Source of the DNA: Anadara kagoshimensis
Taxonomy: Eukaryota; Mollusca; Bivalvia; Arcoida; Arcidae
Assembly (NCBI GenBank): GCA_021292105.1
Contig: CM037867.1
Span: forward strand, 11,046,721-11,110,720
Direction of reading: 5' to 3'
Length of the DNA: 64,000 bases
The position numbers were made by a program, and so were the translations under genes. Position 1 is the stretch's first letter, and each line of letters opens with the position of its first letter. Shown one piece after another: positions 1-64,000 of the stretch. A model generated the notes under the pieces. The model was given only the letters and a program-made list of their open reading frames with translations. It was not told the DNA's origin and ran no database searches.

Positions 1-674
1 TGTAGGCAAATAAACAGGCTGATATTTCTCAGTTTTGCTAAAAGACATGTCTAAGCCTTTGCCTGTTAACATTGTTTGAACAGTCTATCTTTAAAGATGT
101 GTTATTGTACACAATAAGAAGTGAAGAGGCGTAGGTAAGTCAAAAGTCTAAATGCTTTTAATTTATATCAAGTCAAATAGTCTTTGGAAGTGCTCGGAGA
201 AGAAAACTTATCTTCAACAACAACATCAAATACAAAAATAACGATATATGTCCAAATAACAATGCTAAAGAAAAATAAAACAATTGGTAAATTAAGTTAA
301 ACACATTAACTTCCACGGGGGAGTTTAGGCACATATCCTTAATAAGTATCAGCCTAAATAGAAATAACGCCACGGTTTAGAGAGTTTCTGTGATCTATCA
401 GCACACGATTTAGACAACTCTGTAACTATAATCCAGCTTAATCAGGAAATAATTTATGTAATCTTCCATCACACGCTTTAGACAACTCGGTCATTGCTAC
501 CTAGTTTAATTAATGTAAATGACATATGGTCATGTCCTCAACGTGACTCAAAATAAATAAATACTACGTAATTGATTTGTCTTACATCATGTTTTCAGTT
601 GTTTTAAGAAGACATTGCTGCATTTCTGTTAAAAAAACATGATGTCATAGACTGTCGTGACTTTTCTTTGGTCT
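1..674. repeat. Direct repeat, left copy
   Basis: Bases 1-674 match 1,125-1,798 almost base for base at an offset of exactly 1,124; I noticed only a few substitutions, for example near 84 and 307. The copies diverge abruptly after a shared TTTGGTCT. The left border lies at or before the window edge, so the true repeat length is unknown. It may be a recent segmental duplication or two ends of a mobile element. The roughly 450 bases between the copies show no gene. Confidence 0.9.
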
Positions 675-1124
675 GGCATGCCTTATGCCTGGCATGTTGA
701 AGCCTTCAATACACTTCAAGACTTACTAGGTAAACAGCTCCAATCACAAACCCGATATGATAACAGTTATGATTGATGCTTTCTGGCACGTATTCTTCTG
801 TTTATCTGATTTTTGAAAACCCTTTCCTCCTCTATCATTAAAATAAAAAGCAAGCATATATAATTTATCCTGAAACTTGACCTGAGAGCAGTTACAACGA
901 AACGACATTAAACTTCCTTGCTAATCAATCAAGATTATGTAACGTTTCAAAAACGAGGAATGTCCGAGTAAAAAATTGTAAGTACAAATGTTGGGTTCAT
1001 CGTGCTAAGATATCATGGAGAAGTATATTAATTCGAAGCACCTAAAAGGTCAAATAGCAGTAAACAGAATGACTAAATGAACATAGCTTCTTTTAAATTA
1101 ATCGCTTTGTGGGTGTTAGCTTTG

Positions 1125-1798
1125 TGTAGGCAAATAAACAGGCTGATATTTCTCAGTTTTGCTAAAAGACATGTCTAAGCCTTTGCCTGTTAACATTGTT
1201 TGAACATTCTATCTTTAAAGATGTGTTATTGTACACAATAAGAAGTGAAGAGGCGTAGGTAAGTCAAAAGTCTAAATGCTTTTAATTTATATCAAGTCAA
1301 ATAGTCTTTGGAAGTGCTCGGAGAAGAAAACTTATCTTCAACAACAACATCAAATACAAAAATAACGATATATGTCCAAATAACAATGCTAAAGAAAAAT
1401 AAAACAATTGGTAAATTAAGTTAAACACAATAACTTCCACGGGGGAGTTTAGGCACATATCCTTAATAAGTATCAGCCTAAATAGAAATAACGCCACGGT
1501 TTAGAGAGTTTCTGTGATCTATCAGCACACGATTTAGACAACTCTGTAACTATAATCCAGCTTAATCAGGAAATAATTTATGTAATCTTCCATCACACGC
1601 TTTAGACAACTCGGTCATTGCTACCTAGTTTAATTAATGTAAATGACATATGGTCATGTCCTCAACGTGACTCAAAATAAATAAATACTACGTAATTGAT
1701 TTGTCTTACATCATGTTTTCAGTTGTTTTAAGAAGACATTGCTGCATTTCTGTTAAAAAAACATGATGTCATAGACTGTCGTGACTTTTCTTTGGTCT
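1125..1798. repeat. Direct repeat, right copy
   Basis: Second copy of the repeat at 1-674. The high identity implies a recent event. Short open frames within both copies run on the minus strand and are composed mainly of hydrophobic, AT-rich codons; I do not consider them genes. Confidence 0.9.
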
Positions 1799-1920
1799 CT
1801 TTCGTGCTTCATGATTGCAAAAAAATCATGACCTTTAGTATCAGATTGTTCCCACTTTGTAATATTTTAATAATTAAAATCTGAAGCAGTAAACAAGTAA
1901 GTCTGTATTCAATTAAAAAT

Positions 1921-2159
1921 TACATATATAGTGTGTGAAGTTTGACCTGGCCGTTTGACCTTTAATTTGAATATTTAATCGGACATGTAAATTGTGAAAT
2001 TTAGGGGCTATATAAAGCTGATATAACACTTTAGATAATAGTAATACTGGTTATCGGGAGGTTATGGTAATTAAACATACCGTGTTACCTAAATCGAACA
2101 CTCTATTAGCCCAATCTAATATTCAAATTCAAGGTCAAACTTGGCGCACTATATATGTA
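1921..2159. mobile_element. Foldback MITE-like element
   Basis: The left end TACATATATAGTG with AAGTTTGACCT is matched in reverse complement by the right end AGGTCAAACTT with CACTATATATGTA. Inverted arms of about 40 bp, allowing mismatches and small gaps, enclose an AT-rich centre with no coding potential. The size of about 240 bp fits a non-autonomous DNA transposon. Confidence 0.6.
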
Positions 2160-2488
2160 GTTTGAAAATTCTTGACACAGTTCTTGACGATTAAGTTTCT
2201 TGTTTGCCTTGAAATATCGAATCACGGCTATAAGCGTATCAGTAGATGTGAAATACAATCTGTCATGTGATTTATATTTTTGTAATTTAAAAATGTTTTT
2301 TTATTAAAAAAACAACAGACATACTTTTGTTATGACTAAACCGATATTTAACTTGGTTTCGCTTTTTTAAGAAAAGTAAGGGAGATAAATACTCTGAAAT
2401 GAAGGAACATCAACAAAAAATAAAATAAAAAAAAGATAAATAAATAAATAAATCGAACAAAAAATTAAAAAAAATATTTGATTGTCGT
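2160..2488. other. AT-rich stretch, nothing recognised
   Basis: The stretch holds A-runs and an imperfect AAAT/AATA repeat near 2,420-2,480. I see no open frame, RNA gene or transposon end. Confidence 0.4.
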
Positions 2489-2705
2489 TATTAGTGGCCT
2501 AGATAGCCGATTCGTCTAAGGCGAAAAGGGATCACATTGCTTTTAAACCCACGCCCTAGTTTGTATCCCACTAGGGTGAGAAGGTTTACCAGTTCATTAA
2601 CAATTGATCGGTGTTTTTTCTCCGTGAGGTCAAGAATCTTTACAGGAGTGTAAAGCACCATTACTCCATTCCACTCCTTTCTTATTATCATGACCAAAGT
2701 AAGCA
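2489..2705 (+). repeat. Degenerate tRNA-like SINE head (tentative)
   Basis: The segment begins with a box-A-like TGGCCTAGATAGCCGATTC and continues with TATCCCACTAGGG where a box B would be expected. The body is G+C richer than its surroundings, as in other SINE copies here. The box B is poor and no tail or target duplication was found. The 800 bases that follow, to about 3,518, hold nothing I recognise. Confidence 0.3.
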
Positions 2706-3518
2706 ATGATTCCGTCTACTGAGAACATGTTTATATAGTAGAACATGTGTTACGAAGCTATCAAAGACAATATTTAATAAAACTGAAAAGATCAATCCTA
2801 ATGTAATCTCAATGTAGGAAATTGCCAATCCGAATTGAGACAAGACGTTATAGAGTTTGTGACAGAGTGTGTATCTTATGAGACTCTGATCAAATTGAAA
2901 AAGAATTCACTTTCTATCACACTGTTGTTTTTTTCTCTTAAGAAATATTTTTGTTCACCAATGCCAACCTTGGGACAGTTGTTCGAAGCTTGATTAGCTA
3001 TAACAATTGATAAGTCAAATTTGAATGTTGCATACATGTAATTTCAGATATATTGATGTTGAAAATGTCGAAAATGAACTATATCCCATCAAACGGTTAC
3101 AACAAATATTGATTTAACTGTGATATGTAGGTTTAAATTAATGTCTCAAATTTGTGTTAATCATTGATTAAACTATTCTAGCTTCGAACCATTGACACCT
3201 GAATTATAGTACTACAGCTTTTCATAATAATGATATTCTTACTCACGTTATAAGAAACTTTGCTAGACAATCAGCTAAAACCATACTTTCAACATATAAA
3301 CTATCTAAAGAAACTATTTCCAAACCACGTATGTAATTTAAACACTAATTTAAAGTGACTTATAGGCCCATTGGATCGGATTTATCGTGAATCGCTTTCT
3401 ATATAAAGCCATTTAATGTAACTGATATATACATATGTATGTATTTATGCATATGTCTGAAGCAATCACTGAACAAAAAAATAAGTAAGTAATTGTTTAT
3501 TAGTAGAGTGACATTAAA

Positions 3519-3778
3519 TCAATGAAGTCCAACGCCTAATGCAGCCCGGATTTCATTAGGCGTTGACATTTTCGACATCTAATGAAATCCAAAATTGAAG
3601 ATGGAGACTCAAGACGAGGAGTCAATTAAGTCGTCCAATTTTGAGAATAATTTTAGTTTGTAATACCAAATAACTTTTTGTCTGGAGCTTCAATCTTGGG
3701 ACTTCATTGGGCGTCGAAATTGTCAACGCGTAATGAAGTCTGCATTTCATTTTGCATTGGACTTCATTAGGAGGTGTT
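3519..3778. mobile_element. Palindromic foldback element
   Basis: The left part carries AATGAAGTCCAACGCCTAATG followed by CATTAGGCGTTGAC. The right part carries the reverse complements CAACGCGTAATGAAG and GCATTGGACTTCATTAGG. The arms are imperfect and also contain internal inverted repeats of an AACGCCTAATGAA core. The element is non-coding, about 260 bp, and probably a MITE. Confidence 0.6.
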
Positions 3779-3884
3779 ACACATGTGCCTCTAATAAAAC
3801 AATTATTTACTTATATTCTGTTCCTTCCTTGAAATATGATTAAATATATATACATAACATTTAGAATAACTCCTGGGATTTTTA

Positions 3885-4215
3885 AAGTTTTCCAATCAAT
3901 ACGCTTTGGAAGAGCTTGTTCCCGCCATGCAGACTTTATATAACAAAGCAAGCTGCTTACAAAGCAATTTTTGACCCAAGGAAATTTCATGCTTAGGGCC
4001 CTCAAACAGTTTTACGGCCGTCATCACTTAATTTTGATTACACACGTTGTGGGTGAAGCTAGATAAGCAGAAGGTGCTTAACCTCCCAGAGCATCCGGCC
4101 TCACTTCCTTTCTGAAAGTTCACGTGTTTTACCTAAGTTGTGAGTTTAAAAGTTTTTACTTTGCTTTAACTTGTGATTCAGACATGGATTAGTATGTTTG
4201 TTTTTTATTATAACC
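3885..4215 (+). mobile_element. Element P fragment (5'-truncated, internally deleted)
   Basis: This copy covers part of the C-terminal coding tail of element P's reverse transcriptase, then jumps near 4,028 directly into the 3' untranslated part (ATTTTGATTACACACG). It ends with the family's 3' terminus GACATGGATTAGTATGTTTG plus a T-run. The next copy begins almost at once downstream. Confidence 0.75.
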
Positions 4216-4249
4216 TGCTAATAATTTGTTATGCCATTCGGGTTCCGGA

Positions 4250-5145
4250 CAGGGATATACTGAGGATGCCGTCGGCAAGTTGTTGGGGTTTTTGGTGGAT
4301 GGCATGTTTGTTGCGTTTGGTGTGGTTTTTTCGGCGGGTGGTCGGTGTGCCAATGGGTACAGACTGTGCGCCGTTGCTTGCTGGTTTGTTTCTTTATTCT
4401 AACGTAGCAGAATTTATGCAGAGCCTTGTTGGGTCTGGAGAGAGGACTGTCGCCAGGTCGTTCGGCTCGGCGTACAGATATATAGATGACTTTCTGTCTC
4501 TTGACAATCCTAAATTTGGAGACTATGCGGGTGTCATCTGTCCTAGCGAGCTTGAAATAAAAGACACGACTGGTTCCTTAAGTTCTGCTTCATATTTAGA
4601 CTTATATCTGAATTGTGACGCACATAAAGGGCTGCATTTGAAACTATGACAAACGTGATGACTTTTTTCAACTTTCCTTTTTTATGCAGCAATATACCTG
4701 CTTTTCCTGCTTATAGTGTATTTGTTTCCCAATTAATACGCTATGGTAGGGCTTGTTCCCATTGCGGGGACTTTGTAATACGAAGTAGGCTGCTTGCAAA
4801 AAAATTATTGACTCAGGGATATTGCAAGCCTAGGCTTATCAAGGACCTCAAAAAGTTTTATGGCCGTCATCAAAGTATTATTGAAAAGTTTGATGTCTCT
4901 GTGTCCAGGATTGCCCTGGATATATTTGACGTCTCATAGTTCCATGTTCCTTTTACACAATTTTGATTACACACGTGACGGGTGTAGCTAGCTAAACAGG
5001 AGGTGCTTACCCTTCCGGAGCACCCGGCCTCACTTCCCTGGTGGAAGTTCACATGTCTAACCTTACTTGTCAGTTCCAAAGTTTTTACTTTGCTTCTGGA
5101 TTGTGATTCGGACATGGATTAGTATGTTTGTTTTTGATTATGTTT
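4250..5145 (+). pseudogene. Element P: reverse transcriptase C-terminal half and 3' end, frameshifted
   Basis: This is the longest copy of element P in the window. Open stretches at about 4,330-4,648 and 4,646-4,939 lie in different frames and together make the C-terminal half of a reverse transcriptase. Visible motifs are VPMGTDCAPLLAGLFLY (motif B region) and YRYIDDFLSL, the catalytic Y-x-D-D box, followed by ELEIKDT, SASYLDL, FPFLCSNIPA and KKFYGRH. A frameshift upstream of VPMGT (about 4,335) and another near 4,646 make it non-functional. After the stop at 4,937-4,939 about 200 bp of 3' untranslated sequence follow, including a hairpin (GGTGCT..AGCACC near 5,000) and the terminus ending GGATTAGTATGTTTGTTTTT. 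The motifs fit reverse transcriptases of Penelope-like or related non-LTR elements common in molluscs. The group assignment is from memory and tentative. The N-terminal half is absent. Confidence 0.75.
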
Positions 5146-5520
5146 ACGTTTCTATTTTACCTAGCATCTAAAAGGATAGGGAATACGGTTTGAATTTTCG
5201 GTATCTTGCAACTCCTACATTAAAAAAAGGGGGAAAAAATAATTGCTGGAAACAGATGTTTTCGCGACCCTTTATATTGCGGTCTCCATTCATTATTTAT
5301 TTCCAGACACAAATTAATGTAAATCTATCCGTTTAAGACTATACTTTTATTATGATTGCAAGCGTATTATAAATATACAAGATATGATCATTATATTTTA
5401 GAATAAAAAAGGATATCTATTGTGTTTGATAATAAAGTTTTATATACTCGAATTTTATGTATTTAACAAGAAGTATAATTTTAACCTACGTGGCGCTCTG
5501 TTTTGTTTTAATTTTCAGGG

Positions 5521-5721
5521 GGTTCTAGGTTCACAGCGAATACTTTTGCTGTAACCGATTTTCCTTCGACTCTCGACTACACATACTTTTATCAAATTAT
5601 CACTTATGCAGTACCACGTTGTGCAAACAGACTGTGTACTGGAACAACTCAAGACGTGATGGTTAAAATACTAGCTTTGTTAGAACCTGGAGCAGATGTT
5701 GATGTTATAGTGTGTGCTTAG
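5521..5721 (+). CDS. Probable last coding exon of an unrecognised gene
   Basis: A good 3' splice site (TTTTGTTTTAATTTTCAG ending at 5,518) is followed by 66 codons without interruption and a TAG stop. This stretch is less AT-rich than its surroundings. The phase would be 1: two bases, GG, complete a codon begun upstream. The peptide opens GSRFTANTFAVTDFP and ends LLEPGADVDVIVCA, with cysteines in PRCANRLCTG and at VCA. I do not recognise the family. An AATAAA lies near 5,908, about 190 bases after the stop, as expected of a terminal exon. No ATG-led 5' exon was identified upstream, where the sequence is mostly repeats. It could be a genuine 3' exon, a relic of a gene cut up by transposons, or a chance open frame. 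Confidence 0.4.
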   Translation, partial: GSRFTANTFAVTDFPSTLDYTYFYQIITYAVPRCANRLCTGTTQDVMVKILALLEPGADVDVIVCA

Positions 5722-5915
5722 TGATGTGTGTAGTGCCAGGGTTTATATGTGGTACTTGTTTACCAACAACCTGGATATGACCCAAAGAATAACATTATAT
5801 TCATCCTGGATTTGTTTATCACCGATGTTTACAGGATTTGACGATGAGATGTCATTTTATGACTCGTTATTACTAACTAATTGCAACTAAGTTCATATTA
5901 GTGCATTTAATAAAA

Positions 5916-6080
5916 AAATTACCAAATCCTAAATGACTGAATGTAAACAATATATTTCATAACATGCGTCCCTTCTAGGGAAAATATAAAATTGTTTAAT
6001 TTTAGATTTAAAATAATTATTCTTATAAAAAATTACCAAATCCTAAATTGCTGAATGTAAGAATATATTTCATTACAACT
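5916..6080. repeat. Short tandem duplication
   Basis: AAAAATTACCAAATCCTAAA followed by a CTGAATGTAA-like sequence and ATATATTTCAT occurs at about 5,916-5,962 and again at about 6,027-6,076. It lies just after the putative polyadenylation signal of the exon at 5,521. Confidence 0.6.
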
Positions 6081-6213
6081 GCTTTAGTCTAGGAAGGTTA
6101 TATTGCAATCAAATGAAACAAATACTTGTTTCTATCTGACCTCGTTATCGTTTTATCGATAAAAGATATACAGAATCAAATACATTTGACAAAATCTCTG
6201 AAACCTAAAACAA

Positions 6214-6690
6214 TGTTCTTTTGTCAACTTTCCTTTTCTATGCAACAATTTACCTGCTTCTTCTGCTAATGGCGTATTTGATTTACAAATAATAGGTTAT
6301 GGTAGAGTTTGCTCCCGCTAAAGAAACTTTATACAACGAAGCAAGTTGCTTACATATCAAAAACAAACATACTAATCCATGTTCGATTCACAATCTATAT
6401 AAAGCTAGTAGTTAAAACTTTAAGACTGACAACTTAGGTTAAACAATTCCTAACACAGGGATATTGCAAGACTTGTCATGTCCCTCGAAAAATCATCAAA
6501 AAAGTATCATGTCTGTGTATCGAAAAAATATCCTAGATATATTTCACGTCCAATGGTTTTCTAACTTTTAATTTTACACGTGACGCGTATGGCTAGCTAA
6601 AACAGGAGATGGTCTAAAACTTTAACTTAATTTACTAGTTTCAAAAGATTTTATTTAGCTTTGGAACTATGATTTGGACTTATGTTTCAT
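6214..6690 (+). mobile_element. Element P fragment with a nested inverted fragment
   Basis: The copy starts in the FPFLCSNIPA coding region and runs into the 3' untranslated part, with many substitutions. At about 6,359-6,447 it is interrupted by a reverse-strand piece of element P's own 3' end (AAAAACAAACATACTAATCC through GACAACTTAGGTTAAAC). The host copy then resumes with ACACAGGGATATTGCAAG. It decays towards the 3' end. Confidence 0.7.
6359..6447 (-). mobile_element. Nested 3'-end fragment of element P
   Basis: About 88 bp of the element's 3' terminus in the opposite orientation sit inside the fragment at 6,214-6,690. The sequence begins exactly at the family terminus (AAAAACAAACATACTAATCC), which suggests insertion of a 5'-truncated copy rather than rearrangement. 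Confidence 0.65.
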
Positions 6691-7304
6691 TTGGATCAGG
6701 TATATAGAATAGACATATTTATCATGTATATAAAAACACCCATGACTCCTAAGGAAAGACAGTTGATATTTATAAAGAGATTATTTTCGTTATAAAATAA
6801 AGCACCTGGTTTACAGATGGTCTATATATACGCTTTATAGTATAGCCGTACGCTTTATAGTCAACTCAGAAATATAAAGTATTAGCTATAGTTAATACAG
6901 AATAAAAAAAATGTTATATACTAAAGTTTCAGTTTATAAAGAAAATATAAATTATCATTTTATTTTTGTGGCGTGATTGTATCAAGAAAATAATATTAGT
7001 TAGATAAAAAATACAAATGGTTATCTCGCATATAATTGTTACTATAACAAAAAAGAAAGCATGGTGAAAATGGAGAAATAAATGTATGTCATATTGCAAT
7101 TTAATTTTCCTTAAATTGTCGTTTTTTGGTAAACAACATAATAAATTCGCTACCCAAGGAGACATAAACGTTTTTATTCTCCAAAATATTTTTTCTATAC
7201 AGTTTATCGGATTAAATGAGAAATTGGGGGTTTTTAATAAAATTTTATGTACTTACAGTCTCACGTGTAAATAAAGAGTTATCTCTCTTTAGCTTCTTTA
7301 ATAC
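6691..7304. other. AT-rich stretch, nothing recognised
   Basis: The short open frames here are low in complexity (poly-F/I/N codons). There are no splice-flanked coding segments or transposon ends that I can identify. Confidence 0.4.
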
Positions 7305-7407
7305 ATGGACTCTCTGACACCATTTTGCTTGCGAATCACAGCGACTCTAACCATCTTGGTTTGTTTAAATTTCACTCACGCAGATCATAGTGCAGGGATG
7401 TTTGTCA
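7305..7407 (+). CDS. Candidate signal-peptide exon for the cysteine-rich gene downstream
   Basis: An ATG at 7,305 opens a peptide beginning MDSLTPFCLR, followed by a hydrophobic core (ITATLTILVCLNF) and a small-residue cleavage region (THA then DHSAG). This is the three-part layout of a secretory signal peptide with likely cleavage after THA. The frame closes at a TGA shortly after. A GT at 7,408 (GTATCT) would leave the exon in phase 1, matching the phase-1 acceptor of the exon at 8,645. The roughly 1.2-kb gap contains two element P fragments. The pairing is an inference: the donor is not a strong consensus, and exon 2 itself starts with a hydrophobic run, which could instead be the end of a different signal peptide. 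Confidence 0.3.
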
Positions 7408-7699
7408 GTATCTTGTGTTGAAGTTATATGATTTTTTTATTATGGTTTCCGCGATCGAATGGCAGGACAAATTGCCTTTTTAGGATGCTAAGATGCAATA
7501 GATGCATTGTTTAAATAATTAATTGGATTTCTAAATAAATAATTGAAGATTTAAGAAATGTTTGTAAAAATGCTGGAAATGTAAGGCATAAAGCACATTT
7601 ATTGCCTTTAGAAACTTACAATGTAAAACTTTTATTGATTTTGTATTTTCCAACCTTTTATTTTGATCAATCATTTTTTCCCCATTTAATAATGCTTTT

Positions 7700-8075
7700 T
7701 CCCACTACAGGGACTTTGTACAACGGAGCAGGCTGCTTGCAAATAAATTATTGACTCAGGGATATTACAAGCCTAGGCTTATGAAGGCCCTCAAAAAGTT
7801 TTATTGTCGTCATCACAGTATTGTTGATAAGTTTGATGTATCTGTGTCCAGGATTGCCCTGTATAAGTTTGACGTCCAATAGTTCAATGTTCGTTTCACA
7901 TAATTTTGATTACACACGTGCCGGTGTAGCTAGCTCAACAGAAGGTGCTTACCCTTTCGGAGCACCAGTCCTCACTTCTTTGGTGGAAGTTCACGTGTCT
8001 AACCGGACTTATAAGTTTTAAAGTTTTTACTTTGCTTCTGGATTGTGATTCGAACATGGATTGTTATGTTTGTTT
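7700..8075 (+). mobile_element. Element P fragment (3' end)
   Basis: The fragment runs from the coding tail (CTACAGGGACTTTGTACAAC, then the KKFY-like region) through the stop and the 3' untranslated hairpin region to ATGTTTGTTTTTGATA. It is fairly well preserved. A frame along it remains open but lacks all catalytic motifs. Confidence 0.75.
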
Positions 8076-8344
8076 TTGATACTATATAATTATTCAATTT
8101 TCAATTTATTATTCGACCGATAAAGTGTTCAATAGTGTTGTCGTTTTTAAAAAGACTGCTATTCACACACAAAAGACACGTAGAGACCACTATAGCAGTC
8201 ACAGAACAACATAACTGTTAAGTTTATATACGTGACTTAATTCTTCAAAAATAAGGTTAAGAAATATCAGCCAGTGGAAGAGCGTGTTATTCAACGGATA
8301 CTACATCAGTCGAATATAGCTATTGATGCCAAAATGAAATACCT

Positions 8345-8600
8345 ATAAAAAACAAATATACTAATCCATGTCCGAAACACAATTCAGAACCAAAGTAAAA
8401 ATTTTGGAACTGACAAGTTAGGTTAGACACGAGAACTTCTACCAGGGAATTGAGACCGGGTGCTCCGGAAGGGTAAGCACCTCCTGTTTTTCTAGCTACA
8501 CCCGCGACGTGTGTAATCAAAATTGTGTGAAAAGAACAAGGATCTATGGGACGTCAAATATATCCAGGGCACAGAGACATCAAACTGATTAACCATACTT
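8345..8600 (-). mobile_element. Element P fragment (3' end), inverted
   Basis: It starts at the family terminus AAAAACAAATATACTAATCC and extends through the 3' untranslated region into the last codons of the RT tail (GACGTCAAATATATCCAGGG). It lies immediately upstream of the cysteine-rich exon, in its presumed intron. Confidence 0.75.
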
Positions 8601-8644
8601 TTAATATCTTTTAACTAACCTTATTTTGTTTTACTTATTTGCAG

Positions 8645-8979
8645 TGGTATGGACGTTATTGTATGGGACAGATGGTAACAACAGATGTAGCTGCCCAGAT
8701 ACAACGTGTATGAAGTTAAAATCTTTCAACAAACGTTGTCAGTGTTGCGTTTTTGTATTTGTTGGGAAGCGTTCGGGTGAACCTACAGTAGACACGGTCG
8801 AATATGATGCGGAATCGAACATCTCTCCGTATATCGACGAAGTACCTGACAGTTCCCTTTACAATAACGATTATCTGGTGAATATGATTTTTGGAGAAAG
8901 AGACAGTTCAGATAATAACCAAAGGTACACTAGTCTATCGGAGCTGTTCCGGTTGTTACTAAAATCAAGGAGATTATAG
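8645..8979 (+). CDS. Cysteine-rich secreted protein or prohormone, exon with stop
   Basis: The acceptor is strong (TTTTACTTATTTGCAG ending at 8,644) and the exon runs in phase 1 to a TAG at 8,977-8,979, about 110 codons. No ATG starts it, so upstream exon(s) must exist. After a short hydrophobic start (VWTLLYGTDG) comes a six-cysteine block with spacing C-x-C-x4-C-x9-C-x-C-C, then VFVFVGKRSGEP and an acidic, serine- and tyrosine-rich tail ending LLLKSRRL. The same block, with identical cysteine spacing and the same GKRS, occurs in the minus-strand exon at 31,204-31,658, so the two are paralogues and the frame is real. Gly-Lys-Arg is the classic signal for dibasic cleavage and C-terminal amidation, hence a neuropeptide-like precursor is possible. 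I know no named family with this pattern. Confidence 0.65.
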
Positions 8980-8999
8980 AGTGTAGCATGTCTGGGATA

Positions 9000-9860
9000 C
9001 AGATTATCTTTAGAAATGCCGTTTATCAGAATCCATTGTGTATCAGAGGTTGAGAAATATTTGGTGCTGAAAATTTGAATTAATGCTAAATTAACCATTA
9101 AAGTCTGTTGCCATGGTAATTTTCATGTCGATATTGAAGTTATATATCTAAAAAATTCAAACAAGTTTCAAGAAAAAAGTAAAATACATGGATTGTTAAT
9201 AATAATTTAAAATATATATTAGAGCAGAAGACGGGAATTCACAACTAAAAAACAACATGATGATTATTTATAACTATTTTGATGTCAATATTAGGGTAAA
9301 ATTAAAGAACACAAACGGTTTAAATATTTTATGTTTGTCATAGACCACAAGACGGAAATTTGCAACTGAAAAACGAGAAAATGGCAAAATATACTTTAAT
9401 GGTAGCTTAGCATACCAAAGCAATACAACAATAAGATAAACACATGTTTAAAACCACTCAAAACAAAGTTCCGAATTTGTTCTTAGAATAATATTTTAAG
9501 CATGTTTTTCGTTTAACTTCTACTTGTATAATGTCTCTAGAAGTAGATTTGGTTTCGCCATCAACGAACAGCATTCAGACGTGATCAAAAACATTTGCTC
9601 TATGTACTTTCATAGTTATATGGAAATTCTGTGAATTATAAATATATTGTGGTTTCTTGTTATTTCAAGTAATGGTACTTTCTATAAACTAATAAAAAAA
9701 ATCAAATTGTTTTCGGAACCAATTAAATAAAAGTGCCTTTGTTGAAGTTATATCCAATGAAAAATTTATTTTTGTGTTTATGTTTTTTGTCTTACTCAAT
9801 TCTTGTTTGGTTGGTGTTGTTGTGTTGGGTTTGGTTGTGTTGAACCAATTGGCGAAAACT
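9000..9860. other. Non-coding stretch downstream of the cysteine-rich exon
   Basis: An ATTAAA near 9,096 could serve as a polyadenylation signal for the gene upstream. Two loosely similar segments around AAGACGGGAATTCACAACTA (9,228) and AAGACGGAAATTTGCAACTG (9,349) suggest an old local duplication. Nothing else is recognised. Confidence 0.35.
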
Positions 9861-9869
9861 TTTACGAAT

Positions 9870-10045
9870 AACAGCGCCTATCTACGCGTAGGTTCGAATC
9901 CAACACTGTCGCACCCTAGTGCGAGAAAATCGTTTGTCATTTGCCAGGGGTTTTTCCGAGTACTCTGGATTCTTCCAACATCTCAGAACTGACCGTCTCG
10001 ATATAAGTTGAAAAAAAATCATTTGGGCGTACAACATAATGTCTC
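9870..10045 (+). mobile_element. tRNA-derived SINE fragment
   Basis: A clear RNA polymerase III box B (GTAGGTTCGAATCC near 9,889) is followed by a body with GTACTCTGGATTCTTCCA, ACTGACCGTCTCGATATA and a GGCGTACAACA-like end. This order resembles the conserved body of SINEs widespread in bivalves. The box A half is degraded or truncated. Confidence 0.5.
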
Positions 10046-10361
10046 CGTTCCATTAAATAAACACATGTATTCCCTATACATAAATGTGCTCGTCCATTAT
10101 GAATATTTAAATTTAAAATCAAAGGGACGGGTCAATGTTGTTTGCTTATAGTGACGGTTCATTGTTAGCCCCGAACAATCATTAACTAATCAATACAGTC
10201 GTGATTTATTTCGAAAAAGGTAGTACCAATCAAAAATCTGGTTCTTCATTTATTAAAATTCAAATAATAAATTTAAATAATTATTATTGACGGGCAAATT
10301 TATGTATAAAGAAAACGAGTACACAAAAAGTAACAAAGAGCTAACACATGCATCGTGTATG

Positions 10362-10645
10362 TACACTGCCCTCCATAAATTATCACACATGTTTAAAACT
10401 AGTCTTCATAACAAATCTAAAATCGTCACACCAATCTTTATATTTTCCCCAAAAATTCCAGAAAATGTTAAGAAAATTGATTTTTAATTACATACATTTA
10501 GATAATAAAGTTAAAGTATCACTGTTACATACAGGAACAACTTCAATATTTCAATTTTTCGAGCAAAATTAATTATAATGATTATTATTTAAACCTATGG
10601 CAAATATACTGTACAATTCTAAAATTATTTATGGAGGACAGTGTA
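10362..10645. mobile_element. MITE with TA target duplication (family M, copy 1)
   Basis: The ends are inverted repeats: TACACTGCCCTCCATAAATTA on the left and the reverse complement of TACACTGTCCTCCATAAATA on the right. TA at both borders fits Tc1/mariner-type insertion. The 284-bp interior is non-coding. A related, more decayed copy is at 37,831-38,196. Confidence 0.75.
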
Positions 10646-11214
10646 TTAAACGTGCTTAGTGGCTTTTTCTGTGAATAAAATGTCGACAATAAAAATTGCT
10701 AAACAAAGGGAAACAAACTATGATTACAGACAATTTGTGATGTAGTTGTAGGATTGAACCACCCCCTTGATGTTAGCCTAAGTGTTTAGTTGATACATTT
10801 TTGATTATCAAATGAATGCAAACATGTTATTTGAACAAATCTCAATAATTATGAGGAATATCGAAATTTGTGCAATGAAGAAATAATAGGTTATAAACAT
10901 AAGGGGATTGGATCATGACGTGCTTAATTTAAATATATGATGTTTTTCGTCAATGTTTAAGATATTAGGATTATGAGTACATGTTAACCTGAAAGATGAG
11001 AGGATCCGTTGCATAAAAATTAATCAACTCGTTTAATAAGTTTAATATTACCTAAAATCATGTTTGATCCTAATATTATATATACCATTAAGATTTGTAT
11101 AGTTTGGCTATTGATATTGGTTTGAACAGTAATATAACATTTGGGCCTTAAGCAATATTAGTATATAACTGATTGTAAAAACAATTCTATATGAAATTTA
11201 ATACTGGATACAGA
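10646..11214. other. Nothing recognised
   Basis: AT-rich non-coding sequence between the MITE and the satellite array; no open frames or repeat ends are visible. Confidence 0.4.
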
Positions 11215-13320
11215 ACAAATCAAAACCAAATTAACATACTAATCCGTGACATAATCACAATTCTAAATAAAAGTAAAAACGAACATACCAATCCATGTCC
11301 AAATAATAATCCGAAATCAAAATAAAACAAACATACCAATCCAAGTCCAAATCACAATCCGAAAAATAAGTAAAAACAGACATACCGATCCATGTCTAAA
11401 TCGCAATCCCTATGCAAAGTAAAACAAACTCACCATTCAATGACCAAATCGCTATTCGAAATCAAAGTAAAAACAAACATACCAATTCATGTCCAAATCA
11501 CAATCCGAAATCAAAATAAAAACAATCGTACCGATCTATGTCTAAATCACATTCCCTAAGCAAAGTAAATCAAACATATCATTCAATGACCAAATTGCAA
11601 TCCGAAATCAAAATAAAAAAAAACATGCCAATCAATGTCCAAACCGAATTCGAAATCCAAGTAGAACAAATACTAGTAAACCAAACGATGTCCAAATCAC
11701 AATATGAAATCAAGTAAGATAAGCATACTAATAAATGTCCAAATGACAATCCTTAAGCAAAATTAAACAAACATACCAATTCATATTCAAATCACAATCT
11801 GAAATCAAAGTAAAATCATACAAACCAATCCATGTCCAAATCACAATGTCATAGCAAAGTAAAAACAAACATACCAACGCATGTCCAAATCACAATCCCA
11901 AATCATATTAAAATCAAACATACCAATCCATATCAAAATCACAATCCCAAATGAAAGTAAAGCAAACATACCAATCCATGTCCAAATCACAATCCCAAAT
12001 CAAAGTAAAAACAAACATACCAATCCATGTCCAAATCACAATCCCAAATCATATTAAAGACAAACATACCAATCCATATCAAAATCACAATCCCTAAGCA
12101 AAGTAAAAACATCATACCAATCCATGTCAAAATCACAATCCGGAATGAAATAAAAACAAACATACGTATCCATGTCCAAATCACAATTCCAAAGCATAGT
12201 TAAAACAAACCTACCAGTCCATGTCAAAAATCATATTCCGAAATCAACGTAAAAACAAACAAACGTATACATGCCCAAATCACAATCCGAAATTAAAGTA
12301 AAAACGAACATACGACGAACAAACATACCAATCCATGTCAAAATCACAATCAAAAATCAAAATAAAAACAAACATACCAATCCATGTCAAAATCACAATC
12401 CGAAATCGATTAAATATAATCATACGAATCCATGTCAAAATTACAATCCGAAATCAAAGCAAAAACAAACATAAGAACCCATGTTCAAATCACAATCCGA
12501 AATCATAGTAAAAACAACGCACATACCAATCTATGTCCAAATCACAATCTGAAATCATAGTTGTTCCAACATAAAAGTAAAAAACAAACATACCAATCCA
12601 TGTCCAAATCACATTTCGAAATAAAAGTAAAAAAACAAACATACCAATCCATGTCCAAATCACATTCCGAAATAAAAGTAAAAGACAAACATACTAATCC
12701 ATGTCAAACTATGTCCAAATCATAATCTGAAATAAAATTAAAAACACACATACCAATCCATGTCCAAATCATTATCCGAATTCAAAGTAAAAACAAACAT
12801 AACAATCAAAAACAAACATACTAATCCATGTCAAACTATGTCCAAATCATAATCTGAAATAAAAGTAAAAACGGACATACCAATCCATGTCCAAATCATA
12901 ATCCGAAATAAAAGTAAAAAACAAACATAGTAATCCTTGTCAAAATCACAATCTGAAATCAAAGTAAAACCAAACAAACAAATCAATCCCCAAGTCACAT
13001 TCTGATTTAAAAGTAAAAAAAAACCACACACATACAAATCCATGTCCAAATCACAATCCAAAATCAAAGTAAATTTTTCCGAAATAAAAGTAAAAACAAA
13101 CATGCCGATCCATGCCCAAACCACAATCCCAAAGCAAAGTAAAAACAAACATACCAATCTATGTCCAAATCACAATCCCAAAGCAAAGTAAAAACAAACA
13201 TACCAATCCATGTCCAAATCACAATCCCAAAGCAAAGTAAAAACAAACATACCAATCCATATCCAAATCAAAATCCGGACTCAAAGTAAAAACTTTTAAA
13301 CTGACAAATTAAGTTCAACA
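11215..13320 (-). repeat. 49-bp satellite array derived from the 3' terminus of element P
   Basis: Roughly forty head-to-tail copies of a unit close to AAAAACAAACATACCAATCC, then ATGTCCAAATCACAATCC, then CAAAGCAAAGT fill this stretch. The period is exactly 49 bp in the best-preserved part (13,141 to 13,190 to 13,239), with drift elsewhere. The unit is the reverse complement of the last 49 bp found once at the end of dispersed element P copies. At the right edge (13,290-13,320) the array continues into the next stretch of the element's 3' end (TTTTAAACTGACAAATTAAG), so the array sits in the register of one element P copy whose terminal segment has been multiplied. Apparent open frames in both strands are by-products of the repeat. 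Confidence 0.9.
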
Positions 13321-13472
13321 TGTAAACAATAAGCGAAAATGCGATTGCCAACACTTATCCAAGTATCACAACTAGTTGTTTTAAAAGGTAACAGTTTGAT
13401 TTTTTTAACCCGGGTAATTAAAAGTTAAGTTTCACTATATGAATCAAATTAATTTTTCTTTGTTATCATGGT

Positions 13473-13555
13473 TATGGAAGAATGAAAGAATCGGACATTT
13501 TGCACATTTTCGCGAATTATTTTACGTGTGCAATGAATGTCCAATTCTTTCATAC
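13473..13555. repeat. Imperfect inverted repeat (hairpin)
   Basis: GAATGAAAGAATCGGACATT followed by TGCACA is answered by TGTGCA, AATGTCC and AATTCTTTCAT in reverse complement about 40 bases on. It is probably a small foldback element or its relic. The following 350 bases hold nothing else recognised. Confidence 0.5.
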
Positions 13556-13907
13556 TTCAATACTTCAATACAAAAAGTAAAGATAACTTTATTTCTTAGA
13601 ATTCAATTCATAGAATTTGTTTTCGACAACAAATCAACAATTTGAATTAAAATATTGCCGTGGCAAGTGACAAATAGCATTGCTATGGCGTAGGAATTCA
13701 AATACCTCTGTGTGTCATCCATAATAAGATGTCACTAAGAGCCAATGCATTCATGCAAACATAACTGAAAAGTATGACCGATCAGAATGCTTGAAACAAA
13801 GAAGGATTAAATTATATTGTTATTATATTCAGCTAAATGCACCTTCTCTAACATGTAGCATGGCTATTGTTGATTTGGTTCGAGTACTTGCAAAAACTTA
13901 GTTTTGG

Positions 13908-13980
13908 TAGCCGTATAGTCTAGTGTAGTATCATAGTATATGTCACTGATTGGGATCGAATCCTATTCCTCGGACAGAAG
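13908..13980 (+). repeat. tRNA-like sequence (tRNA-Asp-like pseudogene or SINE head)
   Basis: The order is a box-A-like GTATAGTCTAGTGTAGTATC, then TGTCACT where GTC could be the anticodon, then a box B GGGATCGAATCC, over about 70 bases. This follows the layout of metazoan tRNA-Asp. The acceptor stem does not pair convincingly, so a pseudogene or SINE head is more likely than a working tRNA. Confidence 0.4.
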
Positions 13981-14171
13981 CTGGTATGGAGTTTTTTTCA
14001 GTTACATTTATCAAAGGTTACCTTTTTCCCGCATATACTCTGGTTATATTGATTGTATTAAGTGCATACCAGCTTGTCTGCCCAATATATAGTACAGTTA
14101 TAATATCAGTTTGATTAAACGAGAAGACTTGGTTATAGGGTGGTTTTATTGTAAAGTCAGGTTCTGTATCT

Positions 14172-14402
14172 AAAATTACCCTGGGTATATTTGACGTCTA
14201 ATAGTTCCGTTACCTTTTATGCAAAATATCGACCTTACACTTGTGTGTAGCTAGCTACACAAAAAGTGCTTAACCTTTCCAGAGCACCTGCCCTCACTTC
14301 CCTGGTCAAAGTTTATGTCTTTAACTTAATTTGCCAGTTTCAAAGATTTGTTTTGCTTTGGTATTGTGATTTAAACATGGATAGGCATGTTTGTTTCTTG
14401 TT
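14172..14402 (+). mobile_element. Element P fragment (3' end)
   Basis: The fragment runs from the last RT codons (CCTGGGTATATTTGACGTC) through the 3' untranslated part, including a perfect palindrome GTGTAGCTAGCTACAC, to GGATAGGCATGTTTGTTT. Confidence 0.75.
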
Positions 14403-14639
14403 TATATAATGCAGTGAGTCTCACTGGCCATATTTATATCCCATTTCCGTAAAATCTATTGAGAGTAAGATTGGTGGTTCATGGTTTTTTCAGCAAATAG
14501 TCGTTTCTATATTAGTGAGATACTCCGCTTTGACGTACAACATTATTACTATTACTGCTAAATATTGTTTTGTTTTTCCACTAACTTGCCATGGTGCTAT
14601 GAAAACAAAAACGTTCAGATTTGCATTAATAAGATACAG

Positions 14640-14975
14640 GTTCCACAAACCAACATAGCATAAAAAAGCACCTCCGTATGTGAAAGGTCGTGGTTTCGAA
14701 TCCCAAGTTGGGTTTGACCAAGGATTGAAACTGAGCAGTGGCTATTCTTTTGACAAGCACTCGGAATTAAGAAATAAAAGTCACAGGCTCATTTAAAAAG
14801 ACCATGAAACCGAAGCCCCGTATCACGTTAGTCGAGGCACTGCTAATTGCTTTAGGCGCAATGCAAGGGTAACGAATTCTACCACTTCACCGATAGCTGG
14901 TGTCTTATCGATATAAGTGGCATATTCTTTACTGGAACGTCAAATTCCATTCAATCAATCATCACAAAACGCTAT
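14640..14975 (+). mobile_element. tRNA-derived SINE (family S1, copy 1)
   Basis: Box B GTGGTTTCGAATCCC is followed by a conserved body: GTTTGACCAAGGATTGAAA, CCCCGTATCACG, ACTTCACCGATAGCTGGTG, CGATATAAGTG, ATATTCTTTACTGGAACGTC and a CAATCAATCA tail. The copy at 42,600-42,930 shares body and tail in the same order. Confidence 0.65.
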
Positions 14976-15335
14976 TCAAAATTTGTAACACAATGAGCAC
15001 ATGGTTGTACTCCATCAATGTGGTTCAAGTACATTTGCATGCTGTTTATTAACTTGTCTTGCGCCTTTTAAAATAACGTTTATCCGCCCCGCTTTTTATC
15101 CAGAGTTTGTATCCGAAATCATACATCAATTGTTATGGAAATAGTGGCAAAGCAGCAGCAGTAGTAAGAAAAATGCTTATAATTAACCCGAGTAGATGCC
15201 TTTTGAAAAAAAAACAACTGGCAAACCAACTCGAATTAAGAAAATGCTTGCTGATTTTGTCAATGTCTAATGTATGGTTTTAGAGATTTACTCTGGAAAA
15301 GAATTATCTATCGAAAACTCCAAAGGGTGATAACT
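14976..15335. other. Nothing recognised upstream of the LTR element
   Basis: AT-rich non-coding sequence. It ends with ACTAG, the target duplication of the retrotransposon. Confidence 0.4.
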
Positions 15336-15340
15336 ACTAG
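15336..15340. other. Target site duplication, left
   Basis: ACTAG directly precedes the 5' LTR and is repeated at 29,660-29,664 directly after the 3' LTR. A 5-bp duplication is usual for Ty3/gypsy integrases. Confidence 0.9.
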
Positions 15341-15845
15341 TGTCACACTTTGTGTTGTTTTTGTATTTAATCTGGGTATATGTAGGTTAGGGTAGTAGTG
15401 AAACAGGTGTAGATCTACTGCCAGCTGGTCATTGTTGTGCAAGACTTTATGCAAATTAGTTACCTTATATGGTCAATTTTTACCTGTCCATGCTGTGGGG
15501 TGAGAGTTGGTAGCAGACCATGTGCTGAGAAGGTCCTGTGTGGATGGTCAAGAGAGAATGGTCTGATATTTGAGTTAAATATTTTGCCTATGTGGCTCTA
15601 AAGTATATAGATAGTTAAACCTGTGTGGTTAAAACATTTATACATGTGTGGTTAAACATTTAAACCTGTGTGGTTAAGACTTAAACCTGTGTGGTTAAAA
15701 CAATTATACCTGTGTGGTTCAGCCATTTCATAACCTGTGTGGTTCAGCCATTTTATACCTGTGTGGTACCTGTGTGGTAGTATGTGGAGAAATTTGGGGT
15801 GGAGAGTTGCATTGACAGCAGTAAGTTTATTATTTTTTATTATTA

Positions 15846-15876
<31 letters not shown>

Positions 15877-16746
15877 ATTTTTAATTTGATGGTATTTTTG
15901 TTTTTATCATTTTATAAATAGAATTGATATTAAGGGGGTAAATTACCAGTAATTATAATGAACAGGTGAAAATTAAAGGTTATTATTATTTAACAATTTT
16001 ATTATTATATCCATAATAATTATTTCAAAGTCAAAACCTTGAGTTAACTGCTTGTAAAATGAGGTTTCCACATGTACTTCAAGTGTTGGCATGAGTTCAT
16101 GCAAATTCATATTTATTACACAATTTTAAGTTGTTCAATAGCATTTTCCAAATTTTGTAATATTCATTACAAAGTCCCTGTATTTGTGTAATTGTAGATG
16201 ACCAGCTAGGGATCGTACAGGATTTTGAAATATATATTAAGAAGTGTCAATGTATGAACATTGTGAATTTGTTGAACATGTGCTGGTTATATACCATGAA
16301 AAGCCAGAGGGTATTTAAAGTATTTTAAAGGTTCATCAGTGTTTCTATGGATACTTCGGTTTGTGTTTTTGTGCCGTAATGATGTTATACCTATACAGTT
16401 GTGATTACAAGTCTACGGTGGACTGTTGTGCCATGTGTTGGACAGTGTTGAACAGTATAAACAATTCAATTGTAATGGATGACATGGTCAGACATGTGAT
16501 GTGTACATGTATATATGGACTGTGTTTTGACATGAACATTTTGGTGTATAGTACTGTACTAGAGCAGTTATTGCGGGTTATATATTTTCTTTTTATGTAT
16601 TTTTTTATCTATATATATGTTCTTTTATTTGTTTTTTTAATAAATCTTTGTTATTTAAATCAATTGTATTATGTAATTAGTTTACATAATTTGAATTGCA
16701 CAAGTCATTTATCCAAACCCACACACACACAACTCTAGTTGTGACA
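15341..16746 (+). repeat. 5' LTR
   Basis: The LTR is 1,406 bp with TGTCAC..GTGACA ends and an AATAAA at 16,639-16,644 near its 3' end. It contains a degenerate minisatellite of CCTGTGTGGTTAAAAC at about 15,615-15,780 and an (ATT)n tract near 15,830-15,880. Differences from the 3' LTR are few: scattered substitutions, short indels and microsatellite length. An apparent 125-codon frame at 16,361-16,738 is not conserved in the 3' LTR and is not a gene. Confidence 0.95.
15615..15780 (+). repeat. Minisatellite inside the 5' LTR
   Basis: About eight degenerate copies of CCTGTGTGGTT plus an AAAACATTTA-like or CAGCCATTTT-like spacer, unit roughly 18-24 bp. The same array lies at 28,535-28,700 in the 3' LTR. 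It sits in the upstream half of the LTR, where U3 promoter and enhancer sequences are expected. Confidence 0.8.
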
Positions 16747-16748
16747 TT

Positions 16749-16766
16749 TGGGGGCTCGTCCGGGAT
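16749..16766 (+). promoter_or_regulatory. Primer binding site, tRNA-Pro type
   Basis: TGGGGGCTCGTCCGGGAT begins two bases after the 5' LTR. It is complementary to the 3' end of tRNA-Pro, the same 18 nt used by several gammaretroviruses. It would prime minus-strand DNA synthesis. Confidence 0.9.
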
Positions 16767-16893
16767 GGGATAAAATATTAATGATTATAGTGAATTCAGG
16801 TTATGTGAACTAATATTTTGATTGAATATTTTTTATTGTGACATATTTTGTGATTTTGCCAATATTAACTGGTATTTTCATTATATTGTTAAA

Positions 16894-17001
16894 ATGGATG
16901 CCAGTAAGTTTATTGAAGAGGGATCAAAGTTAGGTTTAACTGGTGATCGATTAGTTGAATATGTTCGAACAAAGAAAAGTATTTTAGACAGAGAGAGATA
17001 G
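16894..17001 (+). pseudogene. gag N-terminus, frameshifted
   Basis: The first ATG after the primer site (AAAATGGATG) opens a peptide starting MDASKFIEEGSKLGLTG, a plausible Gag N-terminus. It stops after 35 codons in a purine-rich stretch of GAGAGA repeats. The main gag frame resumes in another phase at about 17,100. The break lies in a GA-rich, slippage-prone tract, so small indels there probably caused it. Confidence 0.6.
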
Positions 17002-17122
17002 AACAGTTAGAGAGAGATGAGAGAAATGCAGAGAGAGAGAGGCTAAGAAATTAGAGCAACAGAATTAAATTATTTTATTAGAGAAAGAGTCAGAGAGAGC
17101 TGAGAAAGAGGCAATACATAAA

Positions 17123-18877
17123 TTGAGTATTTTAGACAAGGAGATTGAGTTAGAGAAAGCTAAGATTGAGACTTCACATAGTGCGTTAGATGCTAGTATG
17201 AGTGCAAGTGAGAGTCATGGTCATCACGTAGGTGCTAAGTTACCTAAGTTACCAATGTTTAATGACCAGAGAGATAATATTGACGCATATCTGTTACGGT
17301 TTGAGAGGTTTGCTCAAAATGCTAAATGGCCAGAAAATACATGGGCAAATAATCTTAGTGCTTTGTTGCAGCATAAAGCCCTTGATGTGTATTCACGTCT
17401 ACCACCTGCAGATGCACAAGATTATAAAACAGTTAAGGTGGCTCTTCTTAAACGGTTTCAGTTAACCGAGGAAGGCTTTAGAAATAAATTTAGATCTAGC
17501 AAGCCTGAACAGGGTGAAAGTCCATCACAATTTATTGCTCGTCTTGAGAATTATCTGACTAGATGGATGGATTTATCTAAAACTCCCCGTACTTTTGCTG
17601 GTTTAGTTGATTTGTTATTGAGAGAACAGTTCATATGTAGTGCTGGTAAATCACTCAGTATGTTTTTGAGAGAGAGAAAGCCCAAAAATAAGGAGGAGAT
17701 GTCAGAGTTAGCTGAACAGTATATAGAGGCACATGGTGTTACATCATTTATATCTGACAAAATGTTTACGCCTAAACAAAATAGTAACACTTCTCAAAAT
17801 ACTAGTAGTTCAGGTCAGCAAAATAGAGATTTAGCAGGCAGAGGGGTTTCAGACAAAGGCAGGAGTGACAGAAGGTGCTATAAGTGTGGCAATATTGGGC
17901 ATGTTGCCAGAGATTGTTTAAGTACAAGTAGGCAAGTGCCTGGAGGTAGAAATTATAATACTGCAGGCATGTTAGAACAGGTGGGATATCAAAACTGTCA
18001 CGGGAGAGGTTATTCAAGTCAAGGTCAAGGACGAGGTTATCTAGGTCAAGGTCAAGGAAGAGGTTATCTAGGTCAAGGTCAAGGTAGTAATAGAGGTAGA
18101 GGTCATGGTAGAGGCTATGATATTCCATATAATAGCTCTGGTGGTGATCCTAATACAGAAGCACAAGTTGGTTCAGCATGTTTAGTATCAGATGAGTTGA
18201 AATCATGCTGTATTCAAGATTGTCAAGTTAAGTTACAATGTGGGCATATGTTACCTGTAATTGGAAGTGTTTGTAAAGGTTGTAGTAACATGCCAGTAGT
18301 AACAGGGTATATAGAGGGGTCTAAGGTAAAAGTGCTTAGGGATACTGGCTGCAGTGGTGTGGTTGTAAAATCTAGTTTAATACAGGATAGTCAACTAACA
18401 GGTAACAGTCAAAGATGTGTACTTATAGATGGTACAGTCAGAAATTTCAAGGAAGCCAGCATAAATATTAATACTCCATTTTATGCAGGTAATGTGGTGG
18501 CACTTTGTGTAGATAATCCAGTGTATGACTTAATAATTGGAAATATTACAGGTGTTAGAAATATGGAGGATATAGATCCAGACTGGGAGATAAACAATAC
18601 AGGTGTATCACTAGATGACAACAAGGTGAGTGTATCAGAAATGACAGAGTGTAAAGTAGTAGATCAGGAATGTCAAGCTGTAGAAACACGCAGTCAGAAA
18701 AAGAAGAGTACAGAATTTAAAGGTATGAAAGTAGTCAGTCCGATAGATGTTGGTATCAGTGTAGATGATATTAAGAAAGCACAACAAGAAGATGATACTT
18801 TAGCAAAGTATAGAGAGTTAACCAAGTCAGGTAAGAGAAAAATCACTGGAAGTAGTAATGTGTCATGGTTCACATGA
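17123..18877 (+). CDS. gag: Gag-protease polyprotein (5' part broken)
   Basis: A frame of 584 codons opens without an ATG; the true start is probably at 16,894, separated by a frameshift. After a charged N-terminal region (about residues 1-40) comes a capsid-like domain (about 40-205: LPKLPMFN, DAYLLRFERFA, ALDVYSRLP, QFIARLENYL, FLRERKPK). In Gmr1-like elements this region is related to the vertebrate SCAN domain. A CCHC zinc knuckle lies at about residues 252-265 (CYKCGNIGHVARDC). A Gly/Gln/Arg-rich repeat (RGYLGQGQG, about 295-335) follows. An aspartic protease has its catalytic D-T-G at residues 407-409 (LRDTGCSG) and a later LIIGN flap-like segment. It ends at a TGA caused by a frameshift just before the integrase zinc-binding domain. 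Gag would assemble the particle and the protease would cut the polyprotein. Confidence 0.9.
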   Translation: MSILDKEIELEKAKIETSHSALDASMSASESHGHHVGAKLPKLPMFNDQRDNIDAYLLRFERFAQNAKWPENTWANNLSALLQHKALDVYSRLPPADAQDYKTVKVALLKRFQLTEEGFRNKFRSSKPEQGESPSQFIARLENYLTRWMDLSKTPRTFAGLVDLLLREQFICSAGKSLSMFLRERKPKNKEEMSELAEQYIEAHGVTSFISDKMFTPKQNSNTSQNTSSSGQQNRDLAGRGVSDKGRSDRRCYKCGNIGHVARDCLSTSRQVPGGRNYNTAGMLEQVGYQNCHGRGYSSQGQGRGYLGQGQGRGYLGQGQGSNRGRGHGRGYDIPYNSSGGDPNTEAQVGSACLVSDELKSCCIQDCQVKLQCGHMLPVIGSVCKGCSNMPVVTGYIEGSKVKVLRDTGCSGVVVKSSLIQDSQLTGNSQRCVLIDGTVRNFKEASININTPFYAGNVVALCVDNPVYDLIIGNITGVRNMEDIDPDWEINNTGVSLDDNKVSVSEMTECKVVDQECQAVETRSQKKKSTEFKGMKVVSPIDVGISVDDIKKAQQEDDTLAKYRELTKSGKRKITGSSNVSWFT

Positions 18878-19624
18878 AGAAGGTTTGTTATATCGTTGTT
18901 TTCAGTCACCTAAAGTGGATGATAATAAAATATTTCACCAATTGATAGTGCCTAACAGTACAGAGAAGTTGTATTAAAGTTAGCACACGACGGTATCATG
19001 GCAGGTCATTTAGGAGTACGAAAAACTACTGACAGAATATTATCTAATTTCTATTGGCCAGGTATTCAGTCTCATGTGACACGGTATTGTAGATCTTGCG
19101 ACATATGCCAGAAGACTTTTCCAAAAGGTAAGATTACTAAAGTTCCATTAGGTCGTATGCCATTAATTGAAACACCATTTGAACGTGTTGCAGTTGATTT
19201 AGTTGGTCCCATATATCCAGCAACAGAGCGAGGGAACAGGTATATATTAACGTTAGTCGATTACAGTACAAGATATCCAGAGGCAGTTGCATTAAAGGGG
19301 ATAGAAACTGAAAGAGTAGCTGAAGCTTTGGTCGAAATGTTCACTAGGATTGGTATACCAAAGGAGATATTGTCAGATATGGGTACTCAGTTTACATCAA
19401 ACATTATGAAGGCAGTTGGTAGATTATTGTCCATTAATCAACTCACAACAACACCATATCACCCAGCATGTAATGGTTTGGTAGAAAAATTCAAGGGAAC
19501 ACTCAAAAACATGTTACGGAAGATGAGTACTGAACGACCACAAGACTGGGATAGATACATACCATCATTATTATTTGCATATAGAGAGGTGCCGCAGGAA
19601 AGTCTTGGTTTTTCTCCATTCTAG
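18873..19624 (+). pseudogene. Integrase N-terminal domain and core, broken
   Basis: The frame opens with HEEGLLYRCF at 18,873 in one phase and shifts near 18,960 into the phase of 18,998-19,624, so it needs corrections at both ends. The H2C2 zinc-binding domain is visible (LAHDG, GHLGVRKT, YCRSCDICQ). The DDE core follows: D at 19,196 (VDLVGP), D at 19,376 (LSDMGTQF) and E at 19,484 (LVEKF). The last two are spaced D-x35-E as in retroviral integrases. The frame ends at tandem TAG TAA (19,622-19,627), where units 2-4 read FELVYG. It is the only copy in the element with the zinc-binding domain and the first catalytic aspartate, because the tandem units begin downstream of them. Confidence 0.85.
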
Positions 19625-21070
19625 TAAGCATATGGACGGACAGTCAGAGGACCAATGACAATATTACGTGAATTGTGGACTAATGAGGATAGTGAACCAG
19701 ATGTTAAAAGTACCTACCAATATGTCTTAGATTTGAAGGACAATTTGACAGATACATGTGAACTAGCTAAGAGAGAATTGGTTAAATCAAGTGCACGTTA
19801 CAAGAAGTACTTTGATTATAGAACAAAGAGGAAGTCATTTAAGATCGGTGACAAAGTTTTGTTGTTACTACCAACGGACAAGAATAAACTACTCATGCAA
19901 TGGAAAGGGCTGTATACTGTGACAGGTAGAGTGGGTGAAGCAGATTATCGTATTGACAAAGATGGTAAAATTAGAACTTTCCATGCTAATCTTCTTAAAA
20001 AGTATATAGACAGAAATCAAACAGTGTCAACAGTTCCAGATGTAGTCAGTTGTGTCATTATTAACACTGAACCAGATGAGACGTTATCAGACAATGATCC
20101 ATTGTTAAACATAGTTCCACTTAAAGCTACAGAGACAGTAGATGATGTTAAAGTGAATGATGGTTTGTCGACAGAACAGAAGCAGGAGGTCAGAAATTTG
20201 TTAAACGAGTACAGTGATGTATTGTCAGATTTGCCAGGTAGAACTGATGTGGTACAACACGAGATTAATTTGACAAGAGAGGATCCTATCAGAAATAAAA
20301 CATATCAAGTTCCATACGCAATGAGAGATGTAGTCAGGAATGAGATCAAGCAGATGTTACAGATGGACATTATTGAACCATCCGAGTCATCATATGCAAG
20401 TTCTATAGTAATAGTGAAGAAACCAGATGGATCCAATCGTCTATGCCTAGACTTCAGAAATTTAAACAAAGTTACAGTTTTTGATACAGAACCTATGCCA
20501 GATCCGGAAGAGATTTTTGCAAAGATTGGTCAAAGTTGCTATTTTACAAAAATAGATCTATGTAAAGGCTATTGGCAAATCTCAATGCGTGAACAGGACA
20601 AAGACTTGACATCGTTTGTTACACCTGATGGTTTATATCGTTTCAAGGTAATGGCGTTTGGTATGATAAATTCTGCAGCTGCTTTCAATCGTATGATGAG
20701 ACTAATTTTGAGAGATATGGTCCATACGAACAGCTTTGTTGATGATATTTTGGTACACACAAGTAGTTGGGAAGGACATCTTGTGGAGATTAAGGAGTTG
20801 TTGAGGAGACTGAGATCCATGAATTTAACAGCAAAACCGTCAAAATGTAAAGTTGGATATCAGAATTTAGATTTCTTAGGACACACTGTAGGAGGTGGTT
20901 TCATCAGACCAAATGAGGACAAACTGAAGGCGATAAGTGATACACCACGTCCTGAAACAAAGAAACAAATGAGGTCATTTCTAGGATTTATTGGATTTAT
21001 AGAAGTTTGTACCAAATTTTGCTGCTGTGGCTGCACCTTTAACAGATCTAAAGAAAGGAGTTCCAAATAG
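19625..21070 (+). pseudogene. pol: Unit 1: integrase C-terminus, reverse transcriptase, start of RNase H
   Basis: The frame is the same as the integrase upstream, behind TAG TAA. It covers the integrase C-terminal part (KIGDKVLLLLP, WKGLYTV, FHANLLKKYIDRN), reads CAA where units 2-4 have TAA, and continues through a linker into RT: LPGRTDVVQHEI, PYAMRDVV, SSIVIVKKPDGS, LDFRNLN, YFTKIDLCKGYWQI, and the catalytic FVDD at 20,735-20,746. A 2-bp deletion near 20,996 (GGATTTATAGAAG against GGATTTTATAGGAAG in other units) breaks the frame before RNase H. It is the only unit in which integrase and RT are not separated by a stop at the linker. Confidence 0.9.
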
Positions 21071-21537
21071 GTTTGAGTGGAGTACAGAGCATGAAAATGC
21101 GTTCCAGAATCTCAAAAAGATGCTGATGTATTCACCAATTTTGAGGTTAGTAGATTTTAATAAACAGTTGGTATTACGGACAGATGCTTTGGAGTATGGT
21201 TTAGGTGGTGTTTTACTACAAGATCATGATGGTAAGTTATATCCGGTTGCTTATGCTAGCCGCAAGTTAAGTGTTGCAGAACGGGTATATTCAGTCATTG
21301 AGAAGGAATGCTTAGCCATTATTTGGGCACTTCAGAAATTTCAGGTATATTTATATGGTAGAACATTCATTTTGCAGACAGATCATCAACCATTGGTATA
21401 TTTACAGAGAGCAAAGGTTTCAAATGGTAGGTTAATGCGTTGGGCACTTCATTTACAGTCTTATAACTTCAGAATTGAGGCTATTAAAGGACCAGATAAT
21501 GTAGGAGCAGATTTCCTAAGTCGAAATGTTCACTAGG
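21027..21537 (+). pseudogene. Unit 1: RNase H domain
   Basis: RNase H continues in a different frame after the unit 1 deletion. It shows LRTDALEYGLGGVLLQ, EKECLAIIWALQKF and LQTDHQPL, which carry the acidic catalytic residues D, E and D, and ends SRNVH followed by TAG. A 3-bp deletion (GATCTAAAGAAAGG) also distinguishes this unit. Confidence 0.85.
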
Positions 21538-22208
21538 ATTGGTATACCAAAGGAGATATTGTCAGATATGGTACTCAGTTTACATCAAACATTATGAAGG
21601 CAGTTGGTAGATTATTGTCCATTAATCAACTCACAACAACACCATATCACCCAGCATGTAATGGTTTGGTAGAAAAGTTCAATGGAACACTCAAAAACAT
21701 GTTACGGAAGATGAGTACTGAACGACCAAAAGACTGGGATAGATACATACCATCATTATTATTTGCATATAGAGAGGTGCCGCAGGAAAGTCTTGGATTT
21801 TCTCCATTTGAGTTAGTATATGGACGGACAGTCAGAGGACCAATGACAATATTACGTGAATTGTGGACTAATGAGGATAGTGAACCAGATGTTAAAAGTA
21901 CTTACCAATATGTGTTAGATTTGAAGGACAAAATGACAGATACATGTGAACTAGCTAAGAGAAAATTGGTTAAATCAAGTGCACGTTACAAGAAGTACTT
22001 TGATTATAGAACAAAGAGGAAGTCATTTAAGATAGGTGACAAAGTTTTGTTGTTACTACCAACGGATAAGAATAAACTACTCATGCAATGGAAAGGGCCG
22101 TATACTGTGACAGGTAGAGTGGGTGTAGCAGATTATCGTATTGACAAAGATGGTAAAATTAGAACTTTCCATGCTAACCTTCTTAAAAAGTATATAGACA
22201 GAAATTAA
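21520..22208 (+). pseudogene. Unit 2: truncated integrase (core second half and C-terminus)
   Basis: The unit starts inside the integrase core and lacks the zinc-binding domain and the first catalytic aspartate. A 1-bp deletion (GATATGGTACTC against GATATGGGTACTC) shifts the frame near 21,568. The remaining open part runs from about 21,594 through KIGDKVLLLLP to YIDRN and a TAA at 22,206-22,208. Confidence 0.85.
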
Positions 22209-22346
22209 ACAGTGTCAACAGTTCCAGATGTAGTCAGTTGTGTCATTATTAACACTGAACCAGATGAGACGTTATCAGACAATGATCCATTGTTAAACAT
22301 AGTTCCACTTAAAGCTACAGAGACAGTAGATAGATGATGTGATGGT

Positions 22347-23723
22347 TTGTCAACAGAACAGAAGCAGGAGGTCAGAAAGTTGTTAAACGAGTTCAGTGAT
22401 GTATTGTCAGATTTGCCAGGTAGAACTGATGTGGTACAACACGAGATTAATTTGACAACAGAGGATCCTATCAGAAATAAAACATATCAAGTTCCATACG
22501 CAATGAGAGATGTAGTCAGAAATGAGATCAAGCAGATGTTACAGATGGACATTATTGAACCATCCGAGTCATCATATGCAAGTTCTATAGTAATAGTGAA
22601 GAAACCAGATGGATCCAATTGTCTATGCCTAGACTTCAGAAATTTAAACAAAGTTACAGTTTTTGATGCAGAACCTATGCCAGATCCGGAAGAGATTTTT
22701 GCAAAGATTGGTCAAAGTTGCTATTTTACAAAAATAGATCTATGTAAAGGCTATTGGCAAATTCCAATGCGTGAACAGGACAAAGACTTGACATCGTTTG
22801 TTACACCTGATGGTTTATATCGTTTCAAGGTAATGGCGTTTGGTATGATAAATTCTGCAGCTGCTTTCAATCGTATGATGAGACTAATTTTGAGAGATAT
22901 GGTCCATACGAACAGCTTTGTTGATGATATTTTGGTACACACAAGTAGTTGGGAAGGACATCTTGTGGAGATTAAGGAGTTGTTGAGGAGACTGAGATCC
23001 ATGAATTTAACAGCAAAACCGTCAAAATGTAAAGTTGGATATCAGAATTTAGATTTCTTAGGACACACTGTAGGAGGTGGTTTCATCAGACCAAATGAGG
23101 ACAAACTGAAGGCGATAAGTGATACACCACGTCCTGAAACAAAGAAACAAATGAGGTCATTTCTAGGATTTATTGGATTTTATAGGAAGTTTGTACCAAA
23201 TTTTGCTGCTGTGGCTGCACCTTTAACAGATCTAACTAAGAAAGGAGTTCCAAATAGGTTTGAGTGGAGTACAGAGCATGAAAATGCGTTCCAGAATCTC
23301 AAAAAGATGCTGATGTATTCACCAATTTTGAGGTTAGTAGATTTTAATAAACAGTTGGTATTACGGACAGATGCTTTGGAGTATGGTTTAGGTGGTGTTT
23401 TACTACAAGATCATGATGGTAAGTTATATCCGGTTGCTTATGCTAGCCGCAAGTTAAGTGTTGCAGAACGGGTATATTCAGTCATTGAGAAGGAATGCTT
23501 AGCCATTATTTGGGCACTTCAGAAATTTCAGGTATATTTATATGGTAGAACATTCATTTTGCAGACAGATCATCAACCATTGGTATATTTACAGAGAGCA
23601 AAGGTTTCAAATGGTAGGTTAATGCGTTGGGCACTTCATTTACAGTCTTATAACTTCAGAATTGAGGCTATTAAAGGACCAGATAATGTAGGAGCAGATT
23701 TCCTAAGTCGAAATGTTCACTAG
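22347..23723 (+). CDS. pol: Unit 2: reverse transcriptase and RNase H
   Basis: RT and RNase H are intact in one frame of 458 codons, from the linker (STEQKQEVRKLL) through KKPDGS, YFTKIDLCKGYWQI and FVDDILVH to RNase H (LRTDALEYG, EKECLAI, LQTDHQPL) and the stop TAG at 23,721-23,723. A 6-bp net deletion in the linker near 22,330 removes part of the N-terminal spacer. The frame has no canonical start of its own, so expression would need readthrough of the upstream TAA or a chimaeric product. Confidence 0.85.
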   Translation: MSTEQKQEVRKLLNEFSDVLSDLPGRTDVVQHEINLTTEDPIRNKTYQVPYAMRDVVRNEIKQMLQMDIIEPSESSYASSIVIVKKPDGSNCLCLDFRNLNKVTVFDAEPMPDPEEIFAKIGQSCYFTKIDLCKGYWQIPMREQDKDLTSFVTPDGLYRFKVMAFGMINSAAAFNRMMRLILRDMVHTNSFVDDILVHTSSWEGHLVEIKELLRRLRSMNLTAKPSKCKVGYQNLDFLGHTVGGGFIRPNEDKLKAISDTPRPETKKQMRSFLGFIGFYRKFVPNFAAVAAPLTDLTKKGVPNRFEWSTEHENAFQNLKKMLMYSPILRLVDFNKQLVLRTDALEYGLGGVLLQDHDGKLYPVAYASRKLSVAERVYSVIEKECLAIIWALQKFQVYLYGRTFILQTDHQPLVYLQRAKVSNGRLMRWALHLQSYNFRIEAIKGPDNVGADFLSRNVH

Positions 23724-24396
23724 GATTGGTATACCAAAGGAGATATTGTCAGATATGGGTACTCAGTTTACATCAAACATTATGAAGGCAGTTGGTAGAT
23801 TATTGTCCATTAATCAACTCACAACAACACCATATCACCCAGCATGTAATGGTTTGGTAGAAAAGTTCAATGGAACACTCAAAAACATGTTACGGAAGAT
23901 GAGTACTGAACGACCAAAAGACTGGGATAGATACATACCATCATTATTATTTGCATATAGAGAGGTGCCGCAGGAAAGTCTTGGATTTTCTCCATTTGAG
24001 TTAGTATATGGACGGACAGTCAGAGGACCAATGACAATATTACGTGAATTGTGGACTAATGAGGATAGTGAACCAGATGTTAAAAGTACTTACCAATATG
24101 TGTTAGATTTGAAGGACAAAATGACAGATACATGTGAACTAGCTAAGAGAAAATTGGTTAAATCAAGTGCACGTTACAAGAAGTACTTTGATTATAGAAC
24201 AAAGAGGAAGTCATTTAAGATAGGTGACAAAGTTTTGTTGTTACTACCAACGGATAAGAATAAACTACTCATGCAATGGAAAGGGCCGTATACTGTGACA
24301 GGTAGAGTGGGTGTAGCAGATTATCGTATTGACAAAGATGGTAAAATTAGAACTTTCCATGCTAACCTTCTTAAAAAGTATATAGACAGAAATTAA
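23707..24396 (+). pseudogene. Unit 3: truncated integrase
   Basis: An ATG at 23,713 (MFTRIGIPKEIL) lies inside the preceding RNase H frame, so the frames overlap by 11 nt. It encodes the second catalytic Asp (LSDMGTQF), the Glu (LVEKFNG) and the integrase C-terminus, and ends YIDRN-TAA. It lacks the zinc-binding domain and the first catalytic Asp, so it cannot be an active integrase. Confidence 0.85.
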
Positions 24397-24399
24397 ACA

Positions 24400-25917
24400 G
24401 TGTCAACAGTTCCAGATGTAGTCAGTTGTGTCATTATTAACACTGAACCAGATGAGACGTTATCAGACAATGATCCATTGTTAAACATAGTTCCACTTAA
24501 AGCTACAGAGACAGTAGATGATGTTAAGGTGAATGATGGTTTGTCAACAGAACAGAAGCAGGAGGTCAGAAAGTTGTTAAACGAGTTCAGTGATGTATTG
24601 TCAGATTTGCCAGGTAGAACTGATGTGGTACAACACGAGATTAATTTGACAACAGAGGATCCTATCAGAAATAAAACATATCAAGTTCCATACGCAATGA
24701 GAGATGTAGTCAGAAATGAGATCAAGCAGATGTTACAGATGGACATTATTGAACCATCCGAGTCATCATATGCAAGTTCTATAGTAATAGTGAAGAAACC
24801 AGATGGATCCAATTGTCTATGCCTAGACTTCAGAAATTTAAACAAAGTTACAGTTTTTGATGCAGAACCTATGCCAGATCCGGAAGAGATTTTTGCAAAG
24901 ATTGGTCAAAGTTGCTATTTTACAAAAATAGATCTATGTAAAGGCTATTGGCAAATTCCAATGCGTGAACAGGACAAAGACTTGACATCGTTTGTTACAC
25001 CTGATGGTTTATATCGTTTCAAGGTAATGGCGTTTGGTATGATAAATTCTGCAGCTGCTTTCAATCGTATGATGAGACTAATTTTGAGAGATATGGTCCA
25101 TACGAACAGCTTTGTTGATGATATTTTGGTACACACAAGTAGTTGGGAAGGACATCTTGTGGAGATTAAGGAGTTGTTGAGGAGACTGAGATCCATGAAT
25201 TTAACAGCAAAACCGTCAAAATGTAAAGTTGGATATCAGAATTTAGATTTCTTAGGACACACTGTAGGAGGTGGTTTCATCAGACCAAATGAGGACAAAC
25301 TGAAGGCGATAAGTGATACACCACGTCCTGAAACAAAGAAACAAATGAGGTCATTTCTAGGATTTATTGGATTTTATAGGAAGTTTGTACCAAATTTTGC
25401 TGCTGTGGCTGCACCTTTAACAGATCTAACTAAGAAAGGAGTTCCAAATAGGTTTGAGTGGAGTACAGAGCATGAAAATGCGTTCCAGAATCTCAAAAAG
25501 ATGCTGATGTATTCACCAATTTTGAGGTTAGTAGATTTTAATAAACAGTTGGTATTACGGACAGATGCTTTGGAGTATGGTTTAGGTGGTGTTTTACTAC
25601 AAGATCATGATGGTAAGTTATATCCGGTTGCTTATGCTAGCCGCAAGTTAAGTGTTGCAGAACGGGTATATTCAGTCATTGAGAAGGAATGCTTAGCCAT
25701 TATTTGGGCACTTCAGAAATTTCAGGTATATTTATATGGTAGAACATTCATTTTGCAGACAGATCATCAACCATTGGTATATTTACAGAGAGCAAAGGTT
25801 TCAAATGGTAGGTTAATGCGTTGGGCACTTCATTTACAGTCTTATAACTTCAGAATTGAGGCTATTAAAGGACCAGATAATGTAGGAGCAGATTTCCTAA
25901 GTCGAAATGTTCACTAG
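24400..25917 (+). CDS. pol: Unit 3: reverse transcriptase and RNase H
   Basis: This is a complete RT-RNase H frame of 505 codons, including the full linker (TVPDVVSCVIINTEPDE, then STEQKQEVRKLL). RT motifs are KKPDGS, LDFRNLN, GYWQIPM, FGMINSAAAF and FVDDILVH. RNase H acidic motifs are LRTDALEYG, EKECLAI and LQTDHQPL. It is separated from the integrase remnant by one TAA and lies in the same frame. It is the least damaged RT-RH unit of the array. Confidence 0.9.
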   Translation: MSTVPDVVSCVIINTEPDETLSDNDPLLNIVPLKATETVDDVKVNDGLSTEQKQEVRKLLNEFSDVLSDLPGRTDVVQHEINLTTEDPIRNKTYQVPYAMRDVVRNEIKQMLQMDIIEPSESSYASSIVIVKKPDGSNCLCLDFRNLNKVTVFDAEPMPDPEEIFAKIGQSCYFTKIDLCKGYWQIPMREQDKDLTSFVTPDGLYRFKVMAFGMINSAAAFNRMMRLILRDMVHTNSFVDDILVHTSSWEGHLVEIKELLRRLRSMNLTAKPSKCKVGYQNLDFLGHTVGGGFIRPNEDKLKAISDTPRPETKKQMRSFLGFIGFYRKFVPNFAAVAAPLTDLTKKGVPNRFEWSTEHENAFQNLKKMLMYSPILRLVDFNKQLVLRTDALEYGLGGVLLQDHDGKLYPVAYASRKLSVAERVYSVIEKECLAIIWALQKFQVYLYGRTFILQTDHQPLVYLQRAKVSNGRLMRWALHLQSYNFRIEAIKGPDNVGADFLSRNVH

Positions 25918-26590
25918 GATTGGTATACCAAAGGAGATATTGTCAGATATGGGTACTCAGTTTACATCAAACATTATGAAGGCAGTTGGTAGATTATTGT
26001 CCATTAATCAACTCACAACAACACCATATCACCCAGCATGTAATGGTTTGGTAGAAAAGTTCAATGGAACACTCAAAAACATGTTACGGAAGATGAGTAC
26101 TGAACGACCAAAAGACTGGGATAGATACATACCATCATTATTATTTGCATATAGAGAGGTGCCGCAGGAAAGTCTTGGATTTTCTCCATTTGAGTTAGTA
26201 TATGGACGGACAGTCAGAGGACCAATGACAATATTACGTGAATTGTGGACTAATGAGGATAGTGAACCAGATGTTAAAAGTACTTACCAATATGTGTTAG
26301 ATTTGAAGGACAAAATGACAGATACATGTGAACTAGCTAAGAGAAAATTGGTTAAATCAAGTGCACGTTACAAGAAGTACTTTGATTATAGAACAAAGAG
26401 GAAGTCATTTAAGATAGGTGACAAAGTTTTGTTGTTACTACCAACGGATAAGAATAAACTACTCATGCAATGGAAAGGGCCGTATACTGTGACAGGTAGA
26501 GTGGGTGTAGCAGATTATCGTATTGACAAAGATGGTAAAATTAGAACTTTCCATGCTAACCTTCTTAAAAAGTATATAGACAGAAATTAA
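25901..26590 (+). pseudogene. Unit 4: truncated integrase
   Basis: Equivalent to the integrase remnant of unit 3, starting at an ATG (25,907) that overlaps the preceding RNase H stop by 11 nt and ending YIDRN-TAA at 26,588-26,590. The first half of the integrase is missing. Confidence 0.85.
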
Positions 26591-26593
26591 ACA

Positions 26594-28116
26594 GTGTCAA
26601 CAGTTCCAGATGTAGTCAGTTGTGTCATTATTAACACTGAACCAGATGAGACGTTATCAGACAATGATCCATTGTTAAACATAGTTCCACTTAAAGCTAC
26701 AGAGACAGTAGATGATGTTAAGGTGAATGATGGTTTGTCAACAGAACAGAAGCAGGAGGTCAGAAAGTTGTTAAACGAGTTCAGTGATGTATTGTCAGAT
26801 TTGCCAGGTAGAACTGATGTGGTACAACACGAGATTAATTTGACAACAGAGGATCCTATCAGAAATAAAACATATCAAGTTCCATACGCAATGAGAGATG
26901 TAGTCAGAAATGAGATCAAGCAGATGTTACAGATGGACATTATTGAACCATCCGAGTCATCATATGCAAGTTCTATAGTAATAGTGAAGAAACCAGATGG
27001 ATCCAATTGTCTATGCCTAGACTTCAGAAATTTAAACAAAGTTACAGTTTTTGATGCAGAACCTATGCCAGATCCGGAAGAGATTTTTGCAAAGATTGGT
27101 CAAAGTTGCTATTTTACAAAAATAGATCTATGTAAAGGCTATTGGCAAATTCCAATGCGTGAACAGGACAAAGACTTGACATCGTTTGTTACACCTGATG
27201 GTTTATATCGTTTCAAGGTAATGGCGTTTGGTATGATAAATTCTGCAGCTGCTTTCAATCGTATGATGAGACTAATTTTGAGAGATATGGTCCATACGAA
27301 CAGCTTTGTTGATGATATTTTGGTACACACAAGTAGTTGGGAAGGACATCTTGTGGAGATTAAGGAGTTGTTGAGGAGACTGAGATCCATGAATTTAACA
27401 GCAAAACCGTCAAAATGTAAAGTTGGATATCAGAATTTAGATTTCTTAGGACACACTGTAGGAGGTGGTTTCATCAGACCAAATGAGGACAAACTGAAGG
27501 CGATAAGTGATACACCACGTCCTGAAACAAAGAAACAAATGAGGTCATTTCTAGGATTTATTGGATTTTATAGGAAGTTTGTACCAAATTTTGCTGCTGT
27601 GGCTGCACCTTTAACAGATCTAACTAAGAAAGGAGTTCCAAATAGGTTTGAGTGGAGTACAGAGCATGAAAATGCGTTCCAGAATCTCAAAAAGATGCTG
27701 ATGTATTCACCAATTTTGAGGTTAGTAGATTTTAATAAACAGTTGGTATTACGGACAGATGCTTTGGAGTATGGTTTAGGTGGTGTTTTACTACAAGATC
27801 ATGATGGTAAGTTATATCCGGTTGCTTATGCTAGCCGCAAGTTAAGTGTTGCAGAACGGGTATATTCAGTCATTGAGAAGGAATGCTTAGCCATTATTTG
27901 GGCACTTCAGAAATTTCAGGTATATTTATATGGTAGAACATTCATTTTGCAGACAGATCATCAACCATTGGTATATTTACAGAGAGCAAAGGTTTCAAAT
28001 GGTAGGTTACGTAGTGCGTTGGGCACTTCATTTACAGTCTTATAACTTCAGAATTGAGGCTATTAAAGGACCAGATAATGTAGGAGCAGATTTCCTAAGT
28101 CGACATGTTCAGTAGG
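26594..28116 (+). pseudogene. pol: Unit 4: reverse transcriptase and RNase H, frameshift near the end
   Basis: The RT is intact through FVDDILVH, and RNase H runs to VSNGRL. There a 4-bp insertion (GGTTACGTAGTGCG against GGTTAATGCG, near 28,010) shifts the frame and causes an early stop at 28,045. The correct frame resumes as WALHLQSYNF and ends SRHVQ-TAG at 28,116. This terminus (H and Q instead of N and H) represents the original end of pol. Polypurine tract and LTR follow directly. Confidence 0.9.
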
Positions 28117-28245
28117 TTTGTATTATAGTACATGTAATATAGTTACATAATCATTTTTGCAATAGGTAATTGCATTTGTGTTGTTACAGTTAAGGTTAGT
28201 ATTATAAGTACATGACAAAATATTCAAATTTTCAATTTTGTACTT

Positions 28246-28256
28246 AAGGGGGGAGG
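28246..28256 (+). promoter_or_regulatory. Polypurine tract
   Basis: AAGGGGGGAGG lies four bases before the 3' LTR and is the expected primer for plus-strand synthesis. The 130 bases between the pol stop and this tract hold no frame. Confidence 0.9.
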
Positions 28257-28259
28257 TTT

Positions 28260-28745
28260 TGTCACACTTTGTGTTGTTTTTGTATTTAATCTGGGTATAT
28301 GTAGGTTATGGTAGTAGTGAAACAGGTGTAGATCTACTGCCAGCTGGTCATTGTTGTGCAAGACTTTATGCAAATTAGTTACCTTATATGGTCAATTTTT
28401 ACCTGTCCATGCTGTGGGGTGAGAGTTGGTAGCAGACCATGTGCTGAGAAGGTCCTGTGTGGATGGTCAAGAGAGAATGGTCTGATATTTGAGTTAAATA
28501 TTTTGCCTGTGTGGCTCTAAAGTATATAGATAGTTAAACCTGTGTGGTTAAAACTTTTATACCTGTGTGGTTAAAACATTTAAACCTGTGTGGTTAAGAC
28601 TTAAACCTGTGTGGTTAAAACAATTATACCTGTGTGGTTCAGCCATTTTATAACCTGTGTGGTTCAGCCATTTTATACCTGTGTGGTACCTGTGTGGTAG
28701 TATGTGGAGAAATTTGGGGTGGAGAGTTGCATTGACAGCAGTAAG

Positions 28746-28779
<34 letters not shown>

Positions 28780-29659
28780 TTTAATTTGATGGTATTTTTG
28801 TTTTTATCATTTTATAAATAGAATTGATATTAAGGGGGTAAATTACCAGTAATTATAATGAACAGGTGAAAATTAAAGGTTATTATTATTTAACAATTTT
28901 ATTATTATATCCATAATAATTATTCAAAGTCAAAACCTTGAGTTAACTGCTTGTAAAATGAGGTTTCCACATGTACTTCAAGTGTTGGCATGAGTTCATG
29001 CAAATTCATATTTATTACACAATTTTAAGTTGTTCAATAGCATTTTCCAAATTTTGTAATATTCATTACAAAGTCCCTGTATTTGTGTAATTGTAGATGA
29101 CCAGCTAGGGATCGTACAGAATTTTGAAATATATATTAAGAAGTGTCAATGTATGAACATTGTGTAAATTTGTTGAACATGTGCTGGTTATATGCCATGA
29201 AAAGCCAGAGGGTATTTAAAAGTATTTTCTGAAGGTTCCATGCAGTGTTTCTATGTATACCTTCGGTTTGTGTTTTTGTGCCGTAATGATGTTTATACCT
29301 ATACCGTTGTGATTATAAGTCTACGGTGGACCGTATGTGCCATGTGTTGGACAATGTTGAACAGTATAAACAATTCAATTGTAATGGATGACATGGTCAG
29401 ACATGTGATGTGTACATGTATATATGGACTGTGTTTTGACATATGAACATTTTGGTGTATAGTACTGTACTAGAGCAGTTATTGCGGGTTATATATTTTC
29501 TTTTTATGTATTTCTTTTATCTATATATATGTTCTTTTATTTGTTTTTTTTAATAAATCTTTGTTATTTAAATCAATTGTATTATGTAATTAGTTTACAT
29601 AATTTGAATTGCACAAGTCATTTATCCAAACCCACACACACACAACTCTAGTTGTGACA
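28260..29659 (+). repeat. 3' LTR
   Basis: 1,400 bp with the same TGTCAC..GTGACA ends, minisatellite (28,535-28,700), ATT tract (about 28,745-28,780) and AATAAA (29,552-29,557) as the 5' LTR. Differences are concentrated in the repeats and around 29,220-29,330, with several small indels. Confidence 0.95.
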
Positions 29660-29664
29660 ACTAG
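29660..29664. other. Target site duplication, right
   Basis: ACTAG, identical to 15,336-15,340. Confidence 0.9.
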
Positions 29665-31203
29665 CAATATAGGGTATACCAAAATTTGTAAAATGCTGTC
29701 ATTAAGTTACATGTAATTTGCATTTTTCAATTTGTTTCTTTATTATCATGACTGTCGACATGTTTGTATTTGATTTTTGAGTGTACAAACCTGATTGGCA
29801 GTTTCAACAATTGTGTAAAAAACACATTTTCTCAACCTGATTATGTTTGACAATTGTCCTTGTAGGTAAGACCGTTCGAAGTGTTGGATCAAAATTCGTA
29901 ATATTAGTGGTAAATCTCAATAACTATTCAATACACTGCGTTTAATTGTAGCAGGCATTCATTGCGCATTTTTAAACTAAAAACTAAAATCTTAAAGTAA
30001 CGAAGTAGTATAAAGGTTCATGCCCCAGTCAAACACGTTCACGTATTACGAGTTTAATCTGACCTATATCCATCTGCGGAATGCACTGATATAACAAAGC
30101 TAACAAGTAAGTTTGTAAGGCTCAGACAAGGTTTTCAGAAATCAATACGTGCATCAAACAAAACAAAAATAGTCAAAATTATTTCCAGTCTTTATTTATT
30201 CATACAATTTAAAATTCTTGTCTCTTAAAGTTTCTCAATTGTAGGTATAATATATATTCAACACACCATTTACAATTTGCCGATGTAATTTCTATTTTGT
30301 ACTTTCGTGAAAACAAATATTCCAATCGTATGCCATCTACTTATTCTTTTCTAAAAAGTCGTTCTTATTATAATCAGTGGTCTCAAATATGCATTTTGTT
30401 TTATTCCTTTTATCTTGACATTATTTGCTGATACTGTGAAGTATTCATGTATATTTTACGGTGACAACACAAAACAATATTATTTGTTTTGAAGCATCAG
30501 GAGTCTCTGCAGAAAGGATTTATTGATAGCTTGATTGTTTGATTTGATGGGGTTTAATGTCTTAGTCAAAAACATTTCACTTATAACGAGACGTCGACAG
30601 CTATCAACGAAGTAGCAACAAAGGGGCAATAAAAGAAGTTATTTGCGTAGCGATCCGTGGTTTGAATTCCATCGCCAAGATTGATATTTGCAATGTCCAT
30701 TTAAAACATATCTAATTGATACATATTCAAGGCTTTCATATAAATATTTCATATTAAATGTTTTTCCATGTTACATAAAACATAATTATTTTTTATATTT
30801 TGCACTATCAATGATATTATTTCAATGTGTCAAACCAGTCATCGCATACATCACATCTTCATTTTAAAGAATTTTTTAGTATCAGTCAGTAAAAATAAAA
30901 ATTAAGAAACAGAATAATAAAGCTTATTATTTGACCGACATCAAAACATAGAACATAAAAATTCTAATTGCACTGGATTATGAGTGGTTTAGGCGGTTTA
31001 AAAGAACATCTGATCGTATTACATGGCTTTGAATTACTCATGATGTTCTAGACAAGGATAATTCAGCAATGCTGACAACTTGTGAGAATGCAGTTAATAA
31101 AATTTGCAATTTTAGTTAAAGAAATCCACATAAGATCCCAATAGACTATGTTCATAGTCATCCAAAAACAAGTGCTAAATTCTTAATGTTTTTATGTTAG
31201 TTG
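29665..31203. other. Non-coding stretch between the LTR element and the second cysteine-rich exon
   Basis: AT-rich sequence. A GTGGTTTGAATTCC near 30,658 resembles a box B but no tRNA or SINE could be built around it. The part nearest 31,203 is presumably the 3' untranslated region of the minus-strand gene. Confidence 0.35.
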
Positions 31204-31658
31204 TTAATTAGATCGTGAATCCCGTGGATCATCAACAGAAAAACCAAATATGAAAGAGGAGTCTGAAAAGGGAACTCCGTCAACATCTGGGTGATTTGCA
31301 TTCTTCAAGTAAAATGGTGTCATTTTCTTGTCATTAACTTCGCGATAAGGCTTTGAATTAAACATGTCTAAGTTTACAAATGCTTTATCGTTTAGTTTAT
31401 CCTGGTATCTTTTATAATCTTCCAATTTTGATAGCGATGGTTCCTTTAAGACTGGTCCTACAAATGGAGGCCAGAATCGTTTGGTTGGCTGCATTGCTTC
31501 CGTGTCTTGATAACGATCGATTGGTTGAGACGAACGCTTCCCTAGATACACATAGATACAGCATTCACATCGCTTTGGTCTGTTTGGCATTTTCATACAG
31601 TATTCATGTGGACAGTCACATGTTGCCTCTGTAGTAGAGAAGAGCCCAATCAGATTCA
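31204..31658 (-). CDS. Cysteine-rich secreted protein or prohormone, exon with stop (paralogue)
   Basis: On the minus strand a pyrimidine-rich acceptor (ATTATCTGTTGTAG) precedes a phase-1 exon of about 150 codons ending in a TAA. It lacks its own ATG. After VNLIGLFSTTEA come the six cysteines with spacing C-x-C-x4-C-x9-C-x-C-C (CDCP, CMK, KRCECC), then IYVYLGKRSSQP. Compared with the exon at 8,645 the spacing, the CMK and KRC pairs and GKRS are conserved while most other positions differ, as expected of diverged genes under selection. The tail is longer and charged, with a second dibasic site (TKRFWPPF). Gly-Lys-Arg suggests amidation after cleavage, so a neuropeptide-like precursor is possible, but this is inference. 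The two paralogues are tail to tail, about 22 kb apart, with the LTR element between them. Confidence 0.7.
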
Positions 31659-32044
31659 CTACAACAGATAATATAAAAGAAATTTAACATGCAAATATAT
31701 GATATACTTTTTAAAGAAATAGCATAATGAACACAAAAATGTTAAGTTACAAAATAGAAGTAATTTTAACGATTTCCCTTTGTTTTACGTAATACCCTTT
31801 ACGCTTAATACGAAAATAATATTCCAAGAATATGCGACTTAAATGCTATAAAGATAAAACAACCATATTTTGACCGATGATTATGAAAGCCATGGCTATG
31901 GAATGTCACTGGATTAAATGACGAAATAATGTTCTGTGATAGTAGCTTTTGCTTTATTTACACCCTGTGATCCATGAATAGGTACATTTTGTAGAATCAA
32001 AGATACATGCGTAATCATCTGCCCAAGCTTATAAGTTGCAACTG

Positions 32045-32101
32045 AATTGAATGTATTCCAGCAAAAGAAACCCACAAAAGGAACAAGACAATGAAGACCA
32101 T
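32045..32101 (-). CDS. Candidate signal-peptide exon (low support)
   Basis: An ATG at 32,101 on the minus strand opens MVFIVLFLLWVSFAGIHS, a good signal-peptide shape with small residues at the end, about 390 bases upstream of the cysteine-rich exon. Possible donors in it are not phase 1, so it does not splice cleanly to 31,658. Hydrophobic frames are easy to get by chance in T-rich DNA. I list it because of its place and shape. Confidence 0.2.
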
Positions 32102-32569
32102 TAACAACAAGTTACATAGAATAGGCGATAGAAAATAGTTAATTAATTTTATGTTTAATATAATTGCAGATATTTGTACAAAGTGGTGAAATAAAGTGTG
32201 TATGGATGTTTTCTTTGTCTATTTCATATTTTTGTAAAAATGTTTAAAAAATCAAAACAAAAAACACCTTTATTTCCAAAGATATATGGTATATTCTAAA
32301 TGAATCAATTTAAGTGTGTACGATTTAAGCGCAAATTATAATTCGGTGATTTCACGTGGACGTGTATAAGTGTAAATTTCTTTAATACTTTGTGCGTTAT
32401 GGTTCTTTTTAATTTGGTTGTGGAATTCAATTAGCGCTATTGTATTATCGAGATTAGCACACCGCTAGAATAATATGTTTTGTATGATCAATCTATTTTT
32501 AAACTGCACAATAAGGCCCCATAGGAATTTCTGTAAATCTTATTGTCAAGATTAAATCGACAAATGTGA

Positions 32570-32655
32570 AAACTTTAAAAACTGACAAATTAAATAAAAC
32601 ATATGAATTTCTCACAGGAAAATGAGGCCAGGTGATCCGGAAAAGTAAGTACATT
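32570..32655 (-). mobile_element. Element P fragment (3' untranslated part)
   Basis: GTGAAAACTTTAAAAACTGAC through GAGGCCAGGTGATCCGGAAA corresponds to the reverse complement of the 3' untranslated region. The terminal 49-mer is degraded. Confidence 0.55.
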
Positions 32656-33152
32656 AAAGAATTGGAATATGGCAAATTCATTATCACTACGAGTGGCTAA
32701 ATCTGATTTTTTTTCCCTACTAACATACGATTTCCTAAGATTTTTAGGGTTATTATTCATTTATTCTGAAATGGAGGTGAAATTGAAAGGAACAATGTAG
32801 TACATTTCTAAATTATCTAGTGTCTTGATAAAGGCCGTAAAGCCGAAATATCGACTAAGAGTTAATTTTATATTATCATTTTCAAAAGGATATTCCCCTC
32901 AAGGCATAATGTTAAGAAAGTTATATTATTCTTTGATCATGTGGGTGCCTAAGAAGAATAAAATGTAAAAAAAAAAAAAAAAAAACAATTAATATTAATG
33001 TGAGATAGAAATTGTTATCCAACACTTCAGCATAATTATCTGTAGATCTAAACAAAATTAGCGTAGGCGGTGTTACAGTAACCCAAATGTACTGATAGGT
33101 CTCGTAAAGAACAGTTAAAACAGTTAGTTGTGTGAGAGGTTTTACCACTACG

Positions 33153-33357
33153 AACGCTCAGTTGGTACAGCTCTCGATTCGTATGCAGGGGGTCGTGGGT
33201 TTGAAACCTAGCGTGTGTCTGATTAAGACTAAAAATTGTGACTTCATTATCATGAAGATACAATAGAAAGAGACATTAAAAACCGATTTCCGTGTCACAG
33301 CGGGGGTTGAATCCGCATTTGCACATTGGCCCGAGTTCACTATGAAGGTACAAACAT
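33153..33357 (+). mobile_element. tRNA-derived SINE
   Basis: Box A GCTCAGTTGGTACAGC and box B GTGGGTTTGAAACC are spaced as in a tRNA. The body contains CCGTGTCACAGCGGGGGTTG, CCCGAGTTCACTATGAAGG and other pieces of the bivalve-type SINE body. An element P terminus follows directly. Confidence 0.6.
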
Positions 33358-33405
33358 AGACTTCACTTCTGGATTGTGGCTCCTACATGGATTAGTATGT
33401 TTGTT
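33358..33405 (+). mobile_element. Element P terminal fragment
   Basis: Only the last 48 bases of the element are present (ACTTCACTTCTGGATTGTGG through ATTAGTATGTTTGTTTTTT), a single satellite monomer. Confidence 0.65.
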
Positions 33406-35189
33406 TTTTAAAAATTAACAAAGTAAAAACTCAGATTTTTTTTAAATCCTATCTAAGCCATGACATTCTATGGACTTGTGTGACAGTGGCTTGTGTGGGA
33501 ATATATAAAAAACATATACGCAACTTCACGGAGCATGCATACAAATATATTATTATTATTAATATTATTATGATTGTGTGCCGATGGTCAATGTACCATT
33601 GACAAACAGAAAAGCCAATGATAATACTACTGCCGCCATTTGGTGAAGGTCAACTGTGTGTAAGCATATGATTGATTTAGAGTACTGCACATATATATAC
33701 AAGATACGTCTTGAATTTGTTAAGAAACATACCCTAAACTTTACGGTCCCTTACATCACAAAATGACCTTATACTCATACAAGATCAATTTCACGTAATC
33801 ATTAGTTTGTAAATGAAAGCGTCCGATTTTCTTGGAATATGTAATTAAAAATAAAGACACAAGTATGGTTATGTTAATGCTTTGCAAACGTATTTGTTAA
33901 AACTCGGTTTCTGCCCCGAGTAACTGCCAATTCCATTAGCAGTTTGAGCTACTTCCTGTAAGAAAATAAAATGAGTTATCATTCAATTTTTGGAAAAGTA
34001 TGAGAACATGGTGCGAGATATAGATTTGATCTCAGACCGAGTGGACGGTATAGGCCCGAGTTTGTATACCATGTGACCCCTGTTCCAGACATGTCCAAAT
34101 CTTTTGTATCGAAGTAAATATTATACTAGATATACAAAATCAAGAAATATTCTACCATCAGATAAAATGGACCAAAATTCTAGTTTGGTAATGTAAATGA
34201 ACGATACCAATATATCTTAATGCCTTTTTCGCAAACTATATTTTAGATATAAAGAGAATGTATGAAGAGTTTCAGATCAAGATAAGGAAATTCCAGTCGA
34301 GCCGTTTGAGATGAAAATGTCTGACCACGAGATTAAAATTTCCTTATCTCGGTCCAAATGAGTATTTTTCTCGAATATAGATTCTAATCTTAGCCTAAGG
34401 GCATTGAAATTTCCCCACTACAAAGCAAATATGTTTCCAGCGGATGAATACATGTTTGACGTAATGATGTATAATCATCAATATCGTGTTACTCGGAGCA
34501 GAAATGTGAGCCTACGCTAGTAAAACTAACAACAATATACAATTTCTTTTTTATATACTGATATAATTTTTATAACAAATAATAAAAATAAAATAGAATT
34601 AGAAAGTGATAGAAACCAGTTTTAAGAGAAATAGCTTTAATATGTTATGATATCCCTCGGATCATGAATTACGTCCCTTACTTTTATTGAAAAAGTAGTC
34701 ACTGTTGCACTGAGATACCCTACACGTGCTCACGCAGGTTGCGATATGGAAAAAATATCGAACCACCTATCCCGTGAGATTAATCTGTCACAAATGCGAG
34801 AAATATATATCCTGTTTGTATCCATAATGTTATATATTTAAGGCGTTTATGATATAAACCTACAACAATAAAATATTTATTTTTGTACAACATCATAACT
34901 TTATAGCAATCTAATATGTTTTTGTTGTTTGAATCGCATTGTTAGTTTTTTTCATATCACGAATATTGATATAATTAATTAAAAGTAATTCAAATTGTTG
35001 TCACTTTGAGAAATTCTCACAAAAGCCATCTATGTTGCTCATGTGCAAAAAGGCAATAATATACATTGTATGCTAACAATAGATTCTAAATAAGTATAAT
35101 TAATTAGTCCTGCCGGGGTAAACATATTGATTTATTATTGTGGGATCGGTATCATAAGTGCTACAAAGTCGTTTTTCGTTTTTCTTTTC
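33406..35189. other. No gene recognised
   Basis: AT-rich, with a short ATT tract near 33,550. I see no splice-flanked coding segment or transposon ends. Confidence 0.35.
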
Positions 35190-35405
35190 TTGTCCATGAT
35201 TGCTCTGGATATATTTGACGTCTCATACTTTCGTGTTCCTTTTACTAATTTTTTATTACACACGTTGCGGGTGTAGGTAGCTGCCCAGGTGGTGCTTACC
35301 CTTCCCTGGTGAAAGTCCACGTGTTTATCCTAACTTGTCAGTTTCAAAGTTTTATCGTGCTTCTGGATTGTGTATCGATCATAGATTAGTATGTTTGTTT
35401 TTTAT
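35190..35405 (+). mobile_element. Element P fragment (3' end)
   Basis: The fragment runs from the last RT codons (TGCTCTGGATATATTTGACG) to AGATTAGTATGTTTGTTTTT. The hairpin region has a short deletion (GGTGCTTACCCTTCCCTGG). A second partial terminus in the same orientation lies at 35,507-35,568. Confidence 0.7.
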
Positions 35406-35506
35406 TTTATGTGCAAAGGAATGCATGTACCGACATTTTATAGTTGATTGAATAATCTGCTGCTGGACTTGTACGGGTTTGGTTTTAATTAATTGCCGCT
35501 TTTTAA

Positions 35507-35568
35507 AGTTTTTACTTTTCCTTGGGGATTGTAATTTGAACATGGACCAGTATGTTTATGTTTTATTA
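35507..35568 (+). mobile_element. Element P terminal fragment
   Basis: AAAGTTTTTACTTTTCCTTG through GGACCAGTATGTTTATG, i.e. one satellite monomer plus a few bases upstream. The 500 bases that follow hold nothing recognised. Confidence 0.55.
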
Positions 35569-36064
35569 AAATGCTATGGTTAATGTAAGTTAAGCATATA
35601 TGGTAATTCGCCTAAACCTCAAGGAGTTTCGCTCAGGTTCTTTTTTGTATAAAAAAATAATAATATATTGTATATTCCTGTATAATCTTTTTTTTTAAAT
35701 ATTTTAAGTGGGCATGACAGGATATGTTGAAATTAAAATTGAATAAAGTCATCTACAGGTAAAACATGTGTATTATTACTACCGAATTAAACAACATACT
35801 AATAATTAAATTAGTAAATAACAGCACAGGATAAAAACGCACTAAGACAACTTAATGTACTGATATAACGGAATTCAGAGGGTATCATTTTTGTTATATC
35901 AAGTTTCCGTCTAATTTCCGTAAAAAACATATCGTCAGAGATATCAATTTTTAACTACCATTGCTTCCTTGTTTTATGCAGTTTTCGTTTAAGGTAGCAT
36001 TACCATGCATATAAGAAAATCTTTTCCAAAAGTCGATACACTTTCTATGGTTAAGGCAATTCAA

Positions 36065-36240
36065 TGATGCACACCAAGATATGCCCAAGTAACAAACCAA
36101 AAGCAAAGTAAAACCCTTTGAAGTTGGCAATTGAAGTAAAACACATAAACTTTCACTAGGGTAGTGAGGCCAAGTACTCCAGATGGGTAAGGACTTTCTG
36201 TTTAGGTAGCTCCTCCCGCAAAGTGTAAAAGGAGTCAAAG
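36065..36240 (-). mobile_element. Element P fragment (3' end), inverted
   Basis: A degraded terminus (CACACCAAGATATGCCCAAG) is followed by the 3' untranslated region (CTTTCACTAGGGTAGTGAGG, GTACTCCAGATGGGTAAGG, then CTCCCGCAAAGTG). Confidence 0.6.
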
Positions 36241-36417
36241 TTGGGCTTCCGAGAGGCCGATATATCATTAGTTTGTGGCAAAAATGTTGCGAGAAATAGA
36301 ATGGAGCTCCTGCCAAACTACTGTCAAGTAATAGCTTTGGGCGAAATAAGCTGTTGATTCAACATCTGTTTGTTGATTTGAAATAGCTGTACTGTATTGT
36401 TTCCTTATAGATAGGAA

Positions 36418-36555
36418 CTATCAAACACCAATCCATGTCCAAATCACAATCCCAAAGCAAATGGAAAACTCGCTGATTCAAACACGTGAACTTGTATGCG
36501 AGGACAGGTGCTCTTTAAGGGACAGCAGGTCCTGCTTAGCTAGCTACACTAAATA
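36418..36555 (-). mobile_element. Element P fragment (3' end), inverted
   Basis: ACCAATCCATGTCCAAATCA through AACACGTGAACTTG and TTAGCTAGCTACAC. The CCAAAGCAAA variant is the one seen in the best-preserved satellite monomers. Confidence 0.65.
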
Positions 36556-37461
36556 CCAAATGTCATGTATATGAACATTACATCGATAAACAAATCACAT
36601 ATATTGTCATTTTGAAATTACTTTTTAATTTGTGTTATATGCCTTGGTTAACCTTTGGCATACCTATATATTAAATTACTTATAATATCTATTTATGATA
36701 TGTATAGATGGATCATAAACGTTGAATATTCAATATCATTTTTTTACAAAACATAACGTATCCACCCAAAGATTAATGAATTTTGATATCCGTGAAATAT
36801 ATAGTACAATCTAATAAAATACTTTATTTGTGGAGTACTAAAATTTCGAATTCCAATGATTACTATTTAAGGCACTTTATATCAGTTAGGTGCATTGAGG
36901 TTGTCTGATTCTCAGCATTGGTAACTATTACTCAACTTTTCAATTTTTCAGCACTAGACGGCCGTTTCGGAATTACATTCTTCATCCGTAGTACTCGGAC
37001 CAAAATTGTGAAATTTAAAATATTTATAAAATTTTATGAAATTCAACTAAAACAATACATTGTACAATAAAGCATAGTTTACTTTATTGTGAATTTAAAA
37101 AATTCATAAAGCAGAACAACATTTTTATTACCAATGATTGTCTGAAAATATTATGTATTGCCTTCTGGGTTATTTTACCTTTCTTACGTAGATAGATATC
37201 ATTATCAGCAGTATTTATTCAACAAGCCCAGTATCGTAATTTTTACTAAACACAATTTAATTTGGCATAGGCCATTCGTAATTAGCTTTTTAGATTTTGA
37301 TTTGAACATAGACGATATATTTGTGGTTGAACGGGTGTTTTCATGATAAAAAGCTGAAGCCTTCTTGCAATTTGAAGAATTATAATTGTGTTTTTGAGAT
37401 GAAAAGCTATTTAATTCATGCTGTATATCCATAGCCTTCCCTATATGACACCATAAGTAAT
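36556..37461. other. No gene recognised
   Basis: A palindromic-looking motif TTTCGGAATTACATTCTTCA at about 36,965 recalls sequence near the ends of some retroelements, but nothing could be delimited. Confidence 0.3.
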
Positions 37462-37542
37462 AATATAAAACAAACATAGTAATCCATGTATGAATCACAA
37501 TCCAGAAGCAAAGCAAAAGCTTTGGAACTGACAAGTTAGGTT
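37462..37542 (-). mobile_element. Element P terminal fragment, inverted
   Basis: AAAACAAACATAGTAATCCA through AGCTTTGGAACTGACAAGTT. About 80 bases remain, bounded abruptly on the right by AT-rich DNA. Confidence 0.65.
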
Positions 37543-37830
37543 TTATTATTCAAATGTTGTAGATAAAGAAATATGCAAAAGCATTACGCTAATAAATGAA
37601 ATATTATTCAATGAATTAATAAATAATTAAAATAAACAATAATATTTTCAGCTATTTATTTAGTAAATAACTTTTAGCTAATATATGCGGATTCTGATCA
37701 AATGTTTTAAATAATGAACGTTTTTATTCAAAATATTAATCCGAAACGGAAAGTAATTAAGTGTATGTACAAATACGTTTATGTACAATAGCCCAGAAAT
37801 TACTACACCATGTGTATTCTTTCAATGATA

Positions 37831-38196
37831 TACACTATCCTCCATAAATTATCATACATCTTTAAAAATGGCCCTATCATGACAGACTCAAAATCTCATA
37901 GATTAAATTGTTAAAAACCTTATAAGACTTAGGTTGGGCGTTTTTCAGCTAAAAAAGTATTTTTATCTTAAAAGATGTATTTTTTATATTTTCGCCAAAA
38001 TTTCAGAAAAATAAAAAAATTGATTTTCAATAAAAACAACTTTAGTACATACATTTAGATCATTCAGATATCATTTTCAAATAAAGGAAAAACTTCAAAA
38101 TTTCAATTGTATGAAAAGAATCTGATATGATGATTATAATGTAAACAAACATATGGTAAATATAAATTTGTAAAGTTATTTATGAATGACAATGTA
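37831..38196. mobile_element. MITE (family M, copy 2)
   Basis: The left end TACACTATCCTCCATAAATT and a degraded right end (TTATTTATGAATGACAATGTA) match copy 1 at 10,362-10,645. The interiors share TTCAGAAAA, TACATACATTTAGAT and CAACTTCAATATTTCAATT-like pieces. A roughly 90-bp stretch has no counterpart in copy 1. Confidence 0.65.
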
Positions 38197-38246
38197 TGAA
38201 TACACTCACGCATCTGCCAATTGTTCGAAAATACACACTTCGTATA

Positions 38247-38275
38247 ATTATTATTATTATTATTATTATTATTAA
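38247..38275. repeat. (ATT)n microsatellite
   Basis: About nine ATT repeats. The following 580 bases hold nothing recognised. Confidence 0.85.
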
Positions 38276-38857
38276 ACACTTTCATAAAATGTTTTTATAC
38301 ATTCGGGGCTGGGATTTTATCTAGTTTCCAGAACGTAATGACAATATGGAATGTATCATTGGTCGATTTGACTGAGATTTCTTTTTACATGATACGATAT
38401 TTAAAGCATTTTTTGATTGTTTTATATTTTATTAAAGAACTTGAACACCCTTGCCATAAGTAAACGCATGTTAATCAAAAGAATTACAACTTGCTAACGC
38501 CGTGTTTGCATTGTCTAACACAAAACCAAACTAATAAAGCATAAATAAGTTTAAAAAGGAATGTACTCTCTCGTCAATTTTTTTGCTTTTTGCAAGGGTA
38601 TAATCTCCAACAATATGTCGAGTACTAGCATTCGTAAAATCAAGACTTTATTACGTTGAAGTGTACCCGTTTTAAACATAATGAGGTTTTGTTCAGCAAC
38701 CAACAACTTTAAAATCGAAAGTTCATAAATCCAAGCAAACGGATATGTATTAAAAATTAAAAAGTTTAAATGTTTTAGTCCAATTCACAAAAAAATGTTG
38801 AAAATATGATCTTGCTCCTTATTTGTGATGTAAAAAATTGAAAAAGTTTCATTCTCA

Positions 38858-39008
38858 ATTTTGATTAAGCTAGCTAAAAAGAGTTCCTTAACCTTCCGGA
38901 CCATCTGGTCTAACTTCCTAGGTAGTAGTTTATGTGTCTGAATTAATTTGGCGTTTCAATGGATTTACTTTGCTTTTGAGATAGGTGTTCGGACATAGAC
39001 TGGTATAT
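38858..39008 (+). mobile_element. Element P fragment (3' end), degraded
   Basis: ATTTTGATTAAGCTAGCTAA, CTTAACCTTCCGGACCATCT and the terminus-like TCGGACATAGACTGGTAT are in family order with many substitutions. Confidence 0.55.
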
Positions 39009-39092
39009 AACTGGAATTTGTTCATATTATTTAAATGTTCACCGCATATTTGTATTTCAAAAAACCCATTATATTCCATTTAAGATATATAA

Positions 39093-39203
39093 TACACAAT
39101 CCAGAAGCAAAGTAAAATTTTGAAAACTGACAAGTTCATTAAAACACGTGAACTTCCTTAGGGTAGTAAACCGGGTAATCCAGAAGCACCTCCTGTTATT
39201 AAT
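39093..39203 (-). mobile_element. Element P fragment (3' end), inverted
   Basis: ACACAATCCAGAAGCAAAGT through AAACACGTGAACTTCC and AGAAGCACCTCCTGTTA. It is followed at once by a (CACT)n microsatellite (39,207-39,229), across which TATTAATTTA is repeated on both sides. Confidence 0.6.
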
Positions 39204-39206
39204 TTA

Positions 39207-39229
39207 CTCACTCACTCACTCACTCACTG
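39207..39229. repeat. (CACT)n microsatellite
   Basis: About five to six CACT repeats flanked on both sides by TTATTAATTTA, which suggests a small duplication. About 700 bases after it show nothing else recognised. Confidence 0.8.
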
Positions 39230-39949
39230 TTATTAATTTATCAGAAATTATCATATTTATATTTATTTAATATTCATAAGAAAGTGTCCATACAAAGAAT
39301 ATGTAGCTTCACAAGCTAAAATAGTTTTAAGTTCATGGCCTTTTATTATCAAGAAGAGTTGTTACTTACCGAAATCTTTAAGTCTTTAATTTAGAAGAAT
39401 AATTTTTAGAGAATAGTTGTTACTTTCATATAAACTTTCTTGCCATATATGATGCATTTAAAAACGACAGTTTAACATCATTAAGATATGGGAAATATGT
39501 CTAAATTTAAAGCAGGTGTAGTAATAATAAGAATAAAAAATCCAATTTACATGTTGGAAAATCAAAATATTCAAATTTAGGAGGAGAAGCAAATGTTTTG
39601 GATCGATCTGTATATTTTTTTCAAGATAACAGGGAAATAAGAATGTAGTTATGGCGAAGTATAAATATAAATTATTTTTATTGTTCAGGCAACCACACGT
39701 TGCACATTTTATATCAATGCATTAGTATCCATTAAAACCATCTCATGTTTAAAACAAATTATTTATTTAATTATGGTCATTACAGAATACTAGAATACAA
39801 AATTTAATTCAATTTTACCCCATCGAAACCATTTAGTTATTATCTGTTGCCGTTAACTAATATCAGTAAGAAAATATTTTAATGAAAAATGGAAGTTGTA
39901 AGTTAAACCATTATCCGTGCTCACATCTTTAACATAAAGAAAACAGAAA

Positions 39950-40215
39950 CTAACATAACAGTGGATGTCCAAAAAGCAACCCAAAGGCAAAGTAAAAACT
40001 TTCAAAACTGAGAAATTAGATAAATACTCAAACTTCACCAGGAATGTGAGGTCGTTTGCATAGAAGGGTATATATATCTCTTGTTCAGTAAGCTACTCCC
40101 GCCACGTGTGTTATCAAAATTGCAAATGTAAAGAACGTGAACAGTAGGATATTAAAAGTATATTCAGATATTCAGGATAATCTAGGATACAGAGACGTCA
40201 TACTGAGATAATTAT
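39950..40215 (-). mobile_element. Element P fragment (3' end), inverted, degraded
   Basis: The sequence runs ACATAACAGTGGATGTCC, then GCAAAGTAAAAACTTTC, CCGCCACGTGTGTTATC, and ATAATCTAGGATACAGAGAC, the reverse complement of the last RT codons. Confidence 0.6.
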
Positions 40216-40394
40216 AACACAATCAGTTAGAAGAAAAGTCGTCAAGTTATGATTATGGTCTTAATCTATAGTCTTTATATTGACTATATAGGAAATAGTC
40301 GTATTACATGTTTTTAAGTTCTTATGCTTTCAGAAAAGAAAGATAGATCAAATTCCCTACACAGGTCCATTAAACAAAATAGTTTTGAGTTTTT

Positions 40395-41270
40395 AATGTT
40401 GTATATTGAAGATAAATTATATTTTTGAGTGGCAGTTTGGTTATAATATAAATTAATGTTATTATGATTTTTATAATTACAGAGAGATCGACATTGTAAC
40501 AAATTTTGTTCAGAAACTGAACATGATCATGCAATTTCATTTTCAGATATATTATTCAATGACTAGAGCAATATTATTTTTGCAAATCGGTGACTAAAAA
40601 GGAAATTGCAGAATTTCTCTTATAAAATGATTTTATAAGTATTTTTATATACTTTTCGTATACATTTAGGCTTTAAGAAGATAATGTCTCAACACTGGCA
40701 ACATAAAACAAGTTTTTTTCAGTTTTTGCTTTTGTATTTTGTGAAAATATACTTTTGATTGACATGTTGGTAATAATAATAAATTTTGATATAATCTCAC
40801 CGTGGAAGACAATGATATTGTAACAATCTTTGATCAGACACTAAACGTAATCATGTTATTTCATTTTCAGAAATATTATTCACAATGATTATAACACTAC
40901 ATGCATTTTACGCAAACGTCAGTGACCTACATGACTTTATAAGTATTTTTCTTATACTTTTAAGCTGTAAGAAGAGAATGTAGGATCATAGTTTCGACAC
41001 TGATTACATAAAACAAGATAATGATTTTAAGTTTTGCTTTTGTATTTTGAGAAAAATGATACTTTAAAGTGGCATGTTGGTAATAATACAAGATTAGTGT
41101 TAATATGATTCTCAACTTTGAAAAGAGACCGATATTGTAACAATCTTTGTTCAGAAACTGAACGTGATTATGTAATTTCATTATCAGAAACATTATTAAC
41201 AATGACTTTAATTTCATTATACGCACGTGACTGAAAAAGGGGAAATTGCAAAATTGTTCTTTCAACATGA
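40395..41270. repeat. Degenerate tandem repeat, three units of about 310-340 bp
   Basis: Each unit has TTGTATTTTG, a GTGGCATGTTGGTAATAATA-like segment, GATATTGTAACAATCTTTG, CAGAAACTGAACGTGATTA, TTTCATTTTCAGAAATATTA and a GCAAACG..TGACTGA segment. Units start near 40,395, 40,733 and 41,040. Divergence between them is considerable. No coding frame is conserved across units. Confidence 0.7.
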
Positions 41271-42599
41271 CTGTATTGTTCTCGTGCATTTGTAATCTCG
41301 TGATGTCTCTTCATTTATAGTTCGTTTGCCATCTACATATCATATTATTGCTATCACTAATTAGATTTACTGATACAATTTGGTTCTTAAATATGATTAA
41401 ATTTATGTTTAAGATTGATTAAGAATGCCAAAATACGAAGAATTCGCTAAACCTTATCACAACACAATCGAAGCCATCAGTTTCTGATGTGTATAGGAAA
41501 CCGGAATGTCCAGAGAAAACTAACGACTTTCGTCAAGCGGACTGACAACCTTTCTAACACAAGGATCTTCACTGGATAGCATTCGAACATAAACGGAAAG
41601 AGGCGCTTTAGTCTGTAAGCCGATTATTATGACCACTCTTTCACGGAGTAAGTTCAACTACTTAAGAAGAATGATAAATTGTTGTAAAAACCTTTTTTGT
41701 CAAGAGTAAACAAGGTTTAATTTGAACATTTCCTCGTACAATTATTAACCATAACTTTTTTTTTGGAAAATTGATATAACGGATTACACAAGGAAATGTC
41801 CTTAATTCTTAATATATATTTACCTGACAGTATTAAGAAGTATCCCCAGTTCCAAACAGTTGTCATCTGCCTTCGTGTGTGTTATTAAAATTCTTCTCAA
41901 ATCTTATTGCAAAAGCCAGTGCAGTTGGTAAGATCAATTTCAGTTAAGTAGTAATTGCGAATGTTTTAAAGTGAGCAAAGATATCACCTGATATACCGTT
42001 CAAATTGTAACCAGCCTACTGTTTAACCGTGGGTATTTGTATCATTTTACACTATTTCATATAATTATACCGATATCTTTTTCTAATGATGATTAACTTC
42101 ATGATAAATCTCAGAAGGGATTAATAAATTTGGTGTAAAATGTCTCAACATAGATAAAATATGAACTTACATTGATACAAACTGGATACTATTCTTTGAA
42201 TTAAAATGTTTGCACCATCAAAAGTGTTTTAATGGTCTTAAAACGTCTCTGGAATATCTTATTAGAGCTGATTAATCTACTGTAAATTACCATGTAATTC
42301 AATAAGTTAGTCTAGGTTTACAATACAAATGATCAAAAAACAAAATTGAACTATGAAAGGAATGTAGTATACAATCCTAATAAATCAATGAGTCATGTCA
42401 ACAGTTAAATCAATTGGATTTTTTCACTGTAACCTGACGTAAATCAACAGTCTAGCATCATCTGCTCTTCCAAATGACTCATAAACGCTGAATACTTTAG
42501 TCAATTCATTGTAATGACTTTGAAATAAAACATACAGTTGCACATAACATTTTTTCTAGCCACGCTAATGATTGAAATGACCTGTACAACCTTCAATCT
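41271..42599. other. No gene recognised
   Basis: AT-rich, non-repetitive by eye, with no convincing coding segment on either strand. Confidence 0.35.
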
Positions 42600-42930
42600 A
42601 TAAGTACTCTCTTTCCTTACACGCCTTCCTCATATGTGAAAGTTCGAGGATTCAAATCCCGACCGGAGTTTGACTAAAACTTGGAAATAAACATTGGCTG
42701 TTTTTTTGCCACGCACTAGGAATGAAATGAAAATCAGATATAAATAACTGACGCCCCGTATCACGACAGGCGTGACACATTAAGGAATCATCCCTTCATT
42801 TTGCCCTGAGCGCACTACAAAGGTCAAAATTTCTGTCACTTCATCTATAGCTGGTGACGTCTCGAATTAAGTGAAATATTCTTGACAGGCGTAAAACCCT
42901 TTTTATTCAACCAATAAAACCTCGTACATT
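42600..42930 (+). mobile_element. tRNA-derived SINE (family S1, copy 2)
   Basis: Box B AGGATTCAAATCCCGACC is followed by GTTTGACTAAAACTTGGAAA, GCCCCGTATCACGACAGG, TGAGCGCACTACAAAGGTC, ATAGCTGGTGACGTCTCG, TGAAATATTCTTGACAGGCG and a CAACCAAT tail. It is colinear with copy 1 at 14,640-14,975. No clear target duplication was found. Confidence 0.7.
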
Positions 42931-43772
42931 GTCTGATAACGTTAATTAATGGCGGTCCTACTCTGATGCTCTACGTAGGTGGTTCGGTGGGTTTGTCATC
43001 TGTTTTTAAGAGGTCAGACTCATTAAAACAATGTCCCTAAGTCATCTTGGAAAGCGTCTTATATATTTTTTAAACATTTTTATATAACCATTATATGTAG
43101 ACTGTTTAATGATTATCTGAAAATTTGCACTTTGCATATACAATAGTAGTATAGGAAATGCGTTTTCATGAAATTTCTTACACTTTACCTTTTTTAATTT
43201 TGTTATAAAGGTATGGAATTTCGAGTATCATACCATACATTGATGTAATGTCCAGACACCTTAAATAATATTAAAAAAAAACCAATGAAAGTACTAAAGT
43301 TTGTAGATAAAGCAAATATTTTTCCATACTTTGAATAATGTGAAAATACCTTTTTATGTCAGGAAGAATAACAGGTCGACTTCTTTCTCTTAAGCAAATA
43401 TTACAATAGACAACTTTCGAGGAAGTGTATGGATGGATCCAAAACTTGTTTAAATGCGTACTCTAATAACCTAACCAAAATGGTTGTTATGACATTTTTG
43501 GACATTAAATTCATTTTATTCTCTTAATCAAAGAAAGTTAATGAATTTCATGTTTAACACCCACGTACTGTCACGTAAATTTCGATCAATCGATTAAGTA
43601 TAGAATTACCGTACCTGTATCAAATTGCATATAAAATTTTTACCTATAAACATAATCATCATACTTATAGGATAAGATAACAATATATCCTTGACAATAT
43701 CCAAAAGCCAGTACATATAATCTCTTATTTATGTTCTATTGTTGTATATGGTTTAACGATTGTTTTATTTCC
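42931..43772. other. No gene recognised
   Basis: AT-rich non-coding sequence; nothing delimitable. Confidence 0.35.
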
Positions 43773-44060
43773 AGCACACGTGGCTGGTGTCACTAGCTTA
43801 ACAGAAGGTGCTTACCCTTCTTGTCCACAAATTTTTAATTATTAGTAGCCAAATTTTCAAAATTTGTGAAAATGTAGTACATTTTACAGTACTTCTCACA
43901 AATTTACTTAAATGCGTTACATTTTTAAAGAATTCCTTAGAAATAAATAGGAATGGTTACACAGCCTTCTAGAACACCCTGTCTCACTTCCCAGATTTAG
44001 CTTAATTTATTAGTTTCAAAGTTTGTATTTTGCTTTTGGATTATGGTGCATGTTTGTTGT
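43773..44060 (+). mobile_element. Element P fragment (3' end) with internal insertion
   Basis: The fragment begins CAGCACACGTGGCTGGTG and includes AGAAGGTGCTTACCCTTC. It breaks at about 43,823 for some 135 bp of AT-rich foreign sequence and resumes near 43,960 with TTCTAGAACACCCTGTCTCA. It ends GGTGCATGTTTGTTG. Confidence 0.6.
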
Positions 44061-44994
44061 TTTTAGTTTTCTGTGTCAACGCCATGCTTGCCATATAAAA
44101 TATATGTATCTGAATATCTGGAATTTTGTGGGGCAGGGGTTATTTAATTTGTGTTGACAATTTGGTATTGTATCACTATCGTTTTAGGAAATGACAGTGG
44201 TCAGATTGCTAAATTTAAGTCATTTTCCAAAATGAAACTACCATCATTTATTCGGTAGTAATTATAGCAAATGGTGCCCCATAGAAATCCTTTTTGAATT
44301 GGTCTAAATTAATAACTAAATTTTGCTAATTGGCACAAATAAGGTCGCTAATAAAATAGGGAAACTATTTTTGTACATCTTATTTAAAGGATCAACTGCC
44401 AAGTATGAGCCCCTTTATCGGAAAAATATGCACTCAGGTCAAATTAGACTTCAAATGCCGCAATGTATACTAAATATTTGCAAAAATGAATCATTTTTCA
44501 GTCAAAAATATGGCTAGAGCAATAATCAGTCAATTCTTTCTAAAGAAAATATCCTATAACATATGGCATGCAAATCAAATAATATTATTGAATATAAATA
44601 AAAAAAGAGACGAAAAACGAAAGAATGAAAAGAAATAACCAATACTCTCTTGTTTGTGTTGTTCGGTCACCGTTTCGTATTATTTGGCCCATTTGTGATG
44701 TTCCATTGCATTGAATTATCTTTGAGAGCACATGCTTGTCAAATGTTAACTATAGTGCCGCAGCTCATTAGGTTCTTCGGCAACTTAAAGCTGCCAGGTT
44801 CCCTCCCCCTCAGCGACCGAGTTTCGGTACCAAATTGTCAGTTCAGTGTTAAATTTTCGACAGGTCGACTATCGAGGATAATTCGGTAGCACTGTATAAC
44901 AATATCACTAGGCTGTGGATTTGTCTTTAAACCTAGAAGCCATCCTATGCCTTATAATCACTGATTTAAATGTTTGTTTTAGCCTGTTCACTTT
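44061..44994. other. No gene recognised
   Basis: An open frame at 44,650-44,889 (FFGNLKLPGSLPLSDRVSVP and flanks) is unusually G+C rich for the region, but has no splice sites, homologue in the window or recognisable domain. Confidence 0.3.
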
Positions 44995-45330
44995 TAAAAT
45001 TTACGGGGAGTTTATACAACGAAGCAAAATGCATATAAATCAATTGTTGAGACGACGGATATTGCAATTCTCGGGTTATCAATGCCTTTAAAAAAGTTTT
45101 TAAGCCGTCATCCATATTTTTTGACAAGTATCGAAGATTATTCTGGCTATATTTGACGCCCCATAGTTCCACGTTATTTTTATTTCCAATATTGATTACG
45201 CAAGTGGCGTATGTAGGTATTTAAATAGGAGGTGGTTACCCTTCCGTAGCATCCGGCGTAACTTCCCTGGTATTTTACGTAGATCTAATTTGCTAGCTTC
45301 AAAGTTTTTACTTTGCTTTTTGATTGACTT
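44995..45330 (+). mobile_element. Element P fragment (RT tail and 3' untranslated part)
   Basis: TTTATACAACGAAGCAAAAT (RT tail), a KFLSRH-like region, TATATTTGACGCCCCATAG (stop region), then AGGAGGTGGTTACCCTTCC and TTTTTACTTTGCTTTTTGATTG. The terminal 30 bases are missing. Confidence 0.65.
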
Positions 45331-45796
45331 TACGTTACACGGCAATGGAAAATATACTAGTAGTACTATAAACGCCATGCATAGACAGTTCATTGGTTAT
45401 GTTAACATTTCGCTTTTTTTCTTTTTTTTTGTCAATCTATTTTTGTTTTTTTAATCTTCAAATACTTTCAAAACATGTACAACATGTATTTCCAATCCAA
45501 TTTATGGAACTGCCAATCAGTTACGTCACGTGTATAGGTATACTAAAAAAATGAGTGACGACACTTCAGCAATAGGTTTTATATTTCTATAATTAAATTT
45601 AGTCTTAAACAGTGTTTTATACAATCAAACAACACATATGTAAATATATATTGTTTGGACGTGCAGGGGCATCGGCTTTTGTCAAGTAGAACAAGAATTT
45701 GTGTACATGTTAATTAATCTATAACGGTAAAACCTAGTTTATAATGTTTCTGTATCCAATAATTGACGGCATGTATAAAATCCTTCTTCCTTTTAT

Positions 45797-45982
45797 TGTC
45801 AATCTTGATGTTCTATGTTGCAGGTATAGCTAGCTACACAGGTGTTTACTCTTCTGTAGAATTCAACCTCATTCTCTTGGTGGTTGCTCACATGTTAAAC
45901 CTAATTTGCCAATATGTTTTAAGTTTTTAATTTGTTATTTGGATTGTGATTTTAACATTGAGTTCAGTTGTGTTCTTGATTT
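45797..45982 (+). mobile_element. Element P fragment (3' end), degraded
   Basis: ATTGTCAATCTTGATGTTC, AGGTATAGCTAGCTACACAG and the terminus-like GGATTGTGATTTTAACATTG are in family order. Confidence 0.55.
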
Positions 45983-46084
45983 GAATAGTACATGAAAAAA
46001 ATCAAAAACAAAATTAAAATATTCATAGTAATTTTAATAATAAATAATTCATCTTTTTCATTACACTTGCAAATTTCATGAAAA

Positions 46085-46700
46085 TAAGAGCTGCCACAAA
46101 TAACAGAATAGCTCACCTGCGCATCAGGGCCATCACAATGCTTTAATCACACTGAATCTCTTTTTTTTTAATATTTGCACATGAAAAATATTTCACAGTA
46201 ATCATTAATGAATATTCTAAAATCTTTTAACAATACACTGAACCAGGAATAGTAAACTCAAAGCTATCTTAATAGTTATAAATACTTTAATCCTAAATAA
46301 TATTTACAACAACGGAGCAAAAGTTATGACAAATAACACCCTTATCAAAAAAAATAAAAATTTATTCATCCGAAGCTGTTCCATCAAATATATGGCATTC
46401 TGATCAACAAGTAAGTCATTATTACATTGCCTTATGGTTTTTATATAAGCTAATGACAATGTAACAAAGCACTACTCTTTATTTTAAATGTGATATATGA
46501 TGGAACAGCTTTGAATGAATAAATAGTAATTTTCTGATGACATAACTTTTGCTCTTTGGCTGTATTGGTGTTAAGTATTCATTACTGCTAAGAGGGCTTC
46601 GAGTGACTGTACCCTGATCCTTGCAATAATATTAACACTAACAATTTTGGTGCGACAGAAAATCTGTGCAGGTGAGCTGACAAAATGATTCCCATCACCA
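46085..46700. mobile_element. Nested foldback (MITE-like) structure
   Basis: The outer inverted pair is AGCTCACCTGCGCA near 46,112 and TGTGCAGGTGAGCTGA near 46,665. The inner pair is GAGCAAAAGTTATGACA with ATTCATCCGAAGCTGTTCCA on the left (46,315-46,396) and TGGAACAGCTTTGAATGAAT with GACATAACTTTTGCTC on the right (46,500-46,556). The inner palindrome of about 245 bp could be a separate element inside the outer one. It is non-coding. Confidence 0.55.
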
Positions 46701-47986
46701 TTTAAATCATATGAATCACATATACAAACAAACAAATTTCATTTTCAAATACAAATACATGTATATTTGGTCATCAAACCATTTAGTGTAAGCCACTTAT
46801 CCGAGTCTCAGAAACAGCATTGATGGCATGCACATAACACAAGAGCACCATGTTACCTACACAACTCACATGCGAAACTCGGAACTGTTTAAAATTATCT
46901 CCAAAATCTGATTAATTCTAGTTTGAAGGTTAATGTCAGAACTTTTAATACATGTACTTTCTGTACTTGTGCTATGATATGTTGACAATATAATTTGTTT
47001 AAGTTTCCAAGATTATCTGCAATTTGGTGATGACAATTGTTTAAAGTAGCTTTGATATTGAATGAATGTTAAAGTCGACTAAATTCATGATAGTAATAGA
47101 GATTCATAAACTAATGCTTTTGATGAAATTTCAAGTATATAAGAGCTTGTCCATGTAGGTTCATGACATGTTCAGAAAATGTTTAAAAGGCTTAAATATT
47201 TAAGGTCAATGTGACCTCATAGGAAGTCGAGCCAAAATAAAGAAGGATTCATGCAATGATGCTATACCGGTATATGACATTTCAAGTTTTTAGTCATTGT
47301 AATTCATTAAGAAGTAAAAAAAGATTTACTACACTGTATTTAGGGTTTCTGGGATCTTGCTTATAAATTGACATCTTTCTGCTTTCCAAACTTGAAAGAG
47401 CTCTCACAAAGGAAACTCTTTTATTATGTTTGTTTGAAATTAGTTCTCTAATTTTGGACAAGACATCACTTAAGTAAAACTTTATATATGATAATGGACA
47501 ATGGGTAGATTTGAATAGCTCCACTTCAGCTTTAGCACATGTGAGCTTATAATTTAAAATGTTGGGACAGCTTCGATGGATTCAATTAAAGTATAAGGTC
47601 TTCTTTACTTCATAAAAGTGAGGAAAAAGTCTTATTTTTAAAGGTTCTTTCTATGTGCATTACACTCTCCAATTGATCCAAATAAAAAAAATCCCATAAC
47701 CAATAAACAGTTCTCATGACCTTAGCAAATTCAAAAACGGCTTCCTTTTTGCTTTACTGACATGAACTCTAAAACAATCACCTTTAAATGGACCAAGTTA
47801 TGACTTTTTCAGATTTTTCATGATTTTTACCATTCTGATTCACATTTAGCATAATCCTCATCTTACCAACATATAATACTTCTCCATTTTTTAATCATGT
47901 CATATCATATATATAACCAACATTAACAGGTTTTTTGCTGCTGTTGTTGTTTTGATATTTTTACAGTAATTTGATCTTTTTTCATT
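46701..47986. other. 3' flank of the CDK5RAP3 gene
   Basis: Segments such as GGTCAATGTGACCTCATAGG recall dispersed mollusc repeats. A 76-codon minus-strand frame near 47,300-47,524 has no supporting splice sites or motif. Part may be an alternative 3' untranslated region. Confidence 0.3.
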
Positions 47987-47992
47987 TTTATT
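47987..47992 (-). promoter_or_regulatory. Polyadenylation signal of CDK5RAP3
   Basis: AATAAA on the minus strand, 31 bases after the stop codon at 48,024-48,026. Confidence 0.6.
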
Positions 47993-48023
47993 TAGTTTTT
48001 TCCCCTGTTACATAGTTTTTTGT

Positions 48024-48095
48024 TTATATTAAATTAATTTCTCCCATTATATTCACTGGTCTGTTTTTGTATTTCTTCGAAATCTCACTTTCCAT
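48024..48095 (-). CDS. CDK5RAP3: CDK5RAP3 last coding exon
   Basis: On the minus strand the acceptor TTTTTTTCAG is followed by 23 codons, MESEISKKYKNRPVNIMGEI then NLI, and a TAA. It joins the exon at 55,146-55,317 in phase 0, giving KEMQKQ|MESEISKKY. This lines up with the conserved C-terminus of CDK5RAP3, where an ISKRY..RPVN..G motif follows a KELQKL-type segment. The intron between the two exons is about 7 kb and filled with repeats. CDK5RAP3 (C53/LZAP) is a subunit of the UFM1 ligase complex with UFL1 and DDRGK1 at the endoplasmic reticulum, and a receptor for ER-phagy. Recognition comes from motif identity remembered from the vertebrate protein. Confidence 0.85.
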   Translation of the reverse strand: MESEISKKYKNRPVNIMGEINLI

Positions 48096-48284
48096 CTGAA
48101 AAAAATACAAATAAAATTGTTTAGCTGGTTCTTGTTTCATATTTAATCATGTCAATGTCAGTCAAGTTAAAACAATGATATCAAAAAGGTTTGTCCATAT
48201 GCTTTACTTTTTTGCAGAACATGATCAAAAACCTAAGTATCATGTACTTTAAATTACCATGTACTTTAAATCAAGAAATAAATC

Positions 48285-48357
48285 CGAGCAAGAAATTAAT
48301 GCGAAAAATACGAAGCCCGTTTCATCGCATTTATTTCTTGTCGCATTAATTTTCTGA
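48285..48357. repeat. Imperfect inverted repeat around GCATTAATT
   Basis: GCAAGAAATTAATGCGAAAA is answered by TTCTTGTCGCATTAATTTTC. Related words (TCGCATTAATTT, GGCATTAATTTCATGACA) recur near 53,768-53,830. They could be ends of a larger element covering the intron repeats between 48.3 and 53.8 kb, but I could not prove this. Confidence 0.4.
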
Positions 48358-48663
48358 TTTCGAGAAATTCAATGTAAATTGATTTATCTCCCTTGAACCG
48401 GAAGTTGTAATCCTGGTTCATTTATAAGAACTCCTCTCCTCTGTTAGTTGATGATAATTCGCCATGGTTCTGGTGTAAAGTATTATTAATCTCTTCATAA
48501 ATTGTCGAAAATTTAGTGATATAAGTGATTTTCTTGTTGGGAATATAAAAACATTGCCATGTTTGAAACACAATGACTTACAGTGAAATGGGACATTCGT
48601 TTTATGCACCAAACAAACTTCTTTGTGTTGCCAATTCTACTCCAACCCCAAGCGTAATACTTG

Positions 48664-48691
48664 TAGTAGTTTGTTTCTAAACAAACTACTA
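48664..48691. repeat. Perfect 13-bp palindrome
   Basis: TAGTAGTTTGTTT, spacer CT, AAACAAACTACTA: 13 paired bases with a 2-nt loop. It is in an intron of CDK5RAP3 and its function is unknown. Confidence 0.8.
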
Positions 48692-48799
48692 TGTGTTTCG
48701 TTGTTGTGACAATGAGAAACCACCCTTCAGGGGAAACGCCAACCCGGCCTACGCATTGATTCATTAAACAAGTTTGCACGCGCAGAAGGGGTGAAAAAA

Positions 48800-49440
48800 A
48801 TGACCAAAAACGGCATACACTCGAGGCGTGGAAATAATGAAATATTTGTCTTGCCGACTGTTTTTACTGAAACACATGGCATTTTATTAAAATTTCTGGA
48901 CATTGTAATTGATTAAAGGCAGATTTGCTCTAATTTGGTGGCAATTTCACCATTTAAATACCGATTGAATGCGGGACACTTGCCTAAAATCGAAAATTAT
49001 TTTTTTGAAAAATGTGATCTCTTTCAATCATTTGCTCATGCACCAAAGATGTTTTAATATGGATGGAAAGAACTTTTTCCCGTGTTTATTTTGATGTATA
49101 ATTCGACCGTTAAATTTTCTGGTACAAAAAACGTACAAGTTTTAAAGTCGAAAAAATCGATGAAAATGTCGGATATGTGATCATGGGTCGGTCCCTTTTC
49201 CGGCTCATTTGACCCATAAATAATGCAACGGCAGCTTCCTGGTACACCATGTGTAAATTTGATAGTCCAGAGACGCTGTTTGGATTTATTTGCTTGAAAT
49301 AAAGTAAGTTTTACCATTTAAATAGTAATTTTCTTCACACTTCAAGCCGATTTTGCCGGAAATTTGGGTCTACTTTCAGGCAGCCATCTTAGAAAAGTGC
49401 CGTCACCGCCTCAAAGTTATTTTTTGCATTCCCGAATGAT
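48800..49440. repeat. Diverged copy of the 390-bp intron repeat (partial)
   Basis: GGTACAAAAAACGTACAAGT followed by TTTAAAGTCGA near 49,118 matches the core of the tandem units at 52,247-53,435 in the same orientation, together with a weaker CCCATAAAT..GCAA block. The remainder is diverged. Confidence 0.5.
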
Positions 49441-51459
49441 CCTTTTGTATTTTGTACATGGTAGTCATGGTTTTTACACCATATAACATGCAGGATTGAT
49501 TTGTGGTACCACTGAATATATGAAGTTTGCATGGATACCAATACACTGGCCTGCATGTACTCAGGATGCTTTGTAGGCCTTCAATTTATTTGGCTGTTAA
49601 ATAACATTCAACTGTCTTATTTTATTTATTTTATTTTAAATACATGGGGAATGGGTTTACTCAAAATATTTACCAGGAGTGTGGATTTTTACATAAAATA
49701 TTCCTTAGATGAGGAACATCTTTCAACTTAGATTTAGCTCTAAATTCATAAATATGTACATTTTGAATTTCATCACAAGATTGGCACTGGTCTTAATTAT
49801 ATATTTTTTCAAATTCTAATGTAATAAAAACCCCGCCTTCCTTACTTTGGTACAAAGCATGAATTCATGGTTTATTATACAGTCCCATTTAATTGTTTAA
49901 TCAAATTTTAACAGAAAAAAATTCATTTGAAATCCTATACAAATTGAAAATTTGCATAAAAACTGGACTCATACAGTGTGTATACATCTATGATCTAAGC
50001 TACTAAGTTATTTTTATTGTAATTAGCTCTGGCATGTGCTACTATTGAATTTTTATGAAATTGTCATGTGCTGATTAAAGTGATTTTGAATTTTTATTAA
50101 AATAATGCATTCAAAGTCAGAACATTTGAATTATATTATTTCAGTAGCACATGACAGCTCTACTTTTTTGCTCTAAAACTTTAGAGGAGACAGCATCTTT
50201 TTGCTAATGTAATAATTGAAATTGCTAAATAATGAAATGAAATTATAATTTAACTTAAACCATAAACAGATAGGTCTAAAACATTGCAAATTGTCCATTA
50301 TAATCTTGATTCAACACCCACAACTGATCATGAGCCAAGTCATTAAAGTCACTTTGCTTAATTTAGTTTGACAGATGTGTTAGATGTGAGTTACAAACAC
50401 ATAGACATACCATACCTACAACAATACATGTGTCCATCATCTGATGTTGACTTAAAAGCCAGAGTAATTCAAATTTAAGCTAACATGGCCCATCATAAGT
50501 TGTCATTTAATTCAGATGATGAACAAGTATGGAACCAGAGAAAGATCCCCCATACTGATTATTTCAATATGAAAAATGATTTCACTTTTTGTGAAATTTG
50601 GACAGAAGTCCTGCAACTAGGGTGCATGATCAGTTGGCACATGCAATGTAAGGCACTTATAAACTTTCTCTTATTCAGCAACAAACACCTTATTTCACAT
50701 CTGGTATGTTATATTATTCCTTGCTGATTTTGTTTCAGTCCATGGATTTAACAAGTTTTCACTGATAACTCATGACTTGTGCATTTTTTCATTTATAATT
50801 ATGATAAAACCCATTTTTAGACTGGTAAAATTAGTATTAAAATTAAAACTATTAAAATAAACTAAATTGATGTGGAATTATAATAAGTTTTTGATGTAAA
50901 TCTTATTTACACTTTCATTTGTGTAACATTCAACCTCAAATTAACCCTCATAAGTTGAAAATGATCAGGAAAGAATAAAATTCATGATTCAACACTGAAA
51001 TTACACATACATGTATGTATATGAAATTTTGTGACATGAAATATTGAAGCAATGTCTAAAGATGTTAATCCACAGCTAAGCTCAACCCCAAGTTAATGAA
51101 TATTGTTTTCATAAGCACTGCCTCAACATAATATAGTTTATGTTTTTTCCCTCATTAAAATGTCAAGTCCATGACTAATTCACATGTACAATTAATTTTA
51201 AAATTTAAAAAAATGAGATTTATCTTTGGTTAGTTTTGATGCAGCATTCTAATTATTTAATGTATGCATTTCATTTTCAATTTATAAATACTTTATTGCA
51301 CACCTGCATATTCTGGTGTTGGTTTGAAATAAGTCAAATATTGTAGTAGACTACTCATGTACATGTATATAACACATATGGCTTGTAATGGGTAAATTTG
51401 TTGTACATAATCATGCAGTTTTAAAATTCCTCAAATCCTACCCTCCCATCACACACATG

Positions 51460-51499
<40 letters not shown>

Positions 51500-51587
51500 T
51501 TATTGCTGATTATTTGGACCAGCAAGACATATTGCTTTGAGTGGAGGTCAACATCAGAGATCCTACCATTTCTATATTTTCCTACAC
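49441..51587. other. Intron sequence of CDK5RAP3, nothing delimited
   Basis: AT-rich. A (CT)n(CA)n microsatellite lies at about 51,461-51,500. Open frames here (for example at 50,485-50,727) lack splice support and motifs. Confidence 0.4.
51461..51500. repeat. (CT)n(CA)n compound microsatellite
   Basis: About nine CT followed by about eleven CA dinucleotides. Confidence 0.9.
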
Positions 51588-51760
51588 AGTTAAACCTGTC
51601 TATAAAGGCCACCCAAAGGAACCAGTAAAAGTGGCCTTATTGGACAGGTGACCTTTGTATACAGGTTCAAGTAATATGAATAAAGAACAATTAGGATATA
51701 ATTATACTGGCCTTTATAGGCAGGTGACCATTATATAGATGTGGCCTTGAGGGCAGGTTG
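51588..51760 (+). repeat. Dispersed repeat R1, copy 1
   Basis: AACCTGTCTATAAAGGCCAC, GGACAGGTGACCTTTGTATA, CAGGTTCAAGTAATATGAAT and TACTGGCCTTTATAGGCAGG recur in the same order at 55,358-55,515. The word 'TATA(A)AGG..CAGGTGACC' is itself internally repeated. The family is unknown. Confidence 0.65.
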
Positions 51761-52246
51761 GGCTGTATTTCCTATAAATTTATTACCCTTTTGTTATATT
51801 TTTGTTACTGGAATTCAGAATGGGGACATTTTCTTGCATTTAGTACATATATGAAACAACATTCACGTTTATGTATTTTTAAACCAGTAAGTATACATTG
51901 CAGTTGCCAATATTTTATGTTTGTTAGTAAAAGGGGGAACAGAAATGGCTGTAGGAGAGGCCATGAATGTATATATTTTTGTGCAAATTATTTAAAAATA
52001 TTCCTATAATTTTAGTGGAAACTCCTATAATTGTGATGCCACATTCCCATTTTTCCTATATTTTGGACCTCAAAATGGTAGGATCCCTGCAACATGTAAC
52101 GATTAGAAGTCAGCGCAATATGTAAACATGCTGGACAGCTGACAGTGCATGTAGGTAGAAAAATCGATAATGCATGCAACAGTCATGACTGTGTGATGAA
52201 GCGAAACACGATATTGACGTCACTACTTCAGATGTATGTACAATGT

Positions 52247-53435
52247 GTGAGTACATTGAAGGTCACGGCCATATTTGTTTTCATTGACGACAAATGAAGG
52301 CTCTTGGGTTTTTGCTTTTTTTAGATATTGACACCGCATGCTCCAGGTATGATACTTTGTTAAAATAAATTAAAATAATATTGTAATACTATGTCAAAAT
52401 TTCAAAGAGAAAAGACCATGGTACAAAAAACGTACAAGTTTTAAAAATCGAGTCGAGTTTCATGCTGATTAGGCTACAGTGATTTTTAAGAGAAATCAGG
52501 TGCCATCAGAAAATAGAGGTTTTTTAGCAAGTATGCGTGTCATCCAGAATTTTTCATACATGTGTAATTTTAAGTTCATAAAAAATCTGCTTCTAATGCG
52601 TTTACACCCATAAATGCAAATTTTACCGTTAAAATACGACACTGAATTTAGTGTACACTGAAGCTCGCGGTCATATTTGTTTTCATTGACGACGAATGAA
52701 GGATTTTGGTTTTTTGCTTTTTTTAGATATCCACACCGTATGCACCAGGTATAATATTTTGCGAAAATAAATAATAATAGTATTGTAAAGTTATGTTAAA
52801 ATTTCAAAGAAAAAAAGCCATGTTACAAAAAACGTACAAGTTTTAAAAATTGAGTCATGCTGATGAACAGTGATTTTCAAGAGAAACCAGGTGCCGTCAG
52901 AAAATCGCGAATTTTTTGTAAGTATGCATGTCATCTCGGATTTTTTCATACTGCGAAATTCTAAGTTCATGACAAATCTGCTTATAATGCGTTCACACCC
53001 ATAAATGCAAACTTTACCGTTCAAACACGACACTGAATTTACTGTACACTGAAGCTCGCGGCCATTTTTGTTTTCATTGACGACGAATGGAGGCTCTTGG
53101 TTTTTTGCTTTTTTCAGATATCTACACTTTATGCACCAGGTATAATATTTTAAGAAAATAAATAACAATAGTATTGTAATGTTATGTCAAAATTTCAAAG
53201 AGAAATATTCATGGTACAAAAAACGTACAAGTTTTAAAAATCGAGTTGAATTTCGTGCCGATTTTCAAGAGAAATCGGGTGCCGTCAGAAAATCGCGAAT
53301 TTTTTTATAAGTATGATATGTCATCTAAGATTTTATAATACATACGAAATTTTAAGTTTATGATACATGTGCTTATATTGCGTTTTCACCCATACATGCA
53401 AATTTTACCGTTAAAATACGAAACTGAATGTGATC
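52247..53435. repeat. Tandem repeat, three units of about 390-405 bp
   Basis: Units begin near 52,247, 52,653 and 53,042 with CATTGAAGGTCACGGCCATA-like sequence. Each contains TTTGTTTTCATTGACGACRAATG, GCACCAGGTAT, ATTTCAAAGA, a near-palindromic GTACAAAAAACGTACAAGTT, GGTGCCRTCAGAAAA and ACACCCATAAATGCAAA. A part copy lies at 48.8-49.4 kb. A minus-strand frame at 52,791-53,168 is not conserved between units and is not a gene. Located in the 7-kb intron of CDK5RAP3. Confidence 0.8.
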
Positions 53436-53851
53436 GATTGTTTTCCGGTGTCGGACACTTGACAAAAAATAATCCCGTTTTTTCGACCGCGGAAGGTTTC
53501 AAAAAACAAAACCGAAACACAATTTGCTCTTGGCGTTTCCCCTGCTTTTTAATGATTAAAAACCTGTTATAGTTGCATCAACATTTACCGTCGCTACCCT
53601 TTGTAAGCTATACCCTGATTATTTTATAAATACTACGGTAGTATCTACTCGAAATGTATGATTCTTACATGTTTATGGAATAATAAACAAGACAATAATT
53701 CAACATTTTTTGTTATTTTTACAAGATAAAAGATGGGAAAAGTAATTTCTAGAATTTAAAAAAAAAATCGCATTAATTTAAATACGCATTTCACAGCAAA
53801 ATCGGCAATTGGCATTAATTTCATGACACATTAAATTCCTGATTTACAGTA

Positions 53852-54055
53852 TATATTTGATGTCCCATAATTCCATGTTCCTTTTATTCTCAATCTCTAT
53901 TTTACATGTGGCAGGTGTAGCTAGCTCAGCAAGAGGCATCCAGCTTCTCTTCCCTGTCCAAAGTTCACATGTTTAACTTAATTTGCCATTTTCAAAGTTT
54001 TTTCTTTGCTTTTGGATTGTGGTTTGGACATTGATTGGTATGTTTGTATTCAATA
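53852..54055 (+). mobile_element. Element P fragment (3' end)
   Basis: ATATTTGATGTCCCATAATT, GGTGTAGCTAGCTCAGCAAG and the terminus GGACATTGATTGGTATGTTT are in family order. A deletion removes the 5' arm of the hairpin. Confidence 0.65.
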
Positions 54056-54616
54056 GTTCCCAAAACAGTTAATGATTTATTCACAAAAATGTTGGAAATT
54101 GGTTTTTTAACATTTTCCTGAAATTTTACCATTCCCTTACCTATAATACTATAATTAATTTCCCAAAGTGGCATCAACTGCTGCTTATTTTTGTTACAAA
54201 TATCCTTATATCAAAACCAAAGGTTTTTTGATAACTCCAGATTTAAGCAAAATTCCAAGACATTTTAGGAAATAAAGGAAGCTCAGATTTGCTTTTTATT
54301 ATATGTCACAATTACATATCATACTTTTTATCTTGAATAAATATGAGTGTATGGATGAGCAAGTGAAGGAGGAACATTGGGTCTTATATCCAAATCAAGA
54401 ATATCTAGTTATGTTCAGACAATTACAGTACTGACTTGTAAGTCAAAGTGCTTTGCAATGCCCTGATGACAATGAAGAGCTTCAAGTAATTCACATGCTA
54501 TGTGTACCATGACAGAAAATAATAACTAATTAAAGATGTTCAATCTATGTCTTTGAATAAACACATGGTGTCATAATTATGCATAGGCTACAAAAATCAA
54601 TACCAAACATCTATTG

Positions 54617-54660
54617 TGATACACACACACATACACAAACACACAGACATAGAGAGAGAC
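54617..54660. repeat. (CA)n-rich microsatellite
   Basis: ACACACACACACATACACAA continuing into CACACAGACATAGAGAGAGA. Imperfect. Confidence 0.7.
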
Positions 54661-54871
54661 AATCATGTCATCTTATTTATTTTCACAATATTTTAAAATG
54701 TAAAAATCTGGCTGAAAAATGGGTACCATTTGATCCACCAAATGTTTGTGAAGAACAATTGTTCCCAATGGAATCAAATCTGTTCTTGTGTTCTCGTCAA
54801 AATGGCATTGAGGCTTTACTGTATATCCTAAAAGTACCAACCATGCATTATTTATACTGCTTAAAAAGTGG

Positions 54872-55012
54872 GGGTACATAGTGATAGGGTTGTCTGTCCG
54901 TGTGTCCATCCTTCCTTCCGTTACACCTTAGGTAGGGGAGGGGGGGCTTGTGCCTTCCGTTACACCTTAGGTAGGGGAGGGGGGGGGGGGGGCTTGTGGC
55001 TTGAGGCTTTTT
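54872..55012. repeat. G-rich duplicated segment
   Basis: CCTTCCGTTACACCTTAGGT followed by a long G-run occurs twice in tandem (54,912 and 54,954), with G-runs of 7 and 14. It could form a G-quadruplex on the plus strand. The preceding GGGTTGTCTGTCCGTGTGTC resembles dispersed mollusc repeats. Confidence 0.6.
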
Positions 55013-55145
55013 CTAGTTTTTAATAGTACTAGTGATACTGATTTGTTGTTTGCATTTCTTTGGTATTTATCATCTTAATAATGCCAAAACCTGGCCCCTT
55101 TATAATACAAACAATACACTTATGTCTGTTACTATTTATACTTAC

Positions 55146-55317
55146 TTGTTTTTGCATTTCTTTGGTTCTCAGTACAACTATATCTAACTTAGGTTCCAGT
55201 TCTTTCTGTTCCTCTACTGACTGTTTATGTCTATTAACCATGTCCTTCTCATAAAATATCATCTTATCTGCTAAATTTAATGTCTGTTTCATAGATTCCT
55301 TTAATCTATCAACATAT
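55146..55317 (-). CDS. CDK5RAP3: CDK5RAP3 exon (coiled-coil near C-terminus)
   Basis: Minus-strand acceptor TTTTCTCTTTCAG and donor GTAAGT frame a 172-nt exon. Its first base completes an Arg codon begun in the exon at 57,385-57,593 (phase 2), and it ends in phase 0. It encodes YVDRLKESMKQTLNLAD, then VEEQKELEPKLDIVVLRTKE and MQKQ, a charged helical segment that aligns with the EEQ.ALEPKL.....KT.ELQK stretch of vertebrate CDK5RAP3. Confidence 0.9.
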
Positions 55318-55357
55318 CTGAAAGAGAAAATTCAAAACATATTTAAACCTGTTAATA

Positions 55358-55515
55358 CAGTCAACCCTGTCTATAAAGGCAATCCAACAAAACCATTAAA
55401 GTGCTCTGTATGGGCAGGTGACCCTTATATAGAGGTTCAAATAACATGAATAAACTACTTTTGGGATAGAATTTTACTGGCCTTGAAAAGCAGGTGGTTC
55501 TTATGGCCCTTAGTC
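55358..55515 (+). repeat. Dispersed repeat R1, copy 2
   Basis: CAACCCTGTCTATAAAGGCA, GGGCAGGTGACCCTTATATA, GAGGTTCAAATAACATGAAT and TACTGGCCTTGAAAAGCAGG are colinear with copy 1 at 51,588. Located in an intron. Confidence 0.65.
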
Positions 55516-57384
55516 TACCTTAGAGTCTAACATAGATACCAAAAAACAACCACAATGCTCTCTTCGATTGAAGACTCATTTTTTGACTGGCATTTATTAC
55601 AAAAGTCTCTGTATCTCAAATATGGATAACTTGATTCAAGATAAGTCAAGCTTTTTATTAGGATTAAGATGTATTGAAAGAGTTACTCTATCATGTCTCT
55701 ATTAAACCCTCTTGCTACCATAGGGTCATATGTGTTCTCTAACGATAGCCTGTCACTCGAACATATGTGTCTTCCACAGGGACACATATGTCCAATCAAT
55801 GAAAATGGGAACACTTAATTACATGGCTAAGATATACTTAGCAATATAATCTTTTTGTAAAGTAAGCATAATTGCAAATGTTGAATATTGAGATTAAAAA
55901 CTTATCTACTAAAAAGGTCATATGACTTAAAAACGTCATAACCTATTGTTGATATCATATTAATTCGCATTGTGAATGCAAATTGGCACCACCAACGTTG
56001 CATTGAAAATCAATATTCTGCAATGTCAACCCTGCTTTGAAATTTAATTTGGCAGCCACAGTGTTATTCAAAATAAGTTAAAATCAACACACTTTTCAAA
56101 AAAAAAAAAAAAAAAAAAGATGTGGTTATCCTTGTTGTCTAAACATCTGTCTTATATAATACACTCTGATATTCTAACAGTGGTTTCTACTTGAAATTAT
56201 AATGTAGTTTTAGATGTCATCAATTGAGAAATATAAGAAATACAGAACAGACAAGGCTGTGATAAATCTGTTCATACAGATGGGACAGATGGGCAAAACA
56301 AACATAATACTGTATCAGAAGAAACATTAGCAGTAGGAGACTTTCACTGTTTTGATCTTCTAAAATATTTGGCCGTAAGGAATTTTCACAGTATCCATTG
56401 TGGGGAAAGCCTACCAAGGGAGATAAAAAAATTTCACTGAGATAATATATACTGGGTAAAAAGAGTCACTGTGAAAATTGCCAATCTTTTTTCTTTGTGA
56501 ATGTTTCTTTTTATATGGTCCATTTTATTTAAACATTATACTAGATCATCTTTTGGACCAGGTGGATAACAGGTGAACTAGACTTGATGTTTAAGAAATC
56601 ATCTGAAGACATCTATGTATGACCTTTAGTATGTAACAACAAACCAAACTTTACCATTATAATAAGAAATTCAATGCCATTTTATAAACCATGATTAAGT
56701 ACAAAAAATACTAAACAACTTCTCAAATGTTTTATAGAGTTTTTATTTCAATTCTTATGGTGTTTTTAAGTAATAAAAATGATTTATTTCTAAGAACTTG
56801 TTAATCTTTAACTTTGAAATACCGAAATCCAGAAAAATAGATGTAATATTATTTTACATGATTTCTTTAAAGCATAAATATTTTTTTGTTGATTCAGCAT
56901 TATATCATTTTCTATCTTTTTATCAAGATAATTAATTAGAGAAAAATACTCATAAAGAAGAAATATTGGGGCTTATTTATGAGGGAGCAACAGACACGTC
57001 TTATAGCAATAAGATAAAACTTCAGTAATGAATTTTAAAAAGCGGTCGTAGGTTTAACAATCATTTCTTAAGTTTAATCTTTGCAAATTGTGTTTCAAAA
57101 TGTTCCTTAAAAAGTCAAATAACAATATTTTTCTTATGAATTGTTTTCAAGCACACAGCATGTACAGGTGGCCTCAATGAAGATCAATTACATGCATTGA
57201 AAATCAGTGTTCAATTCAAAAATTTGTTATTTTATGGACCATTTTCATCCAGACTTTAAAAAAAAATAAAAAACTTGGGCTACATTTTCAATTTTTAAAA
57301 CATGACTTCCAGATCAATTATAATAATTATAACAGTCCCCAGTCCAGCCCTGCATTTTTCTCCTTCCAGTTACAACATACATAC
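55516..57384. other. CDK5RAP3 intron, nothing delimited
   Basis: AT-rich, with a poly-A tract at about 56,099-56,118. No additional exon is expected here, because the flanking exons join in phase and match the family without a gap. Confidence 0.5.
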
Positions 57385-57593
57385 CTTGGTGAGTTCCTGA
57401 TTAACATAAGGTGCTGCATTTTGACTGTTGTAAACTGATCAGAAATGTCCTTGACCTTTTTTATCATTGACTTAAGTGTTGCTGTATCAATTTGTACTGA
57501 GGTGGGTGCGTTCTGAAACTGACTAGTAGATATGATATCTCCATCTGTACTCTTCTGTACTTCAGCAAGTCTCTGAGTCAAAAATGCCTCAAG
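57385..57593 (-). CDS. CDK5RAP3: CDK5RAP3 exon (middle C-terminal helical region)
   Basis: Minus-strand acceptor ATTATTTTCAG and donor GTATGT frame a 209-nt exon beginning in phase 0 and ending in phase 2. It encodes LEAFLTQRLAEVQKSTDGD, then ISTSQFQNAPTSVQ and KMQHLMLIRNSPR. The order 'LE.FL.QR..E', 'S.SQFQ.AP' and 'QHL..I..SPRYVDR' across the next junction is diagnostic of CDK5RAP3. Confidence 0.9.
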
Positions 57594-58042
57594 CTGAAAA
57601 TAATACAAGAGTTGTTAATAGAGTTTAAAAAAACTTCAGGTCTAAGGTCATGCCTCAAGCTTAAGGTAAAACAAGAGCTGTTTCAGGGTTCAAAATTCTC
57701 CAGGTCTGAGGTCCAGGAACTAGTAATTTCACCTTGGGCCCTTTGATGTTTAAACTGTAAAAGTCCAATAGACTGTGGTTTTTTTCCAAGATAATGCATC
57801 CCTTTCTTTATGATAACATAATTGTATATGGACCTGTAACAATGTTGATGTTGGTCTGACAAATTTAAGGCATAAGGTCCTGGACCTTTTGTTACAAAAC
57901 AAAATCTTAACCACTGGGTTATGAGAACAACCAAGCTTGCTTTTACATCTAGTCCATCAAAAAACCTGAATATTGGATGCTAAAACTAGCCTCTAGCTAG
58001 ACCTACCTTTCAGAATCAAGTTTCAACATTCAATTCTTAACT

Positions 58043-58400
58043 CTTTAACTTGGCAAAATTTCAAACCTTAATAATTTTGTTGATTTTAACATGTTTACGG
58101 ATATTGAGTCATTTAACATGTTTAAGGTGTCCTTTTGAAGATTCATTTCTTAATTAGTATTTTCCTTATCTTTAACTTGGCAAAATTTCAAACCTTAATA
58201 ATTTTGTTGATTTTAACATGTTTAAGGATATTAAGTCATTTAATGTGTCCTTTTGAAGATTCATTTTTTAATTAATTTAGTATTTTCCTTATCTTTAACT
58301 TGGCAAAATTTCAAATTTTAATGATTTTTGTTAATTTAAACATGTTTAAGGATATTGAGTCATTTAAGGTGTCCTTTTGAAGATTTCAATCTTATAACAA
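58043..58400. repeat. Tandem repeat, three units of about 125 bp
   Basis: TTTAACTTGGCAAAATTTCA, TTAATAATTTTGTTGATTTT, AACATGTTTAAGGATATT and GTGTCCTTTTGAAGATTCAT recur with starts near 58,043, 58,172 and 58,297. High identity suggests a recent origin. Intronic. Confidence 0.85.
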
Positions 58401-60010
58401 TTGTATTCAGTTATTGGCGAAAACATAAATTATATGTAGTTCCAAAAAAATTGTCAAAATTTGCTAATTTTAAGTTAAGGAAAATCTTAGCTAAGGAATG
58501 ATGGTGAAACCGGGACTTGGTTGCCTATAGCTTTAAAACACACATTTTCAGGCCACAGTGCCTCTCACTAGCTAGGTTCTAATCCCACTGGGGGCAGGTT
58601 CTGTTTACAAGTTTGTCAGTTTATTTAGTGAAACATAGTGTACTCAGTGGTTTTCCTAACATATTGTGGTTCTGTCAACCATCTCAAAACCATCACTCTC
58701 AATACATATGATATTTAGTGAAAGAATCTTGACTGGGTTGTATAAATCTTCTAAAGGACATTATTATAAATACATATATGGTAGGCAAGTGATATCATTC
58801 AACAATATCTACAATACTTCAGTGTTTTCACCAGTTGTTAAAAACAGAGGACCCCATCCCTGAAATCTGGAGGTCATTTTTCAATTTAAGAGTTTATTTA
58901 AAATTGAAAATGAAGAGAATATTCCGCATTCAGTTGATATTTGTTAAGCCTATTTTATTGAAAACTTGGTTAACAGCAACTTTTGGCTGTCTGGATGAAC
59001 TTGGCTTTGGGCCATCCAGTCTGTCATTCTTTTAGCATTATCATTGTTCATACAGTTGTAAACCCTTGAAAATGAGTTTTCTCTTTAAAAACACCCTTGA
59101 ATCTTAGGTCTGGGCCTTTAAAAACACTAGAATTTTGATTAAGAGAGAGAAATAGAATATTTCTGCCAGTAAAATCGACAACTTGATGATACCTGCCAGT
59201 AAACTATTGGAAAAAAAGTATTAGAATGGTAAGTCATGGTCATCACAGTGCTTTGTTCACATAATGATTACATGTACTTTTAACCAAGCATTTGTATAAC
59301 ACAAAGCAACCAACATGGTTTGAGGCAGGAGTCACCTCATTTTTAATAAATTGGAAATGCATTTTAACCACCAATGGTTGACTGAGCCATGTAACATGCA
59401 GTGGATTAAATAAATTCAAAAGAAATAAACACATGGTATTATGTTGTTATCTTTTTTTCCAAAAACAAAGTAACTGATTTCACTTTTACAAAAATGGTTG
59501 CATCAAAAATAACGCAAAATCCAAATCGAATTGCCTCATCCTTAAAATCATCTGGAGAAAACACTGATGTTTACTGATCGCCTACTGCTTACAATGAACT
59601 CTGTTTAGAAAACTTGGTTCATTAATACATAACTCCAGATGTTCATGGTATTACATTAAGCGCATGAATGATTAAAGGAAATCCTGCATCTTTTTAGGGC
59701 ATAGTACAAACTGGGCATTAAAATGCATGAAATGGTTTTTATGATATCAAGATGTAAAATGATTTTATTCTCAAAATCAGAATTATAGTGGTTTTAAGAA
59801 AAGTATTTTCTTAATTATGAAGAAAATGAATCAGATTTTTAAACTAGCAAATCTAAAATGAGTTGTTTTGCAGTTCATCATTTTTGTTAGTTTTAAAATC
59901 TGGTTCATTACTTGATGACCCAGGAAAAAATGACAGCTAATTCTAAAATGTTTGTCTCTAACAAAAATGTCACATCAAGTCACATAATTTATATATATAA
60001 AGAATTTTAC
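58401..60010. other. CDK5RAP3 intron, nothing delimited
   Basis: AT-rich. Open frames of 60-66 codons have no splice support. Confidence 0.45.
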
Positions 60011-60096
60011 CTCCATCAGATCATCTATGAATAAGTTCCTAGTTTTAGGATTGTCCAAAATTGAAAGAGCATCTTCTCCTTTAGCTACACCTTCAC
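60011..60096 (-). CDS. CDK5RAP3: CDK5RAP3 exon (start of C-terminal domain)
   Basis: Minus-strand acceptor TTTGTATTTGTACAG and donor GTAAAA frame an 86-nt exon. Its first two bases (GT) complete a Gly codon with the G from the upstream exon, and it ends in phase 0. It encodes EGVAKGEDALSILDNPKTRN then LFIDDLME, which lines up with the GVA.G.DAL..L....TRN.F.DELME stretch of vertebrate CDK5RAP3. Confidence 0.9.
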
Positions 60097-60411
60097 CTGT
60101 ACAAATACAAAACACACAGGAAATAAAGAAAAAAATGAAAGTAACTAAATAAATTAACTGTTCATAAAAATCACCTGCTTCTTAAATTTTATAAACCCTC
60201 AAAACTAAGCAAAACTCAATTGTTCAAAATATTGCTTTAGGTTGATTTGGTAAAATACATTTTGGTCTTTCTATTTTTTTCATTTCAATATATAAAGAAT
60301 ATTTATATTTCCACAATTTTGGTCCAAGCACTACTGATGAAGAATTTTATTCCAAAACAGCCTTCTACTCCTGTCAAATCAAAACATGCTTAGTTATAAT
60401 TAAGTCTCTTA

Positions 60412-60927
60412 GGAGACAAATACATCCTTTTCCCTAACAAAGATTGGACCTTGTAAGAGTGGTCGAATGGGGTTGGGAGACAAATACATCCTCATCCCTA
60501 ACAAAAGAGTGGTCAAATGGGGTTGGGAGACAAATACATCTTCATCCCTAACAAAGATTAGACCTTGTAAGAGTGGTCGAATAAGGTTGGGAGACAAATA
60601 CATCCTCATCCCTAAAAAAAGATTGTACCTTGTAAGAGTGGTCGAATGGGGTTGGGAGACAAATACATTCTCATCCCTAACAAAGATTGGACCTTGTAAG
60701 AGTGGTCGAATGGGGTTGGGAGACAAATACATTCTCATCCCTAACAAAGATTGGACCTTGTAAGAGTGGTCGAGTGGGGTTGGGAGACAAATACATCCTC
60801 ATCCCTAACAAAAGAGTGGTCAAATGGGGTTGGGAGACAAATACATCCTCATCTCTGACAAAAGAGTGGTCAAATGGGGTTGGGAGACAAATACATCCTC
60901 ATCCCTAACAAAAGAGTGGTCAAATGG
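60412..60927. repeat. Minisatellite, 65-70-bp unit (left part)
   Basis: Repeated GGGAGACAAATACATCCTCA, TCCCTAACAAAGATTGGACC and TTGTAAGAGTGGTCGAATGG, with a shorter variant unit that lacks the GATTGGACCTTGTA part. The array continues at 61,315-61,500 on the other side of a SINE. Open frames on both strands (for example GDKYILIPN) arise from the repeat and are not genes. It is in the intron between the exons at 60,011 and 63,172. Confidence 0.9.
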
Positions 60928-61306
60928 TTGGTTGGTTGGTTGAATGTTGCTTAACGTCGCATCAGCAATTTTTCAGCTATTCGCGACGAGAACTATTTAA
61001 TTAATCTCTATGGATTAATCTATGAACAATTTTTGTGCATGCATGTGAAGTGCGAGTGTGTTATATGGTCTGCCTTGTACTAGCGCGCACTCAGGGCGAC
61101 TTTACCGTGCTAGCTCACAGAGTCAGTATGCCGCAGACAAGGGTACCACTCCCCCAGTCCATTATACTGATACCAGGTGAATCAGTAAAGGCCAACGGCA
61201 AGGAAAATTCACTTTCCCACATGTGGTCCGAGCGGGACTCGAACTCACAGCGGTGAGAGGTCCTGGATTTGAAGACTGACGTCTTATCCACTAGGCCACC
61301 GCGCCC
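60928..61306 (-). mobile_element. tRNA-derived SINE inserted in the minisatellite
   Basis: On the minus strand it begins GGGCGCGGTGGCCTAGTGGA (box A), has box B GTGAGTTCGAGTCCCGC, then a body and the conserved bivalve SINE segment CTGATGCGACGTTAAGCAAC, and ends in an (AACC)n tail. Flanking TCAAATGG at 60,920-60,927 and 61,307-61,314 is the target duplication and also part of the minisatellite unit. Confidence 0.8.
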
Positions 61307-61505
61307 TCAAATGGGGTTGGGAGACAAATACATTCTCATCCCTAACAAAAATTGGACCTTGTAAGAGTGGTTGAATGGGGTTGGGAGACAAATACATTCT
61401 CATCCCTAACAAAGATTGGACCTTGTAAGAGTGGTCGAATGGGGTTGGGAGACAAATACATCCTCATCCCTAAAAAAAGATTGGACCTTGTGTGAGTGGT
61501 CGATT
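61307..61505. repeat. Minisatellite (right part)
   Basis: Continuation of the array at 60,412-60,927 after the SINE, about three more units, ending in a T-run near 61,505. Confidence 0.9.
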
Positions 61506-62894
61506 TTTTTTTTTTTTTTAATTCATAATTTGCCTTGTTTTTTTTCTGGTTTTTTTTAATTTTGATTCAAAGTTTAATCATAATTTAGATACTTTAAACT
61601 ATGCCTCAAGTTTTCTTCAAAATTCAACAAACTTCAAACTGTACAAATACAAGCAACATCATAAATTTTTTACCCAACACTTAATCAAGTGATATTTTCA
61701 TTTCATCTGAAAATTAAAATAGTTTTTTAAAAACTTTTATACTGTTTTAAAAAATTTTTAATCTTGATTAAAATTTGATCAATAAGTTCACTTAAGTTGA
61801 ACACGTAGACAATAGTCTTTCAAATTTAGAATTAAAATAAAAAATTTAATCATTTTATTCAATTAAATTGCATTTTGAAAATTAAAACATGGTTTTGTAC
61901 AAAAATAGTTATTCTATAGACATACAATAGATTGACAACATAAATTTCAAATTCCAAAGCTGGTTCTGTTTCCTGCATCATACATCATACATAAAGAAAC
62001 AAAACCCCAAATAATTTATACATCTAGAATCAAAATTAAATTACTTTGGATTTGCTACATTACATTCTGTAAAACTGATACAAGAAGATAAATAAGAGCA
62101 ATTCTTAAAGTGGAAACTCCATTTCTTTTAACAGAAAAAATGCAAACCATTTTATTTTTTATAATTTAGGCCACACCATATTTATTTTTTTTAAGTGATT
62201 AAAACTGTTATGTTTTTCCTTTTTACACACATTTTTCTTTAGGTGATCCGTTATCAACTCAAACTCAAATATCTTTTATGACTTCAATAAATACATTTTT
62301 CAATTTTTTTTTGTTAAAAAAGATTATGGTCATTGTGAATCTGATGATGTTGAAAAAATGTTTCCCAATTAGAAAAAAGGACCAGTCTCAACATGTGGAG
62401 TTTCACGTGGAAATTTTGGAGAGGTAGAAGATGATTTGAAACTGACCTTGAAAAAAAATTCCCTGAGTTTTCCCTAATGCATGGGAACAATGTTCAGAAA
62501 TGGCTAAGCAAACAACAGTATCTAGACAAAACATATAAGATGGATATTATGTTCAGAGAGAATGGAATGATAATGGACCCCAGGAAGCTAGCACATAATA
62601 ATATGGTCTCAAAGACGGGTAACAGGTGATAGCCTCTTCTGCTAGAAACAGAAGACTTACAGGTAGGTACCTTAAACATAAGTCGATGCCAAATCCACTC
62701 TATTGTAGGATTTCATGTTTTTCTTCTGGTTTTTATATCTTATTATCCTTGGGTTTTTATAGACTGTTTTTTCTCAGGATTTAATAGATTAACTAGTTGT
62801 CCACAATTTTAAACTAGAGAGCCTAATCCCCCCACCCAAAACATCTGCAAGGCTTTAATGTTTTCCTGCAACCTGGACCTTTCTGATATGGCCT
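61506..62894. other. CDK5RAP3 intron, nothing delimited
   Basis: AT-rich with T-runs. A minus-strand hydrophobic frame near 62,494-62,679 has no splice support or motif. Confidence 0.4.
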
Positions 62895-63065
62895 AGTTTC
62901 AAGGTCATGACACACTTTTGGATCATGAACATTATTCATGTGAAGCTTCATGATGGTCATTAAATAGTAATCAATTTTACATGGACGGACAGACAGACAG
63001 ATGGACAGATGGGCAGATGGATAGACAGATGATTCTTATATAATCCCCTTTGTAGGGTGGTATAA
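62895..63065 (+). repeat. Dispersed repeat with GGACAGACAGACAGATGGAC tract
   Basis: TTCAAGGTCATGACACACTT, then TCATGATGGTCATTAAATAG, a (GACA)/(GATA)-like tract at 62,982-63,030 and TAATCCCCTTTGTAGGGTGG. This layout (flank, GGACAGAC tract, CCCC..GGGGTATAA-like end) is widespread in mollusc genomes. The family was not identified. Confidence 0.5.
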
Positions 63066-63171
63066 ATATAGGCATTTGTTTTTGCTATAAAAGGTTTTGT
63101 TTTTAAAGAATTTCTAAGAAATTTGTTATCAATGGCGATTTTGAATGGAATGGTCGGAAACCTAGACTTAC

Positions 63172-63243
63172 CTGAATCTGGTTTGTGTTTTTCTACAATA
63201 ACTGTATCACTCCAATCAATACCATTATCTTCTCCTGAGTTTT
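63172..63243 (-). CDS. CDK5RAP3: CDK5RAP3 motif exon, copy 1
   Basis: On the minus strand a TATATATAG acceptor and a strong GTAAGT donor frame 72 nt in phase 1-1. It encodes ENSGEDNGIDWSDTV then IVEKHKPDS, and the final G combines with GT of the next exon to give Gly. In CDK5RAP3 this region is intrinsically disordered and carries IDWG/IDWD motifs (shuffled ATG8-interacting motifs) that bind UFM1 and ATG8 proteins; GIDWSD fits. The same exon with flanking intron occurs twice more upstream (63,284-63,355 and 63,430-63,501). Being symmetric in phase, it can be skipped or repeated without changing the frame. Confidence 0.85.
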
Positions 63244-63283
63244 CTATATATAGACTGTTTTCCTCGGGTTTTTATAGACTAAC

Positions 63284-63355
63284 CTGAATCTGGTTTTTGT
63301 TTTTCTACAATAACTGTATCACTCCAATCAATACCATTATCTTCTCCTGAGTTTT
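63284..63355 (-). CDS. CDK5RAP3: CDK5RAP3 motif exon, copy 2
   Basis: 72 nt almost identical to copy 1, encoding the same ENSGEDNGIDWSDTV but EKQKPDS in place of EKHKPDS. The acceptor is the same TATATATAG; the donor is GTTAGT, weaker than GTAAGT. It is open throughout and phase 1-1, so inclusion would give the protein a second GIDWSD motif. Whether it is spliced in cannot be seen from DNA alone. Confidence 0.6.
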
Positions 63356-63429
63356 CTATATATAGACTGTTTTCCTCAGGTGTTTAGGGGTTGATATAGA
63401 CTGTTTTCCTCGGGTTTTTATAGACTAAC

Positions 63430-63501
63430 CTGAATCTGGTTTTTGTTTTTCTACAATAACTGTATCACTCTAATCAATACCATTATCTTCTCCTGAGTGT
63501 T
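63430..63501 (-). pseudogene. CDK5RAP3 motif exon, copy 3, with stop in place of Trp
   Basis: 72 nt, the same layout as copies 1 and 2 with GTTAGT donor. The codon TGG of GIDW reads TAG (in ATTGATTAGAGT), and EN near the start reads EH. Inclusion would truncate the protein before the C-terminal domain, so this copy is either skipped or used as a poison exon. Confidence 0.65.
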
Positions 63502-64000
63502 CTATATATAGACTGTTTTCCTCGGGTGTTTAGGGTTGATATAGACTGTTTTCCTTGGGTTTATATAGACTACCGTAATCCTTCTATGTATTTGGACCCT
63601 CTATGTTTTCGGACACCCCAATTTTGAAATTTCAATAATTTTCAAATTTCCTCTAATTTCGGACGGCATTTTTTTGCCTCTAAATCCGGACACGATTTTG
63701 CTGGAATTCACCCGGAACAAGCAATACATATCGCTTATAATTAATATTTAATAAAAACAAGAAAAAATGTTGTTGTTTTGTTGTTAATTTACATTAGAAT
63801 TTGTTATTTTTATGTGTTTGTTGCGTTGTGTATTTGCGTGATGGAGTCATGATTGTAACTTTGAGGGCAAGTATTTTACGATGTATTTACGTTTTTAATG
63901 TAAGCTGAATATAGCCATACCTGTATTAAGTGTTTTAATATTCTTTGAAAGTGAAAGTTGATTGAAATTAAAAATCGTGGCTAAGAAACATCGTATGAGA
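63502..64000. other. Upstream intron of CDK5RAP3, nothing delimited
   Basis: TATAGACTGTTTTCCTYGGG, the intron piece that belongs to the duplicated exon unit, occurs once more near 63,541, but no further exon follows within the window. Repeated TTTCGGAC-like words at 63,620-63,690 are unexplained. The 5' exons of the gene lie beyond 64,000. Confidence 0.4.

Follow-up and report, generated by a model that had tools for sequence, protein, structure and literature searches.

Within the window, a 64,000-nucleotide stretch of Anadara kagoshimensis DNA, a single LTR retrotransposon (15341-29659, + strand) contains four head-to-tail units at 19331-28098, each comprising the end of the integrase (IN) core, the IN C-terminal region, reverse transcriptase (RT), and RNase H (RH). 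The array looks like a copying accident that occurred at insertion and was followed by growth in place. It is private to this insertion and does not represent a transmitted multi-pol lineage, because the unit-to-unit junction was found only in the window and the 19 other close copies fetched have a single unit. The retrotransposon copy itself is a degenerate, dead insertion.

All features of the element lie on the + strand. Self-comparison delimits a 5′ LTR (15341..16746), which begins with TGTCACA and ends with TGTGACA, and a 3′ LTR (28260..29659), and reveals no internal LTR match within 16747-28259. A primer-binding site (16749..16766), which we take to resemble the 3′ end of tRNA-Pro, follows the 5′ LTR. 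Open reading frames and Pfam matches define gag, with a SCAN match and a zinc knuckle, together with protease (17123..18877; its DTG motif was read by eye), and then integrase with an H2C2 zinc finger and catalytic core (18998..19624). This integrase frame enters unit 1 and terminates at two stops. Downstream of the array are the native RNase H end (28099..28116) and a polypurine tract (28246..28256) preceding the 3′ LTR, giving the domain order gag-PR-IN-RT-RH. The element is flanked by a target-site duplication (TSD), ACTAG, on the left (15336..15340) and right (29660..29664), and a paralogous site that lacks the insertion (L039), at a distance of 1.7 Mb, carries ACTAG only once. The paired ACTAG and this empty site support a single integration of the whole element, and the original prediction was right to place the array in one element with one pair of LTRs. 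A second allele was not found in the assembly when the left flank was used as the query and 40 of 3,401 candidates were scored; the search returned the window (100%), an 85% paralogue, and then short repeats at ~69-79%.

Self-comparison of the window places the unit starts ~2.19 kb apart, and with alignment it reproduces exactly the predicted four-fold tandem array and its unit lengths. Unit 1 (19331..21519, 2,189 bp) is diverged and its RT-RH frame is broken. Unit 2 (21520..23706, 2,187 bp) has an RT-RH frame open from 22347 to 23723, and unit 3 (23707..25900, 2,194 bp) has one open from 24400 to 25917, each extending 17 bases into the following unit. In unit 4 (25901..28098, 2,198 bp), a 4-bp insertion disrupts the RNase H end. 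Identity of 98-100% across ~2.2 kb, four times over, excludes a chance repeat. The prediction of open RT-RH domains in units 2 and 3 is borne out, although the matched stretch of unit 2 contains one TGA, upstream of the RT domain. Pfam scores RT, RNase H, and the first copy of integrase above their cut-offs. In units 2-4 the remaining integrase sequence resembles three integrase families, but with scores short of the curated thresholds. Half of IN, including its zinc finger and first catalytic Asp, is missing from these three units, and a stop separates IN from RT in every one of them. Such stops and truncated IN fragments disfavour a functional multi-enzyme reading, and no coding role is evident for the added units.

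The array junction coincides with the strongest ectopic match among the 18-mers compared. The IN tract at 19331-19348 and the RNase H end at 28099-28116 are identical at 16 of 18 positions, and this is the sole non-orthologous 18-mer pair to reach 16/18 among ~11.1 million pairs. All three junctions hold the IN-type tract, and the switch falls within the five shared bases where this homeology begins on its upstream side, the position that a minus-strand jump would predict. Units 1 and 2 share their longest exact match, 521 bp, across the junction (the next longest is 416), and an exchange there would give the order unit 1-unit 2-unit 2.

Two clocks are available at this locus. Unit 1 and unit 3 differ by 24 events in ~2,182 columns (~1.1%) and the two LTRs by 15 events in ~1,380 columns (~1.1%; Fisher p = 1.0), where mismatches within 10 columns were merged into one event under a rule chosen after clustered blocks had been seen. 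The raw, unmerged counts are 32/~2,182 for the units and 26/1,385 for the LTRs, and BLAST reports 13 mismatches in 1,421 aligned positions between the LTRs. Because the two divergences are so similar, the first duplication is probably about as old as the insertion, an estimate coarse enough that the event could fall well before or after it. Eight of the LTR differences are also polymorphic among other copies, in an alignment of 15 LTRs from eight other stretches (L009-L015 and L018), which means that the LTR clock may be distorted by gene conversion. Units 2 and 3, and likewise units 3 and 4, are separated by only one event each, compared with 11.1 to 23.8 substitutions expected at the age of the LTRs (p = 1.8e-4 to 1e-9). 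Being almost identical, units 2-4 must be much younger than the insertion, or have been homogenised.

The account that we favour, at slightly better than even odds, is that the 3′ half of pol multiplied in two stages, a template switch during reverse transcription producing two units and later unequal exchange raising the number to four. In the first step, the minus strand that made this copy, having copied the integrase tract GTCGAAATGTTCACTAGG, would have jumped back to pair with the almost matching sequence GTCGACATGTTCAGTAGG at the end of RNase H. A second round of copying through IN-RT-RH would yield a two-unit element, which would integrate normally. In the second step, long after the element had inserted, the pair of units would have undergone unequal exchange or slippage that left the second unit in three copies, in keeping with the outcome of exchange at the 521-bp match. 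RT template switches are described as able to produce duplications (PMC3187697), and template switching has been proposed as the source of complex LTR elements with TSDs (PMC1950507). Low-homology switching is inefficient, however, and counts against the first step: in a review, non-homologous recombination is given as at least 1000-fold less efficient than homologous recombination (PMC3187697).

A tentative alternative, plausible but less than likely, is that all of the duplication was chromosomal and followed insertion, with repair or replication joining the near-identical tracts and unequal crossing-over expanding the product. No reverse-transcription event is then required. Precedent comes from a related element, L040, whose 446-bp internal duplication has one difference between its copies where 10 would be expected from its flanking LTR-like repeats (26/1,159 differ; p = 5e-4). 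In-place duplication therefore does occur here, and as a clear case of duplication after insertion this relative counts against placing the first step at reverse transcription. Six same-strand pairs at whole-element spacing, 5.7-6.9 kb apart in the match table, also favour chromosomal duplication. Nine changes are common to all four units and were seen in none of the 13 other aligned copies, compared with two common to both LTRs; this difference leans the same way but is not significant (p = 0.22). Against a wholly post-insertion origin, the divergence of units 1 and 3 equals that of the LTRs, and DNA exchange does not require that the crossover fall at the upstream end of the shared tract.

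An assembly error, in which units 2-4, being nearly identical, were counted too often or merged and the true count is two or some other number, is doubtful. The original prediction argued from private small indels in each unit that a miscount was improbable. Such differences do exist, but they are few among units 2-4, and most of the divergence sets unit 1 apart from the others. A 1-bp gap and one 15-column block distinguish unit 2 from unit 3, and the 4-bp insertion and an A>G change three columns on distinguish unit 3 from unit 4. With units this similar, the indels are not decisive against a miscount, and a few local scrambles and short indels are typical of a poor repeat consensus. Overall, the assembly shows little noise, since 7 of the 9 other copies compared (of 19; L011 and L019-L027 were left out) have 0-2 private changes across ~2.6 kb of gag-IN, and among these seven the zeros of L016 and L017 say little because the two are near twins. 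In addition, unit 1 is clearly distinct from units 2-4, which makes it likely that one or more of the junctions are real, and the 24 events that set it apart indicate that at least one duplication exists.

Transmission of the array would be expected to leave insertions with two or more units and the same junction at other loci, as the original prediction proposed to check. The genome search found three exact unit-to-unit junctions, all inside the window, and none outside it, and the same search detected 18 native RNase H ends, of which 17 are outside. Each of the 19 other close copies fetched has one unit. In a tree with 13 of these 19 copies, from which six of the eight C19-cluster copies were left out, the four units group as a single clade (FastTree support 0.996); this and the nine changes that they share speak for a common origin of the units, and an array made by recombination between two family members is thus unsupported. 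It is very improbable that a parental RNA already bearing at least two IN-RT-RH modules was packaged, reverse transcribed, and integrated, its other copies having since been lost, reverted by repeat deletion, or missed. A lineage whose genomes are packaged and transposed with several pol modules, to some possible selective advantage, is scarcely credible despite the open RT-RH frames of units 2 and 3 and an in-frame 179-aa RT-RH repeat in a protein of another genome (P0002), given the missing half of IN and the stops in units 2-4, the junction and single-unit results above, and the high frequency at which retroviral reverse transcription is described as dropping long direct repeats (PMC3187697).

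On domain order and LTR/TSD features, the element appears to be a Gmr1-like member of Ty3/gypsy. IN lies upstream of RT-RNase H, and the LTRs have TG...CA ends and are bordered by a short target-site duplication. Integrase is described as preceding RT-RNase H in Gmr1-like elements (PMC6238403, PMC8220671), and close protein relatives share this order: among the matches listed, of 1886, 80 of 120 relatives have an IN match, and the IN start precedes RT-RH in 80/80, including one (P0087) in which the two matches overlap. The present element differs in having the IN-RT-RH block four times, for which no parallel was found in these sources or among the matches listed.

Among the open-licence papers listed as matches, none described a duplication of pol or RT within a single LTR element. 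The complex LTR elements of Triticeae (PMC1950507) share with the present element flanking TSDs, similar outer LTRs, and one integration, and their extra internal sequence is attributed to abnormal template switching. Those elements contain a third, internal LTR and two cores that are both complete, whereas the present element has no internal LTR, only part of pol repeated, and later expansion. The dual RNase H of retroviruses and Athila/Tat likewise adds a second copy of a pol domain but is presented as an old, fixed trait of whole lineages (PMC9040795), whereas the IN end-RT-RH repeat described here is recent and confined to one insertion. Tandem arrays of Cassandra (PMC7215508), and of the C10 and C19 groups of this element's own family, are also head to tail and able to grow by unequal recombination; in these, whole elements are repeated with LTRs between them, whereas the present repeat lies inside one element. 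As in the satellites born from transposable elements that PMC9659126 describes, part of a retrotransposon has become a tandem repeat, but here there are only four units, within an intact LTR pair, and long arrays at several loci were not found.

The finding does not indicate a new kind of mobile element. It suggests that a pol block can be multiplied through one short ectopic homology within an LTR element, and the array may represent a retrotransposon-derived tandem repeat caught early in its formation. With LTR-LTR and unit-unit clocks at one locus, duplication at insertion is separable in principle from chromosomal growth. Smaller internal duplications are present in two related elements.

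The array lies within a single LTR retrotransposon at positions 15341-29659 of the window (C11:11046721-11110720 in the 1.115-Gb, 36-contig assembly that was searched). Its LTRs start with TGTCACA and end with TGTGACA, and ACTAG is present on either side of the element. A second locus (L039, C11:12744000-12752000), separated from the window by 1.7 Mb of the same chromosome, lacks the element and matches the window over about 4.5 kb altogether, with 88.9% identity for the left flank and 91-93% for the right flank. When examined by eye, the read-through at this locus contains a single ACTAG, and approximately 25 additional bases precede the remaining right flank. Judged by its sequence, L039 is an empty paralogous site, a segmental paralogue of the insertion locus, which argues that the whole structure arose from one integration. 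Pfam matches place a SCAN match and a zinc knuckle ahead of integrase, RT and RNase H, in that order. This is the integrase, RT, RNase H order described for Gmr1-like Ty3/gypsy elements in excerpts of two reports (PMC6238403, PMC8220671). Among the best 120 of 1886 protein relatives, 80 have an integrase match, which starts ahead of RT-RNase H in all 80 and overlaps with it in one.

Structurally, the array as assembled comprises unit 1 (19331-21519), unit 2 (21520-23706), unit 3 (23707-25900) and unit 4 (25901-28098). The re-measured boundaries reproduce exactly the unit lengths of the original prediction. Each unit starts within the integrase core and runs to the end of RNase H. The unit start falls between two core motifs, starting at 19190 and 19373, which we take to carry catalytic Asp residues (the first and the second, respectively). 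Units 2-4 therefore lack the integrase zinc finger and the first Asp motif. In each of these three units, a stop codon separates integrase from RT, and the integrase pieces yield only Pfam matches below curated cut-offs. The RT-RNase H frame is broken in unit 1, truncated in unit 4 and open in units 2 and 3, as had been claimed for the latter two; the one TGA in the matched stretch of unit 2 is located upstream of the RT domain.

A genome search with unit 2 (54 matches listed; 40 of 62 candidates scored, making the counts lower bounds) identified close, near-full-length matches at 89-98% identity in at least 19 places beyond the window. All 19 stretches fetched around these copies (L009-L027) carry one unit per element, sitting between integrase and the 3′ UTR. 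A pattern search for the array junction, tolerating up to three mismatches, matched 21 places. The junction is exact at three of these, all inside the window, and the other 18 are native RNase H ends, of which 17 lie outside the window and one inside it. Thus, the sharing of this junction by other loci, raised originally as a sign of transmission by retrotransposition, was not observed outside the window, compared with the 17 native ends found there. A protein search, which sampled the RT loci of the genome (85 of 2,650 candidates scored), gave 94 matches in 80 places, four being the units of the window. Besides these units, no same-strand neighbours approximately 2.2 kb apart occur among the 80 places. 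Of the remaining close pairs, six lie 5.7-6.9 kb apart, corresponding to the spacing of whole elements, and the other is 3.0 kb apart on contig C4, with members 42% and 48% identical to the query. On these sequence comparisons, the array is private to this insertion. According to excerpts of one report, reverse transcription frequently deletes long direct repeats within a single cycle (PMC3187697), and such loss would explain why the array has not been passed on.

The four units form one clade (FastTree support 0.996). By a strict count, nine changes are common to all four and absent from 13 other aligned copies, and private changes number 20 in unit 1 and six in units 2-4 (p = 0.009). When mismatches within 10 columns are merged, units 1 and 3 differ by 24 events over ~2,182 columns (~1.1%; raw count 32), and the LTRs differ by 15 events over 1,385 aligned columns (~1.1%; raw count 26, BLAST mismatches 13). 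The similarity of these values suggests that the first duplication is as old as the insertion, within wide error. Other copies are polymorphic at eight of the LTR differences, and therefore gene conversion may blur the LTR clock. Units 2 and 3, as well as units 3 and 4, differ by one event each, versus an expectation at LTR age of 11.1 (strict LTR count of 7) to 23.8 (7 plus 8 polymorphic sites), with p = 1.8e-4 and 1e-9. By this measure, units 2-4 multiplied much later or were homogenised. The longest stretch of perfect identity shared by units 1 and 2 covers 521 bp and spans the junction (the next longest is 416); unequal exchange within it would produce the unit 1-unit 2-unit 2 arrangement observed. 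The units diverge from other copies more than does the gag-integrase region of the same element (16747-19330). Several changes in 19331-21519 and 16747-19330 cluster in short blocks.

The tracts that meet at the junction, GTCGACATGTTCAGTAGG at the native RNase H end and GTCGAAATGTTCACTAGG in integrase, are identical at 16 of 18 positions, and the integrase version is present at all three junctions from the first difference onward. When the 5′ part through unit 1 was compared with unit 4 plus the 3′ UTR, this score was unique to this tract pair among non-orthologous 18-mers (~11.1 million pairs). In the proposed mechanism, reverse transcriptase would have copied the integrase tract during minus-strand synthesis and then re-annealed onto the RNase H end, which would put the switch at the upstream edge of the tract, as observed. 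A plus-sense DNA jump would have homology limited to the five bases GTCGA. Excerpts of PMC3187697 state that RT template switches yield deletions and duplications. They also rate recombination without homology as at least 1000 times less frequent than homologous recombination, a difference that weighs against an easy first switch.

Duplication in the chromosome following insertion is a live rival to an origin during reverse transcription. Nine changes are common to all units versus two common to both LTRs, which leans, short of significance, towards a later first duplication (p = 0.22). Moreover, a related element with ~70% DNA identity (L040, C11:2877500-2887000) carries a 446-bp tandem duplication in integrase (2919-3364 and 3370-3815) that was made after insertion. 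Its copies have one difference in 446 bp versus 26 of 1,159 in the flanking LTR-like repeats (p = 5e-4), one of which starts at the limit of the sequence analysed. For the origin during reverse transcription, a related proposal is that of Sabot and Schulman, in which template switching generates complex LTR elements whose outer LTRs are similar and flanked by TSDs, although in excerpts of that report these elements carry an internal LTR (PMC1950507). Among the papers listed in searches of open-licence literature, none described duplicated pol within one LTR pair, aside from dual RNase H elements, which, as described in excerpts of PMC9040795, are a separate, old trait unlike this array. The array is a real, unusual structure in the assembly, and the mechanism behind it is ordinary, with good precedents.

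Other duplications occur among relatives. One close copy (L009, C14:60549475-60557867) carries a 466-bp tandem duplication (6328-7258) that takes in the end of RNase H, the 3′ UTR and the initial 240 bp of the LTR; the duplication has two differences and a junction microhomology of about one base. The LTRs of this copy are identical (0 of 1,060 differences). A predicted protein relative from another genome (P0002) has 179 aa of RT-RNase H repeated in tandem and in frame, with copies 97.8% identical. Copies of the family also lie head to tail: a pair with a common LTR is located at C10:22182059-22196301 (L011/L013), eight more form a cluster at C19:47991593-48071759 (L020-L027), and further whole-element-spaced pairs are found on C5, C10, C13 and C16.

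Elsewhere in the window, self-matches reveal minisatellite-like or short tandem arrays (11210-13293, 52251-53429, 58042-58385, 60409-61503 and 63163-63572), a 674-bp direct repeat with 99.7% identity (1-674 and 1125-1798), and a family of short interspersed repeats that occur in either orientation with ~70-88% identity (4024-5141, 7694-8601, 14143-14410, 35191-35406, 45001-45326 and 53851-54050). For a COX1-like nuclear copy on C4, the top protein match scores 90%, the best matches with a species name are from Tegillarca granosa (87%) and Barbatia decussata (81%), and those that follow drop to 64%; judged from this nuclear copy of a mitochondrial gene, the host is likely an ark shell. Within 50 kb at C4:4487676-4537603 there are three nuclear copies of mitochondrial DNA that resemble COX1.
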